In this document: positions 1-63,342 of the stretch, piece by piece
How positions within the stretch are numbered: the stretch's first letter is position 1
Layout: each line of letters starts with the position of its first letter
DNA from: Acidobacteriota bacterium
GTDB taxonomy: Bacteria; Acidobacteriota; Terriglobia; UBA7540
Direction of reading: 5' to 3'
DNA: 63,342 nucleotides
NCBI GenBank assembly: GCA_021838785.1
Contig: JAKCCV010000021.1
Location: forward strand, 1 to 63,342
Made by a program: the position numbers and the translations under genes
The notes under the pieces: generated by a model
Told to the model about the DNA's origin: nothing
Seen by the model: the letters and a program-made list of their open reading frames with translations, nothing else
Database searches by the model: none

Positions 1-121
1 GGGACCGCAGCACTTGCAACATATTATTGAGAAGACCCGAGAGTATCAGGCGGCGCATCCACGAAAACCGAGGCGTCGCCATCGGAGAAAGAATAATATA
101 AATCACTAACTGTACGATGTA

Positions 122-1960
122 CTAGCGATGCGAGGAATGCACGAGCGGTCGCGGAACATAAGGGGAGCGAGTCAGCCGGGTTCGGATAAGCCGACCGTCT
201 TTCCACTTAAAGACGGCCGTGTCGAGGCGCGCCGGTCGAGCGTGGAGCCCTCCCGCCAAAAACTTAATTTCCAACTGTTGGTGAATCATCCGCACTTCAG
301 TAACCTGGAAAAAACTTCCGTTGTCTTCTTCTCCCGCGCCCCAATCATGCGGCTCGAGCCGTGCGAGCAACCGAGGGCCGTGCGATGAGATGGTATAAAC
401 AAACACCTCGTTATATTGCCAATTGGCGGGCCCGCTGCACGCGGTATGCACAGCCGCATCGAGGGGCTGGTCGGTCACTAAATGCCCATAAGCGACGCTC
501 TCAACTTTGAAAATGTTGTGAGTGCCGGGCATGGCGGGAATTGCCTTTTCCCAAACTCCACCCTTGACCGTGATGAGCCGATCGAAGCCAGTCAGGTAAC
601 GCTTCCAACATTCCGAGGGATACGGGAAATGGCGAAAATCCACCCGCCGGATGCCTTCGCTCCCCGCCTCTGCCGGCTCTTGCTTCGGCGGGCGCCGAGG
701 CAGATATTTCCAAATGCTCGGGTCTTCCTCGCCCAAAACCCAGGCGCAAAATCCTTCGAGGCCGCGACGCTTGGCCAGGCTCAGCCGCGCTCTAAATGTC
801 TTTGTGTCGGTGAAGAAGACCCATTCCCTCCGCCCATCGCGGTCATAGTCGAACCATGAAGTTTGATCGGTGGGATCCCATTGAATCAGGCGGTGATGGT
901 TCATCGCCAGCCGCAGCGCTTGGGACGCGCTCAGGCTTGCGGCCCTGACGTTGGGTAAATAGTAGAGGTTGGTCCCCCGCCGACGACGCAGCGGCCTTCC
1001 CGCCCACCAACGATATCCATACAAGGGAATGCCCAAGGACAACTTTTGTTTGGGTACTTGGCGCAGCGCGTAGTTCAATTGCCGAACCATCCATGGGGTG
1101 CCTGCAACCGGCCCGGGCGGAGTGAACCGCGTATGCTCGTCGTAGGTCATCAGGCAAATCAGGTCCGCTGATTTCGCCAGGCCGGCAAGGTCATACGCGC
1201 CGCTCCAATGGCGATAGAACCATTGTCCAAAGGCCGTCGGGCGGCCAAGCCCGGGGGCGTTGGGGACGGTGGCAATGGAAAGTTTGTAACCGGCACGGTG
1301 TAGCGCCACCGCCGCTTCGGACACCGTGCTCGTCAGAGCCTTGCGGTCGCGCCAGTTGACGTCCTCAAAATCAATCTGAAAGCCTTGATAACCGTAACGC
1401 CGGCATTCGGCGACCAGCGCCCGCGAGAACCGCGTCCGCGCCATCCGGTCGTTCAAGAAAGCGTGATAAGTGTCCGGATGAAAATTCCACGCGGAAACGA
1501 TGGGCATGACGATGACGTGATACTCCTTGGCAACCCTCAGCACCGCCGCGTCCGGCTCTCCCCTCAAGGTGCCGCGGCGGTCCACTGAGTACCAGGTTGG
1601 GACAATCACGTCTATTTTGTCCGCGTGGGTCACAAATGATTGCACGGATTGGCGCGCGCGCGTCATGTAGAACAGCGCCTGGAACACGGGTTGACGATGG
1701 GATTTCTTTGCGCCGGCTTTCAAGCTGCCGAGGTTTTGCGAGGGCGCGATTCGTTGCCCCGCAGGCGCTGGCACGATGGTTCGGACTTGCTGCGATTCCA
1801 GTGCGGCTCGAGGTGTACTCTGATTGAGGAAGCGACCGGCAGCGCCCGCCTTGACCCACCCTGCCGCTCCAATGACCCCTGCGAGCGCGCTCGCCAACGC
1901 TGTTCTTCGGATTTGCACTTGCGCAGTATGAGCGACGGCTCTTGACGGGTCAAGCTTCAA
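122..1960 (-). CDS. Exported glycoside hydrolase family 18-like protein
   Basis: A 612-residue protein with the GH18 (chitinase / YaaH-like) TIM-barrel signature. The catalytic strand reads GFQIDFEDV around residues 193-201, placing the presumed proton-donor Glu near 199 with the expected Asp two residues before it. The substrate-cleft motifs LICLMTYDEH and LGIPLYGYRWW follow, as in GH18 proteins that act on peptidoglycan or chitin-type polysaccharides. The N-terminus carries an Arg-Arg pair and a hydrophobic stretch (RRTALASALAGVIG), so export by Tat or Sec is likely. About 180 residues after the barrel (from roughly 430) form a C-terminal domain I do not recognise. No neighbour suggests a pathway; substrate is unknown. 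Confidence 0.85.
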   Translation of the reverse strand: MKLDPSRAVAHTAQVQIRRTALASALAGVIGAAGWVKAGAAGRFLNQSTPRAALESQQVRTIVPAPAGQRIAPSQNLGSLKAGAKKSHRQPVFQALFYMTRARQSVQSFVTHADKIDVIVPTWYSVDRRGTLRGEPDAAVLRVAKEYHVIVMPIVSAWNFHPDTYHAFLNDRMARTRFSRALVAECRRYGYQGFQIDFEDVNWRDRKALTSTVSEAAVALHRAGYKLSIATVPNAPGLGRPTAFGQWFYRHWSGAYDLAGLAKSADLICLMTYDEHTRFTPPGPVAGTPWMVRQLNYALRQVPKQKLSLGIPLYGYRWWAGRPLRRRRGTNLYYLPNVRAASLSASQALRLAMNHHRLIQWDPTDQTSWFDYDRDGRREWVFFTDTKTFRARLSLAKRRGLEGFCAWVLGEEDPSIWKYLPRRPPKQEPAEAGSEGIRRVDFRHFPYPSECWKRYLTGFDRLITVKGGVWEKAIPAMPGTHNIFKVESVAYGHLVTDQPLDAAVHTACSGPANWQYNEVFVYTISSHGPRLLARLEPHDWGAGEEDNGSFFQVTEVRMIHQQLEIKFLAGGLHARPARLDTAVFKWKDGRLIRTRLTRSPYVPRPLVHSSHR

Positions 1961-1993
1961 GGCTCGGTAGCGGACTCCTCAGCAGCAAAGGCA

Positions 1994-2071
1994 TGGTAGG
2001 CCCGAACGGACTCGAACCGTTGACCTCTACCGTGTCAAGGTAGCGCTCTAACCGGGCTGAGCTACGGGCCT
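1994..2071 (-). tRNA. tRNA-Val (anticodon GAC)
   Basis: The reverse strand folds as a full cloverleaf. The acceptor AGGCCCG pairs with CGGGCCT, the anticodon stem CTACC/GGTAG carries the loop TTGACAC (anticodon GAC), the T arm contains GGTTCGAGTCC, and CCA is encoded. A decayed integrase lies directly beside its 5' side. Confidence 0.95.
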
Positions 2072-2079
2072 ATCAGGAC

Positions 2080-2358
2080 TTAGCTGATGGACACTTGGCA
2101 CTTGGGGTGGATTTTGGGATTCGCCTTCCCGAAAACCTGCCTCCTTAGGCTGCCCCATGCCGTTTTCGCGCAAGGCCGTGGGTATAGCCTCCACGGCTTG
2201 CCTTTGGGCTTCGGGCCGGGTATGGCGGTAGTGCTTTGCCATCCGGAGGTTGTAGTAAGCGACCATCCGAGCACCTGAACAACAGTGGCCATGGCCACGC
2301 CGTTTTCGAGCATCTTGAGTGCGGCCGAATGCCCCGAATCATGATACCTCAGCCGCAA
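2080..2358 (-). pseudogene. Tyrosine recombinase (integrase) C-terminal remnant
   Basis: The reading frame from 2358 gives LRYHDSGHSAALKMLENG and then VVQVLGWS, clearly the HxxR / LGW region of a phage-type integrase. The box-II Arg is lost (HDSGH instead of HDLRH). Just after GWS the match jumps to another frame, where MAKHYRHTRPEAQRQAVEAI continues the family pattern, so there is a frameshift near 2255-2265. The N-terminal catalytic half is missing. Its position next to tRNA-Val suggests the relic of an element once integrated there. Confidence 0.75.
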
Positions 2359-2773
2359 TGTCCGGGGAAGCCCCTTTCATGTCAGAGGGCAGCCCGCGGG
2401 CGATCTCCAAGCGCTGCCAACGGGGCGGGTCGAGTTTCTGAAAGAAGTTGTAAGGGACCGGTTGAGCCACCGGAACAGACGCGAGAGTTGGGAAACGCCC
2501 CGAGGCGCCGGGTTTCAGTGACGACCTCACCCTACGGCACTGGTGGCCTCGCCACGACCAACCCAAACTTTATTCCCGTGGCTCTTGGAGGGTGCGGTGC
2601 TGATATACTTACTGAGGAGGATGCTGAAGAGGTCGTGGTTGAAACCCTAGGGAACTTCGGAGGGTGAGGCAACCTTCCAGCATCCAGATCTTCATGGGGA
2701 GGAGGGGAACCTCGTGCCCAAAACCGCCCCATACGCATGGCGTCTTCACACGGAAATCCCAAAGGCTGAGGGA
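2359..2773. other. Region without a supported gene
   Basis: About 415 bp between the integrase relic and the response regulator. A forward frame ends at 2667 with a short acidic peptide (VALGGCGADILTEEDAEEVV and a Gly-Gly end) that looks protein-like but has no convincing start. A good Shine-Dalgarno-like GGAGGAGGGG sits near 2698-2707, before a possible GTG start at 2714. Confidence 0.4.
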
Positions 2774-3547
2774 ATGAAAATTTCTGCCCTGATTGTGGAT
2801 GACGAGCAGCCGGCGCGCGACGAGTTGGCATTTCTCCTGCGCCAGGTTCCGGATATCAACGTCATCGGGCAAGGCAAAAATGGTCTTGAGGCGGTCAGCC
2901 TCATTCGCGAGCTAGGACCCCAACTGGTCTTCCTGGACGTCGAAATGCCGGGACTCGACGGATTCGGCGTCATCAAGCGTGTGTTGGAGAAGAAGCTCAC
3001 TCTGCCGTTCTTTATCTTCTCAACCGCTTATGACCAATACGCCGTCCGGGCGTTTGAAGTGAACGCGCTCGATTATTTGCTGAAGCCGATTGAAAAGAGC
3101 CGCCTCGAAACGGCGCTGGACCGAGTTCGCCGCCTGCTCGCGGAATCGGAGTCGGCTTCGCAGAAATTGGATCGCTTGGTCCAGATGTTGGCCGATCGTC
3201 CACCCTCAACGTCGGGCAAAATTGTCGTCAAGACGAACGGCCGTTTGGTGCTGGTGGATGCGTCCGACATCGTTTATGCCAACATCCAGGGCGGAGTCAT
3301 TAACATTGTGACGACTCATCTGGAAGGTCAGTCGAATTTCCGCACCTTAGAAGAGCTTCAAGGAGCGCTCGATTCCAGGATTTTCTGGCGCATCCGGCGT
3401 TCGCATCTCATCAACATCAACCGCATCAAAGAAGTGATGCCCTGGTTCAAAAGCTCCTACCAACTCAAGATGGAGGATCGGAAGCAGACAGAGATTCCCG
3501 TCAGTCGCAATCAAACGCGCAAGTTGCGCGAGCTGCTGAATCTCTAG
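2774..3547 (+). CDS. LytTR-family response regulator
   Basis: A 257-residue two-component regulator. Residues about 1-120 are a receiver domain with the acidic VDDE pair, the phospho-acceptor Asp in LVFLDVEMPG, the switch Thr/Ser in FSTAYD and the conserved Lys in LLKPIE. Residues about 155-257 are a LytTR DNA-binding domain (IVYANIQGG, FWRIRRSHLININRI). I chose ATG 2774 because family members normally begin just before the first beta strand. An in-frame GTG at 2714 with GGAGGGG upstream would add 20 residues. No histidine kinase is adjacent; the efflux genes downstream are on the same strand and are possible targets. Confidence 0.92.
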   Translation: MKISALIVDDEQPARDELAFLLRQVPDINVIGQGKNGLEAVSLIRELGPQLVFLDVEMPGLDGFGVIKRVLEKKLTLPFFIFSTAYDQYAVRAFEVNALDYLLKPIEKSRLETALDRVRRLLAESESASQKLDRLVQMLADRPPSTSGKIVVKTNGRLVLVDASDIVYANIQGGVINIVTTHLEGQSNFRTLEELQGALDSRIFWRIRRSHLININRIKEVMPWFKSSYQLKMEDRKQTEIPVSRNQTRKLRELLNL

Positions 3548-3694
3548 GACGCCTCCGTGCCCCCGCGATGACCCGGGATTTCGAGTTCAATCGGCGCGGC
3601 GAGCCTCCTGAGCAAGCCTGGTCGTCAAGGTGCGAGGGCCGCGCTGATGAGCGCCGCAGCGTTTAGTCAATCATTAGCCAGGAGAGAATTCGCA

Positions 3695-5062
3695 ATGATG
3701 GTCAAGCGAGCAGGTTGGCTGTTGGTTTTCTGGTTCGTGGCGTCATGGCCATTGCGGGCCCAGCAAAGCCTTCTACCGCTCAGCTCGGTGGTGCGCCGGG
3801 TGGTGGCCAGAGACCCCGGCGTTTTGGCCCGCCAAGCGGAATTCAAGGCCGCCCAAACCGAGACCCGGCGCGCGGAGTCCAAGCGACTGCCCAAGCTCAA
3901 TCTCACAACCGGGACGGGCGTGGGAAAAAGCGTGGATGACCTTGCCAACGTTCTTCTCACCGGACTTGTCCCCGTCGCGGTGACCAACCCTCGCACCCGC
4001 TCGCGCCTGGCGAGTCTCTCCTTGAGCCGCCCTTACGTTATCCCCGGCGCCAGCCTCGAAGATGATTTGTACGACGGCGGCGAGACGGCAGCGACCATTG
4101 AAACCGCGCGATTAAAGGCTGACAAGTCACGGGTCGGTCAAGGGCGAGCGCGCCAGGATGCGGCGTACCAAGCTGCCCTTTATTTTCTTCGACTCGCCCA
4201 AGGGCAAATCCTGCAGCGCGACCTTGAAGAATACGCCCAGATTGCGCATCGGGCCGCGCGGGCACTCTCCGCTCAAGCCAAAGTCGGCAAAGTCACGCCC
4301 GCCGAGGCCCTCGCCGGCATCTCTCAATATGAGGCCGCCGAAGCCTCTTTAGGGAATGACCGTGACGGCTTGCGCCTATGGAGCCAACTGCTTCGGCGGC
4401 TGGGAGGCTTTGCGGTGGACACGGCCTTTGACACGCGGGCTTTGGAACGTTATCTGGCCGCCTATCCGCTGTCCCCGCTGCCGAGCAGCATGGATATTTC
4501 AAAGACCCGCGCCGTTCAGGATGCCAACCTGGAGGCTCGAATTGCCGCCCAGCAGCTTCGGTCGGCGCGCGCAGCGCGGTTGCCGCATGTGAGTTTTCTG
4601 GCCGAATATGGCTTTCAATTTTCAAACCTTTTGTTTACCTTCCGGCCGGGCTACAACGTCGGCGTCGAAGTCAGTTATCCGCTCTTTACGGGGGGGCGTC
4701 GGTCGCGGGATATCGTGGCGGGCGAGGAACATCTGACCGCAGCCCGCTTCGAGGCAAGAAAGGCGCGAGAGGAGCAAGATGCAAAATACGAGGAGATGGC
4801 GGAAGAAGACCGAACCTTGGGACGCGAGCTCACGGCCGCTAAGAGCGAACTCGCCGAGGCCTCGGAGATTTACCGAGTCGCGCGGTTGAAGTACGACCAA
4901 GGCATCGAATCTCCTTCTGATTTGCTTGAAGCTGCGGGGCTGTGGCTGAAAAGCCGCAACCGATGCCTGACCCTCGCGCAATCCAGTTTACTTCTACGTT
5001 GGGCGGCGCTTCGCTCGCAGGGCCAACTCGTCTCCTCTTTGGAGCAGGGAGTATTGCCGTAA
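3695..5062 (+). CDS. TolC-family outer membrane efflux protein
   Basis: A 455-residue outer-membrane factor with a signal peptide (VKRAGWLLVFWFVASWPLRA) and the two repeated alpha-helical regions of the TolC/OEP family. These are rich in Ala, Glu and Arg and contain conserved turns such as VSYPLFTGGRRSRDI and YRVARLKYDQGIESPSDLLEA. The ATG at 3695 is preferred over 3647 because it starts the signal peptide and has GGAGAG upstream. The HlyD-type adaptor follows after one base, so they form a two-gene unit. No inner-membrane pump is encoded here, so it would have to come from elsewhere. Confidence 0.92.
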   Translation: MMVKRAGWLLVFWFVASWPLRAQQSLLPLSSVVRRVVARDPGVLARQAEFKAAQTETRRAESKRLPKLNLTTGTGVGKSVDDLANVLLTGLVPVAVTNPRTRSRLASLSLSRPYVIPGASLEDDLYDGGETAATIETARLKADKSRVGQGRARQDAAYQAALYFLRLAQGQILQRDLEEYAQIAHRAARALSAQAKVGKVTPAEALAGISQYEAAEASLGNDRDGLRLWSQLLRRLGGFAVDTAFDTRALERYLAAYPLSPLPSSMDISKTRAVQDANLEARIAAQQLRSARAARLPHVSFLAEYGFQFSNLLFTFRPGYNVGVEVSYPLFTGGRRSRDIVAGEEHLTAARFEARKAREEQDAKYEEMAEEDRTLGRELTAAKSELAEASEIYRVARLKYDQGIESPSDLLEAAGLWLKSRNRCLTLAQSSLLLRWAALRSQGQLVSSLEQGVLP

Positions 5063-5063
5063 C

Positions 5064-6296
5064 ATGCGACTGTTCAATCGCCGCAACTTGATCCTTCTGC
5101 TCCTGTTGGCGGGGACGGTCCTCGGCTTGGTGTTGCGGAAAGACCTGGGCGGAGCGCCGCCGAGCGTCGAGGTGGCGCGCGCCGCACAAGGCGACTTGAC
5201 GCAAAATTTCCGGACGAATGGCGTCGTCGAGCCGGCCACCTGGCGCGAATTGCGGGCTCGATTTTCAGGTCGCGTCCTGAGTGTCTATGTTCACGAAGGT
5301 GATTTTGTGAGGGCAGGGCAATCCCTGGCGCGCCTGGACGACCGCACCGCGGAGGCTGCTCTCGCGCAAGCGCGAACGGCACTTCTGACGGCGGAGCAAG
5401 CCGTAGCGGCCGCCAGCAGGACCGCCACCCTGGCTCCCCTCGAAGCTCAGATCAAAGCCGCGCAGGCGGACCTTCAACTGGCAGCCTCGGCGCGGCGACG
5501 GGATGAGGTTCTTCTCCGAGAAAAAGCCATCGCCCAGCCCGAGTTCGAGCGAGCCGAAGCCGATTATCAGAAGGCTTTGAGCAGGTTGCGGGCCTTGCAG
5601 GAGAAGCGACAGGAGTTGCGCACCCGCACGTTGCCCCTGCAAGAGCAAGCTGCCCAAGCGCGGGTTGAGGCGGCGCGCGTCGCCCTGGCGGAGGCCGAGA
5701 GCCGCCTCAAGGAGACGCGGGTGCCCGCGCCGATGACGGGCACGTTGTTGGTCCGCCCTCCCGATCCTGGAACCCTCGTGAATCCCGGCGACCTCCTCGC
5801 CAAGGTGGGCGATATTTCTCACCTGCGCGTGCGGGCGTTTATTGACCAGCCGGATTTTTCTTTCATTCGTGTGGGCTCTCCGGTGCGGATTACCTCCATC
5901 GGCTTTCCGGGTGTCGTCTGGCACGGGCGCGTCGAGCGGCTGTCCGCTCAACTGACCACGCTCGGGAAAAGAATCGTCGGTGACGCGCTCTGTTCGATTG
6001 ATAATGGCGACGACCCGTTGCCCGTCAACTCAAACGTGGATTTGACGTTCACCAGCCGCGAACTGCGCAATGTCTTGCTCATTCCCGTGGATGCCGTGTT
6101 CCAAACCGATAACCACAACATCGTTTATGTGGTTCACGAGGGGAGACTCTTGGAGCGAAGGGTCGAGGTCGGAGCCAGCAATGCCAATTCGATTGTCGTG
6201 TTGAGCGGGCTGAAGCCCGGCGAGATCGTTCTCGACGACCTGACGATTCAACCGAAGCCGGGAATGCGCGTCCGAACTCGAAAGCTGGCCCCGTAA
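5064..6296 (+). CDS. HlyD/MFP-family periplasmic efflux adaptor
   Basis: A 410-residue membrane-fusion protein. An N-terminal transmembrane anchor (LILLLLLAGTVLGLVL) is followed by a biotinyl-lipoyl-like half (VYVHEGDFVRAGQSLARLDD) and a long Ala/Glu/Arg coiled-coil hairpin (about 95-215). The second lipoyl half (VPAPMTGTLLVRPPDPGTLV) and beta-barrel domains ending in GLKPGEIVLDD follow. The start is one base after the stop of the TolC gene, so the two are surely co-transcribed. The family links an inner-membrane transporter to TolC; the exported substrate cannot be told from sequence. Confidence 0.92.
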   Translation: MRLFNRRNLILLLLLAGTVLGLVLRKDLGGAPPSVEVARAAQGDLTQNFRTNGVVEPATWRELRARFSGRVLSVYVHEGDFVRAGQSLARLDDRTAEAALAQARTALLTAEQAVAAASRTATLAPLEAQIKAAQADLQLAASARRRDEVLLREKAIAQPEFERAEADYQKALSRLRALQEKRQELRTRTLPLQEQAAQARVEAARVALAEAESRLKETRVPAPMTGTLLVRPPDPGTLVNPGDLLAKVGDISHLRVRAFIDQPDFSFIRVGSPVRITSIGFPGVVWHGRVERLSAQLTTLGKRIVGDALCSIDNGDDPLPVNSNVDLTFTSRELRNVLLIPVDAVFQTDNHNIVYVVHEGRLLERRVEVGASNANSIVVLSGLKPGEIVLDDLTIQPKPGMRVRTRKLAP

Positions 6297-6479
6297 GCCG
6301 CCAAGCGGGCGACTCACCTTCCTGCGCTCTGGCCGCCATCTCAACGATGGAATGTTCCTGCGCCTCGAGGCCGATCGAGAGCTGGCCCATGCAACGGCTG
6401 GGAACGTCAGCTTTTTATAGCCCGCGACGATTCCTATCGTGAACTTATTTCTTCCTGCTGTTATGCGGCGAAGGCTTTC

Positions 6480-8054
6480 TTAGCGCAACCGCGAAAAGTA
6501 GGCCCGTAGAGCATGGACAAGTGCCGGAACTGTGGATTCTTTGGCTTCAAGGGTGACGCGGAAGCCCATCCTCCGAAGCGTCGCGGAGGTCACGGGACCA
6601 ATCGAAACCACGGCTGCCTTGCGAAGAAGTGTGGCTCTGAGGCGTGGGGTCAGTTGCTCGAAGAAATTCACCGCCGTGGATGAGCTGGTGAACGTGATTG
6701 CATCGGGCGGTGGATCGAGCCAGCGCGCCAGGTCTCGGGCGGGAAAGTGAGGTCTTGCGGTCTGGTAGGCTTCGACAACCTCGACCCGCGCGCCCCGTTC
6801 CCGCAGGACGCGCGGCAGCAAATCTCGAGCCATCTTGGCACGTGGAATCAAGAACGACTTGCCGCGAACCTCCTCTTCAGCCAAAGCCTCGATGAGGCCT
6901 TCGGCCTGGTACGTTCTGGGAACAAAATCCACTTTAATGCTTGCCCGGGCAAGTGCTTCGGCGGTGGCCGGACCGATGGCACCGATCTTCAAACCTTTGA
7001 GGTCTCGGGCATCGCGTCCGTTGACGCGCAATCGCTCGAGAAAACTGCTTACGCCGTTTGCCGAGGTCAAAATGAGATAATCAAACGTCTTTAAGCGTCG
7101 GATCGCCCGGTCGAGAGGCGCCCACGAGTTCGGCGGGCGAATTTCAACACAGGGAATTTCCACGACCTCCGCTCCCAGGGCTTCCAAGGGTTCGGCGAGG
7201 CTCGCGGTCTGCTCATGAGCGCGCGTCACCACAATTCTTCGTCCTGATAAGGGGAGCTTTTCATGCCACCGCAAGTGGCGGCTCAGGCGTGCCACTTCGC
7301 CAATGACGGTGACTGCCGGTGGCTCCACATGACGCGCCCGTTGAGCAATGTTAGCAACCGTTCCTTCAATCACCGTCTGCGCGGCGCGCGTTCCCCAGCG
7401 AATCACGGCCGCCGGGGTGCTCGGGGAGTGTCCTTGCTCTATAAGACGCTGCGTAATCTGCGGAAGGTTTCGCACCCCCATGAACAGCACCAAGGTGCCG
7501 ACCCCGGGCGGGAATTGGGCTGCTTCGAGAAAGTGCCGCGATTTGCCGGGGTCTTCGTGTCCGGTGATGAAGGCAACGCTTGAGGCCATCTCTCGGTGCG
7601 TAACGGGTATGCCCGCATAGGCCGGCGCGGCGAGGCCCGATGAAACCCCTGGAACCACTTCAAAAGGAATCCCGACGCGAGCCAGCGCCAAGGCTTCCTC
7701 ACCTCCGCGGCCAAAGACAAACGGGTCTCCTCCCTTCAGCCGAACCACGGTGCGGCCTGCGCGAGCCTTCCGAATGAGCATCCGATTAATGGCTTCCTGC
7801 GCGAACTTGGCGCGGCCACCGCGCTTTCCGACCAAAATGCGCTCGCAGCCGGGTCGGGCATAGCGCAGCAGCGCTTCGTTGGCCAGGCAATCAAAAATCA
7901 CGGAGTCGGCGCGTTCCAGAGCTGTTTTGCCCTTAAGCGTCAAAAGCCCCGGGTCGCCGGGGCCGGCCCCCACCAGATAGACCTTCCCCATCGCGCGGCG
8001 CGGTGTCCGACGGGTAGAGGCGCCGGTGGATTGAGCCTGCAAAGGATTGTCCAT
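6480..8054 (-). CDS. cobA-hemD: Fused uroporphyrinogen-III C-methyltransferase / uroporphyrinogen-III synthase
   Basis: A 524-residue fusion. Residues about 22-265 are a SAM uroporphyrinogen-III methyltransferase (VYLVGAGPGDPGLLTLKG, GGDPFVFGRGGEE, VVPGVSS), which makes precorrin-2 for siroheme or cobalamin. Residues about 270-520 are a HemD-type synthase (RIVVTRAHEQTASL, FDYLILTSANGV, DAITFTSSSTAVNF) that cyclises hydroxymethylbilane. ATG 8054 has AGAAGAAGAG upstream; an internal ATG at 7991 begins right at the domain and is the alternative. It is the last gene of the heme operon and would also supply siroheme to the sulfite/nitrite reductase encoded upstream. Confidence 0.93.
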   Translation of the reverse strand: MDNPLQAQSTGASTRRTPRRAMGKVYLVGAGPGDPGLLTLKGKTALERADSVIFDCLANEALLRYARPGCERILVGKRGGRAKFAQEAINRMLIRKARAGRTVVRLKGGDPFVFGRGGEEALALARVGIPFEVVPGVSSGLAAPAYAGIPVTHREMASSVAFITGHEDPGKSRHFLEAAQFPPGVGTLVLFMGVRNLPQITQRLIEQGHSPSTPAAVIRWGTRAAQTVIEGTVANIAQRARHVEPPAVTVIGEVARLSRHLRWHEKLPLSGRRIVVTRAHEQTASLAEPLEALGAEVVEIPCVEIRPPNSWAPLDRAIRRLKTFDYLILTSANGVSSFLERLRVNGRDARDLKGLKIGAIGPATAEALARASIKVDFVPRTYQAEGLIEALAEEEVRGKSFLIPRAKMARDLLPRVLRERGARVEVVEAYQTARPHFPARDLARWLDPPPDAITFTSSSTAVNFFEQLTPRLRATLLRKAAVVSIGPVTSATLRRMGFRVTLEAKESTVPALVHALRAYFSRLR

Positions 8055-8092
8055 CTCTTCTTCTGGCGCTTTTAAGTAACCGAGACGCGAGG

Positions 8093-8989
8093 CTAGAGGA
8101 ACTCCTTCGCCCCCTTTCGGAGCAACTCCTGCGCCACGTGTCCGCCGACGGTTTCAGGGTCGCTCGGCGCTCCGCTGGCCACCGCAGAGAGGATCCTTGA
8201 GCCGTCCGCCGCTGCCACCACGCCCCGCACTCGCAGCCCCCCGTTCTCCACCACGCCGTAAGCGGCCAGCGGCAATTGGCATCCGCCGCCCAGGGCTCGC
8301 AGCACGGCCCGCTCGGCGCGCACGGCTTGGTGCGCCACCGGCGAGTCGAGCGTCTCTATGGCGGTTCGTATGGCCAAATCACCCTCCCGAATCTCAATCG
8401 CCAAGGCCCCTTGGCCGACCGCCGGGCAGACTTCCTGCTCGAGAAAATATTGGGTCACGCGATGACCGTAGCCAAGACGATTCAAGCCGGCAGCGGCCAG
8501 CACCAACGCCTCGCACTCACCGCGATCGAGCTTGCTCAAACGGGTGTCCACGTTTCCCCGCAGCGCGACAAACTGAAGGTCCGGCCTTAAGGCGTGCAAC
8601 TGCGACTGGCGACGCAGGCTACCCGTGCCCACGCGCGCGCCTTGCGGAAGATCCCGGAAGGAGCGTCCGTCCCTTGAGATCAGCGCATCGCGCGGGTCCT
8701 CGCGTTCCGGCACGGCGCCGAGGATCAATCCATCAGGAAGCTCGCTCGGCAGGTCCTTGAGGCTGTGAACCGCCACGTGGATGCGCTCCTGGAGCAGCGC
8801 CTCTTCGATCTCTTTGATAAAAAGCCCCTTGGTCCCTGAAGCAGTAAGCGGAACGTTCTCCCACCGGTCGCCACTGGTCTTAATGATTTCGATTTCAACC
8901 GAGTGACCAGCCGCTTGAAGCTGTTCCGCCACCCAACGCGCTTGCCAAAGCGCCAGGCGGCTACCCCGTGAGCCGATACGAATCGTCAT
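8093..8989 (-). CDS. hemC: Hydroxymethylbilane synthase (porphobilinogen deaminase)
   Basis: A 298-residue protein with the full family signature: IRIGSRGSRLALWQA at the N-terminus, VHSLKDLPSELPDGL, and GTGSLRRQSQLHALRPDL. The Cys that carries the dipyrromethane cofactor is in LGGGCQLPLAAYG. It polymerises four porphobilinogen units into hydroxymethylbilane, the substrate of the HemD domain encoded next. It sits 30 bp after hemA and 38 bp before the fusion gene on the same strand. Confidence 0.96.
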   Translation of the reverse strand: MTIRIGSRGSRLALWQARWVAEQLQAAGHSVEIEIIKTSGDRWENVPLTASGTKGLFIKEIEEALLQERIHVAVHSLKDLPSELPDGLILGAVPEREDPRDALISRDGRSFRDLPQGARVGTGSLRRQSQLHALRPDLQFVALRGNVDTRLSKLDRGECEALVLAAAGLNRLGYGHRVTQYFLEQEVCPAVGQGALAIEIREGDLAIRTAIETLDSPVAHQAVRAERAVLRALGGGCQLPLAAYGVVENGGLRVRGVVAAADGSRILSAVASGAPSDPETVGGHVAQELLRKGAKEFL

Positions 8990-9018
8990 GCTGCCCTGGG
9001 TTCCGTGATGGGGAAGCG

Positions 9019-10308
9019 TTATTCCGACAGTCTGAAAAGTTTGCGAACGGTGGCCACCAAGGAGGCTTGTTCCGGTTGACCCACGCCGTTTTTCAGTTCA
9101 GTGATCGGGCCGTGAAGGATCTTGTTCAAAATGCCGCGAGAGAGCGCCTCCACGGCCTGACGCTGCTCCGCGGAAAGGCTCGCCAACCGGGCCTCGTACC
9201 GTTGCAGTTCGTTTTCCCGGATTTCCTCCAAGCGCCGCTCGAGCGCCACAATCGTTGGAACCACCTCGCGAGAGGCCATGCGCCGAAGGGTCTTGCGAAC
9301 CTCCTGCTGAATGATCTCTTCCGCCCAAACGGCCTCGCGTTCGCGCTGCTTTTTGTTGGTTTCGACCACCCGGCCCAAGTCGTCAATATCATAAACAAAG
9401 GCGTTCTCAATTTGATTGACGCTCGGCTCCACGTTCCGCGGCACCGCCATATCCACAAAGAACATGCGGCGGTTTTTCCGGGTGGCAAGCCATCGGCGAA
9501 CATCTTCCTCCCGAATTACATAATGCGGCGCGGCCGTGGAGACGATGACGATGTCGGCCTGGTGCGCCTGGCTGTAAAATTCGTCAAAGCGAATGGCCGT
9601 TCCTTGGAAAACGCGGGCCAGCTCCACGGCCCGCTCGTAGGTGCGATTGCTCACGAAAATGGCGCCGGCACCGCTGCGCAGCAGATGCCGCGCGGCGATC
9701 TCGCTCATCTTGCCGGCGCCCAGGACGAAGATCGTTTTACCCGCCAGGTCGCCAAAAATTTTCCTGGCCAACTCCACCGCCGCGTAGGAAACCGAGACGG
9801 CAGCCGCCCCGATGGAAGTCTCGTGTCGCACTCGTTTGCCGACTGTCAGCGCTTGGAGCACGATTTCGTGGAGCGGCCCGTTGAGTGCTCCCACCGACCG
9901 TGCCACCGTGTAAGCCTGCCGGACTTGGCCAAGAATCTGCGGCTCGCCGAGAATCATCGAGTCAAGGCTCGAGGCCACGCGAAACAAGTGCTGGATAACC
10001 TCCTCGTCGTGGCGGCGGTAGAAATGCCGCTCGTAAGGAGCCAAATCACACCGGTGATGCTCGGCCAGAAATTGCCGAATCGTGGGTTCCGGGTCCAAAC
10101 CGGGGGTCGCGCGCACGATGGTCTCGACGCGGTTGCAAGTGGAGAGGATCAGGGCCTCCTGGATGCCGTCGCGATGGGCCAGATCGGCCACGGCCTCCGC
10201 CAGCCGCGACTCGCTGATGTTCATCTGCTCCCGCACCTCTACCGGCGCCGTGCGGTGGCTGATACCGACCAACGTTAGGTTCATTGTCGAGCGCATGGCC
10301 GTCCGCAT
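9019..10308 (-). CDS. hemA: Glutamyl-tRNA reductase
   Basis: First committed enzyme of the C5 heme pathway, reducing glutamyl-tRNA to glutamate-1-semialdehyde. Seen are the N-terminal LVGISHRTAPVEVRE, the catalytic Cys in LSTCNRVE, the NADPH-binding FVLGAGKMSEIAARHL, and the C-terminal dimerisation helix region. I placed the start at ATG 10308, which has GAGAGA four bases upstream; ATG 10284 begins immediately before the conserved domain and is equally possible. It lies between ccsA and hemC in one leftward operon. Confidence 0.95.
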   Translation of the reverse strand: MRTAMRSTMNLTLVGISHRTAPVEVREQMNISESRLAEAVADLAHRDGIQEALILSTCNRVETIVRATPGLDPEPTIRQFLAEHHRCDLAPYERHFYRRHDEEVIQHLFRVASSLDSMILGEPQILGQVRQAYTVARSVGALNGPLHEIVLQALTVGKRVRHETSIGAAAVSVSYAAVELARKIFGDLAGKTIFVLGAGKMSEIAARHLLRSGAGAIFVSNRTYERAVELARVFQGTAIRFDEFYSQAHQADIVIVSTAAPHYVIREEDVRRWLATRKNRRMFFVDMAVPRNVEPSVNQIENAFVYDIDDLGRVVETNKKQREREAVWAEEIIQQEVRKTLRRMASREVVPTIVALERRLEEIRENELQRYEARLASLSAEQRQAVEALSRGILNKILHGPITELKNGVGQPEQASLVATVRKLFRLSE

Positions 10309-10353
10309 AAATTCTCTCAATTTAGGCTGCGCCTCGGTGTGACGCCCGTCACC

Positions 10354-11184
10354 TTAACGTGGGGGGCCAAGGTTCGGGAAATAACCGTGAAAACCGCTCA
10401 AAAAGCTGATGCCCACAAAGGTCACCATCATGACGGCAAATCCGACCAACGCTCCGTAAGCCGATTGCCGGCCCCGCAAGTGTCCGCTCAGACGCGCTGA
10501 GAGTAGGAAGAGATAAACGAGCCAGGTGATGAGCGCCGCCAGAATTTTGGGGTCAAGTTCCCACGGGCCCCGCCACATGCGGCTCGCGCCGATAAACCCG
10601 CTCAGAATCCCGACGGTCAACAACGTAAAACCCCACAGCAGTGAGCGGCGATAAAGCTCGTCGCAAACCTCCAGTGACGGCAGGCGGGAATAAACCGCTC
10701 GCGGCTTCTTCGATTTAAGTTCATTTTCTTGAATCAAATACATGACCGCCGCCACGGCGGTTAAAAAGAACGCTGTGTACCCCAGCAAAACGCAACCCAC
10801 GTGCACCATCAGCCAGCGGCCGCGAAAAGCGGGCGAAAGGAGGGTGCGTCCCGGCTCAAGCACGGCGATGACCGTGAGCAGAAAAGCCAAGGGCAACATG
10901 AAAATGCCGAACCAGTTGATTCGATAGCGGAGGTAGGCAAAGAAAAAGGCCAGCGTGATGAGAAAGGCGAAAAAGGACAGCGCGCTCCGCAAATCCGTGA
11001 CCGGGAAGTGGTGGGTTCGCGCGGCCAACCGGGCGATCCCGGCCGCATGGGCCAGTAACCCCAGCCCGATGATGGCCAGTGCCGCCCGCGAAAGTGACGC
11101 TCGGCCTCGGAGCGCCGGCGGAAACACCAGCGCGATGCCGAAACCATAAAAAATCACCGCGCCCCACAACAGTGCAACGTGCAT
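10354..11184 (-). CDS. Cytochrome c assembly / HemX-like membrane protein (CcsA family)
   Basis: About 276 residues with eight predicted hydrophobic helices and the CcsA/CcmC/HemX pattern. Conserved His residues lie near HHFPVTDLRSALSF and in MVHVGCVLLGYTAFFL, and the tryptophan-rich loop reads RMWRGPWELDPKIL. Family members handle heme for cytochrome c maturation or help control HemA levels. Being the first gene before hemA is the classic hemX position. The ATG at 11184 is used; a TTG at 11208 sits almost at the predicted transcription start. Confidence 0.85.
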   Translation of the reverse strand: MHVALLWGAVIFYGFGIALVFPPALRGRASLSRAALAIIGLGLLAHAAGIARLAARTHHFPVTDLRSALSFFAFLITLAFFFAYLRYRINWFGIFMLPLAFLLTVIAVLEPGRTLLSPAFRGRWLMVHVGCVLLGYTAFFLTAVAAVMYLIQENELKSKKPRAVYSRLPSLEVCDELYRRSLLWGFTLLTVGILSGFIGASRMWRGPWELDPKILAALITWLVYLFLLSARLSGHLRGRQSAYGALVGFAVMMVTFVGISFLSGFHGYFPNLGPPR

Positions 11185-11214
11185 AGAACCGGCCGGATAT
11201 TCGGCCAAGGCTTG

Positions 11215-11220
11215 ATTATA
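11215..11220 (-). promoter_or_regulatory. Candidate -10 box of the ccsA-hemACD operon
   Basis: Perfect TATAAT on the reverse strand, placing transcription start near 11208, about 24 bases before the ATG at 11184. I see no good -35 match at 16-18 bp, so an activator or extended contacts may be needed. Confidence 0.5.
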
Positions 11221-11339
11221 GCACCGCGCCGGTGTTCGACCCGTGGGGAGCGCGAAGGCCGTGCCGGGGCATGGCTCGGCCCATCGTCAGGAATCGGGCG
11301 ACAACTCCAATGGGCATACGAACGGAAGGCAAGCCTTGG

Positions 11340-13079
11340 CTATCCGGCGCATTCACCGCGCCCCAGCTTGAGCGAATAGCGCTGTTCGTCTCCCCAGTCC
11401 ACAAACAAATCGGCCGCTTCTTGCGTGGTGTCCGCGAAAGGACGAAGCGCGTCGGCCAGCGTGTCTTTCGTCGCGCGGAGCGCCCAATCGCCAAAAGCCT
11501 CGCCCGGCGCGCGTTCCTGGCGATAAAGCTCAATGACGGCACGCAGCGCCTGCGGGACCCGCTTGGCCGGAATGGGCAGAATCTGCCGCCCAAACCGCAC
11601 TCCGTCGGCTGAGACCCTGCCGCCGAGCATGACTTGGTAGTAAGGCGCCTGTTGCTCGCCCACCTTGCGCGCGTTCCCGTAAAGGCCGATGTCGGCAATG
11701 TGGTGCTGGCCGCAGGAGTTCGGGCAGCCGCTGATTTTGATCCGAATCTTTTTGATTTCCGGGTCCGTCTCACCCGCAAACTCGTCGGCTAAGACTTCCG
11801 CCAGCGTCAATGACCGCGTGATGCCCAAGTTGCACGTCGTCGAGCCGGGGCATCCTGTCACGTCGGCGATGGTGCGCGCGCCCGGCGCTGCCAACCCAAG
11901 CGCCTGAAGATCGCGGAAAATTTCCGGCGCGCGATACGCCGGCACCCAAGGAATCACCAAGTCTTGAGAGATGGCAATGCGCAGCGCCGGCAGCTTGTAT
12001 TTATCGAGCAAATTCGCCAACCCGCGAAATTGCGCCACCGAGATGTTGCCCGCCAGCAGCTTGACCCAAACAATCACATGGCCCGGCTGGCGCTGCGGTT
12101 GGAGGTTGTGCTCGGCCCAGCGATGAAATTCAGCCCCGTGGCCGTTGCCCTGTACGGAGGGCGGAGTGAGCGCTACGAGCGGTGCTGAGAGCGGATTCGT
12201 GCGCTCGGGCAACCGTGGCGGCGTCGTGACGGTGGCTCGTTTCTCCGCCACAAGCCGACGAAACTCCTCGATGCCTTTGTCACGCAGCACAAACTTCATG
12301 CGCGCCTTGTATTTATTTTTGCGGTTGCCGTGCTCGTTGAAGACCCGAAGAATCGCCTCCATGGTCGGAATCAATTCTTCCTCGGGCAGGAAGTCAGTGA
12401 GCGTGGCGGATTCGGTCGGCAAGCTGCCCAACCCCCCGCCCACCAGGACCTTAAAGCCGCGACGCCCCGTTCCGTTACTGCCCCGCACCTGAGCGATCAG
12501 CCCAATATCATGAATTCCCGCCACCGCGCAGTTTCCGTCATCCGGGCAACCGGAAAAAGCGATCTTGAACTTGCGCGGCAAATCATGGAACTCGGGGTGC
12601 CGCAAAAAGAAGCGCGTGGTCTCAAGCGCGTACGGCGTCACATCAAACACCTCGTTCCCGCAAACCCCCGCTAGCGCGCAGGAAGTGACGTTGCGGACGG
12701 TGTTCCCGCAAGCCTCCCGCGTTGTCAAGCCGACTTCGGCCAGTTGCCGCATAATCGCCGGGACATGGCTTAACTGAACAAAATGAAACTGGCAGTTCTC
12801 GCGGGTAGTCACATGGCCGCGGCCGGTTGCATAGGTTTCGGCAATCGCCGCCAACGTGCGGAGCTGCTGCGCACCGAGAATACCCGAAGGAATCTTCACG
12901 CGCACCATCTGGACTCCCGGCTGGCGTTGTCCGTAAATCCCATGCTTCAGCCGAAAAGGCCGGAACTGCTCTTCGGTAATCTCGCCGCGCTGGAGCTGCC
13001 CAACCCGCTCTTCAAAAATGCGGATCTCTTCCTGGATAGCCTCCGGCGCATGACGATCCTGAACTTCCGTGGCTAACAT
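11340..13079 (-). CDS. Ferredoxin-dependent sulfite/nitrite reductase
   Basis: A 579-residue siroheme and [4Fe-4S] reductase with both ferredoxin-like half domains. The cluster/siroheme ligands are in TGCPGSTTCNLG and SGCPNSCGQHH near residues 425-470, and YATGRGHVTTRENCQFHF and SGCPDDGNCAVAG are the matching N-half motifs. ATG 13079 has GGAGG five bases upstream. Sequence alone does not separate sulfite from nitrite as substrate, but the poly-cysteine leader peptide upstream favours assimilatory sulfite reduction. The neighbouring cobA-hemD supplies the siroheme precursor. Confidence 0.9.
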   Translation of the reverse strand: MLATEVQDRHAPEAIQEEIRIFEERVGQLQRGEITEEQFRPFRLKHGIYGQRQPGVQMVRVKIPSGILGAQQLRTLAAIAETYATGRGHVTTRENCQFHFVQLSHVPAIMRQLAEVGLTTREACGNTVRNVTSCALAGVCGNEVFDVTPYALETTRFFLRHPEFHDLPRKFKIAFSGCPDDGNCAVAGIHDIGLIAQVRGSNGTGRRGFKVLVGGGLGSLPTESATLTDFLPEEELIPTMEAILRVFNEHGNRKNKYKARMKFVLRDKGIEEFRRLVAEKRATVTTPPRLPERTNPLSAPLVALTPPSVQGNGHGAEFHRWAEHNLQPQRQPGHVIVWVKLLAGNISVAQFRGLANLLDKYKLPALRIAISQDLVIPWVPAYRAPEIFRDLQALGLAAPGARTIADVTGCPGSTTCNLGITRSLTLAEVLADEFAGETDPEIKKIRIKISGCPNSCGQHHIADIGLYGNARKVGEQQAPYYQVMLGGRVSADGVRFGRQILPIPAKRVPQALRAVIELYRQERAPGEAFGDWALRATKDTLADALRPFADTTQEAADLFVDWGDEQRYSLKLGRGECAG

Positions 13080-13090
13080 CCAAACCTCCA

Positions 13091-13132
13091 AAATAAAAAA
13101 CCCACCTTCAGGATTGCTATCCGAAGGTGGGT
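13091..13132 (-). terminator. Intrinsic terminator/attenuator directly before the sulfite reductase gene
   Basis: On the reverse strand CCCACCTTC (13131-13123) pairs with GAAGGTGGG (13109-13101), with a further inner GGAT/ATCC pairing and an AGCA loop, followed by TTTTTTATTT. The U-run ends only a few bases before the GGAGG of the reductase gene. A terminator between promoter and gene is only useful if conditional. Confidence 0.9.
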
Positions 13133-13176
13133 GTTTGATGACCTTAGAAGAACTAGCTTAATTTAGCGTGGCGCCA

Positions 13177-13260
13177 TCATCTCTCACACCCCCGGATAGG
13201 CGGACAACAACACCCCATAGCTTTTGCCCATCCAGGTTGGAGAGAATGTGCCATGACCAT
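13177..13260 (-). CDS. Poly-cysteine leader peptide of the sulfite reductase gene
   Basis: A 27-codon ORF on the reverse strand, ATG at 13260 and TGA at 13179-13177. Its core is AMGCCCPPIRGCER, with three consecutive TGT Cys codons (13212-13204) and a fourth at 13188-13186. The predicted transcription start is about four bases before the ATG, so it would be translated from an almost leaderless mRNA. It ends 45 bases before the terminator hairpin. The layout is that of an amino-acid attenuator: stalling at Cys codons when Cys-tRNA is scarce would free GGGTGT (13191-13186) to pair with ACACCC (13134-13129) and break the terminator's 5' arm. The coding assignment is read directly; the mechanism is inferred. 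Confidence 0.75.
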   Translation of the reverse strand: MVMAHSLQPGWAKAMGCCCPPIRGCER

Positions 13261-13270
13261 TAACACTTGA

Positions 13271-13299
13271 ATTATAGGCCAGGATCCTACAAAAAGCAA
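13271..13299 (-). promoter_or_regulatory. Promoter of the leader peptide / sulfite reductase transcript
   Basis: Reverse strand: -35 TTGCTT (13299-13294), 17-bp spacer, perfect -10 TATAAT (13276-13271). Transcription would start near 13264, about four bases before the leader-peptide ATG at 13260. Confidence 0.7.
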
Positions 13300-13394
13300 G
13301 CACTATTATCAAACCCTCGCCCGGCATCTCTTGTCCTCGGCATCTTTACGCCGCGGCTAGCGCCGGGGTCAGCGTCATAGCGCGCGCGATTCCG

Positions 13395-13706
13395 CTAGCG
13401 CGCCAATTCCGCGCGGGCGGGTGGATTCACCGTGATGCCCAGCTTCCGCAACTCGTCGAAATAGTATTTGCGGAACAGGATGTCCCACTCGCCCCCTCCT
13501 TCCGGAATGGTTCGTTTCTGCGAGAGGATGCGTTGCCGGACGGTCTGCTCGATTTTCTCTTCATCCTGCAGGAGAGCGGTGAGAATCTTGAAGATCTCTT
13601 GTCGGATGACGTTCGGCTCGTCAAACACCTCGATTTCATCCAACCCTTCAATGGCCGCCAGCAATCGGTGGGAGAGCTGAATCAGTTTCTCGTGGCTCAG
13701 TTTCAT
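13395..13706 (-). CDS. DUF507 family protein
   Basis: A 103-residue, mostly helical, charged protein beginning MKLSHEKLIQLSHRLLAAIE, typical of DUF507. It contains the recurring elements IRQEIFKILTALLQDEEKIE and a C-terminal FRKYYFDELRKLGI. Function is unknown. It follows a second DUF507 gene on the same strand after 14 bp; paired copies are the usual arrangement for this family. Confidence 0.85.
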   Translation of the reverse strand: MKLSHEKLIQLSHRLLAAIEGLDEIEVFDEPNVIRQEIFKILTALLQDEEKIEQTVRQRILSQKRTIPEGGGEWDILFRKYYFDELRKLGITVNPPARAELAR

Positions 13707-13720
13707 AATGGCGGGTCGCC

Positions 13721-13999
13721 CTAAAGGATGACTTTTCGGTCGCGCACTAGTTGCCGCTTCACAGCCTTGAAGGCTTCTTCGTAAGTGGCGCCGAGTTGCT
13801 TCATTTGCTCGCCATGCTGCTCCAAAATTTTGCGCACCTCGTCGTTCAGGCGGTCCTCGACGCTCAATTCATCGAGCATCACTTGCGTCACCACCTCATG
13901 CACATAATCCGGCTGCTCGTATTGAACCAGCCCCTCGGCGCTCAGCCGCTTCATCACTTCACGGGCCATGTAGCCGACATATTCTCGTGGCAAAACCAT
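13721..13999 (-). CDS. DUF507 family protein (second copy)
   Basis: A 92-residue relative of the downstream DUF507 protein, starting MVLPREYVGYMAREVMKRL and ending KAVKRQLVRDRKVIL. I use ATG 13999 because the longer frame upstream runs into the region of tRNA-Val and is not conserved-looking. It is probably co-transcribed with the following copy, and the proteins may pair with each other (inference). Confidence 0.85.
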   Translation of the reverse strand: MVLPREYVGYMAREVMKRLSAEGLVQYEQPDYVHEVVTQVMLDELSVEDRLNDEVRKILEQHGEQMKQLGATYEEAFKAVKRQLVRDRKVIL

Positions 14000-14110
14000 G
14001 CTGGCTAGCGGGACGGAAATTGCACTGCGGTTGACGCCCCTCCATTGCCAGTGTATATTTTCAGAGTCGGCAGTGTCAACAAGTGCTTGGCGGCGCCGAC
14101 CACGCGGCAC

Positions 14111-14187
14111 GGGCGGTTAGCTCAGCCGGTCAGAGCGTCTGCCTTACAAGCAGAAGGTCATCCGTTCGAGCCGGATACCGCCCACCA
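14111..14187 (+). tRNA. tRNA-Val (anticodon TAC)
   Basis: Complete cloverleaf: acceptor GGGCGGT/ACCGCCC, anticodon stem TCTGC/GCAGA with loop CTTACAA (TAC), T arm with GTTCGAGCC, and encoded CCA. It lies 133 bp before tRNA-Asp. Confidence 0.96.
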
Positions 14188-14320
14188 TCAAAATCAAGGG
14201 TGGTATCTCGACGTGAGATTTCCAATGCCGGACGCGGCGGCTGAATTTCCCGCCGCGTCGGCGGGTGGCCGCTTCGGCGCCTGGCGAGATGGTCAGCCCT
14301 TCGCACGACCATCCCATTCC

Positions 14321-14397
14321 GGGGACGTAGTTCAGCTGGTTAGAACGCATGCCTGTCACGCATGAGGCCGCGGGTTCGAGTCCCGTCGTCCCCGCCA
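14321..14397 (+). tRNA. tRNA-Asp (anticodon GTC), integration target
   Basis: Complete cloverleaf with acceptor GGGGACG/CGTCCCC, loop CTGTCAC (GTC), T arm GGTTCGAGTCC and encoded CCA. Its 3' part from 14353 is repeated at 19388-19436, marking it as the attachment site of the 5-kb element that follows. Confidence 0.97.
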
Positions 14398-14401
14398 GCT
14401 T
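14353..14401 (+). repeat. Attachment-site repeat, tRNA side (att left)
   Basis: A 49-bp direct repeat, identical to 19388-19436, running from the tRNA-Asp anticodon loop through the CCA into AGCTT. Integration regenerates the intact tRNA here. Confidence 0.95.
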
Positions 14402-14414
14402 AAAACCCCACACG

Positions 14415-15722
14415 TCATTGAATTACCCTCGAAACGGGCTTCGGCTCTACTCCCAACTTGGGAGCAATTGGGAGCAAAACTTCCGCCGTCTTATTGGCAA
14501 TTTTCTTCTGCGCCTCCGGCATCGGCTGAGTATAGACGCCCAAGGTCAGCCTTGAATCCGTGTGCCCTAACTGACTCTGAAGCGCCTTGATACTCTCCCC
14601 TGTCGGCTCCGCCCACGTGGAGTAGGTATAGCGGAAAACGTGCCAACCCACATGCGGCAAGCCCGCGCGTTCACAGGCCGGATTAAGAACCCGCTTCAGT
14701 ACGTTGCTTTGCTGAAGAGGTTTCCCATTCTCGCCCGCAAACACGAAATCGTCAGGCTGGAACTGCTGAGGCCGCAAAGCCCGAAGCGCGTCCATCACAA
14801 TCTGGGAGACGAACACTTTCCGCCGAGAGGCCCGCGTCTTAACCGGTACTGCGCGCCCCTCGAAGTTCGACTCCAAAACCAGAATGGAACTATCCTCGAA
14901 GCTCACAGCCTTCCACCTCAGCCCGAAAATTTCACCACGCCGAAGACCGCTGAGCAACGCCAGCAAAACCATCGTGTGCACCGGCTCAGAAAGTTCCGAG
15001 AGCAAACGTCGCGCCTCTTCCGGCCTCAGCGTGCGCCGCCCTCGGACATCTTCAAGCGCCGGAATTCTCGCCCCTTGTGCGGGATTCTTTTCTATGTACC
15101 CCCAACGAATCGCGTCGCCGAAAATCTTCAACAACCGATTCCTTAGAGAGAGCACTGTACGGGGAGCTAGAGACTTTGACTTTTGCGAAAGGAACATCTG
15201 GACTTCCATCGGCGTAATCTCTGGCACCTGTTTCGTCCCGAAAAAGGGGAGCAAATGAACCCGAACCAGCATCCGGTAATTGCGTTCCGTCGAAAGCCGC
15301 AAAGTCGGATAGATATTCGGTTCCCAGCGCTCTAAAACGAACTTCTCAAAAGAAATCGCCATCTCCGGCTTGCGCGTTCCCTGATTAATGGCCGCCAGCC
15401 GCTCCGCCAGCCTGCGCAAAGCCTCGCGCTTGCCAACCTCACGGCACAGCCCCAAAACCACGGAACGCTCGCGCCGCTTTCTCTGACCATCCTCCGTAAG
15501 GAAATCCTCGCGGAAGCGGCCTACCCAAACCGGACGGCGCTTTCCTCGCTTAAACAACCAACCTCCTTGCCATCTTGGTCGAGCCACAAAGTCTCCTTTC
15601 TCTGTGGCCCGCCTTGCGCCGCTCACAATATCACAAGACATCGCCTTTCCCAAACCGCTTCCCAAATTGCCAATTTCTGCGGCCTGGGATGCCCTAGCAC
15701 GCGACATTGTGAGCGAACCCAT
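14415..15722 (-). CDS. Tyrosine site-specific integrase
   Basis: A 435-residue phage-type integrase. Residues about 120-210 are a core-binding SAM-like domain (FVLERWEPNIYPTLRLSTERN) and residues about 230-420 the catalytic domain. Arg I is in LLSGLRRGEIFGLRW, box II in WHVFRYTYSTW, then LGHTDSRLTLGVYTQ with the nucleophilic Tyr. All catalytic positions are present, so it should be active. ATG 15722 starts three bases after the stop of the rep gene, with GGGGAG upstream, so it is translationally linked to rep. An unusually long N-terminus (about 60 residues) precedes the arm-binding region. Its 3' end contains the left copy of the arm-like repeat. Confidence 0.93.
   Translation of the reverse strand: MGSLTMSRARASQAAEIGNLGSGLGKAMSCDIVSGARRATEKGDFVARPRWQGGWLFKRGKRRPVWVGRFREDFLTEDGQRKRRERSVVLGLCREVGKREALRRLAERLAAINQGTRKPEMAISFEKFVLERWEPNIYPTLRLSTERNYRMLVRVHLLPFFGTKQVPEITPMEVQMFLSQKSKSLAPRTVLSLRNRLLKIFGDAIRWGYIEKNPAQGARIPALEDVRGRRTLRPEEARRLLSELSEPVHTMVLLALLSGLRRGEIFGLRWKAVSFEDSSILVLESNFEGRAVPVKTRASRRKVFVSQIVMDALRALRPQQFQPDDFVFAGENGKPLQQSNVLKRVLNPACERAGLPHVGWHVFRYTYSTWAEPTGESIKALQSQLGHTDSRLTLGVYTQPMPEAQKKIANKTAEVLLPIAPKLGVEPKPVSRVIQ
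14456..14479 (+). repeat. Integrase arm-type repeat, left
   Basis: Two tandem copies of TTGGGAGCAA-type sequence lying inside the 3' end of the integrase gene, about 55 bp from the att core. The same double motif in the same orientation occurs at 19281-19305 near the other end, so these are likely integrase arm-binding sites. Confidence 0.6.
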
Positions 15723-15724
15723 AC

Positions 15725-16303
15725 CTACCTACTCCCCAACCGGAAGAAATCGCCTGGAAGGCTTGCGGATGGCACCACCTCACATCCTTGCGTTGCTTTG
15801 AGCTCCGTGGCACCTACCAACCGGAAGCTATCGCCGAATCGAGCAATCCTGTGAGCCTCAAGACCACCCCCAAAGTGAAATTCTCCGAGTTCCTTCGCCG
15901 AATACTTCGCCGCGTAGAACGACGCCGCGCGCGCCCTCTCGCAAGGCTCAATCCGGCTCCGGCCAAATCGCCTGTATGCCTCTTTCCACCAAAACCCCCT
16001 ATTCAGAAACCGAACGTCCGCCACCAAGATATGGCAATGAAACCGCCCACCAAGCGCCCCTAATTCCTCGGCAATCAGATAAGCGAAGTTCAAGCCCGCT
16101 TCCCTTCTGACCAAATCGAGCCAAGCCTTGACTTCCGCTACGGCACGCGCTGAATCAGTCACCTCATTGCGAAAGGTTATCGTGCAAAACCAGTCCCACG
16201 CCGCAAGGCTTACAATGAACTCCCCATAAGCCTCCGGCAAAGCACTCCGCTCTCGCCTCCTTCTCGCCCACCGCTCCTGCAACCTTCCGTGGTCTCTCAG
16301 CAC
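15725..16303 (-). CDS. HUH-endonuclease replication initiator (Rep)
   Basis: About 192 residues carrying the three motifs of rolling-circle initiators: motif I WFCTITFRNE, motif II GGRFHCHILVAD (the HUH metal-binding His pair), and motif III FYAAKYSAKE with the catalytic Tyr. Motif III resembles the YxxKYxxK form of Microviridae and inovirus-like Reps. GTG 16303 is chosen because GGAGG lies eight bases upstream; a TTG at 16327 would add eight residues. The protein would nick a double-strand origin, and a repeat/hairpin cluster lies immediately upstream at 16356-16393. Rep and integrase form one operon. Confidence 0.85.
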   Translation of the reverse strand: MLRDHGRLQERWARRRRERSALPEAYGEFIVSLAAWDWFCTITFRNEVTDSARAVAEVKAWLDLVRREAGLNFAYLIAEELGALGGRFHCHILVADVRFLNRGFWWKEAYRRFGRSRIEPCERARAASFYAAKYSAKELGEFHFGGGLEAHRIARFGDSFRLVGATELKATQGCEVVPSASLPGDFFRLGSR

Positions 16304-16355
16304 CAACTGACCTCCACTCCAGCCCAACTAGACACACTCGTGGCGACAAGGATGG

Positions 16356-16393
16356 TCTGTATCCTGTATCTGTATCCTGTATAACCAGGATAC
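16356..16393. repeat. Iteron plus hairpin, candidate replication origin or operator
   Basis: Two tandem 13-bp copies of TCTGTATCCTGTA (16356-16381). The GTATCCTG of the second copy pairs with CAGGATAC (16386-16393) across a six-base loop. It lies about 50 bp upstream of the rep start. HUH initiators commonly bind iterons and nick in an adjacent hairpin, so this is the best double-strand-origin candidate in the element. Confidence 0.55.
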
Positions 16394-16488
16394 TGACCAC
16401 CGGCTGGTTGCTCTGCGCCCGTTCCTACAGAGTTCCCAGTCCTGCCGCTTTTTTATCCGGCTCCGGCGCGTTCGGGCCAGGCTTCACT

Positions 16489-16571
16489 TTCGGGCTAGGC
16501 GCGCCGTATGCCGTCACGGGTCGTCAAGCGGTGAGACGTTGCCCGCACTGTGGCCCTGCCTAGCCCGAAAC
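16489..16571. repeat. 13-bp inverted repeat spanning 83 bp downstream of the SpoVG-like gene
   Basis: TTTCGGGCTAGGC (16489-16501) and its exact complement GCCTAGCCCGAAA (16559-16571) flank 57 bp. It abuts the stop of the SpoVG-like gene. It could be a single-strand origin, a packaging-type hairpin or a terminator; there is no U-run. Confidence 0.5.
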
Positions 16572-16572
16572 C

Positions 16573-16908
16573 TTAGAAGGGAACCGATTCCTTTTGCCTC
16601 TCCTCTTCGTACCGCTCCAGCACTGCCGCGCAAATGCGGCGCTTCAGCTCGCCGTCAGCCTCAACGACCGGATACCACCGGCTCCCGCTCGGCTTCTGCG
16701 GAAAGCCAACCCATGCCGGCCCCTTGCTGTTGGCCGGCAAAACGGAAAGGCCATAGACCGTCAGCGACCCTTCGGCGCCGAGGGACACTTCCACGTCGGC
16801 GTAAGCGGCCACCTTCCCCTCGCCATTCGTGGGACGGTAATCACTCACCCGCACTGCGCAATTTGACTTGACTTCAGGTTGGGCGTTTTGTAGAGTAGTT
16901 TTCGACAT
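16573..16908 (-). CDS. SpoVG-like protein
   Basis: A 111-residue protein. Residues about 17-105 resemble the SpoVG fold family: VRVSDYRPTNGEGKVAAYAD, a central LTVYGLSVL, then WVGFPQKPSGSRWYPVVEAD and a final helix LKRRICAAVLERYEEE. SpoVG proteins bind nucleic acids. ATG 16908 has AGGAAA a few bases upstream. Within this ssDNA-type element, a role in binding or regulating element nucleic acid is plausible but unproven. Confidence 0.65.
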   Translation of the reverse strand: MSKTTLQNAQPEVKSNCAVRVSDYRPTNGEGKVAAYADVEVSLGAEGSLTVYGLSVLPANSKGPAWVGFPQKPSGSRWYPVVEADGELKRRICAAVLERYEEERQKESVPF

Positions 16909-16954
16909 AAGTTTCCTTTCTGGGCCACGCCGGTAAGCGTGGCCCTTTGGTTTT

Positions 16955-17161
16955 TTAGGGAACCAGCCAATCCAGAAAATCTGCCCGCGGCCTAGCCGGA
17001 CGTCCCTTCGGCCGACGCTTACGCCGGGCATACACCTGTTTCGCCTCCAGCGCTTTTAAGTGAGTGGCCAACCCTGGCTTCAACTGCTCTGGAGTTTTGG
17101 GACTGTCCAGAGCCTTGCGAATTCCCCTGATTCTTTCTTTCAATGTCAGCGCATGCCGCAT
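16955..17161 (-). CDS. Small basic protein of the integrative element
   Basis: A 68-residue, strongly basic protein (MRHALTLKERIRGIRKALD, then YARRKRRPKGRPARPRA). ATG 17161 has GGGAGG eight bases upstream, a good start. The N-terminal half looks helical and the C-terminal half is an Arg/Lys-rich tail, as in small DNA-binding proteins. I do not recognise the family. It heads the leftward gene run towards spoVG-like, rep and int. Confidence 0.6.
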   Translation of the reverse strand: MRHALTLKERIRGIRKALDSPKTPEQLKPGLATHLKALEAKQVYARRKRRPKGRPARPRADFLDWLVP

Positions 17162-17207
17162 AAACATTGCCTCCCAGCAAAATTCCCTAATTCACGACCT
17201 ACTCTGA

Positions 17208-17213
17208 TATAAT
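17208..17213 (+). promoter_or_regulatory. Candidate -10 box of the forward gene in the element
   Basis: TATAAT lying in the divergent region between the small basic gene and the forward ORF at 17242. No good -35 is visible at the expected spacing. Confidence 0.4.
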
Positions 17214-17241
17214 CTGAGGTGTCTAGAAAAGGACGAATTTT

Positions 17242-17742
17242 ATGCCGAACATGCGACATACCAACTATCTCGAAGAAAACAAAGGAAATAAAGTTCCTAC
17301 CGAGGCCAATTCTCAAAACTCATGCGACATACCCACCAAAGAAATCAATCAGATGGGCCAGAAAACGGAGGTAATCCGATGGCCCCTGAAAGACGAAATC
17401 GCATGGATGGAGGAACGGCTTCGTGAGCAGGAAGACCCCGAATGCAGTAGATACGTTCCAAGACACGTGCCCAAGGCAGAAGACATCAAAGTCTGGCTTG
17501 CACGCAAGAGGGACAAGAAATCGTGGGGAGCTATCGCTAAGGAAATTCTCGGTGCCGATGAAAACAACTTGGAAGCCAAACTCTCGCTAGCAAGGCGAGC
17601 CTACGAGAGGGTCGAGAGATACTGGACAACTCCGAAGTCTGATGACTGGAAAAAGAAAATCCCGCTTGAGCTAAGGCACTTGGCAGAGCCGGTCGGTGAT
17701 AACACGGCTATCCAAAGGTCGGTCTTTCACTCGCTTCACTGA
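17242..17742 (+). CDS. Uncharacterised protein of the integrative element
   Basis: A 166-residue charged soluble protein, the only forward gene in the element. It starts with ATG after AAAGGACG. Its codon use is AT-richer than its neighbours. The central part (DIKVWLARKRDKKSWGAIAK, then a helix with LSLARRAYERVERYW) has the look of a helix-turn-helix with preceding regulatory helices, so it may be a repressor facing the divergent promoter. No family recognised. Its last 35 bases overlap the convergent winged-helix gene. Confidence 0.6.
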   Translation: MPNMRHTNYLEENKGNKVPTEANSQNSCDIPTKEINQMGQKTEVIRWPLKDEIAWMEERLREQEDPECSRYVPRHVPKAEDIKVWLARKRDKKSWGAIAKEILGADENNLEAKLSLARRAYERVERYWTTPKSDDWKKKIPLELRHLAEPVGDNTAIQRSVFHSLH

Positions 17743-17971
17743 GCCACGCCAACCGCTCTCGGCCCCGCTCCGAAAGCGTGTATTCCACGAACGGCAATTC
17801 ACGCCGATGCACCAAACCCCATCGCTTCAACCGCGCCATGTATCCGTACAAGTCATCCGCTCCATAACCGAGAGCCAGGGCAAGTTCCTTCGGCCTCCGC
17901 CAACCTTGCGAAGCCAGCGTTGCGAGCACTTCCCGCTTAAGCCTGTTGTATCGCCGCATTCCCGCCCTCAC
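17708..17971 (-). CDS. Winged-helix DNA-binding protein
   Basis: An 87-residue protein with a simple winged helix-turn-helix pattern: LKREVLATLASQGWRRPKEL, then LGYGADDLYGYMARLKRWGLV and a wing VEYTLSERGRERL. The GTG start at 17971 overlaps the TGA of the ATPase gene as GTGA, indicating translational coupling; an ATG at 17959 is the alternative. It is probably a regulator of the element. Confidence 0.7.
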   Translation of the reverse strand: MRAGMRRYNRLKREVLATLASQGWRRPKELALALGYGADDLYGYMARLKRWGLVHRRELPFVEYTLSERGRERLAWLSEASERPTFG

Positions 17972-18582
17972 GTTCTTAGAACCCGCCTAGCAGCTTCCGG
18001 CCCCATCGCGTAGGACTCCGCAAGGTTCACGTCATAGACGAGCGCTGAATATCTCGGAAGCTCTTGCACCGCCCGCCGAAACTCTGAGCCTGTACGCGCC
18101 TCGATTGCTTGCAAGTCTATCGGCTCTCCCGCATGAAAGATCACGAAAGCATCGCACTGCGCCGTCAGTGTGCGGGGAACCTCAGCAAACCTCTGCGCCG
18201 TCCAAATGATATTCAGCCCATGATGCCGACCTTGTAGCACCAGCCGCTCAAATTCCCTCGGCATCGAACCCGCGCTTGAGAATGATGGAATCTCTTCGAG
18301 GCCAATCGTGACCAAATTGCAGCCGAAAGCCGTCTCGCAAAACCCGTGTATCTCTTCGAGTGACCTCGGCACCAGCCTAACGGCGAACCTGGCCCGCTGG
18401 TGGCATTGAATCAAGAAATTCCTAAGACCGCCAATATCAGTCACAGTATTCGGAACCCACTCATGCTCACCCGTCGCATCCCAAAGCAGAATCCGTGGGC
18501 ACCAAGAGAGAATCCTCACGAAAGCATTGCTCTTGCCACTTCCCTTTCGCCCTACAATCCCGATGATGCGATTCTGTTTCAT
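17968..18582 (-). CDS. HerA/FtsK-superfamily P-loop ATPase (Zot- or packaging-ATPase-like)
   Basis: A 204-residue ATPase: Walker A GIVGRKGSGKSN at residues about 8-19, Walker B LVTIGLEEIPSF near 98-109, and the sensor stretch GRHHGLNIIWTAQRF followed by LTAQCDAFVIFH. This is the pattern of the HerA/FtsK family that includes Zot/pI morphogenesis proteins and viral genome-packaging ATPases. Unlike Zot there is no transmembrane helix after the ATPase domain. ATG 18582 overlaps the stop of a single-TM peptide gene (ATGA), so the pair may act together at the membrane. A role in DNA transfer or particle assembly is inferred. Confidence 0.8.
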   Translation of the reverse strand: MKQNRIIGIVGRKGSGKSNAFVRILSWCPRILLWDATGEHEWVPNTVTDIGGLRNFLIQCHQRARFAVRLVPRSLEEIHGFCETAFGCNLVTIGLEEIPSFSSAGSMPREFERLVLQGRHHGLNIIWTAQRFAEVPRTLTAQCDAFVIFHAGEPIDLQAIEARTGSEFRRAVQELPRYSALVYDVNLAESYAMGPEAARRVLRT

Positions 18583-18758
18583 GGCAAACTCTTTCGCAAC
18601 CTCTCGGCGTCCGCTTCTGTCCAATCCTTCCACTGCGCGCTTACACGTTTCGGACGTTCCGGCCTTCCATCCTCGGAAGGCTTTCCTCGCTTGGCAGCAA
18701 CTACCAAGCCCGCCACCATCGCCACCAAAAGCCAAACCACTGCTAGCCTCGCCTCCAC
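18579..18758 (-). CDS. Single-transmembrane small protein coupled to the ATPase
   Basis: A 59-residue ORF starting at GTG 18758. After MEAR comes one strong transmembrane helix (LAVVWLLVAMVAGLVVAA), then a basic cytoplasmic-type tail (KRGKPSEDGRPERPKR) and an amphipathic end. The TGA overlaps the ATG of the ATPase gene, the tightest form of translational coupling. Size and topology resemble coat or assembly proteins of filamentous phages, or the membrane part missing from the ATPase. The start is uncertain; the 5' end overlaps the preceding gene by about 16 bases. Confidence 0.65.
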   Translation of the reverse strand: MEARLAVVWLLVAMVAGLVVAAKRGKPSEDGRPERPKRVSAQWKDWTEADAERLRKSLP

Positions 18759-19129
18759 TCCAGAATTTCCATGCGCCGGATGACCTCGTTAAGGCTATTC
18801 CCGCCTGGACTCGAACTCTTGCTCTGCGGCTTCCCGCGACCAAAGAGAGACGGAAAGAGAACCTTGTGGAGCGGCCAAAACATAATCAGCCTCATACGCC
18901 TCTTTTGCCTCTCCAATTCCTCCGGCGTAACCCTCACGATGGGAGCCTGTGGAACCTTCGTCAGAGACGAACTGACCACCTGCGCATCAATTACCCTCGC
19001 CGACGGCCCTTGCCTCTTTCCCCGAACCAAGCCCGACTGTGCGCCTTGGCTCACAGCCAGCGCACAATGCCGAGCCTGAGCGGCCTTATTCGCAACCCGC
19101 TTATGACATCTTGGGCAATATAAAGGCAT
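18743..19129 (-). CDS. Zinc-ribbon protein of the integrative element
   Basis: A 128-residue protein beginning MPLYCPRCHKRVANKAAQARH, with a CxxC and a following His-Cys that look like a treble-clef or C2H2-type zinc knuckle. A basic linker, a hydrophobic-amphipathic segment (MRLIMFWPLHKVLFPSLF) and a charged C-terminus follow. Family not recognised. It is the first gene of the leftward cluster containing the TM peptide, ATPase and winged-helix protein. Confidence 0.55.
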   Translation of the reverse strand: MPLYCPRCHKRVANKAAQARHCALAVSQGAQSGLVRGKRQGPSARVIDAQVVSSSLTKVPQAPIVRVTPEELERQKRRMRLIMFWPLHKVLFPSLFGRGKPQSKSSSPGGNSLNEVIRRMEILEWRRG

Positions 19130-19280
19130 CAAAACCCCCGTTATAAATGGGCACGGCACGCAAGGCACGTAGGCTTATAATCCCAAAGGCACTCCGACCG
19201 TAACCTTGCAAATTAAAATCAATTAAATGCCCTTGGGCAGGGCAGGCAGGGCACGCAGACCTTGCTATAAACAAGCCAAA

Positions 19281-19305
19281 ACTTGGGAGCAACTTGGGAG
19301 CAAAA
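19281..19305 (+). repeat. Integrase arm-type repeat, right
   Basis: ACTTGGGAGCAACTTGGGAG and following CAAAA, a tandem double motif matching the left copy at 14456-14479 apart from one inserted base. It lies about 83 bp from the right att core. Confidence 0.6.
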
Positions 19306-19387
19306 ACCTCAATTTCCGACCGAAAAGGGACTTTCCAAACCATTGAAATGCAAGGCAGGCCACAGGTTAAAGTCATACCTTTTCACT

Positions 19388-19436
19388 CTGTCACGCATGA
19401 GGCCGCGGGTTCGAGTCCCGTCGTCCCCGCCAGCTT
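19388..19436 (+). repeat. Attachment-site repeat, distal (att right)
   Basis: Second copy of the 49-bp tRNA-Asp 3' segment. It lacks the 5' half of the tRNA, so it is a fragment and not a second tRNA gene. Confidence 0.95.
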
Positions 19437-19474
19437 CTTATCACAGGAACATCCACTGCTTGAGGTTGCTGGCG

Positions 19475-19669
19475 TCGTCGCGAGTCACTTTCTCAGTATC
19501 ATCACAGTTACTCAACGCTACTCCATGCATTGGGAGCCGCCGCTGCTGCCCAGAAAGAGGTGTTGCGTCACGCGAATATCCAGACTACGATAAATATCTG
19601 CACCCAAGCCGCCCCCCGGCCAAGCGGGAGGCGGCACCGAAGGTCGTGGATGTTCTCTGGCGAATGTAA
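19475..19669 (+). pseudogene. Tyrosine recombinase C-terminal remnant
   Basis: One forward frame reads AAAAAQKEVLRHANIQTTIN, the conserved box around the third His of tyrosine recombinases. The match continues in another frame as PAKREAAPKVVDVLWRM, the usual tail of this integrase type. A frameshift near 19605 and the missing N-terminus make it a relic. It lies just outside the right att site, suggesting an older element used the same tRNA-Asp. Confidence 0.75.
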
Positions 19670-19731
19670 GGTGTACGAGTTTGTACTCGCGACAAGTAAC
19701 GGAGATTCGTAAGTGATTTAGAATCAATCGT

Positions 19732-19808
19732 GCGCCCGTAGCTCAGCTGGATAGAGCACTTGCCTACGAAGCAAGGGGTCGGGTGTTCGAATCACCCCGG
19801 GCGTACCA
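19732..19808 (+). tRNA. tRNA-Arg (anticodon ACG)
   Basis: Cloverleaf with acceptor GCGCCCG pairing with CGGGCGT (one G-U), anticodon stem CTTGC/GCAAG with loop CTACGAA (ACG), T arm with GTTCGAATC, and encoded CCA. Confidence 0.96.
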
Positions 19809-19867
19809 TTCTTTTCAATAACTTAGGTCGGTTTACCCGGAGTTCAAAAGTACCAGTTCGTGCCACT

Positions 19868-20160
19868 TCACGCCTCAAGCAGTTTCTTCGTGAGTTTCCG
19901 GATTGCTTTCCGCTTTGCCGGAGCCATCGCCCAAGGGTAGATGTTCATGGTTGTCTTCACGTCAGCATGCCGGAGAAGCTCTTTCTGCACCGCCAGGTCA
20001 GTCCCCATGTCGTGAATCAACGTGGAGAACGAGTGCCTGAACGTGTGCCATCCAATTCTGCCAATACCGGCCTTTTCGGCGGCAGGTTGGATGTGGTCGC
20101 GAAAGAGGACGCCCCTCCAGCGAGGCCGACCGGAATCGCCTGCGAGCACAGAGTCTGTTG
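19868..20160 (-). pseudogene. Tyrosine recombinase C-terminal fragment next to tRNA-Arg
   Basis: The reverse frame encodes WHTFRHSFSTLIHDMGTDLA, then QKELLRHADVKTTMNIY and PAKRKAIRKLTKKLLEA. Box II, the third His and the nucleophile Tyr are all intact. Upstream of about 20160 the frame stays open to 20506 but no longer looks like an integrase, and Arg I is absent. It is therefore a truncated gene left by an element once integrated beside tRNA-Arg. Confidence 0.8.
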
Positions 20161-20771
20161 GCGCAGCACCGGAGAGAACCTGACCGTGGCCCTTGAGCAT
20201 CTCCGGTGGCGGAAGTGGTTCTGAAAATCCAGACGCTGGAATGCGAAATTGCGACACAAGCGGCGACGGGGCTTGCTGATGCGGGGAGCGAAAGAGGTTG
20301 GTCGCGGTTCTCCACTTGCGCTTGCTTCCGATGCATAATTCTGCATCGCGCTCATGATGTCCTCGCCAATGATGCGCCAAGCGGAGCACAACGCTCTTGC
20401 ATCCGCCTCGGACTCGCTGGCGCTTCGGTTGAAGGAGGCAAAATACCCTCCCCAATCGAAAAAGCGGGCTCGGCCGTGCATCCAGCGCGGCTGAGCAATT
20501 AAGCAATCTGAGCTTACGTGACCCATGATCTTTAACACAATTTTGGATTAGGCTCTAGTCAAGCTGTCTATTGGCCGTCAAATTCAGATCCAATTCAAAA
20601 AATAAAGCGTTTTTCTTTCAACCTGTGTCATAATAGTAGTGGTTTGTCGCACTGTGTTCCCTGGAGTTGTACCCAAACGCCGCGCGAGCCAAGAACGCGG
20701 ATTTTGTGTTTTTCAGCCCTTGGGAGAAGGTAGCGAACAGACAACATCAAAAACAAGGAGTAGAAGTAAAC
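20161..20771. other. Region without a supported gene (integrase debris and cold-shock leader)
   Basis: Open but unconvincing reverse frames continue to about 20538 and look like decayed element DNA. From about 20600 the sequence is AT-richer. With a CATAAT near 20631, the last 130 bp probably form the promoter and long 5' leader of the cold-shock gene. Confidence 0.4.
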
Positions 20772-20984
20772 GTGAGTAACAATCGAGAGCAAGGCACCGT
20801 CAAGTGGTTCAACGCCGCGAAAGGATACGGGTTCATCCAGCGCCAGAGTGGCGAAGATGTATTCGTACACTACACGGCCATTCAAGGCGACGGCTACCGC
20901 AACCTGCAAGAAGGCGCGACGGTGGAATTTGAAGTGGTCAAAGGTCCCAAGGGCTACCAAGCCTCCAACGTCGTTCCCGTCTAA
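20772..20984 (+). CDS. csp: Cold-shock domain protein
   Basis: A 70-residue single cold-shock domain protein with both RNP motifs: KGYGFIQRQ (RNP1) and DVFVHYTAI (RNP2), and the start [15 protein letters not shown]. It binds single-stranded RNA/DNA as an RNA chaperone. GTG 20772 is preceded by AAGGAG at a good distance. A long 5' leader, usual for this family, fits the spacing to the AT-rich upstream region. A strong hairpin follows. Confidence 0.95.
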
Positions 20985-20992
20985 CCCCCAAC

Positions 20993-21018
20993 GAGGGCCG
21001 GGATCAAGCCCGGCCCTC
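20993..21018 (+). terminator. Hairpin after the cold-shock gene
   Basis: GAGGGCCGGG pairs with CCCGGCCCTC over a six-base loop, nine bases after the csp stop. There is no U-run, so it may act as an RNA 3'-end stabiliser or a factor-assisted terminator. Confidence 0.6.
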
Positions 21019-21265
21019 ACCCTCCCTCCCGGCTTTCCACTAACGTCCTCCAACGAATCAGCCGCCAAGCAAGCCACGCTGGAAAAACGGCTTTTGCGGT
21101 CGCGCCCACCGAGCACTTTGCGGTGACCGAACGGGAGTCTGCCGGCCCCTCAGAGGGCTTTTCATCCAGCGACGGCGGAAAATGCTACAATGGCACGCGC
21201 GAGCGGCGGGTTCCATCCCGAGCGATGAAAACGACCGGCCGTCGGCGGAGGTCAACACACGAACG

Positions 21266-22333
21266 ATGCCCAGCCTTCTGGATGAAATTCTGCAGCAACC
21301 TGCAGCGCTCTCCATGGTGCGGAAGTATTACACGAGCGTCGGGGCCATCCCTCTCGGCAAGCTCAAGAGCTTGGCGTCGCGCAAGCCGGCGGCGGTGATT
21401 ATGACGGGGATGGGGTCGTCGCTCAACGCCGCCTACCCGGCGCAAGCGTTTTTGACCGCCTTGGGGCTGCGAGCCATTTTGTGGGAGACCGGCGAGCTGC
21501 TGCACCACCACCTGAAAATTCTGCGATCGGACACGGTGCTGGTGGTGGTCTCGCAATCGGGCGAGACGGCGGAGGTGGTGCACCTGATTAACCGGGTGCC
21601 CAAAAGCGTTCCGCTGGTAGCCGTTTCCAATGTGGAGCGCAGCACGCTGGCGCGGCGCGCTCACCTGCTGTTGCCGATGATGGCGGGCGGCCAAGCCACC
21701 ATCAGCACGAAGACCTACACCAACGCGGTGGCCGTGTTGATGTATTTGGCGTTTGCGTTGGCGCGCAAAAATCATGCCCCGCTGACGCAGGGCATCATTC
21801 GCGCGGCGGAAGCGCAGGAAGAACTGATCGAGGCGCGGGAGACCCTGCTGCCGCCCACGGTGGAATTCTTTGATCAGCCGCCTTACGTGGTTTTGATGGC
21901 GCGGGGCGCCGACCTCGCTTCGGCGCATCAAGGGGCGCTGACGCTGAAAGAAGTGGCGCGGCTGGCCGCCGAGCCGATGAGCGCCGGGCAGTTTCGCCAC
22001 GGGCCCATCGAAATCATTCATCCCGACCATCGCTACATCCTTTTTGCGCGGCGCGGCGCGACGGGGAGCCGAAGCGGCTCGCGCACCGCGGATTTGATGT
22101 TGCGCCTGGGCGAAGACATTCGGACGCACGGCGGCCGCGTGCTGCTGATTGCCGACCGAGCCGTGGAAACCGCGCCCAACCTGCGATGGATTCAAACCCA
22201 GCCTCTGCCGTTGGGCCTCGGAACGCTGGTGGACAGTGTGTTGATTCAACTGCTGGCGCACGCACTGGCGCTGCGCGCCGGCATCGAGCCGGGCCGGTTT
22301 TGGATTGCCGAGCCGGTGATGCGCAGGGAGTAA
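21266..22333 (+). CDS. SIS-domain aminosugar isomerase/deaminase-like protein
   Basis: A 355-residue protein with two tandem SIS domains, like the isomerase half of GlmS and AgaS/FrlB-type sugar-phosphate deglycases. The first SIS domain has ITGMGSS-like VIMTGMGSSLNAAY and VVSQSGETAEVVHLI; the second has MARGADLASAHQGALTLKE followed by AAEPMSAGQFRHGPIEII. No glutaminase domain is present, so it is not GlmS itself; it probably acts on a phosphorylated aminosugar. ATG 21266 has GGAGG about 15 bases upstream, a weak fit. It converges on the MFS transporter. Confidence 0.88.
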   Translation: MPSLLDEILQQPAALSMVRKYYTSVGAIPLGKLKSLASRKPAAVIMTGMGSSLNAAYPAQAFLTALGLRAILWETGELLHHHLKILRSDTVLVVVSQSGETAEVVHLINRVPKSVPLVAVSNVERSTLARRAHLLLPMMAGGQATISTKTYTNAVAVLMYLAFALARKNHAPLTQGIIRAAEAQEELIEARETLLPPTVEFFDQPPYVVLMARGADLASAHQGALTLKEVARLAAEPMSAGQFRHGPIEIIHPDHRYILFARRGATGSRSGSRTADLMLRLGEDIRTHGGRVLLIADRAVETAPNLRWIQTQPLPLGLGTLVDSVLIQLLAHALALRAGIEPGRFWIAEPVMRRE

Positions 22334-22366
22334 TTCGCGCGGCCTCGCCGAAGGGAGGGCGGAGGA

Positions 22367-23539
22367 TTAGGCGCGCGCCCGGTCATCCACGGGATTATTG
22401 CGGAAAAAGCGAACGTAGAGCGCGAGATTCGCCCCCATGAAGCCGCCATAGAGCAGAAAGGGCAAGGCAATCTCCGCCGCCCCGAAGAGGACGCCGGTCA
22501 GCGCGATGGCTCCGGCGGAGGCGGCCAAGCGCGCCACCTGATTGATGCCGAGGGCGCGGCCGGTTTCCTCCTGGCCTACCATTTCCGTTAAAGCCGTCTG
22601 CTGCACGGGCAGCGCCATGATGCGCAGCGCCGGCGTCAGAATGTAAATCGCCAAGGCAAGAAAAAGATAGTGGACAAAGGGCAGCAGCGGCAGGAGAATG
22701 GCGCCGAGCCCGCGCGTGACCACCATGCTCTTCAGGAAGCCCATCCGCCGCTCCAACCAGGGCGCCGCCAAAATGCCGACCGCAGCCAGCGCGCCGCTCC
22801 AAAAGGCGTAAACCGCCATGCGCGACTTCGGTACGTGAAACACAATCACAAAAAACGGAATGAGAAAAGGAACGATCAGCCCCTGCGTGAAGCCGTTCAA
22901 CATGCCGGTCAGCGTGAATTTTCCGATGGTGCGCTTGCTCTCCAGGCGGCGAAAATCGCCGCGCACCTGAGAGGTCTGGAGCGGCGCAAGAAAGATTAAT
23001 CCCCCTAACGCCACCAGCGTGGCCGTCAGAAAAATGCCGTTCATCGTGAAGTACCTGGCCAGCAAGGCGCCGACGGCGGAAAAGACTCCGCTCAAAAAGG
23101 TCAGAATGGAGAAGTAGCGGGTCCGATTCTCGAGCGTGGAAAGGTCGGCAATAATGGCGCTCTGGATGGGCTGCGCGGCTCCGCCCACGCCGCCGCCCAT
23201 CAGCGAACCCGTGGCCGAGTAGCCTCCCAGAATGCCCGCCAAAAACAGCGCGGCAAGATGGTGCGAAAAATAAACCAACGCGGAACTGAGCGGCAGTAAC
23301 ATGCCCACCACGACAAGGGTTCGCTTGCGGCCCCACGTATCCGCCAAAAAGCCGAAGAGCAATCCGAGCACGGCCGTCGCCACCGCCGCCACCGAATAAA
23401 TCAGCCCGAGCTTGACCGCCCCATATCGAAGCACATTCAGGACAAGGTAGGGGAAGGCCAGCATAATCATGCCGGCCGCGATGCTGCGCGAGGTACGGAA
23501 CAGAATAAGGAGAAGAAGTTGCCGAGTTGTCGAAGTCAT
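22367..23539 (-). CDS. MFS transporter
   Basis: A 390-residue major facilitator protein with about 11-12 hydrophobic helices. The motif-A-like loop GFLADTWGRKRTLVVVG lies between helices 2 and 3, with a central hydrophilic loop (RRLESKRTIGK) and a second-half counterpart. Substrate cannot be read from sequence. It is convergent with the SIS gene, with 33 bp between stops. Confidence 0.9.
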   Translation of the reverse strand: MTSTTRQLLLLILFRTSRSIAAGMIMLAFPYLVLNVLRYGAVKLGLIYSVAAVATAVLGLLFGFLADTWGRKRTLVVVGMLLPLSSALVYFSHHLAALFLAGILGGYSATGSLMGGGVGGAAQPIQSAIIADLSTLENRTRYFSILTFLSGVFSAVGALLARYFTMNGIFLTATLVALGGLIFLAPLQTSQVRGDFRRLESKRTIGKFTLTGMLNGFTQGLIVPFLIPFFVIVFHVPKSRMAVYAFWSGALAAVGILAAPWLERRMGFLKSMVVTRGLGAILLPLLPFVHYLFLALAIYILTPALRIMALPVQQTALTEMVGQEETGRALGINQVARLAASAGAIALTGVLFGAAEIALPFLLYGGFMGANLALYVRFFRNNPVDDRARA

Positions 23540-23805
23540 AAATGTTCAATTCTAGCAGAAACGACGGCTCGCCTCGCGGGGGCGGCAGGACAGTTGTCGC
23601 CGCCCCGCGCGAGACGCCGAAGCTCATGGGCGGGAACGAAAGCCGACTTTTTTTGGCGACCGCTGTGGGATAAGTTCGCCCCGAATTGACGGCGGCGCAA
23701 GGTCCGATTGAATTTTTATTTGGGGAGCGCGATGTGCGCGGCCGACGTTCCCGGACGACAGTCGCTCGGTGGTGCGAGGGGAGTGACGCCGCGGGAGGCC
23801 GAGGC

Positions 23806-25512
23806 TCAGGCTCGGCGAAACGGCACCGCTTGAAGAATCTTGCCGCCTTCCTGGATGGTATAGGTGGCGTTGGCTTTGAGGGAGTGCAAGGTGTCGTGAT
23901 GGCCGCTCGGCCACTCGATATCCACTTGGTCGGCCTGCGGGGCCTGGGCCAGTCCGAACGTCAGGGTCAATTCGCTTTGCGAGCAATAGCTGGAGCCGGA
24001 GTGGACGGTTTGCCAATGCTCTCCGTTCGACGCCCGAACGCGCACCACGGCGCCAATGCCGTCGCGGTTGGATTGCGTTCCCACGGTGTGGATGCGGATG
24101 GCGTTGGCGACGTTCGGCCCCATGTTCTGGTAAAGGTAGGCGGGGCCGTTGTTCGTGGTGACCAGAACGTCCAAATACCCGTCGTTGTTGAAGTCGGCGT
24201 AGGCCGCGCCACGGCCCACCAGCGGTTGCGTGAAGCCGACGGCGCGCCCCACCGGTTGAAACCGGTTCTGGCCAAGATTGCGAAACAGCAACGGCAACTC
24301 GGCGTAGGTGACTTGCGGCTGAATGCGGGAGATATCCGGCTCAATGTGACCGTTGGCGGCGAACAGGTCCAAAAGGCCGTCGAGGTCGTAGTCGAAAAAG
24401 AACAGGCCAAACGTCAGCGCCAAGCGGCTGTCCTGGCCGATGGCGGACTCGGGCGCGATGTCAATGAAGAAACCGTGCTTCTGGTTTTGATAAAGGCCCA
24501 GCATTTCATTGGAGAAATTGCCGATGGCCAGGCTGGGGTAGCCCTCGCCGTCAAAGTCGGCCGCGTCAATGCCCATGGCGCCGCGCGCCACGCCGTTTTC
24601 ATCGTAGGCAATCCCCGCCTGAACGGAAATCTGAGTGAACGTCCCGTTGTGATTGTTGCGATAGAGCTTGTTGGGCTCGGTGTCATCGGAGACGGCGATG
24701 TCGGGCCAGCCGTCCATGTTGTAGTCAATGATGGCCACGCCGAGATTTTTGCCGTTGGCATCGTAAATGCCGGCTTGCTTGGTGACGTCCTGGAACCGGC
24801 CGTTGCCGAGGTTGTGAAACAGCCGATTGCTCTCCCCTTTGTAATCTTGCGGCGTGCAATAAGATTTGTGAATGCCATCGAGCGAGCAGTAGATGTCCGT
24901 CTTTTCGGTCCACTGGACGTAATTGCAAACGAACAAGTCCAGCTTGCCGTCGCGGTCGTAATCAAACCACGCCGCGCTGGTCCCAAAGCCCGTGTTGTTG
25001 ACGCCGGCTTCCTGGGTGACATCGCGGAAGGTGCCGTTGTGCTCATTGTGATAGAGGTGCGCCTCGTGGAGGGCAGTGACGTAGATGTCATCCCAGCCGT
25101 CGTTATCATAATCGCCGACCGTCACGCCCATGCCGTACATAGGGACGTTCAGGCGGGCGCGCGCCGTCACATCGGTGAAGGTCCCGTTGCCATTGTTGTG
25201 ATAGAGCTTCATGGTGGTTTGGCGGCGAACGTGACCGGGGAAATCCGTGCTGTTGATGAGGAGGATGTCCGGACGGCCGTCGTTGTCATAGTCCAGGAAG
25301 GCGCATCCCGAACCCATGGTTTCGGGAAGATACATGGCGCCAAAGGCGCCGTTGTTGTGAATAAAATGAATGCCGGCGCGCGGCGCCACGTTGACGTAGC
25401 GTCGTGGCGGCAGCGGAGCGGCGAGCAAACGCTCGCTGCCCAGCGCCGGGGCCACCGCCGCCATCGCCAGAAAATCCTTTAGAAAATCGCGACGCGAAAA
25501 CGAACCGCTCAT
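23806..25512 (-). CDS. Tat-exported CRTAC1 family protein (FG-GAP/VCBS repeats, ASPIC/UnbV domain)
   Basis: 568 residues. The N-terminus SFSRRDFLKDFLAMAAVAPALG is a clear twin-arginine signal, and ATG 25512 puts it at the very start. At least eight repeats of the type FLDYDNDGRPDILLINS or DYDNDGWDDIYVTAL follow, Ca-binding FG-GAP/VCBS beta-propeller blades. The C-terminal ASPIC/UnbV domain reads GIGAVVRVRAS and VDIEWPSGHHDTL. Such proteins are abundant in Acidobacteriota and Planctomycetota; their biochemical role is not settled. It is on the same strand and directly after the multiheme cytochrome/TPR gene, so the two are probably partners at the periplasm or cell surface. Confidence 0.93.
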   Translation of the reverse strand: MSGSFSRRDFLKDFLAMAAVAPALGSERLLAAPLPPRRYVNVAPRAGIHFIHNNGAFGAMYLPETMGSGCAFLDYDNDGRPDILLINSTDFPGHVRRQTTMKLYHNNGNGTFTDVTARARLNVPMYGMGVTVGDYDNDGWDDIYVTALHEAHLYHNEHNGTFRDVTQEAGVNNTGFGTSAAWFDYDRDGKLDLFVCNYVQWTEKTDIYCSLDGIHKSYCTPQDYKGESNRLFHNLGNGRFQDVTKQAGIYDANGKNLGVAIIDYNMDGWPDIAVSDDTEPNKLYRNNHNGTFTQISVQAGIAYDENGVARGAMGIDAADFDGEGYPSLAIGNFSNEMLGLYQNQKHGFFIDIAPESAIGQDSRLALTFGLFFFDYDLDGLLDLFAANGHIEPDISRIQPQVTYAELPLLFRNLGQNRFQPVGRAVGFTQPLVGRGAAYADFNNDGYLDVLVTTNNGPAYLYQNMGPNVANAIRIHTVGTQSNRDGIGAVVRVRASNGEHWQTVHSGSSYCSQSELTLTFGLAQAPQADQVDIEWPSGHHDTLHSLKANATYTIQEGGKILQAVPFRRA

Positions 25513-25573
25513 GACAAAGGCAACCCTTCCTGCCGGTGTGAGTCTGCGAATGACTTTCCCGCTCGCCTGCGCT

Positions 25574-28500
25574 TCAGCGCCCGGGCCTGGCCTGCACCCA
25601 TCGCGGCGCGGAGGCCGGCGGGGGAGTTTTGCGAGCCGCCACGACGGGATGATCCGCTTGCGGCTGGCTCTCCTGGGCGCGCCTCGCCGCCAGATAGCCG
25701 TAACTGCCGTTCTTGGCATAGCGCGCCAGCGCCGCCGCTTGCATCCTGCCGAGTTTGCCGGGCAGCCAATCCCATCGTTGACCGTAATTCCAATAGAAGG
25801 CCAACTGTTTGGGATTCTCCTGATTGATGGAAACGTGCTCGTGAATGGGCTGCGCCATCATATCGTCATCGGGATGATTGCGCTCGTAAGGGCCGGTGAT
25901 GGCGTTGGCGGACTCATCCTCCTTAAAGCGCAGGAAAAGCTTCCGCTCGCGGTCTGACAAGGCCCGTTCGCCGAGGCCCCGATAGCAGAGCATCAGATTG
26001 TAATGGGCGCCCAGATTCTCCGGGTCAATGGCCAGGGTGCGCTTGAATTGGCGAACCGCCGCCGCGTATTTGCGCTGGAAAAACAGGATGCGCCCCATGG
26101 CATTGCGCACCACGCGGTCTTGCGGATAGAGCGCCGACGCCCTGGCGTATTGGGCGTAAGCGCGCGAGTAGTGTCCTTGCGTTTGATAGACCTGGCCCAG
26201 AAAATAATAGGCGCTGGCCAATCGAGGGTTCAACCCGATCGCCGTTTTGAGATACGGGACGGCGCGATCTACGTAACCCTCCTGAACCAAAGCGCGCGCC
26301 ACGTTCACCCAGCCGGCGGCATAGCGCGGATTGATTTTCGTGACCAGCTTGAAGGCTCGCGCCGCGCCTTTCAAGTCGCCTTGCAGCAGCAGCCCAATCC
26401 CGTAGTCGTTCCAGCGGTACAGGTCTTGCGGCAGCAGTTTGATGCGTTGCTGAAACGGCTCCTGCGACGCCGGCAGAACCGGAACCGTGACCGTATCCTT
26501 GGACATGACGACGATGGGAACATTCGGAATCTTCTTAATCTTGGCCGAAACTTTGGAGAGGTTGCCGTCAAAAATCCAACGCGTGTTGTCGGAATAGGGC
26601 GAGGTGTGGCGATCCTTCTGGTAGGGATCGCGCACGCCGGCAAACGCCCATTGCGTGAACCACCAATCGAATTTGCGGTAGTTGAGCTGGGCGGTGATGG
26701 TGATTTTATTGCCGCAATCCTTGGGAACGTGAAGGCGGAAATGAACCGTGTCGGCGGCGCCGGGAGGAATCAGATTGACATAGACGATGGCATGCTCGAC
26801 CCACGCATTGCGTTTGTTAATCAGATGGCCTCCGGCGTCGAGGCCCACGGAGCGATAGAATTCCGCCCCCGGGTCCACGGGGCCGCGACCGTGATCGGCC
26901 ACTTCACCGCTCCAGAAAATGATGTGGCCCTTGTTATCCACCGCCTTCAATTCCACCCAGCAGTCGAAAGCGTCAATCGTGCCGCCGGGGAAGAAATGCC
27001 CCACGCGGCGGCTGCGGACCACCACCTCCACGCGCGCCGTTTCGCCGCGGCGTAGGTACGCCACGCCCCGATTGAGCGGTGCCATGAGCTTGGTGGGCGG
27101 GGCCGTGGAAACCTCCTGTGCTTCCAGGCCGCGGGAAGATTCCTCACCCACGGCGAACATGGTGGACAGTTGCGGACTTCCGCCGAGCAAACTCGGCGAA
27201 ACCAGCGTTTCCGCCGCGCCCTTCGGCTCCTGAGCAATGGCGAACACATCCACCGTCACCGCCCCTTTCAAAAATTTCTCCACGTCTTGAACTTGCCGCG
27301 TGTCGCCGTAGGACGTGGGCACCGCCGTGTTGGCGGCGATAAAACGGTGCGAGTTGACGTAGCCGTGAATGTTGCCGTAGTCGTGCGAGGGAACCAACGG
27401 CATGTGGCAATCCACGCAAGTCAGCGGCGCCGGCGGATAGTAAAACGACCGGGCGCTGTTGCCCGAAACACCGCTCGCTTGCCAGTGGTCGTAGTCATCA
27501 AAGCCGCGAATCCAGCGGTAATGATTGTCGGGAACATCCAGATGCACTTTGTGGCAGACCGAGCAAAATTCCGCCACCTCGCTTCGCTTGTGCATGAAGG
27601 GCCGGAAGAACACGTGGCGATGTGGTTTGGGGTCCAGGATGATGGCATAATCGGCGATCTTCCGAATGACGGCGTATTTGCTGGTCACCAAGCGGTCGAG
27701 GGCCGGATACTTCAAGACGTAGCTGCCGTTGCCCATGGTGCTGGTGACGCGCGCAATGGCGTGGCAGGAAACGCACGTCAGCCCGGCTTGGGCTTCCGGC
27801 GTGAACTCGATTTGCCGGATGGGATGCGTCTGCATCATGTCGGTGAAGGCCACTGCCTGGTCGTGACAGCCCGCGCAGAGCATGGACGGCTTGATGCCCA
27901 CGGTGTCCTGCATGTACTCAATCGCTTTCCGATACCATTGGTTGTTGAAGGAAGAGTAGTGATGCATCGAGCTGTGCCATTGGCGATAAATATCCTTGTG
28001 GCAGGGCTCGCAGCTCTTGGCGTTGAGGAAAAACTCCGCCGGAATGGTTTTCCCGTTGGCGCTTTCGGCGGAACTCGGAAACATCAGGCTGTGGCGCCCG
28101 CCGCCTTCGTGGTAAGGCGTCGTGGGCGCGGTCAAGGGATTGTGAATGATATAGTTCGGATTAGGGAAAAAGTGATGGTCAAGCCGGACGGCAGCGTAAA
28201 AGACCAGGCAGGCGGGCAGCACCACCGCGGCCCAGCGCCAGGCGTGCCGCGCCGATAAAACGCCGTCGGGTTTTGACTCCGCCCGAGCGCGGGCTCGACT
28301 CCGGAGCCACGCTAGGGCAAAGAATAAACCCGCAATGGCCAACCCCACGTGCAGGTAAAGCGCCCAACTGTTGGGGCGGGTCATCCCGACAAAAAGCAGA
28401 AATATGCCAAAACCCGTCGTCGCGGCCAGCAGCACGACGGCGAGCTTGCCGAAGGTGCTCCGCCAAAACTCCGGATGCCGCTTCAAATAAATAATGAAAA

Positions 28501-28666
28501 GAACAGCGGTCAGAAGGCCCAGCAGCGGATGAAGCAGGGCGTTGACAACGTAGAAAAGCGAAGGGTCTCCGTAGGCTGCGACGTAAGCGCTGTTGGCGGC
28601 CAGAACCAGCGCGGCGACCAGGAGAAGCCGCCCCAGCGTGATGCCGCGGTTTGACGAATGGGTCAT
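25574..28666 (-). CDS. Membrane-anchored five-heme cytochrome c with C-terminal TPR domain
   Basis: 1,030 residues. The first 165 contain four to five transmembrane helices, then five CxxCH heme sites at about residues 219, 264, 298, 368 and 417 (CEPCH, CAGCH, CVSCH, CSVCH, CVDCH). A beta-rich region (about 500-740) follows, then four or more tetratricopeptide repeats (NPRYAAGWVNVARALVQEGY, NPRLASAYYFLGQVYQTQGH). The heme part resembles cytochrome c554-type domains; the TPR part suggests a protein scaffold. It probably moves electrons across or along the inner membrane with the CRTAC1 protein encoded 61 bp downstream. Electron donor and acceptor are unknown. Confidence 0.9.
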   Translation of the reverse strand: MTHSSNRGITLGRLLLVAALVLAANSAYVAAYGDPSLFYVVNALLHPLLGLLTAVLFIIYLKRHPEFWRSTFGKLAVVLLAATTGFGIFLLFVGMTRPNSWALYLHVGLAIAGLFFALAWLRSRARARAESKPDGVLSARHAWRWAAVVLPACLVFYAAVRLDHHFFPNPNYIIHNPLTAPTTPYHEGGGRHSLMFPSSAESANGKTIPAEFFLNAKSCEPCHKDIYRQWHSSMHHYSSFNNQWYRKAIEYMQDTVGIKPSMLCAGCHDQAVAFTDMMQTHPIRQIEFTPEAQAGLTCVSCHAIARVTSTMGNGSYVLKYPALDRLVTSKYAVIRKIADYAIILDPKPHRHVFFRPFMHKRSEVAEFCSVCHKVHLDVPDNHYRWIRGFDDYDHWQASGVSGNSARSFYYPPAPLTCVDCHMPLVPSHDYGNIHGYVNSHRFIAANTAVPTSYGDTRQVQDVEKFLKGAVTVDVFAIAQEPKGAAETLVSPSLLGGSPQLSTMFAVGEESSRGLEAQEVSTAPPTKLMAPLNRGVAYLRRGETARVEVVVRSRRVGHFFPGGTIDAFDCWVELKAVDNKGHIIFWSGEVADHGRGPVDPGAEFYRSVGLDAGGHLINKRNAWVEHAIVYVNLIPPGAADTVHFRLHVPKDCGNKITITAQLNYRKFDWWFTQWAFAGVRDPYQKDRHTSPYSDNTRWIFDGNLSKVSAKIKKIPNVPIVVMSKDTVTVPVLPASQEPFQQRIKLLPQDLYRWNDYGIGLLLQGDLKGAARAFKLVTKINPRYAAGWVNVARALVQEGYVDRAVPYLKTAIGLNPRLASAYYFLGQVYQTQGHYSRAYAQYARASALYPQDRVVRNAMGRILFFQRKYAAAVRQFKRTLAIDPENLGAHYNLMLCYRGLGERALSDRERKLFLRFKEDESANAITGPYERNHPDDDMMAQPIHEHVSINQENPKQLAFYWNYGQRWDWLPGKLGRMQAAALARYAKNGSYGYLAARRAQESQPQADHPVVAARKTPPPASAPRWVQARPGR

Positions 28667-29019
28667 GCTTGGCAGCCTCGCTTAGCCGGGCAGCAGGTGG
28701 CGCTCACAGCCGTGCCCCGGCGAATACGCCTTTCGCGTATCCCCGGAATCCGCACGGCGCCGCGGCCATGCCCGCCCTCACCGCTCCCTTCGTCCGACTG
28801 GATTGACCTGAAGACCCGACAGAGCACTCCGCTGAAGTGAAACGCCTGCAATCCGCAGCAGTACAGAGGAGTAGCTTGAAGTGATTGCCGTCACATCGCA
28901 ATAGTATAAAGATATTAAGCCGACTACAAAAACTCACTAGCGCCGCCGTGGGCCTGCCGCGCCCGCTCTCTTGGCTTAACAAGCCTCTGCGCCCCGCTTT
29001 TCACGGCGGCCCGAAGGCT
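28667..29019. other. Region without a supported gene
   Basis: About 350 bp between two leftward genes. It is likely to hold the promoter and leader of the cytochrome gene. A TATACT lies on the reverse strand near 28900, about 240 bp before the start, without a convincing -35 box. I see no RNA gene or repeat. Confidence 0.35.
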
Positions 29020-30180
29020 TTACCCGCGTCGGCGGGCCAGTGCCGACTGCCAAGCGGCGTTCATGGCGGAAAAGACGGCCCCGAAGGTCTGAGCTTTATC
29101 CTCGAGCACGCTAAGGCGAACCGGCGGCAATTGGGGCTGAATCTTCCGCGCCACCTTCTCAATGGTGGCCAGCATAAACTCCGGCGCGCCTTTGGTCACC
29201 CCGCCGCCCAGGACGACCAGGTCCGGGTCGAGCACGGCCACCACGTTGGCGATGCCGACCGCCAAAATCGTGAAGATGGTTTCCAAAGTTTGGCGGGCTT
29301 GCGGTTGACCGCCGCGAAAAGCCTCAAAGACGAAGTAGGCGTCGCGCTCTTCGGCCAAATTTTTGGCGACGCCGTTGCGCCCCATCAAGCGCCGACCGAG
29401 CGCGGCGATGCCTTGGCCGGAAGCGTGGCTTTCAAAGTACCCGTTCTCGCCAAAGTCTTCGTCCCACCGCGGCCACTCGAGGTGCAACCGGTAGAGTTCG
29501 CCCGCCGCCCCCGTGCGGCCGCGATAGAGCTTTCCGTTGACAAAAATTCCCGAACCGACGCCGGTGCCGAGGGCGATAAAAATAAAGTGCTCTGCCGCCT
29601 GCGCCACGCCGCGCCAGTGCTCGCCCACGGCGGCCATGTTGGCATCGTTCTCCAGCACCACCGGAATGCGAAACTCGCGCTCCAATTCGCCTTTCAAATC
29701 CACGTTAGTCCAGCCGGGCAAATTGTTGGCGAAGGACACCAAGCCGGTGCGAGGGTTCACGGGGCTGGGCACGCCGATGGCCAGGCCGCGCAAACGATGG
29801 TGTGCGGGCGTCTCGGCCAACCGCCGACTCTGACGCTTAATCTGGCCGATAAGCCGCTCCGGACCATCTTCCGGCCGAATTTTTTGGTCGGCCTCCTCGA
29901 GCACTTCGCCGGCAAAGTCGGTTAAGGCAAAGTGCAGGTGGCTCGCGCCCATGTCAATGCCGATGAGGCAGCCAAAATCGGGGTTGAGGGACCACGCCTT
30001 CCGCGCCTTGTCCAAGCGCACGAGCCGCCGCGCCTCGAGTTCGCCCAGCAGCCGCTTGACGTCGGCGGTTTTGCCGCCGAGGCCCGCGGCCAGATCCTCC
30101 GCCGTGACGTGCCGTTCCTGTGAAAGGTAACGAAGCAGGGTGAGGCCGCCGGCCATCACCGCATTGTGAGTGTCCGTCAT
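29020..30180 (-). CDS. ROK family regulator/sugar kinase-like protein
   Basis: 386 residues. An N-terminal winged helix (VMAGGLTLLRYLSQERHVTA, about 5-70) is followed by a ROK actin-like ATPase fold with the phosphate-1 loop IGIDMGASHLHFAL, ENDANMAAVGEHW, and the ROK signature IALGTGVGSGIFVNGKLYRG then GAAGEL. The Cys-rich zinc site normal in ROK proteins (CxCGxxGC) is absent and replaced by EDFGENGYFES. It is probably a sugar-responsive repressor; kinase activity is uncertain without the zinc site. Confidence 0.88.
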   Translation of the reverse strand: MTDTHNAVMAGGLTLLRYLSQERHVTAEDLAAGLGGKTADVKRLLGELEARRLVRLDKARKAWSLNPDFGCLIGIDMGASHLHFALTDFAGEVLEEADQKIRPEDGPERLIGQIKRQSRRLAETPAHHRLRGLAIGVPSPVNPRTGLVSFANNLPGWTNVDLKGELEREFRIPVVLENDANMAAVGEHWRGVAQAAEHFIFIALGTGVGSGIFVNGKLYRGRTGAAGELYRLHLEWPRWDEDFGENGYFESHASGQGIAALGRRLMGRNGVAKNLAEERDAYFVFEAFRGGQPQARQTLETIFTILAVGIANVVAVLDPDLVVLGGGVTKGAPEFMLATIEKVARKIQPQLPPVRLSVLEDKAQTFGAVFSAMNAAWQSALARRRG

Positions 30181-30251
30181 GACATTTCTCAGAAGTGGGA
30201 AAAGATTCCCTTTTTGAACTTTACGAAAACTGAGCGCGAACCGGCTGAACC

Positions 30252-31922
30252 CTAGCCGAAGGCACCGCGCCGCATCCCGTCCGCGATATAATCCGCCGCG
30301 CGCATGGAAAGAGCCAGAATCGTGAGCGTGGGATTCTTTTCCGTGGCGTTGACAAAAGCGGAGCCATCCACGACGAAGAGGTTCGGAACATCCTGCGTTT
30401 GGTTGAATCGGTTCAGCACGGAGGTCTTGGGACTATGGCCCATGCGCGCCGTTCCCTCCTCGTGAATGCTCCAGCCGGGCGGCAGCGGCTCGGTGCGCTC
30501 GCTGAGGACTTCGATGCCCGCCGCCTTGAACATCTCACGCTGTGTTTCCACCATGTCCTTGGCCATCGCCAACTCGTTCGGCCCCCAGGTGATGTTGAAT
30601 CGCAAAACCGGAATCCCCCAAGCGTCTTTGACTTCCGGATCAATCTCCACGTAATTATCGAAGCGCGGAAGGACTTCGCCGAACGAGCCGATGCTGATGA
30701 CGGCGGCCCAGTTCTTTTTTACCTCTTCCTTGAACTGCGAGCCGAAACCGGGAATCTTGCGGGCAAAGCCGGGAAACTCCGCGCTGCCGCCGCCGCCTTC
30801 AAACCCGTAACCTCGGATGAAGTCGCGGCGCTTTTCCCCCAGGTTGCGAAAGCGGGGAATATAGATGCCGGTACCGTCGGGCCGCGCGTCGCCGCCGCGG
30901 TTCTTGTTGCCCAAAAGCTGCGGCACCACGCCCATGATGCTGCCGGCCATGATCTGCTCGCAAAAGTAATGGCCCAGCACGCCGCTCGAATTGGCGAGGC
31001 CGTTCGGAAACTGCTCGTTCTTGGAATTGAGGAGCAAGCGCGTGGACTCAAGACATGACGCGCCCAGCACAATGACTTTTCCGAAGGCTTCCTCGGTTTG
31101 GCGCGTTCGACTGTCCACCCACAAAACGCTCCGCGCCTTTCCTTCCGGCCCCATCAAAACCTTCCAGGCAATGGCATGGGTTTGCAAGGTGAGATTGCCG
31201 GTTTGGCGGGCTATCGGCAGCAACACCCCCGCCGAACTGAACGACGCCGCCACGTTGCACACTCGACCGCAGTGGCCGCAGTAGTGGCACGGAGCGCGCC
31301 CGTTGAACCCGGGCTCGGTGACCGTGGCTGAGCGACCGTGAATCACGGGACGGTCCGGCAGACGCTTCTCCATCGCCGACTTGAACACCCACTCAGGACA
31401 CGTGAATGGAACCGGGCGCAGAAAGTGGCTGTCAGGATTGTTCTCCAAATGGTCGGCGTGGCCGCACACGCCAATCATCTTTTCGACGCGACTGTAATAG
31501 GGTTCGACGTCGTCGTAGGTCAGCGGCCAATTCTCTCCATAGCCGTCGTAGCGTGCCGCTTGAAAATCGCGCGGGCTAAACCGCAGCGAGACCAGCCCCC
31601 AGTGCAGCGTCTTGCCGCCCACCGCGCGCGCCCGTACCCAAACAAATTTTTTACCCGTGTACGGCATCTCCTGCTCATTCACAAAGCTGGGCCGGTTCCA
31701 TTCGTTGACCACGTAATTGTATTTCGCCTGCTCGCGCGGCCGAATGCGTCCGCGGAAGCGAAAGTGGTAGGGCTTGTCGTGGTGATGGAAATCGGTCGCA
31801 ATGTTGAGTTCCGGGCCGGCTTCGAGCAGAAGCACCTTCAGCCCTTTGAGGCACATTTCCGTGGCGGCCATGCCGCCCGCCGCTCCCGATCCCACCACGA
31901 CGGCATCATAAATTTTTGGCAT
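30252..31922 (-). CDS. GMC family FAD-dependent oxidoreductase (copy 1)
   Basis: 556 residues of the GMC group related to gluconate/sorbitol dehydrogenase large subunits. Visible are the FAD dinucleotide fold DAVVVGSGAAGGMAATEM, the GGKTLHWG flavin loop, the Cys-rich CHYCGHCGRVC stretch found in this subgroup, and the C-terminal NPTLTILALSMRAADYI. ATG 31922 has GGACGG upstream. No signal peptide is seen, so export would need the Tat-exported small subunit; none is adjacent to this copy. Confidence 0.9.
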   Translation of the reverse strand: MPKIYDAVVVGSGAAGGMAATEMCLKGLKVLLLEAGPELNIATDFHHHDKPYHFRFRGRIRPREQAKYNYVVNEWNRPSFVNEQEMPYTGKKFVWVRARAVGGKTLHWGLVSLRFSPRDFQAARYDGYGENWPLTYDDVEPYYSRVEKMIGVCGHADHLENNPDSHFLRPVPFTCPEWVFKSAMEKRLPDRPVIHGRSATVTEPGFNGRAPCHYCGHCGRVCNVAASFSSAGVLLPIARQTGNLTLQTHAIAWKVLMGPEGKARSVLWVDSRTRQTEEAFGKVIVLGASCLESTRLLLNSKNEQFPNGLANSSGVLGHYFCEQIMAGSIMGVVPQLLGNKNRGGDARPDGTGIYIPRFRNLGEKRRDFIRGYGFEGGGGSAEFPGFARKIPGFGSQFKEEVKKNWAAVISIGSFGEVLPRFDNYVEIDPEVKDAWGIPVLRFNITWGPNELAMAKDMVETQREMFKAAGIEVLSERTEPLPPGWSIHEEGTARMGHSPKTSVLNRFNQTQDVPNLFVVDGSAFVNATEKNPTLTILALSMRAADYIADGMRRGAFG

Positions 31923-32051
31923 TCTTTTCCGTCCTTCTCCAAAAGATATTGAGCCGCTGACGCCCCTCCAACGCGGCACGCGCTTCCGCAAGCGCGATTT
32001 CCCGCAAACCGAAACGAAAATGTATCATAGATTTTGTCTCTGGCAACTCGA

Positions 32052-32792
32052 ATGCGCCCTCAACTTAAAACCCGGTGGAACCTGACGCCGCGCCAAGCCG
32101 CGCAGTTGCAAGAGCGTCTGCGGGAGCGCGCCGAGCTGGAGGACCGGCTGGGTCCGGTTCGCACCGTGGCCGGCGCCGACCTCGCCTTTGACCCCGCAAC
32201 GCAAGTCGCTTTTGCCGGCGTCATCGTTTATCGCTTTCCCGAAATGATCGAAGTGGAGCGCGCCATGGCTCGCGGTCGGCTGCGGTTCCCTTACGTGCCG
32301 GGGCTGCTTTCTTTCCGCGAGATTCCGCTGCTGCTGGCGGCTTTTGCGCGGCTCCAGTCCGAGCCGGACGTCATTCTGGTAGATGGCCACGGTTTGGCGC
32401 ATCCGCGCCGCTTCGGAATTGCCTGCCACCTGGGCGTGATTCTCGACCGGCCGACCATCGGCTGCGCCAAATCGCGCCTGGTGGGCGAGCATCGGGAGCC
32501 TCGGGCGCGCGCCGGGTCCACCGCGCCGCTCTATTGGGAGGGCCTGAAGGTGGGCGAGGTCTTGCGGACGCGGGAGCGCGTCAAGCCGATTTACGTCACT
32601 CAGGGACATCGCGTTTCCCTGCCCACCGCGCTCGCGATTGTTCGGCAATGCCTGGATGGTTATCGAATTCCCAAGCCCACGCGCGAAGCCGACCACTACG
32701 TTCGCGAACTGCGCCGCCTGTTCCAAAATCATCTCGCCTCGCCCGCGCCGGCCGTCACGCGCGCCCGCCGGAGCGGCGATTGTCGTGTATAA
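32052..32792 (+). CDS. nfi: Endonuclease V
   Basis: 246 residues with the family motifs VAGADLAFD, YVPGLLSFREIP, and LVDGHGLAHPRRFGIACHLG, followed by IGCAKSRLVG. These contain the catalytic carboxylates and the deoxyinosine-recognition wedge. The enzyme cleaves DNA one base 3' of deaminated bases such as hypoxanthine. ATG 32052 is used rather than the TTG at 32034. PyrR follows 23 bp later on the same strand. Confidence 0.92.
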   Translation: MRPQLKTRWNLTPRQAAQLQERLRERAELEDRLGPVRTVAGADLAFDPATQVAFAGVIVYRFPEMIEVERAMARGRLRFPYVPGLLSFREIPLLLAAFARLQSEPDVILVDGHGLAHPRRFGIACHLGVILDRPTIGCAKSRLVGEHREPRARAGSTAPLYWEGLKVGEVLRTRERVKPIYVTQGHRVSLPTALAIVRQCLDGYRIPKPTREADHYVRELRRLFQNHLASPAPAVTRARRSGDCRV

Positions 32793-32815
32793 TCCCTGGG
32801 AGGAGCCGAACCGCC

Positions 32816-33388
32816 ATGCCCGCCGAACTGGCCTTCAACGCCGCCTCGCAGCTCCGCGAGAAATCGCAGCTCATGTCGGCAACTGAAATTGACCGAACCC
32901 TCCTGCGGCTGACCCATGAAATCTTGGAACGCCACAACGGCATTGAAAGCCTGGTGCTGGTAGGCGTCTGCCGGCGCGGGCCGGCGCTCGCCGAGCGCTT
33001 GGCGCGCAAAATGCACGCCATCGAAAAAGCCAGACCGCCCGTCCATCAACTCGACATCACCTTCTATCGCGACGACCTTTCGACGGCCGACCTCCGACCG
33101 GTGGCGCGGGAAGGCCCGTCCGCCTATTCGGTGGAAAGCCGCGACGTGATCTTGGTGGATGACGTTCTCTATACGGGGCGCACCGCTCGCGCCGCGCTGG
33201 ACGCTCTGCTGCCGCACGGACGGCCGCGGCGCGTGGAGCTGTGCGTTCTGATTGATCGCGGCCACCGCGAGTTGCCCATCCAGGCCAACTACGTGGGCCG
33301 GACGGTGACCACCACCGACCAAGAAGTCATTGAGGTTCGTTTGCAGGAAGTGGATGGCGAGGAGAAAGTTATCCTGCGCGAGCGCTGA
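32816..33388 (+). CDS. pyrR: PyrR: pyrimidine operon regulator / uracil phosphoribosyltransferase
   Basis: 190 residues with the type I PRPP-binding loop VILVDDVLYTGRTARAALDAL, the N-terminal IDRTLLRLTHEILERH, and the substrate loop LVGVCRRGPALAERLA, the usual PyrR length and layout. ATG 32816 follows GGGAGGAG; a TATAAT at 32788-32793 lies just upstream. In many bacteria pyrR heads a pyr operon, but here pyrB lies 11 kb away behind cmk. It either acts in trans or mainly as a uracil phosphoribosyltransferase. Confidence 0.93.
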   Translation: MPAELAFNAASQLREKSQLMSATEIDRTLLRLTHEILERHNGIESLVLVGVCRRGPALAERLARKMHAIEKARPPVHQLDITFYRDDLSTADLRPVAREGPSAYSVESRDVILVDDVLYTGRTARAALDALLPHGRPRRVELCVLIDRGHRELPIQANYVGRTVTTTDQEVIEVRLQEVDGEEKVILRER

Positions 33389-33432
33389 GCCGCAGGTCTG
33401 GGCAAGCCTTCGCGCCCCCAAACCGAGCCCGG

Positions 33433-34095
33433 CTAAAGCAGTTTGAGGCCGAGTTTGGCTTCGTTCTCCCGAATTTTCTCCAGCACTTCGGGCGGGCAGC
33501 CGTCCCAGTGAGCCACCATCTGGTTGCCAAGATAGGGCAAATCCTTCACGCCCATCTCGCTCGAGTAAAACCCGCCCAGCACCAAGTCGCGCATCCGGTT
33601 AAAGAAAGCCACCGCGTTTGCGTCATCGAGCGCGGCGGTTTTGGGATAGGCGATGCGGTCGAGAATTTTCTTTTGATCCGCCGGCGGGCAATCCACGAAG
33701 TCGTGGCCGTAATGATGCCGGCATTGAATGTCGAGCCACATCAGGCCGCCTTGAATCTCCGCCAACAAATCGCCGCGCCAAAAATTGAGCCAATCGTCAA
33801 TGAATTCCGGCACGCCCGCTTGCGTGGCGCTGCCGGAACGCTCATCGGCGGGAATAATCCAGTCGCTGAGGACCTGAACCGTCCGGTATTCGTGCGCGGT
33901 CAGAATCTGGGGCTGATAGGGACGCGAGGCGGTTTCCGACTTGGGAGGGGATGAGGCTGGCCCGGGTTCCCTTCTGACATGTTCCTGCGCGGCCACGGCG
34001 CTCAACGGCGCGAGCGCCGCCGGCACGGCGGAAATCGCCTTGAGCATGTCCCGCCGTTTCATCAAGCCCTCGCGGGTTTTGTTTTCCTCCGTCAT
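33433..34095 (-). CDS. Tat-exported gluconate 2-dehydrogenase subunit 3 family protein (copy 1)
   Basis: 220 residues. The N-terminus MKRRDMLKAISAVPAALAPL is a twin-arginine signal. The body shows the small-subunit pattern: LTAHEYRTVQVLSDWIIPAD, EFIDDWLNFW, FFNRMRDLVLGGFYSSEMGV, then YLGNQMVAHWDGCPPEVL. It lies 46 bp after the GMC oxidoreductase gene on the same strand, the usual pairing in which this chaperone-like subunit carries the FAD subunit through the Tat pore. GAGGAGGG precedes the ATG. Confidence 0.9.
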   Translation of the reverse strand: MTEENKTREGLMKRRDMLKAISAVPAALAPLSAVAAQEHVRREPGPASSPPKSETASRPYQPQILTAHEYRTVQVLSDWIIPADERSGSATQAGVPEFIDDWLNFWRGDLLAEIQGGLMWLDIQCRHHYGHDFVDCPPADQKKILDRIAYPKTAALDDANAVAFFNRMRDLVLGGFYSSEMGVKDLPYLGNQMVAHWDGCPPEVLEKIRENEAKLGLKLL

Positions 34096-34141
34096 GTTGC
34101 CCTCCTCAAAAGCTTTCGCCCCGGCGGTTGACGCCGGCGTT

Positions 34142-35845
34142 TTAGACGTTGCGCTTTCTGACCTGATCGGCAATGTACTCCGAGGTGCGCCAGGCCAGCG
34201 CCAGAATCGTCAGCGTGGGGTTTTTGTTGGCGTTGGAGACGAAAGGCCCGCCGTCGGTCACGAACAGGTTTTTGCAATCCCACGCCTGGCAGTGAGGATT
34301 CAGCACGGAAGTGCGGCGATCGTCGCCCGTGCGCACCGTTCCTACCTCGTGGATGACGCTGCCGCCCACCGAAATACCCCAGTTATCCTCCGGGCCAAAT
34401 TTTCGCAAGGACTCTCCGCCCATGGTGTAAATAATCTCCTCGAACGTCTCCCGCGCGTGCTTGGCCATTTGAATTTCTTGGTCGCTAAACTTGAAGTGGA
34501 ATTTGAGGATGGGAATGCCCCACTCGTCGAGGACGTTGGGGTCAATCTCGCAGTAGCTGTTTTTATTGGGAATCATTTCGCCGCGGCAGGCAAAGCCCAC
34601 AAAGGCGCCGTAGAGTTTGCGGATGCCGCGCTTCAATTCCACGCCGTAGCCGCCGCCCAGAAAACGCTCGGAGCCGCCAAACTCGCCCGGTCCCGGCATC
34701 CCGCGCCCGCCCCCAATTTCAATGTGATAGCCCCGCGCGAACGGCAGTTTGTGCTCGATCTGCTCTTGATAGAGCCACCAAGGCATGTAAAGGTGCATCC
34801 CGCCCACGCCGTCGGCGTTGTGGGGCGGAAGATCGAGCAGTGCGGGAATATAGCCGACGCTGCCGTCGGCGCCCACCGTATCCATCAAATACTTTCCCAC
34901 CATGCCGGACGAATTGCCCAAGCCGTTCGGATGTTGCGGGCTCTTGGAGTTGAGCAGCAGGCGGGCCGATTCGCAGGAGCTGGCGGCCAACACAATCACC
35001 TTGCCGCGCACTTGCTGCTCGCGCCGCGTCTTTTTGTCAATGTAGGAGACACCCGTTGCCAGCCCTTCGCGGTTCACCAGCACCTCCCGCACCATGGCAC
35101 CGCAGCGAATCTCAAGATTGCCTGTTTTCATCGCGGGAGGAATCAGGACGGTCGGTGATGAAAAATTGGACGAGGTCGCGCAGCTTCGCCCGCACTGCGC
35201 GCAATAATGACACGCCGGGCGCCCGTTGAGCGGCTCGGTGAGAATCGAAAGCCGAGAAGGGATGCATCCGATCCCCAACTGCTCTGCCGCTCTTTGAATC
35301 AGCAATTCATGGCAACGTGGTTTGGGCGGCGGCTGAAACTTGCCGTCCGGGTCGTTATACAGCCCTTCTTTGGAACCGAAAACGCCGATCAGCTCCTCGG
35401 TTTTGTCATAATAGGGCGCGATATCCTGGTAGCTGATCGGCCAATCGAAACCCAACCCGTCGCGCGAATACGGCTTAAAATCCCACGGCCCCCAGCGCAA
35501 CGCAATGCGTCCCCAATGGTTGGTTCTTCCGCCCAACATGCGGGAGCGAAACCACGTGAATTGCTCGCCCTGCGCCACCGTGTAGGGCTCTCCTTCCACT
35601 TCCCAGCCGCCCACGGCGGCGTCAAAGTAACCAAACGTGTGCAAGCGGGTTGCGCCGCGGTGCGGAGCCTGGTAATACCACTCAAACATCTTGGATTGTT
35701 TGGCGGTGTCGTACCAATCGCCCGCCTCCAGCATCAGGCACTTGGCGCCGGCTTGCGTCAGCACGTAGGCCGCCATGCTGCCGCCCGCCCCCGAACCCAC
35801 AATGACGGCATCATAAACCTTGGGACTTCGAATCACTTCCGGCAT
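34142..35845 (-). CDS. GMC family FAD-dependent oxidoreductase (copy 2)
   Basis: 567 residues: DAVIVGSGAGGSMAAYVLTQ (FAD), GGRTNHWGRIALRWG, CHYCAQCGRSC, and the C-terminal NPTLTILALAWRTSEYI. ATG 35845 has GGGGGAAT upstream. It is followed by its subunit-3 partner, so this copy is the most complete periplasmic sugar/alcohol dehydrogenase here; a cytochrome c subunit is not adjacent. Substrate not predictable. Confidence 0.92.
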   Translation of the reverse strand: MPEVIRSPKVYDAVIVGSGAGGSMAAYVLTQAGAKCLMLEAGDWYDTAKQSKMFEWYYQAPHRGATRLHTFGYFDAAVGGWEVEGEPYTVAQGEQFTWFRSRMLGGRTNHWGRIALRWGPWDFKPYSRDGLGFDWPISYQDIAPYYDKTEELIGVFGSKEGLYNDPDGKFQPPPKPRCHELLIQRAAEQLGIGCIPSRLSILTEPLNGRPACHYCAQCGRSCATSSNFSSPTVLIPPAMKTGNLEIRCGAMVREVLVNREGLATGVSYIDKKTRREQQVRGKVIVLAASSCESARLLLNSKSPQHPNGLGNSSGMVGKYLMDTVGADGSVGYIPALLDLPPHNADGVGGMHLYMPWWLYQEQIEHKLPFARGYHIEIGGGRGMPGPGEFGGSERFLGGGYGVELKRGIRKLYGAFVGFACRGEMIPNKNSYCEIDPNVLDEWGIPILKFHFKFSDQEIQMAKHARETFEEIIYTMGGESLRKFGPEDNWGISVGGSVIHEVGTVRTGDDRRTSVLNPHCQAWDCKNLFVTDGGPFVSNANKNPTLTILALAWRTSEYIADQVRKRNV

Positions 35846-35906
35846 AATTCCCCCTGCCCTATAATCTTAAATGAACGGCGCAGTCTATCACAAAAGGGCG
35901 GTCAGC

Positions 35907-36164
35907 ATGGCGGCGGAATTGCCAATCGCGCAGATGAATTTTCCCGTCACTCCGGAACAAGTCCGTGTGGTTCCGGGAAGCAGCGGCCTCGGCCTGCAAG
36001 TGACGTGCGCCTGCGGGTGCGTCAACTGGAATCATATTGAGATTTCGGAGGCCGGTTGGTTCTGCCGCAACTGCGGCCGCGTTTTATCCCACGATTTTCC
36101 GCGCCTGGTCGAGCGCGTTAAGCAGGATGGCCGCCTGGCTCCGCCCAAAGCCGACGCTTCATGA
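35907..36164 (+). CDS. Small zinc-ribbon protein
   Basis: 85 residues, with CACGCVNWNHIEISEAGWFC and RNCGRVL forming two Cys pairs typical of a zinc ribbon. A TATAAT at 35860-35865 predicts transcription start close to 35871, making the upstream ATG 35871 nearly leaderless. ATG 35907 has AAGGGCGG upstream and is preferred. Divergent from the GMC gene. Function unknown. Confidence 0.6.
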   Translation: MAAELPIAQMNFPVTPEQVRVVPGSSGLGLQVTCACGCVNWNHIEISEAGWFCRNCGRVLSHDFPRLVERVKQDGRLAPPKADAS

Positions 36165-36233
36165 GCCTGCGCAGCCTCGCCCGCCCGCACCCGCAGCTTG
36201 CAGGCAGCGTGGCCCTCCGCCTGCCCTCACAGG

Positions 36234-36638
36234 CTACTTCTTTTTCCAAATGATACGGTCCAGGCTGAGCGGTCCGCCACCGGCAGCGGAGAAATAAAGG
36301 AAGGCAAAACAATAAACCGCAGCCAATTCCCCGCCGCTCACGATGGGCCAAAAGCTGCGCGGGAAGTGGACCGTAAAATAGGCCACGGCCATTTCCCCGC
36401 TCAGAATGAAGGCCACCGGGCGGGTAAAAAGCCCCAAAAGAATCAGCGGCCCTCCCACGCTTTCAAGCACCGCCGCCACCGACAGCAGGCCGAATCCATG
36501 CACGGCGGCGCCATGCCCGTTGATGCCGCCGAACAGCCCAAATAATTTCTGGAAGCCGTGCTCCATGAACGTGAATCCCACCACGATGCGCAACAGTGAC
36601 CGCAGCCACGCTTCGATTGAGCTTCCTGAATTCGCCAC
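36234..36638 (-). CDS. DoxX family membrane protein
   Basis: 134 residues with four transmembrane helices and the DoxX pattern LLRIVVGFTFMEHGFQKLFG, VGGPLILLGLFTRPVAF, SGEMAVAYFTVHFP and GGELAAVYCFAFLYF. The family is linked to thiosulfate/quinone or redox-stress functions but is mostly uncharacterised. It stands alone, leftward. Confidence 0.9.
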   Translation of the reverse strand: MANSGSSIEAWLRSLLRIVVGFTFMEHGFQKLFGLFGGINGHGAAVHGFGLLSVAAVLESVGGPLILLGLFTRPVAFILSGEMAVAYFTVHFPRSFWPIVSGGELAAVYCFAFLYFSAAGGGPLSLDRIIWKKK

Positions 36639-36755
36639 GTTTTCCTCCCTAACCCATCATGGATGGCCCGTCAAGCCGAGCCCGCAGGATGCGAGCGTGC
36701 CTGCCCCGGCCTCTTGGAGTTGTTGCTTCCGCCAGCCAACGGCTCGCTCCCTCAG

Positions 36756-37616
36756 TTAACGGGAAAACGGCAAAGAATGCAAGAACGATGACGCCGCCGA
36801 GGACCATTGCGGCGGCTGAGCCGCGCCCTGCGAGGAGGAATGTCCCCAGGTCCAATAAAGCCCGAGATAGGCGTAGTTCTCGGTTTGTCCCGCCACGCTG
36901 TGGCCGTAAGCAAATAACAATTGAAAGCCGGGATTGCGGAAATAATAATATCCGCCCGCATCCACCATCGTGGAGGCGCGCGTCTGTGGCGTCGCCAACC
37001 CCTCCGCGCCGTGAGAAAACACCTCGGCGCCGAGCGTCCACTTTTTGCCGATATCACGTTGCAGCAGCCAGCCGCCGTAAGCAAAATTGCGATAGTCCAC
37101 CTGCGGAACAATTTCATAGCCGGCGCCGCCGTAAGTGGTCCAAGGCCCAAAACTTTTCTGAATCCAAATCGGCAGTTTGTACCACACCTTGCCCACGCCG
37201 AGGCCCTTCGCATAACTGCCGGTCGGCGCTTCCAGCATGGTGAAGGAGCCGATCATGGGGCGATGGCGGGTCTCCTTCACGAAGCGCCACTTCACGCCGA
37301 GTTCCGTATCCGTCAGGCCAAAAGCGCTCGGCCCTACCCCGGCCGGGAAATAAGCGGGATTGTTGGACGGCACCACGGCGCCCCAGGGAACGACGAGATG
37401 AAGTTGAACGTTGGGGATGGCGCCCCAGTTGAATTCGACGGCCGGGCCTACCGGGTCCGTCTCGACCGGCGTGCCGTCCGAGCCGCCAAAAATGTAAAAT
37501 TCATAGTGATGGAAAGGAACCGGGTCGGGGTCGTCGGTCTGGAAGGGCGGACCGGCGCGGGCAACCGACACGACCCATCCCCAGGCCAGCAAACCCAGAA
37601 CGAGTATTTTCCTCAT
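36756..37616 (-). CDS. Outer-membrane beta-barrel-like exported protein
   Basis: 286 residues with a clear signal peptide (MRKILVLGLLAWGWVVSVARA) and a body of alternating strands rich in aromatic residues. Examples are FQTDDPDPVPFHHYEFYIFG, VQLHLVVPWG, TELGVKWRFVKE, GYEIVPQVDYRNFAYG and QLLFAYGHSVAG. This fits small outer-membrane barrel proteins sometimes labelled transporter. The start overlaps the stop of the PadR gene (ATGA), so it is translationally coupled to its likely regulator. Confidence 0.7.
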   Translation of the reverse strand: MRKILVLGLLAWGWVVSVARAGPPFQTDDPDPVPFHHYEFYIFGGSDGTPVETDPVGPAVEFNWGAIPNVQLHLVVPWGAVVPSNNPAYFPAGVGPSAFGLTDTELGVKWRFVKETRHRPMIGSFTMLEAPTGSYAKGLGVGKVWYKLPIWIQKSFGPWTTYGGAGYEIVPQVDYRNFAYGGWLLQRDIGKKWTLGAEVFSHGAEGLATPQTRASTMVDAGGYYYFRNPGFQLLFAYGHSVAGQTENYAYLGLYWTWGHSSSQGAAQPPQWSSAASSFLHSLPFSR

Positions 37617-37954
37617 GGGCGCTCGTCGAATAACTCCCCAAACAATTCCCGTATTTGTCGCCGCGCCCGGCGCAGCGCACGCCGTCCCGCCGTCGTGGCG
37701 CGATACAGCCGGCGAAACCGGCCGTGGGCGAACTTCCGTTCCGACCTCAAGAATCCCGCTTGCTCCAACCCTTGGAGCAACGGATAGAGCGTTCCAGGAC
37801 TCAGCCGATAGCCATGCCGCCGCAACTCCTCAATCATGCCCCATCCAAAGATAGGCGAGCGGCTGGCATGATAAAGAACATGGAGGCGCACAAAGCCCGA
37901 GAAAAGCTTGGCCTCGGCCCTCGCGTCCGCTTCGACTCGCGTGGCTAACCCCAT
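37613..37954 (-). CDS. PadR family transcriptional regulator
   Basis: 113 residues with the PadR winged helix: LHVLYHASRSPIFGWGMIEEL, the recognition part YRLSPGTLYPLLQGLEQAGFL, and the wing RFRRLYRATTAGRRAL. The stop overlaps the start of the beta-barrel gene. Palindromes just upstream of the start (37987-38004) are likely self-binding sites. PadR repressors usually respond to phenolic or other small toxic molecules. Confidence 0.9.
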   Translation of the reverse strand: MGLATRVEADARAEAKLFSGFVRLHVLYHASRSPIFGWGMIEELRRHGYRLSPGTLYPLLQGLEQAGFLRSERKFAHGRFRRLYRATTAGRRALRRARRQIRELFGELFDERP

Positions 37955-37986
37955 AGCGTCTCCGTCTTAGGATGGGCCTTCATAAA

Positions 37987-38004
37987 ATCCGTTATCGGAT
38001 TCCG
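37987..38004. promoter_or_regulatory. Overlapping palindromes upstream of padR (candidate operator)
   Basis: ATCCG-TTAT-CGGAT (37987-38000) overlaps CGGATTCCG (37996-38004), about 33 bp before the PadR start codon. This is a plausible autoregulatory operator. Confidence 0.4.
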
Positions 38005-38353
38005 TAAGCAAAAGCTACCGTATCAAGCCAACGGGTGGTTGTCAATCCCAGGCGAGCGGAGGGGTGCAGCCTTCTAACGTTCGGCAGGGTTCTGTACCGT
38101 CCGGGGAGCGAACCCATCCTCGCTCTGCGCGGCTGCCGCCTCAGCGGCCGCTTCGAGGACTCGGGGGAGCACCGCCCAGCGGCCGAACTTCCGTCTTTCG
38201 GAGGTAGCCCGTGGCGGCATGAACGTCGAGGGAGACCAATGGAGGCCTCGGCGCTGCACTTGCTTCTTGCGCTTCGCTTGCGGCTTTTTGCGCGGATATG
38301 TTAGGGTGAAAAGGTTTGACGCCTACAACGATGTTGCGTCGCGCGGGCAAAGC
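38005..38353. other. Region without a supported gene
   Basis: About 350 bp between the divergent padR and carbonic-anhydrase genes. It must hold both promoters, but apart from the padR palindromes I see no clear boxes, repeats or RNA structures. Confidence 0.35.
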
Positions 38354-38890
38354 ATGTTGATTCCCTATGGAGGCCGCGAACCGTCGGTGGCCCCGTCGGC
38401 CTTTGTGGCCGCGAGCGCCGACGTGATTGGCGACGTGGAAATCGGCGAAAACGCCAGCATTTGGTTCCAAACCGTGCTGCGGGGCGATATTGAGCCGATC
38501 CGCATCGGGGCCAACTCCAATATTCAGGATGGATCGGTCCTGCACACCCTGCTCGGCTGCCCGACCGTGGTGGGTAACTGGGTGACGGTGGGGCACCGGG
38601 CGATCCTGCACGGCTGCACGGTCGAGGACCACTGCCTGATCGGGATGGGCGCCATCGTTTTGAATCGCGCTCGGGTAGGCGAAGGCTCGATTGTGGCGGC
38701 GGGAGCGTTGGTCTTGGAAGGCACCGTGATTCCTCCTCGGAGTCTTTATTTGGGCTCGCCGGCGCGCTTCAAGCGCCAATTGACCGCTCAGGACCGGGAG
38801 TTCATTGACGCCCATGCCCGGCATTATCTGACCTATAAGGAAATGCACCTGGCGGCGCTCCAACCCAGCCAGCAGCCGCCCAGAGGCTAA
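38354..38890 (+). CDS. Gamma-class carbonic anhydrase-like protein
   Basis: 178 residues forming a left-handed beta-helix of hexapeptide repeats (IGDVEIGENASIWFQTVLRG, IRIGANSNIQDGSVLH, VTVGHRAILHGCTVED). The metal-binding His residues lie in SVLH, GHRAILH and related positions, as in the YrdA/gamma-CA family. ATG 38354 is set by the typical MLIPYGG start. Its TAA overlaps a possible upstream ATG of hisS. Confidence 0.88.
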   Translation: MLIPYGGREPSVAPSAFVAASADVIGDVEIGENASIWFQTVLRGDIEPIRIGANSNIQDGSVLHTLLGCPTVVGNWVTVGHRAILHGCTVEDHCLIGMGAIVLNRARVGEGSIVAAGALVLEGTVIPPRSLYLGSPARFKRQLTAQDREFIDAHARHYLTYKEMHLAALQPSQQPPRG

Positions 38891-38979
38891 TGAGCGGGCA
38901 GCAGCTTCGCGCCGGTGGAGGGCTCGGAGTTTCGCCTCGCCGGACGCGGCCGCAGAGCGAGTCCTGGAAAGTAAAAGTT

Positions 38980-40278
38980 ATGGCGAGCCAACGCCTCGAT
39001 TCCATTCAAGCGGTAAAGGGCACGCGCGACCTGTTGCCGCCGGAGACCGCTCTCTGGCAGCGTCTCGAGGAAGAAGCGCGCCGCGTGTTTCGCGCCTACA
39101 ACTTCCATGAAATCCGCACGCCGATTCTCGAGCCAACGGGACTTTTTGCCCGGAGCGTCGGCGCCGACACGGACATCGTCATGAAAGAGATGTACACCTT
39201 CCGCGACCGTGACGACGAATCGCTGACCCTGCGCCCGGAAGCCACGGCGTCCGTCGTGCGAGCCTTCATCGAGCATCGCCTCTTTAACGAAGGCGGCCTT
39301 CACAAGCTCTACTACATCGGCCCGATGTTCCGCCGCGAGCGGCCGCAGAAGGGCCGCTATCGCCAGTTTTACCAGATCGGAGCGGAAGCGCTCGGCTCCG
39401 ATCATCCGGCCATTGATGTTGAAACCTTGGAGATGCTCCATCTGCTGCTGGAGCGATGGGGTCTTGAAGAGTCCACGTTGTTGCTGAATTCCGTCGGCTG
39501 CCCGCGCTGCCGCCCGGAATATCTGAGGGCGTTGCGACGGGCGCTCGACGGCGTTCGAGACAAGCTTTGCGCGGATTGCCAGCGGCGCGCCGTGACCAAT
39601 CCCTTGCGGGTCCTCGATTGCAAAGTCGAGGCCGACCAGCCCATCATCGAGGCGCTGCCGCGCATGGCGGACTTTCTGTGTCCAGAGTGCCGCCAGCACT
39701 TTGAAGCCGTCCAGAGTGGTCTGCGGGAACGCGGCATCGCCTTTCAGCACGCGCCGCGCCTGGTTCGCGGTCTCGATTACTACACGCGGACAACGTTTGA
39801 AATCGTCAGCGGGGCGTTGGGCGCGCAGAACGCCATTCTCGGCGGCGGACGCTATGACGGCCTCTCGGAGATGCTCGGCGGCCCACCCGCGCCCGGCTTC
39901 GGATTTGCCATTGGCGAAGATCGCCTTGTCCTGGCCGTGAAGGAAGCTCAAGCGCGACAAGGCCGTGAAGAGATAGAGAGCGGGCCGCTCGTTTATATCG
40001 CCTGGATGGGCGAGGCGGCGACGGATCCGGCGGCCAAGCTGGCGCGCGAGCTTCGCCGCCAAAACCTGAGCGTTGAAATCAGCCCCACGCCCATCAAATT
40101 GAAAAAATCGCTCGGCATCGCCAGCAAGGTCAAGGCGCGCTTCACCGTCATCATTGGCGAAGGCGAGCTGGCCGGCGGGCGCTATCAAGTCAAAGACATG
40201 ACGACCGGCCAGCAGACTGCGGTCGAGGCCGGTCAGATTGTTCAGGTTCTTCGGCAGAATTCAGCAACCGTTGCGTGA
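38980..40278 (+). CDS. hisS: Histidyl-tRNA synthetase
   Basis: 432 residues, the usual HisRS length. VKGTRDLLPPETALWQRLEE starts the class II core, followed by motif 2 YYIGPMFRRERPQKGRYRQF and the His-binding loops LVRGLDYYTRTTFE and AILGGGRYDGL. An HGTP-type anticodon domain lies at the C-terminus. ATG 38980 has GGAAAG upstream; ATG 38890 would add 30 non-conserved residues. First of a forward run hisS-aspS-mutL-cmk-pyrB. Confidence 0.96.
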   Translation: MASQRLDSIQAVKGTRDLLPPETALWQRLEEEARRVFRAYNFHEIRTPILEPTGLFARSVGADTDIVMKEMYTFRDRDDESLTLRPEATASVVRAFIEHRLFNEGGLHKLYYIGPMFRRERPQKGRYRQFYQIGAEALGSDHPAIDVETLEMLHLLLERWGLEESTLLLNSVGCPRCRPEYLRALRRALDGVRDKLCADCQRRAVTNPLRVLDCKVEADQPIIEALPRMADFLCPECRQHFEAVQSGLRERGIAFQHAPRLVRGLDYYTRTTFEIVSGALGAQNAILGGGRYDGLSEMLGGPPAPGFGFAIGEDRLVLAVKEAQARQGREEIESGPLVYIAWMGEAATDPAAKLARELRRQNLSVEISPTPIKLKKSLGIASKVKARFTVIIGEGELAGGRYQVKDMTTGQQTAVEAGQIVQVLRQNSATVA

Positions 40279-40309
40279 CGAGCGCGAGCTTCGGTCAAGG
40301 CCGAAAAAA

Positions 40310-42115
40310 ATGCAGACGGAGCGGAAATTGGAACTGGACCATTTGGGGGATTGGCGGCGAACCCACCATTGCGGCGAATTGCGGCCCAGCCACGCCGGGC
40401 AGAAGGTCTTTCTGGCCGGATGGGTGGATCGCCGCCGCGATTTGGGCCATCTCATCTTCCTCGATCTGCGCGACCATACCGGCATCGTGCAGGTGGTTTT
40501 GAATCCCGAACTCAGCCCGAGCGCCCACGACAAAGGCGAGCAAGTGCGCAGTGAATACGTGGTGGGTGTGGAAGGGGAAGTGGTGGTTCGAGCCGAGCAG
40601 ACGGTCAACCCACAGATTCCCACCGGCCAGGTTGAGGTGCAGGCGCGGCAACTGTTGCTGTTGAATGACGCCAAAACCCCGCCCTTCCCGCTCGACGACG
40701 GCGCCCGCCCGAGCGAGGAGTCGCGCCTTCGTTACCGCTACGTGGATTTACGGCGCGCTCGCATGCAGCGCAATCTGCGGCTGCGTCATCAGGCCGCCCT
40801 GCTCGTTCGCCGGCACATGAGCGAGCACGGATTCATCGAAATCGAGACGCCGTTCCTCACCCGCTCCACGCCCGAAGGCGCGCGCGATTACCTCGTTCCC
40901 AGTCGGCTGCGCCCCGGCCATTTCTACGCCCTGCCGCAGTCGCCTCAACTCTTCAAGCAGCTTCTGATGATCGGCGGCTTTGACCGCTATTTTCAAATTG
41001 TCCGTTGCTTCCGCGACGAAGACCTGCGCGCCGACCGCCAGCCGGAGTTCACCCAGATTGACGTCGAGATGGCGTTTCCCCAACGCGAGGAGCTGTTTGA
41101 AATCATCGAGCGACTGATGCAGAAGCTATTCGCTTTGGTGGACGCGCGGATGGAGTTGCCCGTTCCCCGCCTCACCTACGCCGAGGCGATGGAGCGTTAC
41201 GGCTCCGACAAGCCGCACACGGGCTTTGGGCTTGAATGGGCGCGCCTCACCTTGCCGGCGGCGGCTTGCCAGGCGCTGAAGGCCGACCCGTCCGCCAAAG
41301 CCTTGCGCGTGCCCGCAGCCGAACCTCTTTCGCGCAGTCAACTCGACCAGCTTCAGGATTGGGCGCAGGCTTCGGGGGCGGGTTGGTTCTCCTACATCAA
41401 AAACGAACCGAATGGATTTCGCTCGCCCTTGACCAAGCCGTTGGGCGAGGCGCCGGTCGCGTCCTTGGCTCGCGCCGCCGGTCTCCAGCCGGGTGAAATT
41501 CTGCTGTTGATCGGCAGCAAAGGGGAAACCGCGTCGTCGCTCAAGGCCCGCCAATTGGATGAGGCGTCGGGGGCGCTGCGGCTCAGATTGATCGAGCGAT
41601 TGCGCCTCGCGCCGCGCGCACCGTGGAATTTCGTTTGGGTTGTGGATTTCCCGATGTTTGAGTACGACGAAAAAGAGAATCGCTTTGTTGCCATGCACCA
41701 TCCTTTCACCTCGCCGCGCGAGGAGGATTTGCCCAAGCTCGAATCCGATCCGGCGGCCGTCAAGGCGCGAGCTTACGACTTGGTGCTGAACGGCCAGGAG
41801 ATTGGCGGCGGCTCGATTCGTCTGCACCGGCGCGACATCCAGGCGCGCGTGTTCCGGGTGCTCGGCCTCAGTGAGGAAATGGCGCGCGAGCGTTTCGGTT
41901 TTCTCATGGACGCGCTTGAATCCGGGGCGCCGCCGCACGGCGGCATCGCGCTCGGCTGGGACCGCATCGTCGCGCTCATGGCGGGCGAATCGAACATCCG
42001 CGAAGTGATCGCATTCCCCAAAACCGCCAGCGCCGTGGATTTGATGTGTGACGCCCCCGCCACCGTGGATCCCGAGCAGCTTGATGAGTTGGGAATTCAA
42101 ATTAAGCAGGACTGA
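40310..42115 (+). CDS. aspS: Aspartyl-tRNA synthetase
   Basis: 601 residues with the OB-fold anticodon domain (VFLAGWVDRRRDLGHLIFLDLRD), the class II motif 2 FQIVRCFRDEDLRADRQPEF, the bacterial GAD insertion (about 290-410), and motif 3 GIALGWDRIVALMAG. ATG 40310 is internal to a longer frame overlapping the 3' end of hisS. The specificity type (discriminating or Asp/Asn) cannot be told by eye. Confidence 0.96.
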   Translation: MQTERKLELDHLGDWRRTHHCGELRPSHAGQKVFLAGWVDRRRDLGHLIFLDLRDHTGIVQVVLNPELSPSAHDKGEQVRSEYVVGVEGEVVVRAEQTVNPQIPTGQVEVQARQLLLLNDAKTPPFPLDDGARPSEESRLRYRYVDLRRARMQRNLRLRHQAALLVRRHMSEHGFIEIETPFLTRSTPEGARDYLVPSRLRPGHFYALPQSPQLFKQLLMIGGFDRYFQIVRCFRDEDLRADRQPEFTQIDVEMAFPQREELFEIIERLMQKLFALVDARMELPVPRLTYAEAMERYGSDKPHTGFGLEWARLTLPAAACQALKADPSAKALRVPAAEPLSRSQLDQLQDWAQASGAGWFSYIKNEPNGFRSPLTKPLGEAPVASLARAAGLQPGEILLLIGSKGETASSLKARQLDEASGALRLRLIERLRLAPRAPWNFVWVVDFPMFEYDEKENRFVAMHHPFTSPREEDLPKLESDPAAVKARAYDLVLNGQEIGGGSIRLHRRDIQARVFRVLGLSEEMARERFGFLMDALESGAPPHGGIALGWDRIVALMAGESNIREVIAFPKTASAVDLMCDAPATVDPEQLDELGIQIKQD

Positions 42116-42180
42116 GCCGAGGTTGCCTCTCAGCGACCGGTGAGGGCCGGCGCGTAACCCTCGTTCCCGAGGAAGACGCC

Positions 42181-44109
42181 TTGAGCGTGATTCGCATTCT
42201 GCCGGAAGCCGTTGCCAACAAAATCGCCGCTGGCGAAGTGGTGGAGCGGCCGGCTTCGGTGGCCAAGGAACTTCTCGAGAATTCGCTCGATGCCGGCGCG
42301 CGCCAGGTGGAAATTGACGTCGAGGGCGGTGGGAAGCGCCTGATTCGCGTGGTGGACGATGGCTGCGGCATGACGCGCGACGACGCCCTGCTGGCGTTTG
42401 AGCGCCATGCGACCAGCAAAATCCGCAGCGCCGATGACCTCATGGAGGTGCGAACCCTCGGCTTTCGCGGCGAAGCGTTGCCCTCCATCGCCGCCGTTTC
42501 CCGGCTCATCCTGGAAACCCGCCATCCCTCGGAGCCTTCCGGCGCTCGCGTGGAAATGGCCGGGGGAAGGTTGCGCGACGTGAAGGAAATGGCTCGCCCG
42601 GCGGGAACCACCGTCGAGGTGCGCGACCTTTTTTACAACACCCCGGCGCGTCGCAAATTTCTTAAGTCGGAATCCACCGAGCTCGGCCACATTGCCCAGC
42701 TCGTGACCCATTATGCCTTGGCGCATCCCGACAAGAAGTTTCGCCTGGCGTCGCTGACGCATGAAATCTTGAACGCCCCGCCCGCCTCCACCCCGCGCGA
42801 GCGCGTCTATCAGGTGATGGGCGGACAATTGCTCGAGCAGCTCATCGAATTGGGGCCGATGGAGCGCCGCCTGCCTCCGGTGGCCGAGCCGGACGCGAGC
42901 GAGGAGCCGGGGCCCGCCGGCGAGGCCCGCGCGGCTGGCCTTTCCGGCTTTATTTCTCGGCCCGAGGTGCAGCGGCTGAACCGCCTTCAGATTTATTTTT
43001 TCATCAATCGCCGCCTGGTCCGCGATCGCCTGCTTCTGCACGCCGTCAATGAGGCTTATCGCAACATTCTACCGGCGGGCATGTTTCCCGTGGCGCTGGT
43101 CTTTCTGGAGCTTCCACCGTCGGAGGTGGATGTCAACGTCCATCCGGCCAAGACGGAGGTGCGGTTTCGCCACGCTTCCTTCATCCACGACCTGGTGCGC
43201 GACGCCCTTCGGCAGGGTTTGTTGGCGGCTCGCCCCGTGCCGGCCTTTCCAATGCCCAAGCGAAATCTGCCGACGGCGCGGGAGTCGGAGGAAATTGAAG
43301 CCCGCGAGCAATTGGCCGAGGATGCGCCCGCCTCTTCCGGCGTGAATCCTCTTCCCACGTCCGGCTCCGCCGCCGGCGCGTCTGCGGATTTTCGTTTGAG
43401 CGCTCCGGCGCCCGAGCCTATGACGGCCTCTTTGCCGCTCGAAGCCGGGCTTGCGATCGTGGGAGGCGGCCACGAGTCGGCGGAAGCAGCGTTTCAGCCG
43501 ACGCTCGGCTCACGGGCCGCGGGAGAATTTCCCGCCAACCTTCAGCCGCTCGGCCAAATCGAGGAGAGCTTTATCGTGGCCGCCAATGCCGAAGGACTTT
43601 GGATCATTGACCAGCACGTGGCGCATGAGCGCATTCTTTTTGAGCACCACCTGCGCGAGCGCGAGCACGCTCCCCTCGAGGGCCAGCGGCTGCTGTTGCC
43701 GATGGTGGTGGAACTGCGCCCCGAGCAACTGGCGGCGTTTCAGGACATTGCTCAGGAATTGGCCGCCAACGGCTTTGAGGCTGAGCCGTTCGGCCAGCGC
43801 ACCGTGGCCATTAAGACCGCGCCCGCCGAGGTTCGCTCGGAACAGGTGGAGAAACTGCTTTTGGACATTCTCGACAGCGTCGGCGTGGAAGCGCGCGCGA
43901 TTTCGCTCGGCGAATTGCGCGGCAAGATTGCCGCTTCGGTGGCTTGCCATGCGGCCATCAAGGTCCACACGCCGCTTGACCGCGAAAAGATGGATTGGCT
44001 GCTCCTGGAACTGAGCCGCACGGACTGCCCCATGACGTGCCCGCACGGGCGTCCGGTGGTTCTAAAATACGGCTTGCGGGAGATTCAAAAAGCCTTCAAG
44101 CGGATTTAG
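42181..44109 (+). CDS. mutL: DNA mismatch repair protein MutL
   Basis: 642 residues. The N-terminal GHKL ATPase shows IAAGEVVERPASVAKELLEN, VVDDGCGM, ATSKI and GFRGEALPSI. The C-terminal domain has DQHVAHERILFE, matching the DQHA(x)2E(x)4E endonuclease motif, plus ACHAAIK and CPHGRP. This is therefore the nicking type of MutL used where MutH is absent. A TTG start at 42181 has GAGGAA upstream. No mutS is in the window. Confidence 0.95.
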   Translation: MSVIRILPEAVANKIAAGEVVERPASVAKELLENSLDAGARQVEIDVEGGGKRLIRVVDDGCGMTRDDALLAFERHATSKIRSADDLMEVRTLGFRGEALPSIAAVSRLILETRHPSEPSGARVEMAGGRLRDVKEMARPAGTTVEVRDLFYNTPARRKFLKSESTELGHIAQLVTHYALAHPDKKFRLASLTHEILNAPPASTPRERVYQVMGGQLLEQLIELGPMERRLPPVAEPDASEEPGPAGEARAAGLSGFISRPEVQRLNRLQIYFFINRRLVRDRLLLHAVNEAYRNILPAGMFPVALVFLELPPSEVDVNVHPAKTEVRFRHASFIHDLVRDALRQGLLAARPVPAFPMPKRNLPTARESEEIEAREQLAEDAPASSGVNPLPTSGSAAGASADFRLSAPAPEPMTASLPLEAGLAIVGGGHESAEAAFQPTLGSRAAGEFPANLQPLGQIEESFIVAANAEGLWIIDQHVAHERILFEHHLREREHAPLEGQRLLLPMVVELRPEQLAAFQDIAQELAANGFEAEPFGQRTVAIKTAPAEVRSEQVEKLLLDILDSVGVEARAISLGELRGKIAASVACHAAIKVHTPLDREKMDWLLLELSRTDCPMTCPHGRPVVLKYGLREIQKAFKRI

Positions 44110-44146
44110 GCCGCGGCTCCCATCGTCGAAAGCGAAAAGTTGAATC

Positions 44147-44839
44147 GTGCCTCGAACTCTGGTGATTGCCATTGACGGGCCCGCCGGCGCGGGCAAGAGC
44201 ACCGTGGCGCAAGGCGTGGCCCAGCGCCTCGGCTTGGCCTACGTGGATAGCGGGGCCAGTTATCGCGCCGCCGCGCTCGCGGTGCTGGAGCAGGGGCTTT
44301 CCCCCGACGATGAACTGGCGGTCAAGCGCGCGCTCGAACACGCGGAGATTCGCTTTTCGTCCGAGCCCGGCCAGCCCCGCGTTTGGCTGAACGGCCGCGA
44401 CGTGACGGCGCGCATCCGCTCGCCCGAAGTGACGTTGGCGGCTTCCCGCGTGGCGCGCTTGCCCGCCGTTCGCCAAAAAATGATTGCCTTGCAGCGATCC
44501 TTGGCCGCCGGGCGCGGCGTGGTGATGGAAGGTCGGGACATTGGCACGGTGGTGTTTCCCGATGCGCCGCTTAAAATCTTTCTCGACGCCGACCCGCGCG
44601 AGCGGGCGCGCCGTCGCCTGGAGCAGAATCGTCAACAGGGCGAAGGTTCCACCCTGGAGCAGACGGCGAGCGAGATCGAGTGGCGCGACCAACTGGACGC
44701 TCAACGCACCCTCTCTCCGCTGGTGGCCGCCGCCGACGCCTATCGGATGGACACGACAACTCTCAACGCCGAACAGGTTATCGAGCGCATTGTGGCGCTC
44801 GCCCAGGAAAAACACTTGCTCCCACAAGAGGCCCCATGA
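44147..44839 (+). CDS. cmk: Cytidylate kinase
   Basis: 230 residues with the P-loop IDGPAGAGKSTVAQGVAQ, LAYVDSGASYRAAAL, VVMEGRDIGTVVFPDAPLK and the lid ADPRERARRRLEQ. It phosphorylates CMP/dCMP. GTG 44147 is the start. The TGA overlaps the ATG of pyrB (ATGA), coupling two pyrimidine genes. Confidence 0.95.
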   Translation: MPRTLVIAIDGPAGAGKSTVAQGVAQRLGLAYVDSGASYRAAALAVLEQGLSPDDELAVKRALEHAEIRFSSEPGQPRVWLNGRDVTARIRSPEVTLAASRVARLPAVRQKMIALQRSLAAGRGVVMEGRDIGTVVFPDAPLKIFLDADPRERARRRLEQNRQQGEGSTLEQTASEIEWRDQLDAQRTLSPLVAAADAYRMDTTTLNAEQVIERIVALAQEKHLLPQEAP

Positions 44840-45786
44840 AACTTCATCATGTGCTGGAAGCGCAACAATTCGACCGAGCCACGCTGAGCCATCTCTTTGA
44901 CGTCACGCAAAAAATGGAACACGTGGTGGCCCAAGGTGGCGTCAACACGTACCACAATCGCATCATGGCGGCGCTGTTTTATGAGCCGTCCACGCGCACC
45001 CGCTTTTCGTTTGAAACGGCCATGCATCGGCTGGGCGGGCGGGTCATCTCCACCGAAAATGCCGGCGAGTTTTCCTCCGCCGCCAAGGGGGAGACGCTCG
45101 AGGATACCATCCGCATTCTGAACGGTTACGCCGACGTGATTGTCTTGCGCCATCACGAAATCGGCGCGGCGCGTCGGGCCGCGAGCGTTTCGCGCGTTCC
45201 CATCATCAACGCTGGCGACGGCCCCGGCCAGCATCCCACGCAGGCGCTCCTTGACCTCTACACCATTCGCAAAGAGATGGGGAAAATTGACGGCCTCAAG
45301 ATTGCCATGGTCGGCGACCTGGCGCAGGGCCGCACGGTGCGGTCGCTGGCCTACCTGTTAAGCCGCTATCAAGGGGTGAAAATGTTTTTTGTCGCGCCGC
45401 CGCTGCTCAAGATGCGGGAGGACATCTTGGAGCATTTGCGGGAGCATGGCGTGGAATTTGTGGAAGAGACGGCGCTCGAGCCGGTGCTGCCGCAGGTGGA
45501 TGTGGTTTATCAAACCCGCATTCAGCGGGAACGCTTTGGCGACCGCCTGGCCGATTACGAAATGTGCCGCGGCATTTACGTTCTGACCCATGAAGCGTTG
45601 CGTCGGCTGCCGGCCCACGCCATGATTATGCACCCGCTGCCGCGCCTGGACGAAATCGCCATGGAAGTGGACGATGACCCGCGCGCCGCCTATTTTCGCC
45701 AGGCCCAAAACGGTCTTTACGTCCGCATGGCTTTGCTCAGCTTGGTGCTCGGCGCGCCCTCCTCCGCGACGGCCGACGGCTCCTGA
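44836..45786 (+). CDS. pyrB: Aspartate carbamoyltransferase catalytic chain
   Basis: 316 residues with the carbamoyl-phosphate site FYEPSTRTRFSFETAMHRLG, GDGPGQHPTQALLDLYTI, and the Asp-site MHPLPRLDEI. It commits carbamoyl phosphate to pyrimidine synthesis. Start overlaps the cmk stop. No regulatory chain or pyrC follows; pyrR is 11 kb away. Confidence 0.95.
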   Translation: MKLHHVLEAQQFDRATLSHLFDVTQKMEHVVAQGGVNTYHNRIMAALFYEPSTRTRFSFETAMHRLGGRVISTENAGEFSSAAKGETLEDTIRILNGYADVIVLRHHEIGAARRAASVSRVPIINAGDGPGQHPTQALLDLYTIRKEMGKIDGLKIAMVGDLAQGRTVRSLAYLLSRYQGVKMFFVAPPLLKMREDILEHLREHGVEFVEETALEPVLPQVDVVYQTRIQRERFGDRLADYEMCRGIYVLTHEALRRLPAHAMIMHPLPRLDEIAMEVDDDPRAAYFRQAQNGLYVRMALLSLVLGAPSSATADGS

Positions 45787-45905
45787 AATCACGGCGTGTT
45801 ATCCGCCCCACCCGCTTTCGTTGAGCGATGGGTTGATCGTCGCCCTGCGCAACACCGGCCGCTCGACCGAACGGCATCATGCTTCCCGTCCTCCCTGTAA
45901 CTTCC

Positions 45906-45931
45906 GTACTAGTACCCCCGTACTCTAGAGT
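45906..45931. promoter_or_regulatory. Two palindromes upstream of the XRE regulator
   Basis: GTACTAGTAC (45906-45915) and ACTCTAGAGT (45922-45931), six bases apart, 60-80 bp before the regulator start. Both are perfect 10-bp palindromes, suitable as operators for a dimeric HTH protein. Confidence 0.45.
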
Positions 45932-45989
45932 CCCAAACCGCACTTCGTTAGCCTACTTGCGGAAGCGCGAAGCCGGCTTCCGCCGTGCT

Positions 45990-46379
45990 ATGGTTGAGCG
46001 AAAAAAAGCCGAGACTCCCATCGGTCAGCGACTCCGCCAATTGCGGGAGAGCAAAGGTCTGTCCCAAGGCGATATTGAGAGCAAAACCGGCCTGTTGCGG
46101 TGTTACATCTCTCGGGTTGAAAACAGCCACACCGTGCCGTCGCTCGAGACCCTGCAGCGCTTCGCGCACGGCCTGGATGTTTCCCTGTATGAAATCTTTT
46201 ATGAAGAGGACCCACCGCCGAGCCGCGGGGCGTCACGGACCAAGTCGAGCCGCGAGCAACCACCGGCCGCGCCCGAAGACAAAGCCTTCCTCGGCAAATT
46301 GCGCGAACTGGCGCCGCGTCTCTCTCCCCAGGACCAGGAGATGTTGCTCGCCTTGGCCAAGAAGTTGGCTGGAGAATAA
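45990..46379 (+). CDS. XRE-family helix-turn-helix regulator
   Basis: 129 residues. An N-terminal Cro/CI-type HTH (IGQRLRQLRESKGLSQGDIE, then YISRVENSHTVPSLETLQRF) ends in LDVSLYEIFYEE. A short linker and a C-terminal helical region (LRELAPRLSPQDQEMLLALA) follow. ATG 45990 is chosen as the start nearest the domain. It faces the subunit-3 gene convergently. Confidence 0.88.
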   Translation: MVERKKAETPIGQRLRQLRESKGLSQGDIESKTGLLRCYISRVENSHTVPSLETLQRFAHGLDVSLYEIFYEEDPPPSRGASRTKSSREQPPAAPEDKAFLGKLRELAPRLSPQDQEMLLALAKKLAGE

Positions 46380-46390
46380 AAGAGTGTTGC

Positions 46391-47137
46391 TCACGCCGCC
46401 GAGCCCGGAGAACTTTGGCAGCCCGGATAACTCGCAAAGATGACTTGCCCCGTCCAGCCCAGTTCCCGAATGCCCGCCTCGCTCGAATAGTAAGCTCCAA
46501 TGACCCAATGCTTCAGGTCAACGAAGTGGTCGTAGAGCGTGACCGGCTTCTCCTCCGGAATCAGCGGATGGCGAAGGGCCGGATGGTGCTTCTCCGGAGC
46601 GGGTGCGTGCGAAGCGTCATTCAAAATGGACAATTGCTCGGCTTCGGTAAGCTCCTTGAACGGCGCGCCGTAGCGCTGGCGGGCTTCGGCGTCAAAGGCG
46701 CCCAAGGCGTCGAGCAGCCGCTGGCGCGCCGGAGCGGGAACGGAAACGGTCCCCCGCGGCACGCTGTTGCCCGTGGCAAAATCTTGCCCCGCGTTGGCCG
46801 GCAGCACGCTCAACAGCAGATCAATAAACCGATGGATTTCGGCTTTCTTGGAACCGGGCGCAATCAATTCGCCCAAAACGATCAAGGTGGCGTCTTGGTG
46901 CTCGTCGAGAAAACTCGGATGCCACGCTTCGGAAGCTGCGCCGGTAGGCGCTGCGGCGGGCATGGCCATGCCCAAAGCCGCAGGACTTGCGGCCGCGTGG
47001 GCGGCGCCGGGCAAAGCCAAGCCGGCTCCCGCGCCCGCCAACAAAGCGCCCATCATTCCGCGTCGTGTCATGCGACGGCCGCCTCGCCCGGCGGACTCAG
47101 GTGAATTTTCCTTTCCCTTGCGCGCGTTCCCACTCAT
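46391..47137 (-). CDS. Tat-exported gluconate 2-dehydrogenase subunit 3 family protein (copy 2)
   Basis: 248 residues. A twin-arginine signal lies unusually far in (GGRRMTRRGMMGALLAGAGAG, about 26-46), preceded by a basic N-region. The conserved body reads SFLDEHQDATLIVLGELIAPG, IHRFIDLLLSV, and DLKHWVIGAYYSSEAGIREL. GGGAGGAA precedes ATG 47137. No GMC gene is adjacent; copy 3 at 51.7 kb or copy 1 at 30 kb may be its partner (inference). Confidence 0.82.
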   Translation of the reverse strand: MSGNARKGKENSPESAGRGGRRMTRRGMMGALLAGAGAGLALPGAAHAAASPAALGMAMPAAAPTGAASEAWHPSFLDEHQDATLIVLGELIAPGSKKAEIHRFIDLLLSVLPANAGQDFATGNSVPRGTVSVPAPARQRLLDALGAFDAEARQRYGAPFKELTEAEQLSILNDASHAPAPEKHHPALRHPLIPEEKPVTLYDHFVDLKHWVIGAYYSSEAGIRELGWTGQVIFASYPGCQSSPGSAA

Positions 47138-47260
47138 GGCAAATTCCTCCCTCAAGACTTTAACAAAACCTTGTCCGGGTTTCCAGCCTAACCGGCCTCG
47201 AGCGTTTGAAATTTCGTAGCCTCGATGACCGCTGAAACGAAGTTAAGCAGAAGCGTTGCG

Positions 47261-48211
47261 CTACGACAGGTGAACTTTGCGGCCTGCCGAGCGCAGTTCC
47301 AGCTCGGCGAGCGCCTGCTCCAGGCGATTTTCTAAAATGACCTCGGGACGATAATTCTCAATCTTCAGGCGGCTCACGGCCTCTTCCGGCAGGGCGCGGC
47401 GCGGCGCCAAACCGACGATTTCGCTGCCCGTCACTTCCGCGCCCAAGGCCTGGGCGGCCCGCTCGACCGCCTGGAAAGCCGTTTCGATGGACGTGGTTTC
47501 ATAATCGGTCAAGTTCAAGGCGACTTGCGCCCGAGCGCGGCTCGGGAGCCTCAAGCCAATGGCTTTCACGGACGGCAAGCCGCCGCTCGAAGCGCGAACC
47601 TTGCGCGCCACGGCACGGGCGAGGCGAGCGTCGTCGGTACTTAAAAAGACGTTAAAGGCAATGAGCGGCTTTCTTGCGCCCACGGCGGTGGCGCCGGCCG
47701 TCGGATGCAGGCGCGGCTCGCCAAAATCCGGCCAGAGGGTCGGGTCGCGGCCGATCCGTTCCCGAAGCCGTTCAAATTGCCCGCGACGAATGTTCTCGAG
47801 CTGCTGACGTTCGGGCCGTCGCGCCGCCGCCTCATAAAGATACGTCGGGATTTGGAAGCGGCGCCAAATCTCTTCGGCTACCCGGACGGCCAAGGGCGCG
47901 CAATCCTCCAGCGTGACGCCGTGCAACGGAACGAACGGCACCACGTCCGTCGCCCCGATGCGAGGATGGACGCCTTGGTGGCGGGTGAGGTCAATCAACT
48001 CGGCGGCGCGACCCACCCCGCCGAGCACAGCCTCCGCCAGGCTCTCCGGCGCGCCCACCAGTGTGATGACCGAACGATGGTGGTCCCAGTCCATCTGCCG
48101 GTCGAGCAACACCACCTGCGGCGACCCCAGCATCGCCTGGACGATGGCGTCCACCTTGGCCGGGTCGCGCCCTTCGCTGAAGTTCGGCACGCACTCCACC
48201 AGCACATCCAT
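47261..48211 (-). CDS. ftcD: Glutamate formimidoyltransferase
   Basis: 316 residues, the length of the single-domain bacterial enzyme. It starts VECVPNFSEGRDPAKVDAIV, with DWDHHRSVITLVG, HQGVHPRIGATDVVPFVPL, LIAFNVFLSTDD and VALNLTDYETTSI. It transfers the formimino group from formimidoylglutamate to tetrahydrofolate in histidine breakdown. No other hut gene is in the window, so it may serve folate/purine balance next to purE-purD. Confidence 0.93.
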   Translation of the reverse strand: MDVLVECVPNFSEGRDPAKVDAIVQAMLGSPQVVLLDRQMDWDHHRSVITLVGAPESLAEAVLGGVGRAAELIDLTRHQGVHPRIGATDVVPFVPLHGVTLEDCAPLAVRVAEEIWRRFQIPTYLYEAAARRPERQQLENIRRGQFERLRERIGRDPTLWPDFGEPRLHPTAGATAVGARKPLIAFNVFLSTDDARLARAVARKVRASSGGLPSVKAIGLRLPSRARAQVALNLTDYETTSIETAFQAVERAAQALGAEVTGSEIVGLAPRRALPEEAVSRLKIENYRPEVILENRLEQALAELELRSAGRKVHLS

Positions 48212-48325
48212 AAGGGCAATCTATCATGGCTTGGAGCGCCGGCTGAAAAGCCGCGGGCGACGGTCCCACCCGGACCTCGCTATTCCCCGCCCCGTCAAGG
48301 CGTTCCAGGTCCCGCTTTGGCAGGG

Positions 48326-48841
48326 CTATGGCTTCAGTTGCTGTTGCAGACGCGCGTTTTTCTCGGCCACTCCCTCGGCCAATTGCCGCTTATAGGCCGC
48401 GAGCTTCTCCGCCAACTCGCCGTCCGAAGTGGCAAGAATCTGAACCGCCAGCACGGCCGCGTTCACCGCGCCCGGCTTGCCGATGGAGGTGCAAGCGACG
48501 GGCACGCCGCTCGGCATCTGCACGATGGAGAGCAGAGAGTCGAGCCCGGCCAGGCTCGTGGTGGGCATCGGAACGCCAATGACGGGGAGGGAAGTTTCCG
48601 CCGCCACCACGCCGCCCAAATGCGCGGCTCCGCCGGCCGCGATAATCAAAACCCGAAGGCCCCGCTCCGCCGCCGCGCGCGCGTAGTCGGCGGTTTGGGC
48701 GGGCGAGCGATGCGCGCTCAACACCCGCGCCTCAAACGCCACGCCAAAGTTTTTCAGCGTTGCGGCTGCCTCGCTCATCACCGGCCAATCCGTATCACTG
48801 CCCATCAAAATGCCCACACGGGGCTGGTTAGCTTGAGGCAT
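48326..48841 (-). CDS. purE: 5-(carboxyamino)imidazole ribonucleotide mutase
   Basis: 171 residues with RVGILMGSDTDWPVMSEAAA, VLSAHRSPAQTADYARAA, AGGAAHLGGVVAAET and GKPGAVNAAVLAVQIL, the class I PurE core. ATG 48841 has GGAGAAC upstream. It lies 64 bp after purD on the same strand, so purD-purE are co-transcribed; purK is not present here. Confidence 0.95.
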   Translation of the reverse strand: MPQANQPRVGILMGSDTDWPVMSEAAATLKNFGVAFEARVLSAHRSPAQTADYARAAAERGLRVLIIAAGGAAHLGGVVAAETSLPVIGVPMPTTSLAGLDSLLSIVQMPSGVPVACTSIGKPGAVNAAVLAVQILATSDGELAEKLAAYKRQLAEGVAEKNARLQQQLKP

Positions 48842-48905
48842 TCGACCGTTCTCCTTGAGTGGTTTTTTGATGCGAGATGTGAAACTGGTTGCGCTTCCGG
48901 CTCTT

Positions 48906-50240
48906 TTAAGAGGACCGTCCTTGGCCCTGCAAGGGATGCGACGGCAATCCTTCGGGCATCGGCGTTGAGTGGCGCAAGCCTTTGGCGCCGATATCGCGCC
49001 GGTAGTGCATCCCCTCAAAATGAATCATCTCGACGGCGGCGTAAGCGCGCGCCACCGCCGACGGCAAATCGGGGGCGATGGCGGTAACGCCCAGCACGCG
49101 GCCACCGGCGGTGAGCAATTGGCCCTCGCGGAAAACCGTGCCGGCATGAAAAATCTTGACGCCGCCCTGCGATTCCGCCGCCTCATATCCTTCAATGACC
49201 TTCCCCGTTTCCGGCGGGCCGGGATAACCCTTGGACGCCAACACCACCGTCACCGCCGGGTTCGGACTCCAGCGCCCTTGAACCGACGTTAAATTGCCTT
49301 CGAGCGACGCTTTGAGCAGTTCCACCAAATCGGAGCGCAGGCGCATCAACATCGGCTGGGCTTCCGGATCGCCGAGCCGAACATTGTATTCCAAAACTTT
49401 GGGGCCCTCGGCGGTCAGCATCAGGCCGCAATAGAGAAAGCCTTGATACGGCGCGCCCTCGGCCTCCATGCCGCGCAACGTCGGCAGCACAATCTGACGG
49501 ATGATGTCCTGCCGAAGCGCGGGCGCCATGAGCGCATCGTCGCTATACGCTCCCATCCCTCCGGTATTGGGGCCGAGATCGCCCTCCAGCAAGGCTTTGT
49601 GGTCCTGCGCGGGGGGCAGCGGCAAAACCCCGCCACGAGCGTCTGCCAGCACGATGAACGACATCTCTTCGCCGACCAGGCACTCCTCAATGACCACGCG
49701 CGCGCCCGCTTCGCCGAGCGCCCGCCGACGCATAAAAGCTTCCAGCGTGAGCTCCGCTTCCTCGCGCGTCCGAGCCACCACCACGCCTTTGCCCGCCGCC
49801 AAGCCCTCGGCCTTAATAACCACCGGCAGAGGAAACTCGCGCGCCGCGCGCGCGGCTTCCTCAAAGCTTTCCGCAACCGCGAAGCGGGCGGTCGGAATGC
49901 CGTAGCGCTGCATAAACTGTTTGGCGAAGATTTTGCTCGATTCCAACCGTGCCGCCTGGCGCGTGGGGCCGAGGATGGCTCGCCCGGCCTTGTGAAATTC
50001 ATCCACCACGCCCGCCGCCAGCGGCGCCTCCGGACCCACCACGGTCAGCTCGGCGTTCAGCTCGTTGGCCAACCTCAGCATGTCCGCCGGGCGAGTAAGC
50101 TCCACGGGAAAGCACTCGGCTTCCGTGGCAATGCCGGCGTTGCCGGGCGCGCAAAAGATGTCGTCCGTCAGTTGGCTCTCCCGCAACTTGTACACCAAAG
50201 CGTGTTCGCGTCCGCCCGACCCTAAAACCAAAATATTCAT
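48906..50240 (-). CDS. purD: Phosphoribosylamine-glycine ligase
   Basis: 444 residues: NILVLGSGGREHALVYKL at the start, an ATP-grasp core (VVIKAEGLAAGKGVVVART, EECLVGEEMSFIVLAD), PNTGGMGAYSDDAL, and VLEYNVRLGDPEAQPMLM. It makes glycinamide ribonucleotide in purine synthesis. First gene of purDE. Confidence 0.96.
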   Translation of the reverse strand: MNILVLGSGGREHALVYKLRESQLTDDIFCAPGNAGIATEAECFPVELTRPADMLRLANELNAELTVVGPEAPLAAGVVDEFHKAGRAILGPTRQAARLESSKIFAKQFMQRYGIPTARFAVAESFEEAARAAREFPLPVVIKAEGLAAGKGVVVARTREEAELTLEAFMRRRALGEAGARVVIEECLVGEEMSFIVLADARGGVLPLPPAQDHKALLEGDLGPNTGGMGAYSDDALMAPALRQDIIRQIVLPTLRGMEAEGAPYQGFLYCGLMLTAEGPKVLEYNVRLGDPEAQPMLMRLRSDLVELLKASLEGNLTSVQGRWSPNPAVTVVLASKGYPGPPETGKVIEGYEAAESQGGVKIFHAGTVFREGQLLTAGGRVLGVTAIAPDLPSAVARAYAAVEMIHFEGMHYRRDIGAKGLRHSTPMPEGLPSHPLQGQGRSS

Positions 50241-50429
50241 AGGAGCCGTTACACTACCGGGAGAGGGGAGGCCTTGTCAAATGGCAGCATCGGAGGGTCG
50301 CGCCCGAGACGGGCGGTGACGGGCCTCCACGCGTGTCCCACCCCCTGGCGCTGTCGCCTCACCGTGAAGGGAAAAGAAGCACATCCACCCCCTGCACGCA
50401 ATGAGACACGCAAGAGCCTCACAAGGGCT

Positions 50430-50717
50430 TCACGAAGATGCGCCGCGGATGATCCGCAAACATTCATCCTTGGTCTTGCTACAATCCACAAGACCTATGA
50501 GATCAGGCTTCCCAAGCTTCAATTGCTTGGCCATCTTGGAAATGAGGGTGTCCGTTATGTCGTGCCGTGGCCCGTGGGAAATGCAGGTGCGCGACAAGAT
50601 TGTTCCGTCCGCGTCATACAGAGTGAACCAGACATGGTCTCTCCCTTTGTCCTCGCACTTGCAACCCAATTTCCTCGTCAGTTGCCTGCGCGTTTCCTCT
50701 GAGTCGAGTCTGGCCAT
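50430..50717 (-). CDS. Uncharacterised small protein, third gene of a three-gene cassette
   Basis: 95 residues: RRQLTRKLGCKCEDKGRDHV, WFTLYDADGTILSRTCISHG and a helical end KMAKQLKLGKPDLIG. The arrangement of a short helix, a strand hairpin and a conserved His in SHG recalls HicA-like toxins, but the match is weak and I do not assign one. It starts four bases after the preceding gene's stop, so it is in the same operon. Confidence 0.6.
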   Translation of the reverse strand: MARLDSEETRRQLTRKLGCKCEDKGRDHVWFTLYDADGTILSRTCISHGPRHDITDTLISKMAKQLKLGKPDLIGLVDCSKTKDECLRIIRGASS

Positions 50718-50721
50718 GCAG

Positions 50722-51105
50722 TTAACGGAGGCTTAAGAGGCTCTCAAATTTTTCAAAGTCCTTCTTGAGGGAGGGGGACAGGCGGCTGGCGTTATCTCTT
50801 AGGAACTCGTACTGGCCGATGAACGCTGCAAAGAATCGGTTTAAGGCGGTCGAGAGGTCATCAGCGTAACCGAACACATCGGTCTGGGGCTGGCTGATCA
50901 CAAAGCCGACTTCGTCCGTCTCGACTTCGATCACCATGGGCGAACGGAGCCGATAACGGCGGTCGGGAATGTCCGGTAGGCGGAGAACGCACCTACCCGC
51001 CGAAGCATCAATAGTCGTGGCCGACGAAAACACAGGATCCGCCACGGAGGCGGTCCAGCTATAAGAATGACACCGTGCCTCACCACCGATTTGCAAAAGG
51101 GTCAT
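50722..51105 (-). CDS. Uncharacterised protein, second gene of the cassette
   Basis: 127 residues. The middle contains a strand-rich part (CVLRLPDIPDRRYRLRSPMV, IEVETDEVGFVISQPQTDVF), then a helical part GYADDLSTALNRFFAAFIGQ and a charged end. The segment order faintly resembles HicB-like antitoxin partners, but I do not recognise the family. GAGG lies nine bases before the ATG. Confidence 0.6.
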   Translation of the reverse strand: MTLLQIGGEARCHSYSWTASVADPVFSSATTIDASAGRCVLRLPDIPDRRYRLRSPMVIEVETDEVGFVISQPQTDVFGYADDLSTALNRFFAAFIGQYEFLRDNASRLSPSLKKDFEKFESLLSLR

Positions 51106-51117
51106 GAGTAGGCATCC

Positions 51118-51372
51118 TCACTTCTTCTTTAGGCTCTCCGGGGCATCAACGAAAACGAAGTTTCCTGTGGTCGCCTGATAGATCGGGTTGCCGTTGTTGT
51201 CAAATTCCGAGGTTCTGAGCACCTTGGCCACAACCGGCTTGACGCGGACTACCGAACCGTCGTCAAGTTCATATCTGCTCCACGGCTCTTCGCACTTCAC
51301 AACCGTGACCTCAACCGCGTCAACTTCCTTGGCCGTTCCATCCGGTAAAAGAAGCTTTACCTTAGTAGCCAT
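51118..51372 (-). CDS. Uncharacterised small beta-rich protein, first gene of the cassette
   Basis: 84 residues: VKLLLPDGTAKEVDAVEVTV, then WSRYELDDGSVVRVKPVVAK and VFVDAPESLKKK. It reads as a small beta-barrel. ATG 51372 has no near Shine-Dalgarno; TTG 51384 has AGGAG eight bases upstream and may be the true start. A strong promoter lies about 110 bp upstream. Confidence 0.6.
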   Translation of the reverse strand: MATKVKLLLPDGTAKEVDAVEVTVVKCEEPWSRYELDDGSVVRVKPVVAKVLRTSEFDNNGNPIYQATTGNFVFVDAPESLKKK

Positions 51373-51486
51373 AGGTTTAGACAAGCGCCCGACTCCTGAC
51401 GCCAAGACCTAGCCCCTGAGTCGGATGCGGGATGCTTTGGGGTGTTTCCTCTAGCCGGTAGCCAAATAGTCCCATTTGTTAGATTT

Positions 51487-51515
51487 ACTTTACACCAATA
51501 CGTAAACGTTGTCAA
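51487..51515 (-). promoter_or_regulatory. Strong promoter of the three-gene cassette, with internal inverted repeat
   Basis: Reverse strand: perfect -35 TTGACA (51515-51510), 17-bp spacer, -10 TAAAGT (51492-51487). The spacer and -10 contain TTTAC-gtattggt-GTAAA, an inverted repeat well placed for a repressor. The leader to the first gene is about 108 nt. Nothing else is evident in the rest of 51406-51706. Confidence 0.65.
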
Positions 51516-51706
51516 CCGCACCCTTACTTCACTCACGCGGCGCGGCTTCGAGGAAGCGAGTAATTACCACTGTCACAGCGTCTCGATCCGTCTTCTCGAC
51601 ACCCTCTCCGGGCACCGCCGATGGCGTGGCACTCGCGCCAAGTACCACCTGCGGGGCTCAGCCCCGCGAAAGCGGTTGTCACCAGCGGCTTCAAGCCTCG
51701 TCCTCT

Positions 51707-53389
51707 TCAGAGTTCGCCGCGCTTCATTTGGCCGATCAAGTAATCGCACGAACGCGCGCAGAGCGTCATCATCGTCAAGGTCGGGTTCTGACATCCGGAG
51801 GACGGAAACGCGGCGCCGTCCATGACGAAGAGGTTCTTCACATCGTGCGACTGCTCATATTGATTGAGGACCGAGGTTTTGGGATCGTTCCCCATGCGCG
51901 CCACCCCGAGTTCGTGGATGGCCCAGCCGGGCGTCGTGGGTTTGGCGTAGGTCCGAATGTTTTTCGCGCCCGCCGCCTCCAGCATTTCGGCCATCGAATT
52001 GGCCATGTCTTGCACCATGGCGAACTCGTTGTCGCCGTATTTCATGTGGAAGCGCAACACCGGAATGCCAAAGGTGTCCACCACGTTAGGATCAATTTCG
52101 ACGTAGTTCTCATAGCGCGCCAGCGACTCCCCAAAGCCGCCAAAGCCGATGGTCACTTTGGGGTCAAACAGGGCTTTTTTGAAATACCCTCCAAAACCGC
52201 GGGCGTTCCAATTGTACTCGGCGCCGCCGCCGCCCTCGTAGCCATAACCGCGAATAAAGCTTTTCACGCGGCTGGAGGGGTCGAACGGCAAATTGCGGAA
52301 GCGAACCACATAGAGGTCTGCCGGGCGCACGGGACCATCCACGGTGGGCTTGTCCGCGACGCCCTCCAGTTCGCCCGCCGCGCCGCCGCCCATCACGTTG
52401 TCCATCAGGTAATGACCCAGCACGCCGCTCGAATTGGCGAGGCCATTCGGATATTCGCGGCTCTTGGAATTGAGCAGGATGCGCACCGACTCGAGCGCCT
52501 GCGCGCACAACACCACGGCGCGACCCTGAATCGTCTTTGCCTGGCGCGTGATGCGGTCAATGTAGAGCAGGCCGCTGGCGCGGTGGGTGCTCGGGTCCAT
52601 CAGCACCTGATAGGCCATGGCGTTCGGGATCAGCGTGCAGCGGCCGCTGGCGAGCGCGTCGGCGACGGTCGTGAAGTAGGAATTGAAATACGAATGCGTG
52701 ATGCAGCCGCGATGGCACGGCCCGCAATAGTGGCACGGCGGGCGGCCGTGGACGCTGCGCGTCAAATTGGCGCAGCGCGCCAGCGTCATCGTGCGGCCCA
52801 TTTTCTCCTTGACGCGCACCCGAAATTGCGTCTCGCCGCAACTCAGCGCCATGGGCGGCTGGAACTTGCCGTCCGGCAGTTGCGGCAGGCCCTCCATCAT
52901 GCCGGTGATGCCGCAGTATTCCTCCACGAGGTCGTAATAGGGCGCCAGGTCCTTGTAGCTGAGCGGCCAATCCACGCCGTAACCGTCGTACGAGGCGGCT
53001 TTCAGGTCGTATTCGCTCAAGCGTAGGCTCACGCGCCCCCAGCAGTTGGTGCGCCCGCCGATCATGCGGATGCGGCCCTGCCAACTGAACGGCATATCCG
53101 CCGCGTGCGTGTACGGTTCATCGAGATCGTTGCAGTACCACCCATAGGTATATTCATCGCAGGCATAACACTGCATTTGGACGGGCCGTGTCTTCTCCAA
53201 GAGATAAGGAGCCAGATTGCGATATTTCAGCTCGAAGGCCGGTTTGTGCTCGGTGAAGTTGGCGTCCGATTGCGGCCGACCGCAATCTACCAGCGCCACT
53301 TTCATCCCCGCCTCCGACAGCCGCTTGGCGGCCCAGCCGCCCGAAGCTCCCGATCCCACCACAATTGCGTCATACGTCGGTAAAGCCAT
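51707..53389 (-). CDS. GMC family FAD-dependent oxidoreductase (copy 3)
   Basis: 560 residues: DAIVVGSGASGGWAAKRLSE (FAD), GGRTNCWGRVSLRLS, CHYCGPCHRGC, and the C-terminal NPTLTMMTLCARSCDYL. GGGGGGAT precedes ATG 53389. It is clearly related to the other two copies but diverged, and has no subunit-3 gene beside it. Substrate unknown. Confidence 0.92.
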   Translation of the reverse strand: MALPTYDAIVVGSGASGGWAAKRLSEAGMKVALVDCGRPQSDANFTEHKPAFELKYRNLAPYLLEKTRPVQMQCYACDEYTYGWYCNDLDEPYTHAADMPFSWQGRIRMIGGRTNCWGRVSLRLSEYDLKAASYDGYGVDWPLSYKDLAPYYDLVEEYCGITGMMEGLPQLPDGKFQPPMALSCGETQFRVRVKEKMGRTMTLARCANLTRSVHGRPPCHYCGPCHRGCITHSYFNSYFTTVADALASGRCTLIPNAMAYQVLMDPSTHRASGLLYIDRITRQAKTIQGRAVVLCAQALESVRILLNSKSREYPNGLANSSGVLGHYLMDNVMGGGAAGELEGVADKPTVDGPVRPADLYVVRFRNLPFDPSSRVKSFIRGYGYEGGGGAEYNWNARGFGGYFKKALFDPKVTIGFGGFGESLARYENYVEIDPNVVDTFGIPVLRFHMKYGDNEFAMVQDMANSMAEMLEAAGAKNIRTYAKPTTPGWAIHELGVARMGNDPKTSVLNQYEQSHDVKNLFVMDGAAFPSSGCQNPTLTMMTLCARSCDYLIGQMKRGEL

Positions 53390-53631
53390 TGGTTAATCCC
53401 CCCAAGAAGAAAATGACATGGCATCTTCCCACAGAGACGCGCAGGAATCAATGCCCGACTGCTTCGCGTGGCCCTCTTTTTGAGATGCGCCGTCGCGGCT
53501 TGGCGTCGGCGGGATGCTGGCGACTTCGAAGCGTGACCGAAAAGCGTCCGCTGCCGGCACGCGGCCGGCTTGCCAGGGGCCGGGGCGCGCCGCGTTCGCT
53601 TCCCAACCCTCGCTCCTCATCTTTGTCTTTT

Positions 53632-53639
53632 GCCGTGCG
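53632..53639 (+). repeat. 8-bp target-site duplication, left
   Basis: GCCGTGCG directly outside the left terminal inverted repeat; the same eight bases directly follow the right terminal repeat at 56014-56021. Confidence 0.85.
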
Positions 53640-53660
53640 GGTAGTGGTACAGTTTGAAAA
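53640..53660 (+). repeat. Terminal inverted repeat, left (21 bp)
   Basis: Starts GGTAGTGGTACAG and ends TTTGAAAA, reading into the element. Its exact reverse complement is at 55993-56013. Confidence 0.9.
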
Positions 53661-53694
53661 AACCGACCCCTAGTTTGGAGATGTACTTGCACGG

Positions 53695-54120
53695 TCACTT
53701 CGGTGGGAATTCTGTGTCCCATCGTGACACTTTTATTCCTGGCCTGCCTCGGCCTGGAACGTGGCTTCCAAAGCCGCTCAGGTTCCACTCCGGCTCATAA
53801 CTTTCAATCAAGGCGTGCTCCCCCGCCCTCACAAACCAATCGCTATCAATAATCAGAAAACGACAGGTCATCTCACGGAGTTCGACATTCTGACGCCCGG
53901 CGATCTTGCGCGCGTGTTCAGCAAGCCGACGCCGTAGAGTGGTGTCGAGGGCCTTTCCAGCATACACGATCTTCTTGTGCCGATAGAGCGCGTACACGCC
54001 TTTTTCAGGTGGGGCTACATCTTCAGCGAGCGGATGGGGCGGACTCGCCTCAAACTTCTCGATGAGCTGGTGAGTGAAGGCCTTATCGAATTCAAAAAAG
54101 AACCGATGCTTATCACACAC
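53695..54120 (-). CDS. GIY-YIG nuclease, Eco29kI-like (copy 1)
   Basis: 141 residues. The GIY-YIG core reads GVYALYRHKKIVYAGKALD, then RRRLAEHARKI (catalytic Arg), GEHALIESYEPEWN (metal Glu and the Asn) and GFGSHVPGRGRPG. This layout matches Eco29kI-family restriction endonucleases, though here shorter than Eco29kI. GTG 54120 gives the same length as the second copy at 62685. It lies inside the TIR-bounded cassette with a methyltransferase, so a restriction role is likely. Confidence 0.85.
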   Translation of the reverse strand: MCDKHRFFFEFDKAFTHQLIEKFEASPPHPLAEDVAPPEKGVYALYRHKKIVYAGKALDTTLRRRLAEHARKIAGRQNVELREMTCRFLIIDSDWFVRAGEHALIESYEPEWNLSGFGSHVPGRGRPGIKVSRWDTEFPPK

Positions 54121-54233
54121 AGGTGGCAAATATTATCACAGTAGCACCATCTGCGAAAACCTTACTCGAACAGGTCTGTTGCGGCGCAGTGCGATACATT
54201 CTAGCGCATGGCAGAGAAGGCCCAACATCGCTA

Positions 54234-54263
54234 TTGACAGAGCGTCGAAATTCCGGCTATACT
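54234..54263 (+). promoter_or_regulatory. Forward promoter inside the cassette
   Basis: Perfect -35 TTGACA (54234-54239), 18-bp spacer, -10 TATACT (54258-54263). It would transcribe the 30-codon ORF and the winged-helix gene. Confidence 0.65.
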
Positions 54264-54343
54264 TTGACCGTGGTAGTCGGCTCACGGTGATTGGATGTCG
54301 GAGTTTCCTGAGTAGGGGTGCTAGCGGCACGCTCCAAAAAGGA

Positions 54344-54369
54344 AAACCCAGGCGATACGGCCTGGGTTT
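54344..54369 (+). terminator. Perfect hairpin in the cassette leader (attenuator candidate)
   Basis: AAACCCAGGC pairs with GCCTGGGTTT over a six-base loop, between the promoter at 54234 and the 30-codon ORF. There is no U-run, so it may be a protein-binding or RNA-stability element instead. Confidence 0.5.
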
Positions 54370-54401
54370 CCAATTCACTTAGAGCGAGAAGGAGGCGCAA
54401 T

Positions 54402-54494
54402 ATGCGCCTTCAAATTGCCATCCCGAAAGGATATCGCCTACGGGTGAGATTCCTTAAGGATGGTACTACCGAAGTCGCGCTTGAACCACCATAG
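54402..54494 (+). CDS. 30-codon ORF of the cassette
   Basis: MRLQIAIPKGYRLRVRFLKD and a short Thr-Glu-Val tail, preceded by a near-ideal AGAAGGAGG seven bases before the ATG. A second hairpin (54506-54532) follows. It is either a small regulatory peptide or a leader controlling the winged-helix gene 100 bp downstream. Confidence 0.5.
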   Translation: MRLQIAIPKGYRLRVRFLKDGTTEVALEPP

Positions 54495-54505
54495 CGTGAC
54501 CCAAA

Positions 54506-54532
54506 GCCGGGGGAGATTCCGACTTCCCCGGC
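54506..54532 (+). terminator. Hairpin between the 30-codon ORF and the winged-helix gene
   Basis: GCCGGGG (54506-54512) pairs with CCCCGGC (54526-54532) over a 13-base loop containing the start of an inner pairing; no U-run. Confidence 0.4.
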
Positions 54533-54592
54533 CACATTATCGTGAAACCAACAGTCCGGCTTGTCAATGTTTGTTTGTCTGGAGAGGCGCTA

Positions 54593-54991
54593 GTGAATAC
54601 AACAAAACTTAAAGAAGCGCTAGTCGAGTTGCAAGAGCAGCGGAGGATTCTTGACGGGGCTATCTCAAACATCCAGCGAATCATCGCTACGATGAACGGG
54701 GATAGCGAGACGAGAGCGCCTACCGCGCAGAAGGTGCAAGGAGCATCGTACATTGACGACTCGATCAGAATCCTAGAGGTAGCGGGTGAACCTCTCCACA
54801 TTGATGAGCTTTCCAAAAAGCTCTCCGAGCTTCGACAGGAAAAGGTCGAGAGGCGTTCAGTGGAGTCGAGCTTCAGCAGGCATATCTTAAAGACTAAACA
54901 TCCCCGGATCGTCAGAAGCCGCGCGGGTTTTTACGGCCTTTCCACTTGGAGAGCAATGATGACACAGCCAAAGACCCCCGCCTCTAACTAG
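54593..54991 (+). CDS. HARE-HTH-like winged-helix protein
   Basis: 132 residues. An N-terminal coiled-coil (LKEALVELQEQRRILDGAIS) is followed, after a linker, by a winged helix typical of restriction-linked HARE/HB1 domains: YIDDSIRILEVAGEPLHIDE, then SSFSRHILKTKHPRIVRSRA and GFYGL. GTG 54593 with GGAGAGG upstream is preferred over the GTG at 54542. Domains of this type often recognise DNA modification or control R-M genes; here it is the likely controller or DNA-reading subunit (inference). Confidence 0.7.
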   Translation: MNTTKLKEALVELQEQRRILDGAISNIQRIIATMNGDSETRAPTAQKVQGASYIDDSIRILEVAGEPLHIDELSKKLSELRQEKVERRSVESSFSRHILKTKHPRIVRSRAGFYGLSTWRAMMTQPKTPASN

Positions 54992-55151
54992 GCATGTCGT
55001 TTAGATGAGGCTTGGCTGCCTTGGCCTTGTGCTTTTCCCACCGGGCTAGGACGGCCTTCCTTGCGCCCTCGCTGCGTTTCTCTGCGGTGAGGCTCTTTGC
55101 TCGTGCCTTACCACCTTTTCTTCCGAGCGCTACCGCATGAGGGTTTTTCAC
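54984..55151 (-). CDS. Small basic GRKGGKA-type protein
   Basis: A 55-residue ORF from GTG 55151: ALGRKGGKARAKSLTAEKRS and GARKAVLARWEKHKAKAA. This GRKGGKAR...ARKAVLARW pattern is a recurrent tiny protein seen near mobile and defense genes, with an AT-hook/histone-like basic character. It ends five bases inside the 3' end of the convergent winged-helix gene and lies just after the methyltransferase on the same strand. Confidence 0.65.
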   Translation of the reverse strand: MKNPHAVALGRKGGKARAKSLTAEKRSEGARKAVLARWEKHKAKAAKPHLNDMPS

Positions 55152-55198
55152 GCCCTCAGCTTAGTGGGCCTTATAAGAAGCAGGATAAGGCGGCTTAG

Positions 55199-55948
55199 TT
55201 ACCTGGCGGGTGATCGGAATCTTTCACACTCTTGGCTGTTCCGGCAGATAATCCAGAAGGAATGGCGCTTGCGGGCGTGGTGGGCATTCTCCCACTTATT
55301 CGAGAGCATCGGCCCTTTTCTGATTTTCACAATGAGGTCACAGACGGTGAATCCGGATTCCTCTGCCATGCGCATGAAATCACAGTGTGGCCACTTTGAC
55401 CTGTGATTGTTCACCATGTCCGTGACCTTCGCCAACAACAGGCCATCTGGCTTCAGAACGCGCTTTGCCTGTTTCAAGAATGGCGGATACAGGTAACTCA
55501 GGTTCCAATTCTGTTTCTTACCACACTCGACGGTTGCACCAAAGTCCACATCGAACCGCTTCCGGCTTTTGTCCCTGCCTTGCGGCCCGACATGCGGGGG
55601 GTCAAAGATCACAACCCCAAAGTGCGCCGATGGAACACCTTTCATTTTCCGATTGTCGCCTACGATCATCGGCTTGTACTTAGGGTCAATATCCATCGAA
55701 ATGACCTGACGTAGAGAGCCTTTCCAAAATCGGCCCGAATTATAAGTGGCGTCAAGAATTGGCTCAACAGGAATGACCGGGTAGAAACGGAATATCTCCT
55801 CAAGAAGCTCGCCATCGCTACCTTCCCAAACGCTGCTAATTGGCCGGTAGCTCTTACCATTGGACGGGCTAGCGACGCGCCGGATCGTTTCCTGAACCGT
55901 TCTCCAAGCGAGTTGAACTGGGTCTGGACTGCCAGTTGAAGTTTGCAT
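55199..55948 (-). CDS. DNA amino-methyltransferase (N4-cytosine/N6-adenine type), cassette copy
   Basis: 249 residues. The catalytic motif IV is IFDPPHVGPQGRD, the SAM region is ILDATYNSGRFWKG with ISMDIDP, and LKPDGLLLAKVTDM follows. The C-terminus ends KWENAHHARKRHSFWIICRN. DPPH identifies an exocyclic-amine methyltransferase, not a C5-cytosine one. ATG 55948 coincides with the start expected from TTGACT (55983-55978) and TGATAT (55959-55954), so the mRNA is probably leaderless. The upstream end of the frame runs into the right TIR, so the promoter sits just inside the element. Confidence 0.82.
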   Translation of the reverse strand: MQTSTGSPDPVQLAWRTVQETIRRVASPSNGKSYRPISSVWEGSDGELLEEIFRFYPVIPVEPILDATYNSGRFWKGSLRQVISMDIDPKYKPMIVGDNRKMKGVPSAHFGVVIFDPPHVGPQGRDKSRKRFDVDFGATVECGKKQNWNLSYLYPPFLKQAKRVLKPDGLLLAKVTDMVNNHRSKWPHCDFMRMAEESGFTVCDLIVKIRKGPMLSNKWENAHHARKRHSFWIICRNSQECERFRSPAR

Positions 55949-55992
55949 CGTCCATATCATGCCACGGCGCGGGCAATAGTCAAGAGGTGGAA

Positions 55993-56013
55993 TTTTCAAA
56001 CTGTACCACTACC
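55993..56013 (-). repeat. Terminal inverted repeat, right (21 bp)
   Basis: Reads TTTTCAAACTGTACCACTAC plus C on the forward strand; the exact reverse complement of 53640-53660. Confidence 0.9.
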
Positions 56014-56021
56014 GCCGTGCG
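56014..56021 (+). repeat. 8-bp target-site duplication, right
   Basis: GCCGTGCG immediately after the right terminal repeat, matching 53632-53639. Confidence 0.85.
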
Positions 56022-56059
56022 AATTCCATTGCCTTGGCGGGGCTGAAGCGTATAGAATA

Positions 56060-57616
56060 GTGATTTCGGCGGTCCCGCTTCCGATCGGTTCGGAAATTAT
56101 TTTGGCAAAACCGGTCACACCCTCCATCGTTGTCGTTCTGGCTGCTGCGAGCGTCGAATCTCTGGAGGCTCAAGCCAGCAGCCTCAGCGCCTCTGTGCCC
56201 TCGGGCGTTGAGCTTCGGCTCGATTACCTTCAGTCGTTTGACAACCTGGAAGCTCGCCTCCGGCATTTTCTCGCCCATTGGCGTTTTCCCCTCGTCATTG
56301 CCACCTGCCGACGCGCCGCTGCCGGCGGACAATTCCAAGGCAGTATGGAAGAGCAGTGGCAGGTGCTGACGGCGGCGGTGCGCGCGGGCTGCTCCTGGGT
56401 GGATGTTGAAATCGAATCGCTTCGTGCCCAGAGCGCCGCGCGCTTGCGTCAACTTTCCCCCGCCCGGCTCATCGTCTCCTACCACGATTACCGCGAGACG
56501 CCGCCGCTCCTCCCCCTTTACCGTCGTCTGGCGCGCTTTCCGGCGCAAACCATCAAAATAGTGGGCACCGCCAGAAATCTCAAAGACAACCTCAAGTATC
56601 GGGCGCTGCTGGCCGCTTCTGCTCGGCGCCGTCCCTCCCTCGTGGCCTTTGCGCAGGGGCCGCGAGGCATGGTCTCGCGCCTGCTTTCGTTGCGCTGGAA
56701 ATGCCCTTTCACTTACGCCTCCTTGCAAAGAGCGGTCGCGCCCGGGCAGCTCTCGGTGGATGTTCTTCGTCTGGTGTACCGCGTCGAGCAAATCAACGCC
56801 CGCACGCAGCTTTATGGCGTGGTGGGCGCTCATGCTTCCACCTCGCTGTCGCCGGTCATGCAAAACATCGCCTTTCAGGCCAAGCATTTCAATGCCGTGT
56901 ATCTGCCCTGTGAAACGTCTCGCCTGAGTGATTTTCTCGCCTTGGCGCGAGAGCTCGGCTTCGTGGGCTTCAGCGTCACCATGCCTTTCAAGCAGGCCAT
57001 TCTTCCCGAACTCGATTGGGTGGACCCGTTGGCTCGGCACATTGGCGCTTGCAACACCGTGGCGGTGCGGCGCGGTCAATGGATGGGCTGGAACACGGAC
57101 GCCGCCGCCGTCGTGGAAGTTCTCACCAAGCGCTTGCGTCTGCCGGGCAGCCAAATCCTGATTTTGGGGGCGGGAGGCGCGGCGCGCGCCGCCGCCTGCG
57201 CCCTCAGCGCCGAAGGCGCCAAGGTGCTGATTGCGGCGCGCCGGGAATCGGCGGCGCGGCAACTTGCCCGCCATATTTCCGCCGAGGCCGTCCCCTGGGC
57301 GCGCGCCGAAACCCTGGAAGTGGATGCCGTCATCAACGCCACGCCGGTGGGCATGGCCCCGCAAGCCGAGGTCTCCCCCATTGACCTGGCTCGCTTGCGC
57401 GCCCGGGTCGTCTTTGACATGGTGTATTATCCCACCGACACCCGCCTGCTCTCCGAAGCTCGCAGCCGCGGACTCGTCACCATTTCCGGCATTGAAATGC
57501 TGGTCGCGCAGGGAGCGCGGCAATTTGAAATTTGGACCGGCGAGTCCGCCCCGCGCGCCTTGATGGAGCAAGCCATTCGCCAAACCCTCGCCAACGCGCG
57601 CGCCCTCACCTCTTAA
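56060..57616 (+). CDS. aroDE: Fused 3-dehydroquinate dehydratase (type I) / shikimate dehydrogenase
   Basis: About 518 residues. The N-terminal half is a type I dehydroquinase: VELRLDYLQSF, LIVSYHDYRETP with the catalytic His, and the Schiff-base Lys in TIKIVGTARN. The C-terminal half is AroE: LYGVVGAHASTSLSPVMQN, GFSVTMPFKQAIL, GACNTVAVRRGQWMGWNTD and the NADP fold LILGAGGAARAAACAL. The fusion channels two successive shikimate-pathway steps. The start is uncertain: GTG 56060 or TTG 56102. Anything before 56014 belongs to the transposon-like cassette, whose insertion may have replaced the native promoter. Confidence 0.9.
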   Translation: MISAVPLPIGSEIILAKPVTPSIVVVLAAASVESLEAQASSLSASVPSGVELRLDYLQSFDNLEARLRHFLAHWRFPLVIATCRRAAAGGQFQGSMEEQWQVLTAAVRAGCSWVDVEIESLRAQSAARLRQLSPARLIVSYHDYRETPPLLPLYRRLARFPAQTIKIVGTARNLKDNLKYRALLAASARRRPSLVAFAQGPRGMVSRLLSLRWKCPFTYASLQRAVAPGQLSVDVLRLVYRVEQINARTQLYGVVGAHASTSLSPVMQNIAFQAKHFNAVYLPCETSRLSDFLALARELGFVGFSVTMPFKQAILPELDWVDPLARHIGACNTVAVRRGQWMGWNTDAAAVVEVLTKRLRLPGSQILILGAGGAARAAACALSAEGAKVLIAARRESAARQLARHISAEAVPWARAETLEVDAVINATPVGMAPQAEVSPIDLARLRARVVFDMVYYPTDTRLLSEARSRGLVTISGIEMLVAQGARQFEIWTGESAPRALMEQAIRQTLANARALTS

Positions 57617-57759
57617 GCCTCACCCCGCGCGCTCGTCTTGGGTCGTAACCCTCGCGCTCCGCGCCCCAAAGCTCGCTGCTCGCCCACGCCCCGTCCGGGC
57701 TTATCGCGTTTCCTCCGCAACCCGCACGTAGAGCGCCGCATCGTTATACAATAGACAGG

Positions 57760-59382
57760 ATGCGCAAACTGGTGTTGCTCGCTCTTGCATTGCTCGGTCT
57801 GTTGGACTCGCTCTATTTGCTCTGGGCTTACACTTCTCCCGCTCACCCGATGGTGTGTGTCGGAGGCGGCTGCGACGTGGTGCGCGCCAGCTCCTACGCC
57901 CATTTTTTAGGTCTGCCCGTGCCCGTCTTTGGCGTGGCGATGTACGGCGTGCTGGCGGCGCTGCTGTTCATTCAGCCTCTGCTGACCGAATCTTGGGCGC
58001 GGGCCGCGCGCGGCGTCGTGGCCGGCATTTCCGGCGTGGGCTTTCTGATTTCCCTCGGACTGACCGGCGTGGAAGCCTTTGTCATCCATGCCTGGTGTAC
58101 CTGGTGCGTGCTTTCGGCCGTCACCGTTACGCTGATTTTTATCCTCTCAACTTACGAAGCGCTCTCGGCCGAGTCCGTCTCAAGCCCTTCGCGTCGGCTG
58201 GCGGGAATGCAGCGGAATCTCGCCGTGCTTTTGGTCGGGATTGTGCTTGGGGTTCCTTCCTATGTCTTTTTGACGCGCAAGAATGCCGCGCCTCCGCCTC
58301 ATCCTGCCGCCGCGCCGGTGCTTCGGGCGCGTTTGGTGCGCGCCGACACTCACTTTTACGGCAATCCCAACGCCCCGCTGACGGTGGTGGAATTTGGCGA
58401 TTTTGAGTGCCCGTTTTGCCGCCAAGCCGAAGCGGCGGCCGAAAAGGTGCGCCAGCAATTCGGTCATCAGATTCGTTTCGCTTTTCGTCAATTTCCCCTC
58501 ACCGCGATTCATCCTTACGCCGAGAAAGCCGCCGAGGCCAGCGAGTGCGCGGCGCAGCAGGGCAAATTCTGGCAGGCAGTGGATTATTTTTACGCCCATC
58601 AATCCAACTTGACGGTGCCGGCGCTCGAGAGCTATGCCGGCAAGCTGGGCCTCCATCAGGCTCAATTCGATCAATGTCTTTCGAGCGGAGAAATGGCGGC
58701 CCGCGTTCAGCAGGATATCCGCGACGGTCGCGCCGTGGGCGTGACGCGCGTCCCCACCTTTTTCATTGGCCACGTCATGGTGGAGGGTGTGTTGCCCTAC
58801 GCGCGCTTTCGGGCGCTCATCGAGCAGCAGCTTCACGCGGTTGAAGCCGCTCAGCCCGTCGCCGCGTCTCAAGGCGCCTCGCCTGCCGCTTCAACCAACG
58901 CCGCTTCCGCCGCGCCGCCCGCTCATCCCGCCGCGACCTCGCTCGCTGTGGCCAACCCGCTGCCCTTTGGCGGCGGCGCCAACGCTTTCACCAAGATTAT
59001 CGCGCCCAACGCCGGCTGCAGCGCCTCGGAAGCTCAACAAAAGCAGCCGACGATGATTGGCGTGGCTGCGGCGCGGCAACTGGCCTCCTCGCCCGGCGGA
59101 GCGCTCTTCGTGGACGTTCGTTCGCCGGCCCAGTTCGCGACCGGACACATTCCGCGCGCTCTCAATCTTCCTTCGAGCCGGTTCGCCAATGAGGTTGCGC
59201 GCTTGCCCAAGGATAAAACCATCGTGCTCTATCAGGGCGGACGCGCCACCGGCGATATTTGCGCCGCCAGCCGCGCCGCCGGACGCCTCCTCCTCTCGCA
59301 CGGCTTTCCCTATCAAAACGTCAAAGTCTTGCAGCAAGGCTTGGCGGGCTGGCAAAAGGCAGGCCTGCCGATTGAGCGCTGA
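57760..59382 (+). CDS. VKOR-DsbA-rhodanese three-domain disulfide protein
   Basis: 540 residues. About 1-140: vitamin K epoxide reductase-like four-helix domain, with the loop Cys in GGGCDVVRASSYAHF and the active CxxC in HAWCTWCVLSA. About 175-365: exported DsbA/thioredoxin domain with ECPFC. About 425-540: rhodanese-like domain (LFVDVRSPAQFATGHIPRAL). In the rhodanese active loop the usual Cys is missing (VLYQGGRATGDICAASR), so sulfur transfer at the normal site is unlikely. VKOR plus DsbA makes and re-oxidises periplasmic disulfides, useful for the many c-type cytochromes. An Ala/Pro-rich linker (about 365-400) joins the last domain. Confidence 0.88.
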   Translation: MRKLVLLALALLGLLDSLYLLWAYTSPAHPMVCVGGGCDVVRASSYAHFLGLPVPVFGVAMYGVLAALLFIQPLLTESWARAARGVVAGISGVGFLISLGLTGVEAFVIHAWCTWCVLSAVTVTLIFILSTYEALSAESVSSPSRRLAGMQRNLAVLLVGIVLGVPSYVFLTRKNAAPPPHPAAAPVLRARLVRADTHFYGNPNAPLTVVEFGDFECPFCRQAEAAAEKVRQQFGHQIRFAFRQFPLTAIHPYAEKAAEASECAAQQGKFWQAVDYFYAHQSNLTVPALESYAGKLGLHQAQFDQCLSSGEMAARVQQDIRDGRAVGVTRVPTFFIGHVMVEGVLPYARFRALIEQQLHAVEAAQPVAASQGASPAASTNAASAAPPAHPAATSLAVANPLPFGGGANAFTKIIAPNAGCSASEAQQKQPTMIGVAAARQLASSPGGALFVDVRSPAQFATGHIPRALNLPSSRFANEVARLPKDKTIVLYQGGRATGDICAASRAAGRLLLSHGFPYQNVKVLQQGLAGWQKAGLPIER

Positions 59383-59555
59383 CCTTGCTCGAGCCTCGCC
59401 TCGCCTGCCATTCGCAGGAGCGTGAAGCTCGCGGCGCGCCCGTGGGCTCACGGGTTTTCCGCCCGCGCCTTTGCGCATCTTCCTTCTTGCAATGCGCTTC
59501 GATTCGTGAGAAGAGTGAAGACGGGTCCGTCCGACGCGACCCAGGAGGCGGCATC

Positions 59556-59942
59556 ATGAAGAAAACGGGCGCGCTCGTGGGGATGATTCTTGCGCTCGGC
59601 ATCGGTTGGTGGATTTTCAAAGCGCAATACCAAGCCGGCCCGGCGCATGGCGCTCCGCCCAAGCAGATTATTGACGTCACCGGCATCCGAATGGATTTAC
59701 TGACCATCGCGCAAGCGGAGCGCATGTACTTGGCCAGTCATGGCACCTACGCCAGCCTTCAGCAATTGCAGAAAGATGGTTCCATTTTATTCTCTCCCGC
59801 CGACCATCTCGGCTACGCCTTTACAGCTCAGATTGACGACGGCCAGCACTTTACGGTGACCGCAACCCCGGTGGATCCCGTCAAGAAAGACTGGCCCACC
59901 TTGAGCATCAACGACTCCATGCAAGTCAGTCAAAGCCCCTAA
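59556..59942 (+). CDS. Membrane-anchored pilin-like protein
   Basis: 128 residues. An N-terminal transmembrane helix (TGALVGMILALGIGWWIF) precedes a soluble domain with the pattern of type IV pilin/pseudopilin globular heads: AERMYLASHGTYASLQQLQK, GYAFTAQIDDGQHFTVTATP. The prepilin cleavage motif (GFTLxE) is absent, so it is not a processed pilin. GGAGGCG precedes ATG 59556. Role unknown; on the same strand as the VKOR and CPBP genes. Confidence 0.65.
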   Translation: MKKTGALVGMILALGIGWWIFKAQYQAGPAHGAPPKQIIDVTGIRMDLLTIAQAERMYLASHGTYASLQQLQKDGSILFSPADHLGYAFTAQIDDGQHFTVTATPVDPVKKDWPTLSINDSMQVSQSP

Positions 59943-59969
59943 CCCGCGCCACGAAGCAGGCGGAATGGT

Positions 59970-60956
59970 ATGTCGGAATCCCTCACCCCGCGCCTGGTAG
60001 GCGTTTTTCTGAAGGGCGGCGACCTCCGCCCCTTCTGGCGGTTCATGTTGTCCGTGCCCTTGATTATCCTGGCCGTGATGCTGGCGGTGATGGCTTCCGG
60101 CGGCTTGCGCCCGCATCCCGCGTGGCTCGGCAGGACGCTCGGTTCTTTATTGTGGCAAGAGCTCTTTTTGTTTCCGCTTCTTCTGATTCTTTTTCGGGCG
60201 CTCGTCGGCGTCCTCGACCGCAAGCCGCTCGGCGCGGTCGGCTTCGCTTTCCATGAGCGCTGGAAGCAGGAGCTCGCGGAAGGCGTCATGCTTGGCGGCG
60301 GCATGATGTTGGTGGTCGCGGGCCTTGAGCACACCTTCGGCTCGGCGCGCTTCTCCTCCGCCGCTCTTCCGCCCGAAAGCACGCTCGTCGCGGCCGCCTT
60401 GTATCTCTTCTTCCTGCTGCTGGCCGCCGCCAATGAAGAGCTGGTCTTTCGCGGCTACGCCTTCCAGCGATTGGCCGAAGCCATCCGTCCGGCGGGCGCC
60501 GTCGTCTTGTTCTCCGTGCTGTTTGCCCTCGGCCACTTGGCCAATCCCTCGCACACGCTCATCTCCACCGTCAACACGGTCCTCATCGGAGTTTTGCTCG
60601 CCGCCGCCTATTTGCGCACGCGCGCTTTGTGGGTGCCGCTCGGCGTCCACTTTGCCTGGAATTACGTGCAAGGGTTTGTGTTGGGTTTTCCGGTCAGCGG
60701 CCTGAGTATCCCGCACGCTTGGCTCACGGCTCAGGTTCACGGAAACCGGCTGCTCACCGGCGGCGCCTATGGGCCGGAGGGAAGTTGGCTCACCACCGCG
60801 GTGATTCTGGCGGGTCTGGTGTATGTGAGCGCTTCGCCGCGCCTGCGCGTCAGCCAAACCATGCGGCGGCTGAATTTGCCCGCCGCCCCTTGGCCCAATC
60901 CCACCGAACCGCAAGAAATTTTCCCCCACCTCTCTTCCCTGGACAAAAAAGAGTAG
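59970..60956 (+). CDS. CPBP family intramembrane metalloprotease (CAAX/Abi type)
   Basis: 328 residues with about eight helices and the three catalytic motifs of the Rce1/CPBP family: ANEELVFRGYAFQRL (EExxxR), LFALGHLANPSH with the metal His, and VHFAWNYVQGF. Family members cleave membrane or prenylated proteins and sometimes give bacteriocin self-immunity. It is 27 bp after the pilin-like gene. Confidence 0.88.
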   Translation: MSESLTPRLVGVFLKGGDLRPFWRFMLSVPLIILAVMLAVMASGGLRPHPAWLGRTLGSLLWQELFLFPLLLILFRALVGVLDRKPLGAVGFAFHERWKQELAEGVMLGGGMMLVVAGLEHTFGSARFSSAALPPESTLVAAALYLFFLLLAAANEELVFRGYAFQRLAEAIRPAGAVVLFSVLFALGHLANPSHTLISTVNTVLIGVLLAAAYLRTRALWVPLGVHFAWNYVQGFVLGFPVSGLSIPHAWLTAQVHGNRLLTGGAYGPEGSWLTTAVILAGLVYVSASPRLRVSQTMRRLNLPAAPWPNPTEPQEIFPHLSSLDKKE

Positions 60957-61119
60957 CTCGGTAGCGCTGAGGTGCGCGCCTTTTGCGCTCCGCAGCGGCT
61001 CTTCCACGCCACCCCGCTGCGATCTCCTCAAGACTCCGAACGCACCCTGCGATGGAGAACCCCACGCCAGCGGCCGGTTCGTTGCGCCGAGGGTCGGGCT
61101 GTGCTACCATGCCCGCGCC

Positions 61120-61722
61120 TTGACGACTCGCGACCTTTTGAAATATTGGGATTTAACCCGCGAGGAACTCTCCGAGATCGTCGCCGAGAATCCAAGCATG
61201 CGCGGGCTGATGTTTGGTTTCGTCGCCGAGTACAAGCTGAAAAAGCTGTGGCTTCAGCGGCCAGAGGTCACCAACCTCGCTCGGCCCAGGGCGCACGACC
61301 GGAAGGCGAAGGGCGATTTTCGATTTGACTACCGCGGCCAGAACTTCACGCTGGAAGTTAAGTCGTTGGACACGCCGAAAGTAAGACTCCGCGATGGCAT
61401 CTATACCGGCACCTTCCAATGCAACGCGAGCGATGCGAGAGAAGTCGCTCTGCCGAACCGTCAGAAGCTCACGACGAACTGCTTGGTTGTGGGCGAATTT
61501 GACGTGCTGGGGGTCTGCTTATTCGCGTTCGGAGACCGGTGGAGATTCGCTTTTGCAAGCAACCAAGACCTGCCGAAAACCACCTCGGGAAAATACACGC
61601 CCGCGCAGCAAAAATACTTGCTCAAGAGCGCCATGAAAATATCATGGCCCTTAGAGCCGCCCTATTCCGACGATCTATTTACCGTGCTTGACCGTCTGGT
61701 ATCGGAACGGGTGCGGCGGTGA
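61120..61722 (+). CDS. PD-(D/E)XK-like nuclease, probable restriction endonuclease
   Basis: 200 residues. The core reads [22 protein letters not shown]: an Asp after a turn, then E-V-K on the next strand, the PD-(D/E)XK signature. Preceding helices ([20 protein letters not shown]) and a C-terminal helical part complete a single-domain enzyme. A TTG start at 61120 is used because the first conserved helix begins there. Its last 48 bases overlap the 3' end of the convergent methyltransferase, a tight tail-to-tail R-M arrangement. Confidence 0.65.
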
Positions 61723-62439
61723 GCCTTTCACGAAAACGAGGAAGTAGGAGTGGTTTTTGCGGGCATGGACCTGCTTTATCAGCCGCGACACTGCGGGGGT
61801 GTTCGTCCGCACCACGACAAACAAATCCTTCGCGTAGAATCCAAGCTCCTCGTATTTCAGGATGATCTCAACGTGCGTCAGCCGTTGGATGTTGGCCGAC
61901 ACCTCGTCTTGGCATTTCACGATGAGAACTCCCCCAGGCTTCAATACCCGGTAGGCTTCCTTGCCGGCCCTGAAATACATATCGAGAACCGCGCCGTGCC
62001 ACTTGGGGCCGTCTCCGTTTGTCGGCTCGCCGTTCGAGTAGTGCTCTCGGAACGCGCTATGTGAGCCTCCGCCCGCTAAGTGCCCCTTGCTCTTGCGGTA
62101 CAACCCTTCCATGTAGGGCGGGTCGAGCACAACACAGTCTAATGAGCTTCCCTCGTAAGGGAGGTCGCGGCAGTCAACTCCGTCCCGAAGATCGCTTCTC
62201 AAAACCTTGTAGGCTCCCGCCGGCACGTTTTTCCAGAACACTCCCTTGCCGTAGGTGACATCGGCAATCACCGAACCCTTGGGAACGTGAAGCTGCAAGA
62301 TTTTGGGGAATATTTCGGAGTTGTCGCCTACGTGGGCCGAGACGAGCACGTCCGTGGTCGCCACGCCGCCTTGAACGCGGCGCGCCCTCGACGGCAGGGA
62401 CTTGACAATCTCCGGCGTGGGAAACAAGTTGGGCTGCAT
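61675..62439 (-). CDS. DNA amino-methyltransferase (N4/N6 type), second system
   Basis: 254 residues: SAM region [16 protein letters not shown], motif [19 protein letters not shown], and [15 protein letters not shown], ending [14 protein letters not shown]. It is a relative of the cassette methyltransferase at 55.2 kb but with DPPY instead of DPPH. ATG 62439 overlaps the TGA of a 42-codon ORF (TGATG) and has AAAGGGCG upstream. It is convergent with the PD-(D/E)XK gene, its likely restriction partner. Confidence 0.82.
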
Positions 62440-62567
62440 CAGGGCGCCCTTTCGCTGCGCTTTGTCGTCTCTTGCACGGCCCGCCAAGCAATCTGAACCG
62501 CATCAAGCTTCGGCTCGCGCTTGATCGGCTTGCGCGTTGCTTTTGGTTTGTCCTTGGGCACCGTCAT
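62439..62567 (-). CDS. 42-codon ORF coupled to the second methyltransferase
   Basis: [20 protein letters not shown] then [20 protein letters not shown]. The second part closely matches the N-terminus of the cassette methyltransferase (PDPVQLAWRTVQETIRR), so this is that N-terminal segment present as a separate small protein. Its TGA overlaps the next ATG. Either a natural split with translational coupling or an old frameshift. Confidence 0.6.
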
Positions 62568-62684
62568 AGCCCTATCATGTCACGGCAGGTGGAAGAGTCA
62601 AGGGGCCAAACTTCCAAAATGTGCCGGCACATAGGTCACCGAGTGCTTTTTGGCGCAACCTCGCCGTGATAAAACCCCGAAGGC

Positions 62685-63110
62685 GTGTGCGACCAGCACC
62701 AGTTCTTCTTCGAATTCGACAAAGCCTTTACCGACCAGCTCATCAGGAAGTTTGAGGCGAGCCCCGCGCACCCACTCTCAGAAGACGTTGCCCCTCCCAC
62801 CAAGGGCGTTTATGCGCTCTATCGCCGTGGGCGGATCGTTTACGCCGGAAAAGCGCTGGATACCACGCTGCGGCGCAGGCTTGCCGAGCACACGCGCAAA
62901 ATTTCCCGTCGCAAGAATATCGAGCTTTCTCAGATGGCTTGCCGCTTTCTGATAATCGAGAGCGATTGGTTTGTGAGGGCTGGCGAGCACGCGCTAATCG
63001 AGAGCTACGACCCGGAGTGGAACCTCAGCGGGTTTGGCAGCCACGTTCCGGGTAGGGGACGGCCAGGGATAAGGCGTTCAAGATGGGATACGGAATTCCC
63101 GCCAAAGTGA
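62685..63110 (+). CDS. GIY-YIG nuclease, Eco29kI-like (copy 2)
   Basis: 141 residues, about 84% identical by hand count to copy 1. It has the same motifs GVYALYRRGRIVYAGKALD, RRRLAEHTRKI, GEHALIESYDPEWN and GFGSHVPGRGRPG, all catalytic positions kept. GTG 62685 matches the start form of copy 1. It converges on the tail of an interrupted third methyltransferase, probably its former partner. Confidence 0.85.
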   Translation: MCDQHQFFFEFDKAFTDQLIRKFEASPAHPLSEDVAPPTKGVYALYRRGRIVYAGKALDTTLRRRLAEHTRKISRRKNIELSQMACRFLIIESDWFVRAGEHALIESYDPEWNLSGFGSHVPGRGRPGIRRSRWDTEFPPK

Positions 63111-63137
63111 CCGTCGCTATTTCGCAGTGGAAGGGAC

Positions 63138-63216
63138 CCTCTCGCACTCTTGGCTGTTCCGGCAGACAATCCAGAAACAGTGACGCTTTCTAGCGTGGTG
63201 AGCATTCTCCCACTTA
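63138..63216 (-). pseudogene. 3' end of a third amino-methyltransferase, cut by an insertion sequence
   Basis: The reverse strand encodes KWENAHHARKRHCFWIVCRN then SQECERV, nearly identical to the C-terminus of the cassette methyltransferase. Similarity stops exactly at a TA next to the IS630-type transposase. The rest of the gene is presumably on the other side of the IS, outside the window. Confidence 0.8.
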
Positions 63217-63342
63217 CTAGTGTCGCGTTACCGAAATAGGTGAAACATGGATTCGCCTCCGAGGATTGCGGTACGTCCAGCGAAAAGGCTGGGCTTGGCG
63301 GTTGTAGAGCCGGACATAGGCCATCAGTTTGCTGACCAGGTC
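63217..63342 (-). mobile_element. IS630-type element, 3' end of transposase (partial)
   Basis: The reverse frame, open to the window edge, ends KLMAYVRLYNRQAQPFRWTY and RNPRRRIHV before TAG at 63219-63217. This is the C-terminal pattern of IS630-family DDE transposases. The element end abuts TA, the target dinucleotide of this family, within the methyltransferase reading frame. Confidence 0.75.

Follow-up and report, generated by a model that had tools for sequence, protein, structure and literature searches.

We find that a short leader region upstream of a sulfite reductase gene in an Acidobacteriota genome is, very probably, a cysteine-responsive and ribosome-mediated transcription attenuator of the classical four-segment type. 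This assignment was made without expression, ribosome-profiling or cysteine data. The element lies in a 63,342-nucleotide stretch of contig JAKCCV010000021.1, the whole of which was analysed and is termed the window. In computational terms it meets the traits of an attenuator: a leader open reading frame (ORF) rich in codons of the pathway, a terminator before the first gene, and 1:2 and 2:3 pairings that exclude each other. Leader and hairpin probably switch the sulfite reductase on at cysteine shortage, for which there are no experimental data.

Anatomy of the leader region

The elements listed below make up the leader region, in the order in which they would be transcribed.

13271..13299, minus strand: predicted promoter, with -35 TTGCTT at 13299-13294, a 17-nt spacer and -10 TATAAT at 13276-13271
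13177..13260, minus strand: leader peptide ORF MVMAHSLQPGWAKAMGCCCPPIRGCER, 27 codons, ATG at 13260 and TGA at 13179-13177
13226..13240, minus strand: segment 1 (protector arm), which pairs with segment 2 (S1:S2 p=0.003)
13204..13212, minus strand: regulatory codons, three UGU Cys codons (codons 17-19), read from the sequence
13187..13199, minus strand: segment 2 CTATCCGGGGGTG, the 5' arm of the antiterminator, which includes part of the fourth Cys codon
13117..13129, minus strand: segment 3 CACCTTCGGATAG, common to antiterminator and terminator
13090..13132, minus strand: intrinsic terminator (segments 3:4) and T-tract, consisting of the hairpin 13132-13100 plus TTTTTTATTTT
13085..13089, minus strand: Shine-Dalgarno sequence GGAGG of the reductase gene, read from the sequence

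A sequence-only reading of this DNA had described a consensus promoter that starts a near-leaderless 27-codon ORF with three adjacent TGT codons plus a fourth. The ORF is present on the minus strand, with Cys at codons 17-19 and 25, the last at 13188-13186. The promoter claim holds for the -10 element, which is a perfect TATAAT. It is too strong for the -35 element, because TTGCTT matches the consensus at three of six positions only and the promoter scanner gave nothing except an overlapping alternative, TTGATA-17-TAGGAT (13312-13284). If transcription starts at about 13264, as predicted from the promoter, the 5' UTR of the leader measures approximately 4 nt. Thus, the leader ORF is predicted to be near-leaderless from promoter spacing, in the absence of a mapped transcript start.

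The terminator is as strong, and as close to the ribosome-binding site of the gene, as had been proposed. Its folding energy is -22.2 kcal/mol, compared with a shuffle mean of -7.4 (z -6.8), the hairpin begins 44 nt after the leader stop codon, and the T-tract ends at 13090, directly abutting the GGAGG at 13089-13085. The proposed pairing between GGGTGT at the fourth Cys codon and ACACCC at the terminator base also exists, but it is only one register of a stronger antiterminator in which 13199-13187 pairs with 13129-13117. This S2:S3 helix has 13 contiguous pairs, two of them G-U, and beats 99% of shuffles (p 0.007); for the stretch that contains both segments the folding energy is -29.8 (z -3.2). 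The idea of a stall-dependent antiterminator is therefore supported, but the device is not as simple as was suggested, since the helix is longer than proposed and is rivalled by the 1:2 protector hairpin (-30.8 kcal/mol, z -3.3).

The position of segment 2 relative to the Cys codons is of importance for the model. Counted from the first nucleotide of the initial Cys codon (codon 17), segment 2 starts after 13 nt, and a ribosome stalled on this codon would have its leading edge at roughly this point, if the ribosome footprint known from other work is used to place it. The 3' end of segment 2 is 8 nt short of the stop codon, so that a ribosome that has reached the stop covers most of the segment. 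We propose that transcription yields a near-leaderless mRNA, on which a ribosome would begin the leader ORF at once. With plentiful Cys-tRNA the ribosome would reach the stop codon and cover segment 2, so that 3:4 could pair and transcription would terminate before the sulfite reductase gene. With scarce Cys-tRNA it would wait at codons 17-19, break the pairing of segment 1 and leave segment 2 free ahead of it. The free segment 2 would then capture the emerging segment 3 over 13 bp, no terminator would form, and the sulfite reductase gene, perhaps together with the siroheme genes behind it, would be transcribed. Finally, without any ribosome, the 1:2 hairpin would protect segment 2 and the terminator would form. 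The sequences directly show the anatomy, its conservation, the complementarity of the segments and the match between codons and pathway; initiation close to the 5' end, stalling, the switch itself and the response to cysteine are all inferred.

The reductase gene and its neighbours

Two further features define what the attenuator is predicted to control.

11340..13079, minus strand: regulated reductase gene, a siroheme 4Fe-4S sulfite/nitrite reductase of the NirA type
6480..11208, minus strand: ccsB-like, hemA, hemC-like and cobA/hemD-like genes, 3' of the reductase gene on the same strand

The best solved relative of the reductase is NirA of Mycobacterium tuberculosis (1zj8), and its NCBIfam scores are below all curated cut-offs. 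A role as nitrite reductase was weighed on the same grounds, the sub-threshold NCBIfam scores and the name of the closest solved relative. The assignment to sulfite therefore leans in part on the Cys leader and on the known substrate of M. tuberculosis NirA, which we take to be sulfite. A TTG at 13091 was considered as the start codon of the gene and rejected; the real start is the ATG at 13079.

Of the neighbouring genes, hemC and cobA/hemD were named from sequence only. The genes at 6480..11208 are possible distal targets of the attenuator, although there are no co-transcription data. Siroheme genes lie behind the reductase gene on the same strand, and siroheme supply may therefore be co-regulated with it. 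In other loci (L128, L157, L185) siroheme genes have Cys leaders of their own.

On the far side of the leader the window carries genes for tRNA-Val (14111), tRNA-Asp (14321) and tRNA-Arg (19732). A tyrosine-recombinase-like ORF (14415-15722, minus strand) adjoins tRNA-Asp, and close to tRNA-Arg there is another integrase-like fragment (19868-20506, minus strand). A mobile element has probably integrated at 14111-20506, immediately upstream of the attenuator.

Conservation at reductase loci

With the reductase protein as query, 101 related genomes were searched, and the upstream regions of 70 loci were inspected. At 38 of these 70 reductase loci, the one in the window among them, a comparable short ORF carries a Cys run, and 37 of the 38 have a terminator that was usable for analysis. 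Under a strict rule, which demands a Cys-run ORF followed by a terminator, 30 of the 70 loci score when the sense strand is read, compared with 1 of the 70 for the antisense strand (197 kb). The combination of Cys ORF and terminator is therefore found more often than expected by chance. The leader is missing from about half of the reductase orthologues at the 70 loci, above all from those of families f4, f5 and f8. At four reductase genes without a Cys leader (L012, L015, L017, L020) we observed an AT-rich, near-palindromic motif just upstream, for example AATCTCTATAGAGTAAT, which is possibly the operator of a DNA-binding regulator that replaces attenuation.

The Cys runs mostly comprise 3-7 codons, as in the leaders MICCCCCCCM (L018), MRLLLQPERAMAMCCCCPSVRGCGR (L004) and MRLSLQLGMAMCCCCGVAVPTCGG (L008), and the clusters differ in length and spacing (CCC, CSRCC, CACCC, up to 7 consecutive). 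Outside the Cys run and the codons of segment 2 the leader peptides vary. The original proposal would have been refuted by a terminator that is kept without the Cys codons; at the 37 reductase loci the two are found together. L005, L027 and L063 have Tyr, Trp or Val in place of the fourth Cys but retain the G-rich sequence, so that this codon looks to be kept mainly for its nucleotides in the antiterminator. Cys codons in the leaders are UGU in 146 and UGC in 47 cases, compared with 3 UGU and 15 UGC in four neighbouring genes of the window.

The promoter arrangement recurs as well. A TTGAC -35 core is found at a similar distance upstream in 28 of 38 homologous leaders. The -10 element mostly ends 3-14 nt before the leader ATG, and the predicted 5' UTR is therefore approximately 0-6 nt, with transcription starts unmapped. 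Only 3 of 38 leaders have a motif resembling a Shine-Dalgarno sequence before their ATG.

Complementarity of the segments is observed at many of these loci. In the homologue alignment the consensus terminator arm AACCCACCGTCGG and its partner arm change together: 91.8% of the cells in the homologous terminator helix are paired, and both sides have changed at 4 pairs, compared with 1.3 in shuffles. The antiterminator helix is 88% paired in alignment A1 and 32-59% paired when slid by 1-3 columns. Moreover, 76% of the 37 loci have an S2:S3 complementarity above that of dinucleotide shuffles at p<0.05. For S1:S2 this is the case in 49% of them, which makes the protector pairing the weaker of the two. 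Combined p-values are indicative only, because the loci share ancestry and their independence is overstated. Segment 2 starts 10-31 nt after the first Cys codon in 32 of 37 loci.

These data bear on the possibility that control is translational, as it is in mycobacteria, with a stalled ribosome altering access to the downstream ribosome-binding site and the hairpin acting as a mere structural switch. Near-leaderless polycysteine short ORFs that attenuate translation are known there, as PMC9031893 reports with reference to Canestrari 2020, and leaders of the type found in the window are predicted to be near-leaderless too. However, the hairpin ends in the T-tract TTTTTTATTTT, the GGAGG lies outside its stem, T-tracts are conserved at the other loci, and mycobacterial leaders are described without terminators (PMC1262725). 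We consider translational control quite unlikely.

It could also be argued that a short ORF happens to precede a constitutive terminator or an unrelated riboswitch-like element. Short ORFs are common, and in the host genome (3.4 Mb, 38 contigs) only one copy was found, a covariance-model search having revealed no second Cys leader. Yet the Cys run is conserved in frame with the terminator across many genera, the genes downstream are functionally coherent, and an Rfam scan of the window at the gathering score returned tRNAs only, without a T-box, a SAM or other riboswitch or a known amino-acid leader. A coincidence of this kind is barely conceivable. In the host genome the APS/PAPS reductase gene lacks a Cys leader, and TGYTGYTGYTGY occurs 15 times compared with 8 times for the backwards pattern that served as control (raw counts; sites were not inspected singly).

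Ribosome position and pairing of segment 3

For an in silico assay of transcription attenuation, the RNA was folded up to the terminator loop with the part covered by the ribosome masked, and the expected number of pairs between segment 3 and upstream sequence was used as the readout. Averaged over loci, this number is 14.9 for a ribosome stalled at the first Cys codon and 5.3 for one at the stop codon. Segment 3 is captured better from the first-Cys stall than from the stop codon in 36 of 37 loci. The switch predicted for a ribosome at the Cys codons is therefore seen in the folding. When segment 2 is shuffled, the stalled mean drops to 10.4, and the real sequence gives the higher value in 37 of 37 loci. 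The window leader itself has a modest contrast (14.2 at the first Cys codon, 10.8 at the stop codon), with segment 3 still finding upstream partners when the ribosome is at the stop codon. In full-length equilibrium folding with segment 4 present the terminator wins in nearly every ribosome state, and the switch must therefore be kinetic. Kinetic switching is accepted for other attenuators.

Probable Cys attenuators at other sulfur genes

A covariance model, R2, was built from 22 reductase leaders. Within the class, 151 of 399 genomes contain a match to it, as do 17 of 396 genomes spread over the phylum at a stricter cut; some genomes have 2-5 matches. Cys-rich leaders precede sulfite reductases, a CysD-like sulfate adenylyltransferase, a CysH-like reductase and cysteine synthase; siroheme synthase, SUMT-like genes, rhodaneses and TauE/SafE transporters; and NMT1-like ABC binding proteins, a DsrE-like protein, TonB-type outer-membrane proteins and peroxiredoxin genes. 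The names CysH, cysteine synthase, SUMT and peroxiredoxin rest on sequence, those of the remaining targets on Pfam. S2:S3 complementarity exceeds that of dinucleotide shuffles at p<0.05 in 22 of 27 loci found with the model, which mostly lie before genes other than reductases. Two rhodanese loci (L112, L114) had no clean Cys leader or terminator by rule and were left out of the 27. One match of the phylum-wide search (L154) proved to be a 5S rRNA-like stretch with a terminator and was discarded as a false positive.

We also noted a leader and terminator before CarboxypepD_reg/TonB-type outer-membrane proteins at L108, L116, L129 and L134. The leaders are Cys-rich at L108, L129 and L134, and weakly so at L116 (MGRTLQFGTVVCRVCTPLVPTWRGIA). 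These units suggest cysteine-controlled uptake of a sulfur compound.

In family f10, a Cys leader and terminator are followed by a tRNA-Cys (GCA) gene on the same strand in 16 of 30 loci, and the same is found at three further loci.

tRNA-Cys-linked loci: L144, L162, L163, L178-L181, L184, L186-L190, L193, L194, L196, L197, L199, L200

In most of them a peroxiredoxin gene lies between terminator and tRNA-Cys. At L144, L188 and L193 no more than a few hundred bases separate the tRNA-Cys gene from the terminator, and no protein gene is evident in this interval. As tRNA-Cys decodes the regulatory codons, such an arrangement would feed back on the sensor itself, provided that the two are co-transcribed. 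Co-transcription has not been demonstrated, and a separate tRNA-Cys promoter is possible. If it does occur, a tRNA gene would be controlled by ribosome stalling on its own codons. At L198 (about 584-682, minus strand) ARAGORN predicts a tRNA-SeC, upstream of which lie a Cys leader (MLPGFMAIRRTCAGCCTSAPGCG) and a peroxiredoxin-like gene.

Threonine and tryptophan leaders

Some matches of the model lie before aspartokinase genes (L126, L135, L136, L140, L141, L146, L147) and have Thr-rich leaders, for example MSIAKKRITSKSSMSTTTTTTKKIMTASGDGRNS and MISTSAKRITTATTTSKTSTTWMCTIFAFGAGRNS, with a terminator of the same type. These seven loci lack Cys codons and were considered as failures of the model; this was ruled out, as they are aspartokinase genes with Thr-rich leaders. 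The aspartokinase units are likely threonine attenuators, resembling E. coli thrL. Similarly, at L153 and L159 a short ORF containing WW or WWW and a terminator stand before trpE-like genes, which are likely under the control of tryptophan attenuators in Acidobacteriota. Terminator sequence and layout of the Thr and Trp attenuators are similar to those of the Cys units, whereas the codons are Thr or Trp. As judged from these sequences, the regulatory codons follow the pathway and the layout stays, which is a natural control for codon specificity.

This control is relevant to a further explanation, in which the poly-Cys nascent chain itself detects the state of thiols, redox or metals and halts the ribosome, the signal then being something other than a shortage of Cys-tRNA. 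Peroxiredoxin genes are also preceded by Cys leaders, and poly-Cys chains could, by inference, bind metals or be oxidised. However, there is no peptide conservation outside the Cys run, the Cys clusters vary in length and spacing, and the Thr-rich leaders before aspartokinase and the Trp codons before trpE are found in the same architecture, which fits codon sensing. We therefore regard sensing by the nascent chain as very unlikely and retain ribosome stalling at Cys codons as the preferred reading.

Relation to known attenuators

Leader peptides with Cys runs before cys operons have been noted in Actinobacteria, without terminators (PMC1262725), and a 2015 proposal for mycobacteria presented attenuation directed by cysteine as a would-be first case (PMC4633059). 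In M. smegmatis, leaderless polycysteine short ORFs attenuate translation, according to Canestrari 2020 as cited in PMC9031893 and PMC13236596. The mycobacterial ORFs resemble those described here in that they contain a Cys run, are leaderless or near-leaderless (in our case by prediction only) and lie upstream of cysteine or sulfur operons. They differ in that theirs is a translational mechanism without a terminator, whereas here an intrinsic terminator competes with an antiterminator. Moreover, they belong to another phylum, and no sequence relation to the Acidobacteriota leaders was seen.

The predicted cysS attenuator uORFC-8-2 of Rhodobacterales has two Cys codons and a terminator (PMC8632094). 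It is alike in having a tandem-Cys upstream ORF, an intrinsic terminator and a predicted ribosome-mediated transcription attenuation. It is, however, confined to cysS in Rhodobacterales and its two codons are mostly UGC (PMC8632094), whereas the Acidobacteriota units have mostly 3-7 codons, mainly UGU, and precede sulfur assimilation and tRNA-Cys genes. The window does not qualify as a member of uORFC-8-2, as its gene is a sulfite/nitrite reductase and its phylum Acidobacteriota. With the trp, his, thr and leu attenuators of Proteobacteria the units share segments 1:2, 2:3 and 3:4, a leader rich in the product amino acid and a terminator before the first gene. Here, in contrast, the amino acid is cysteine, the leader is predicted to be near-leaderless and is mostly without a Shine-Dalgarno sequence, and several operons per genome are involved in some relatives.

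In a 2010 survey almost no attenuator predicted in Acidobacteria had an assigned function (PMC2965389), and in the open literature we found no description of Acidobacteria or cysteine attenuation of this kind. The mechanism is thus classical, and what appears to be new is the amino acid, the phylum, the breadth over several operons, the near-leaderless leader and the link to tRNA-Cys. A wider proposal is that Acidobacteriota control their cysteine and sulfur metabolism for the most part through a network of near-leaderless transcription attenuators with Cys codons that spans several operons, covers assimilation, siroheme, transporters and peroxiredoxin and includes the tRNA-Cys gene, so that the attenuator would control the supply of the tRNA it reads; we see the chances of this proposal as evenly balanced. 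Within a single phylum, transcription attenuation at Cys codons appears to be in use across the sulfur genes, and the Thr and Trp versions serve as natural controls; the units are simple to test and offer a marker of cysteine starvation for soil bacteria that are hard to grow.
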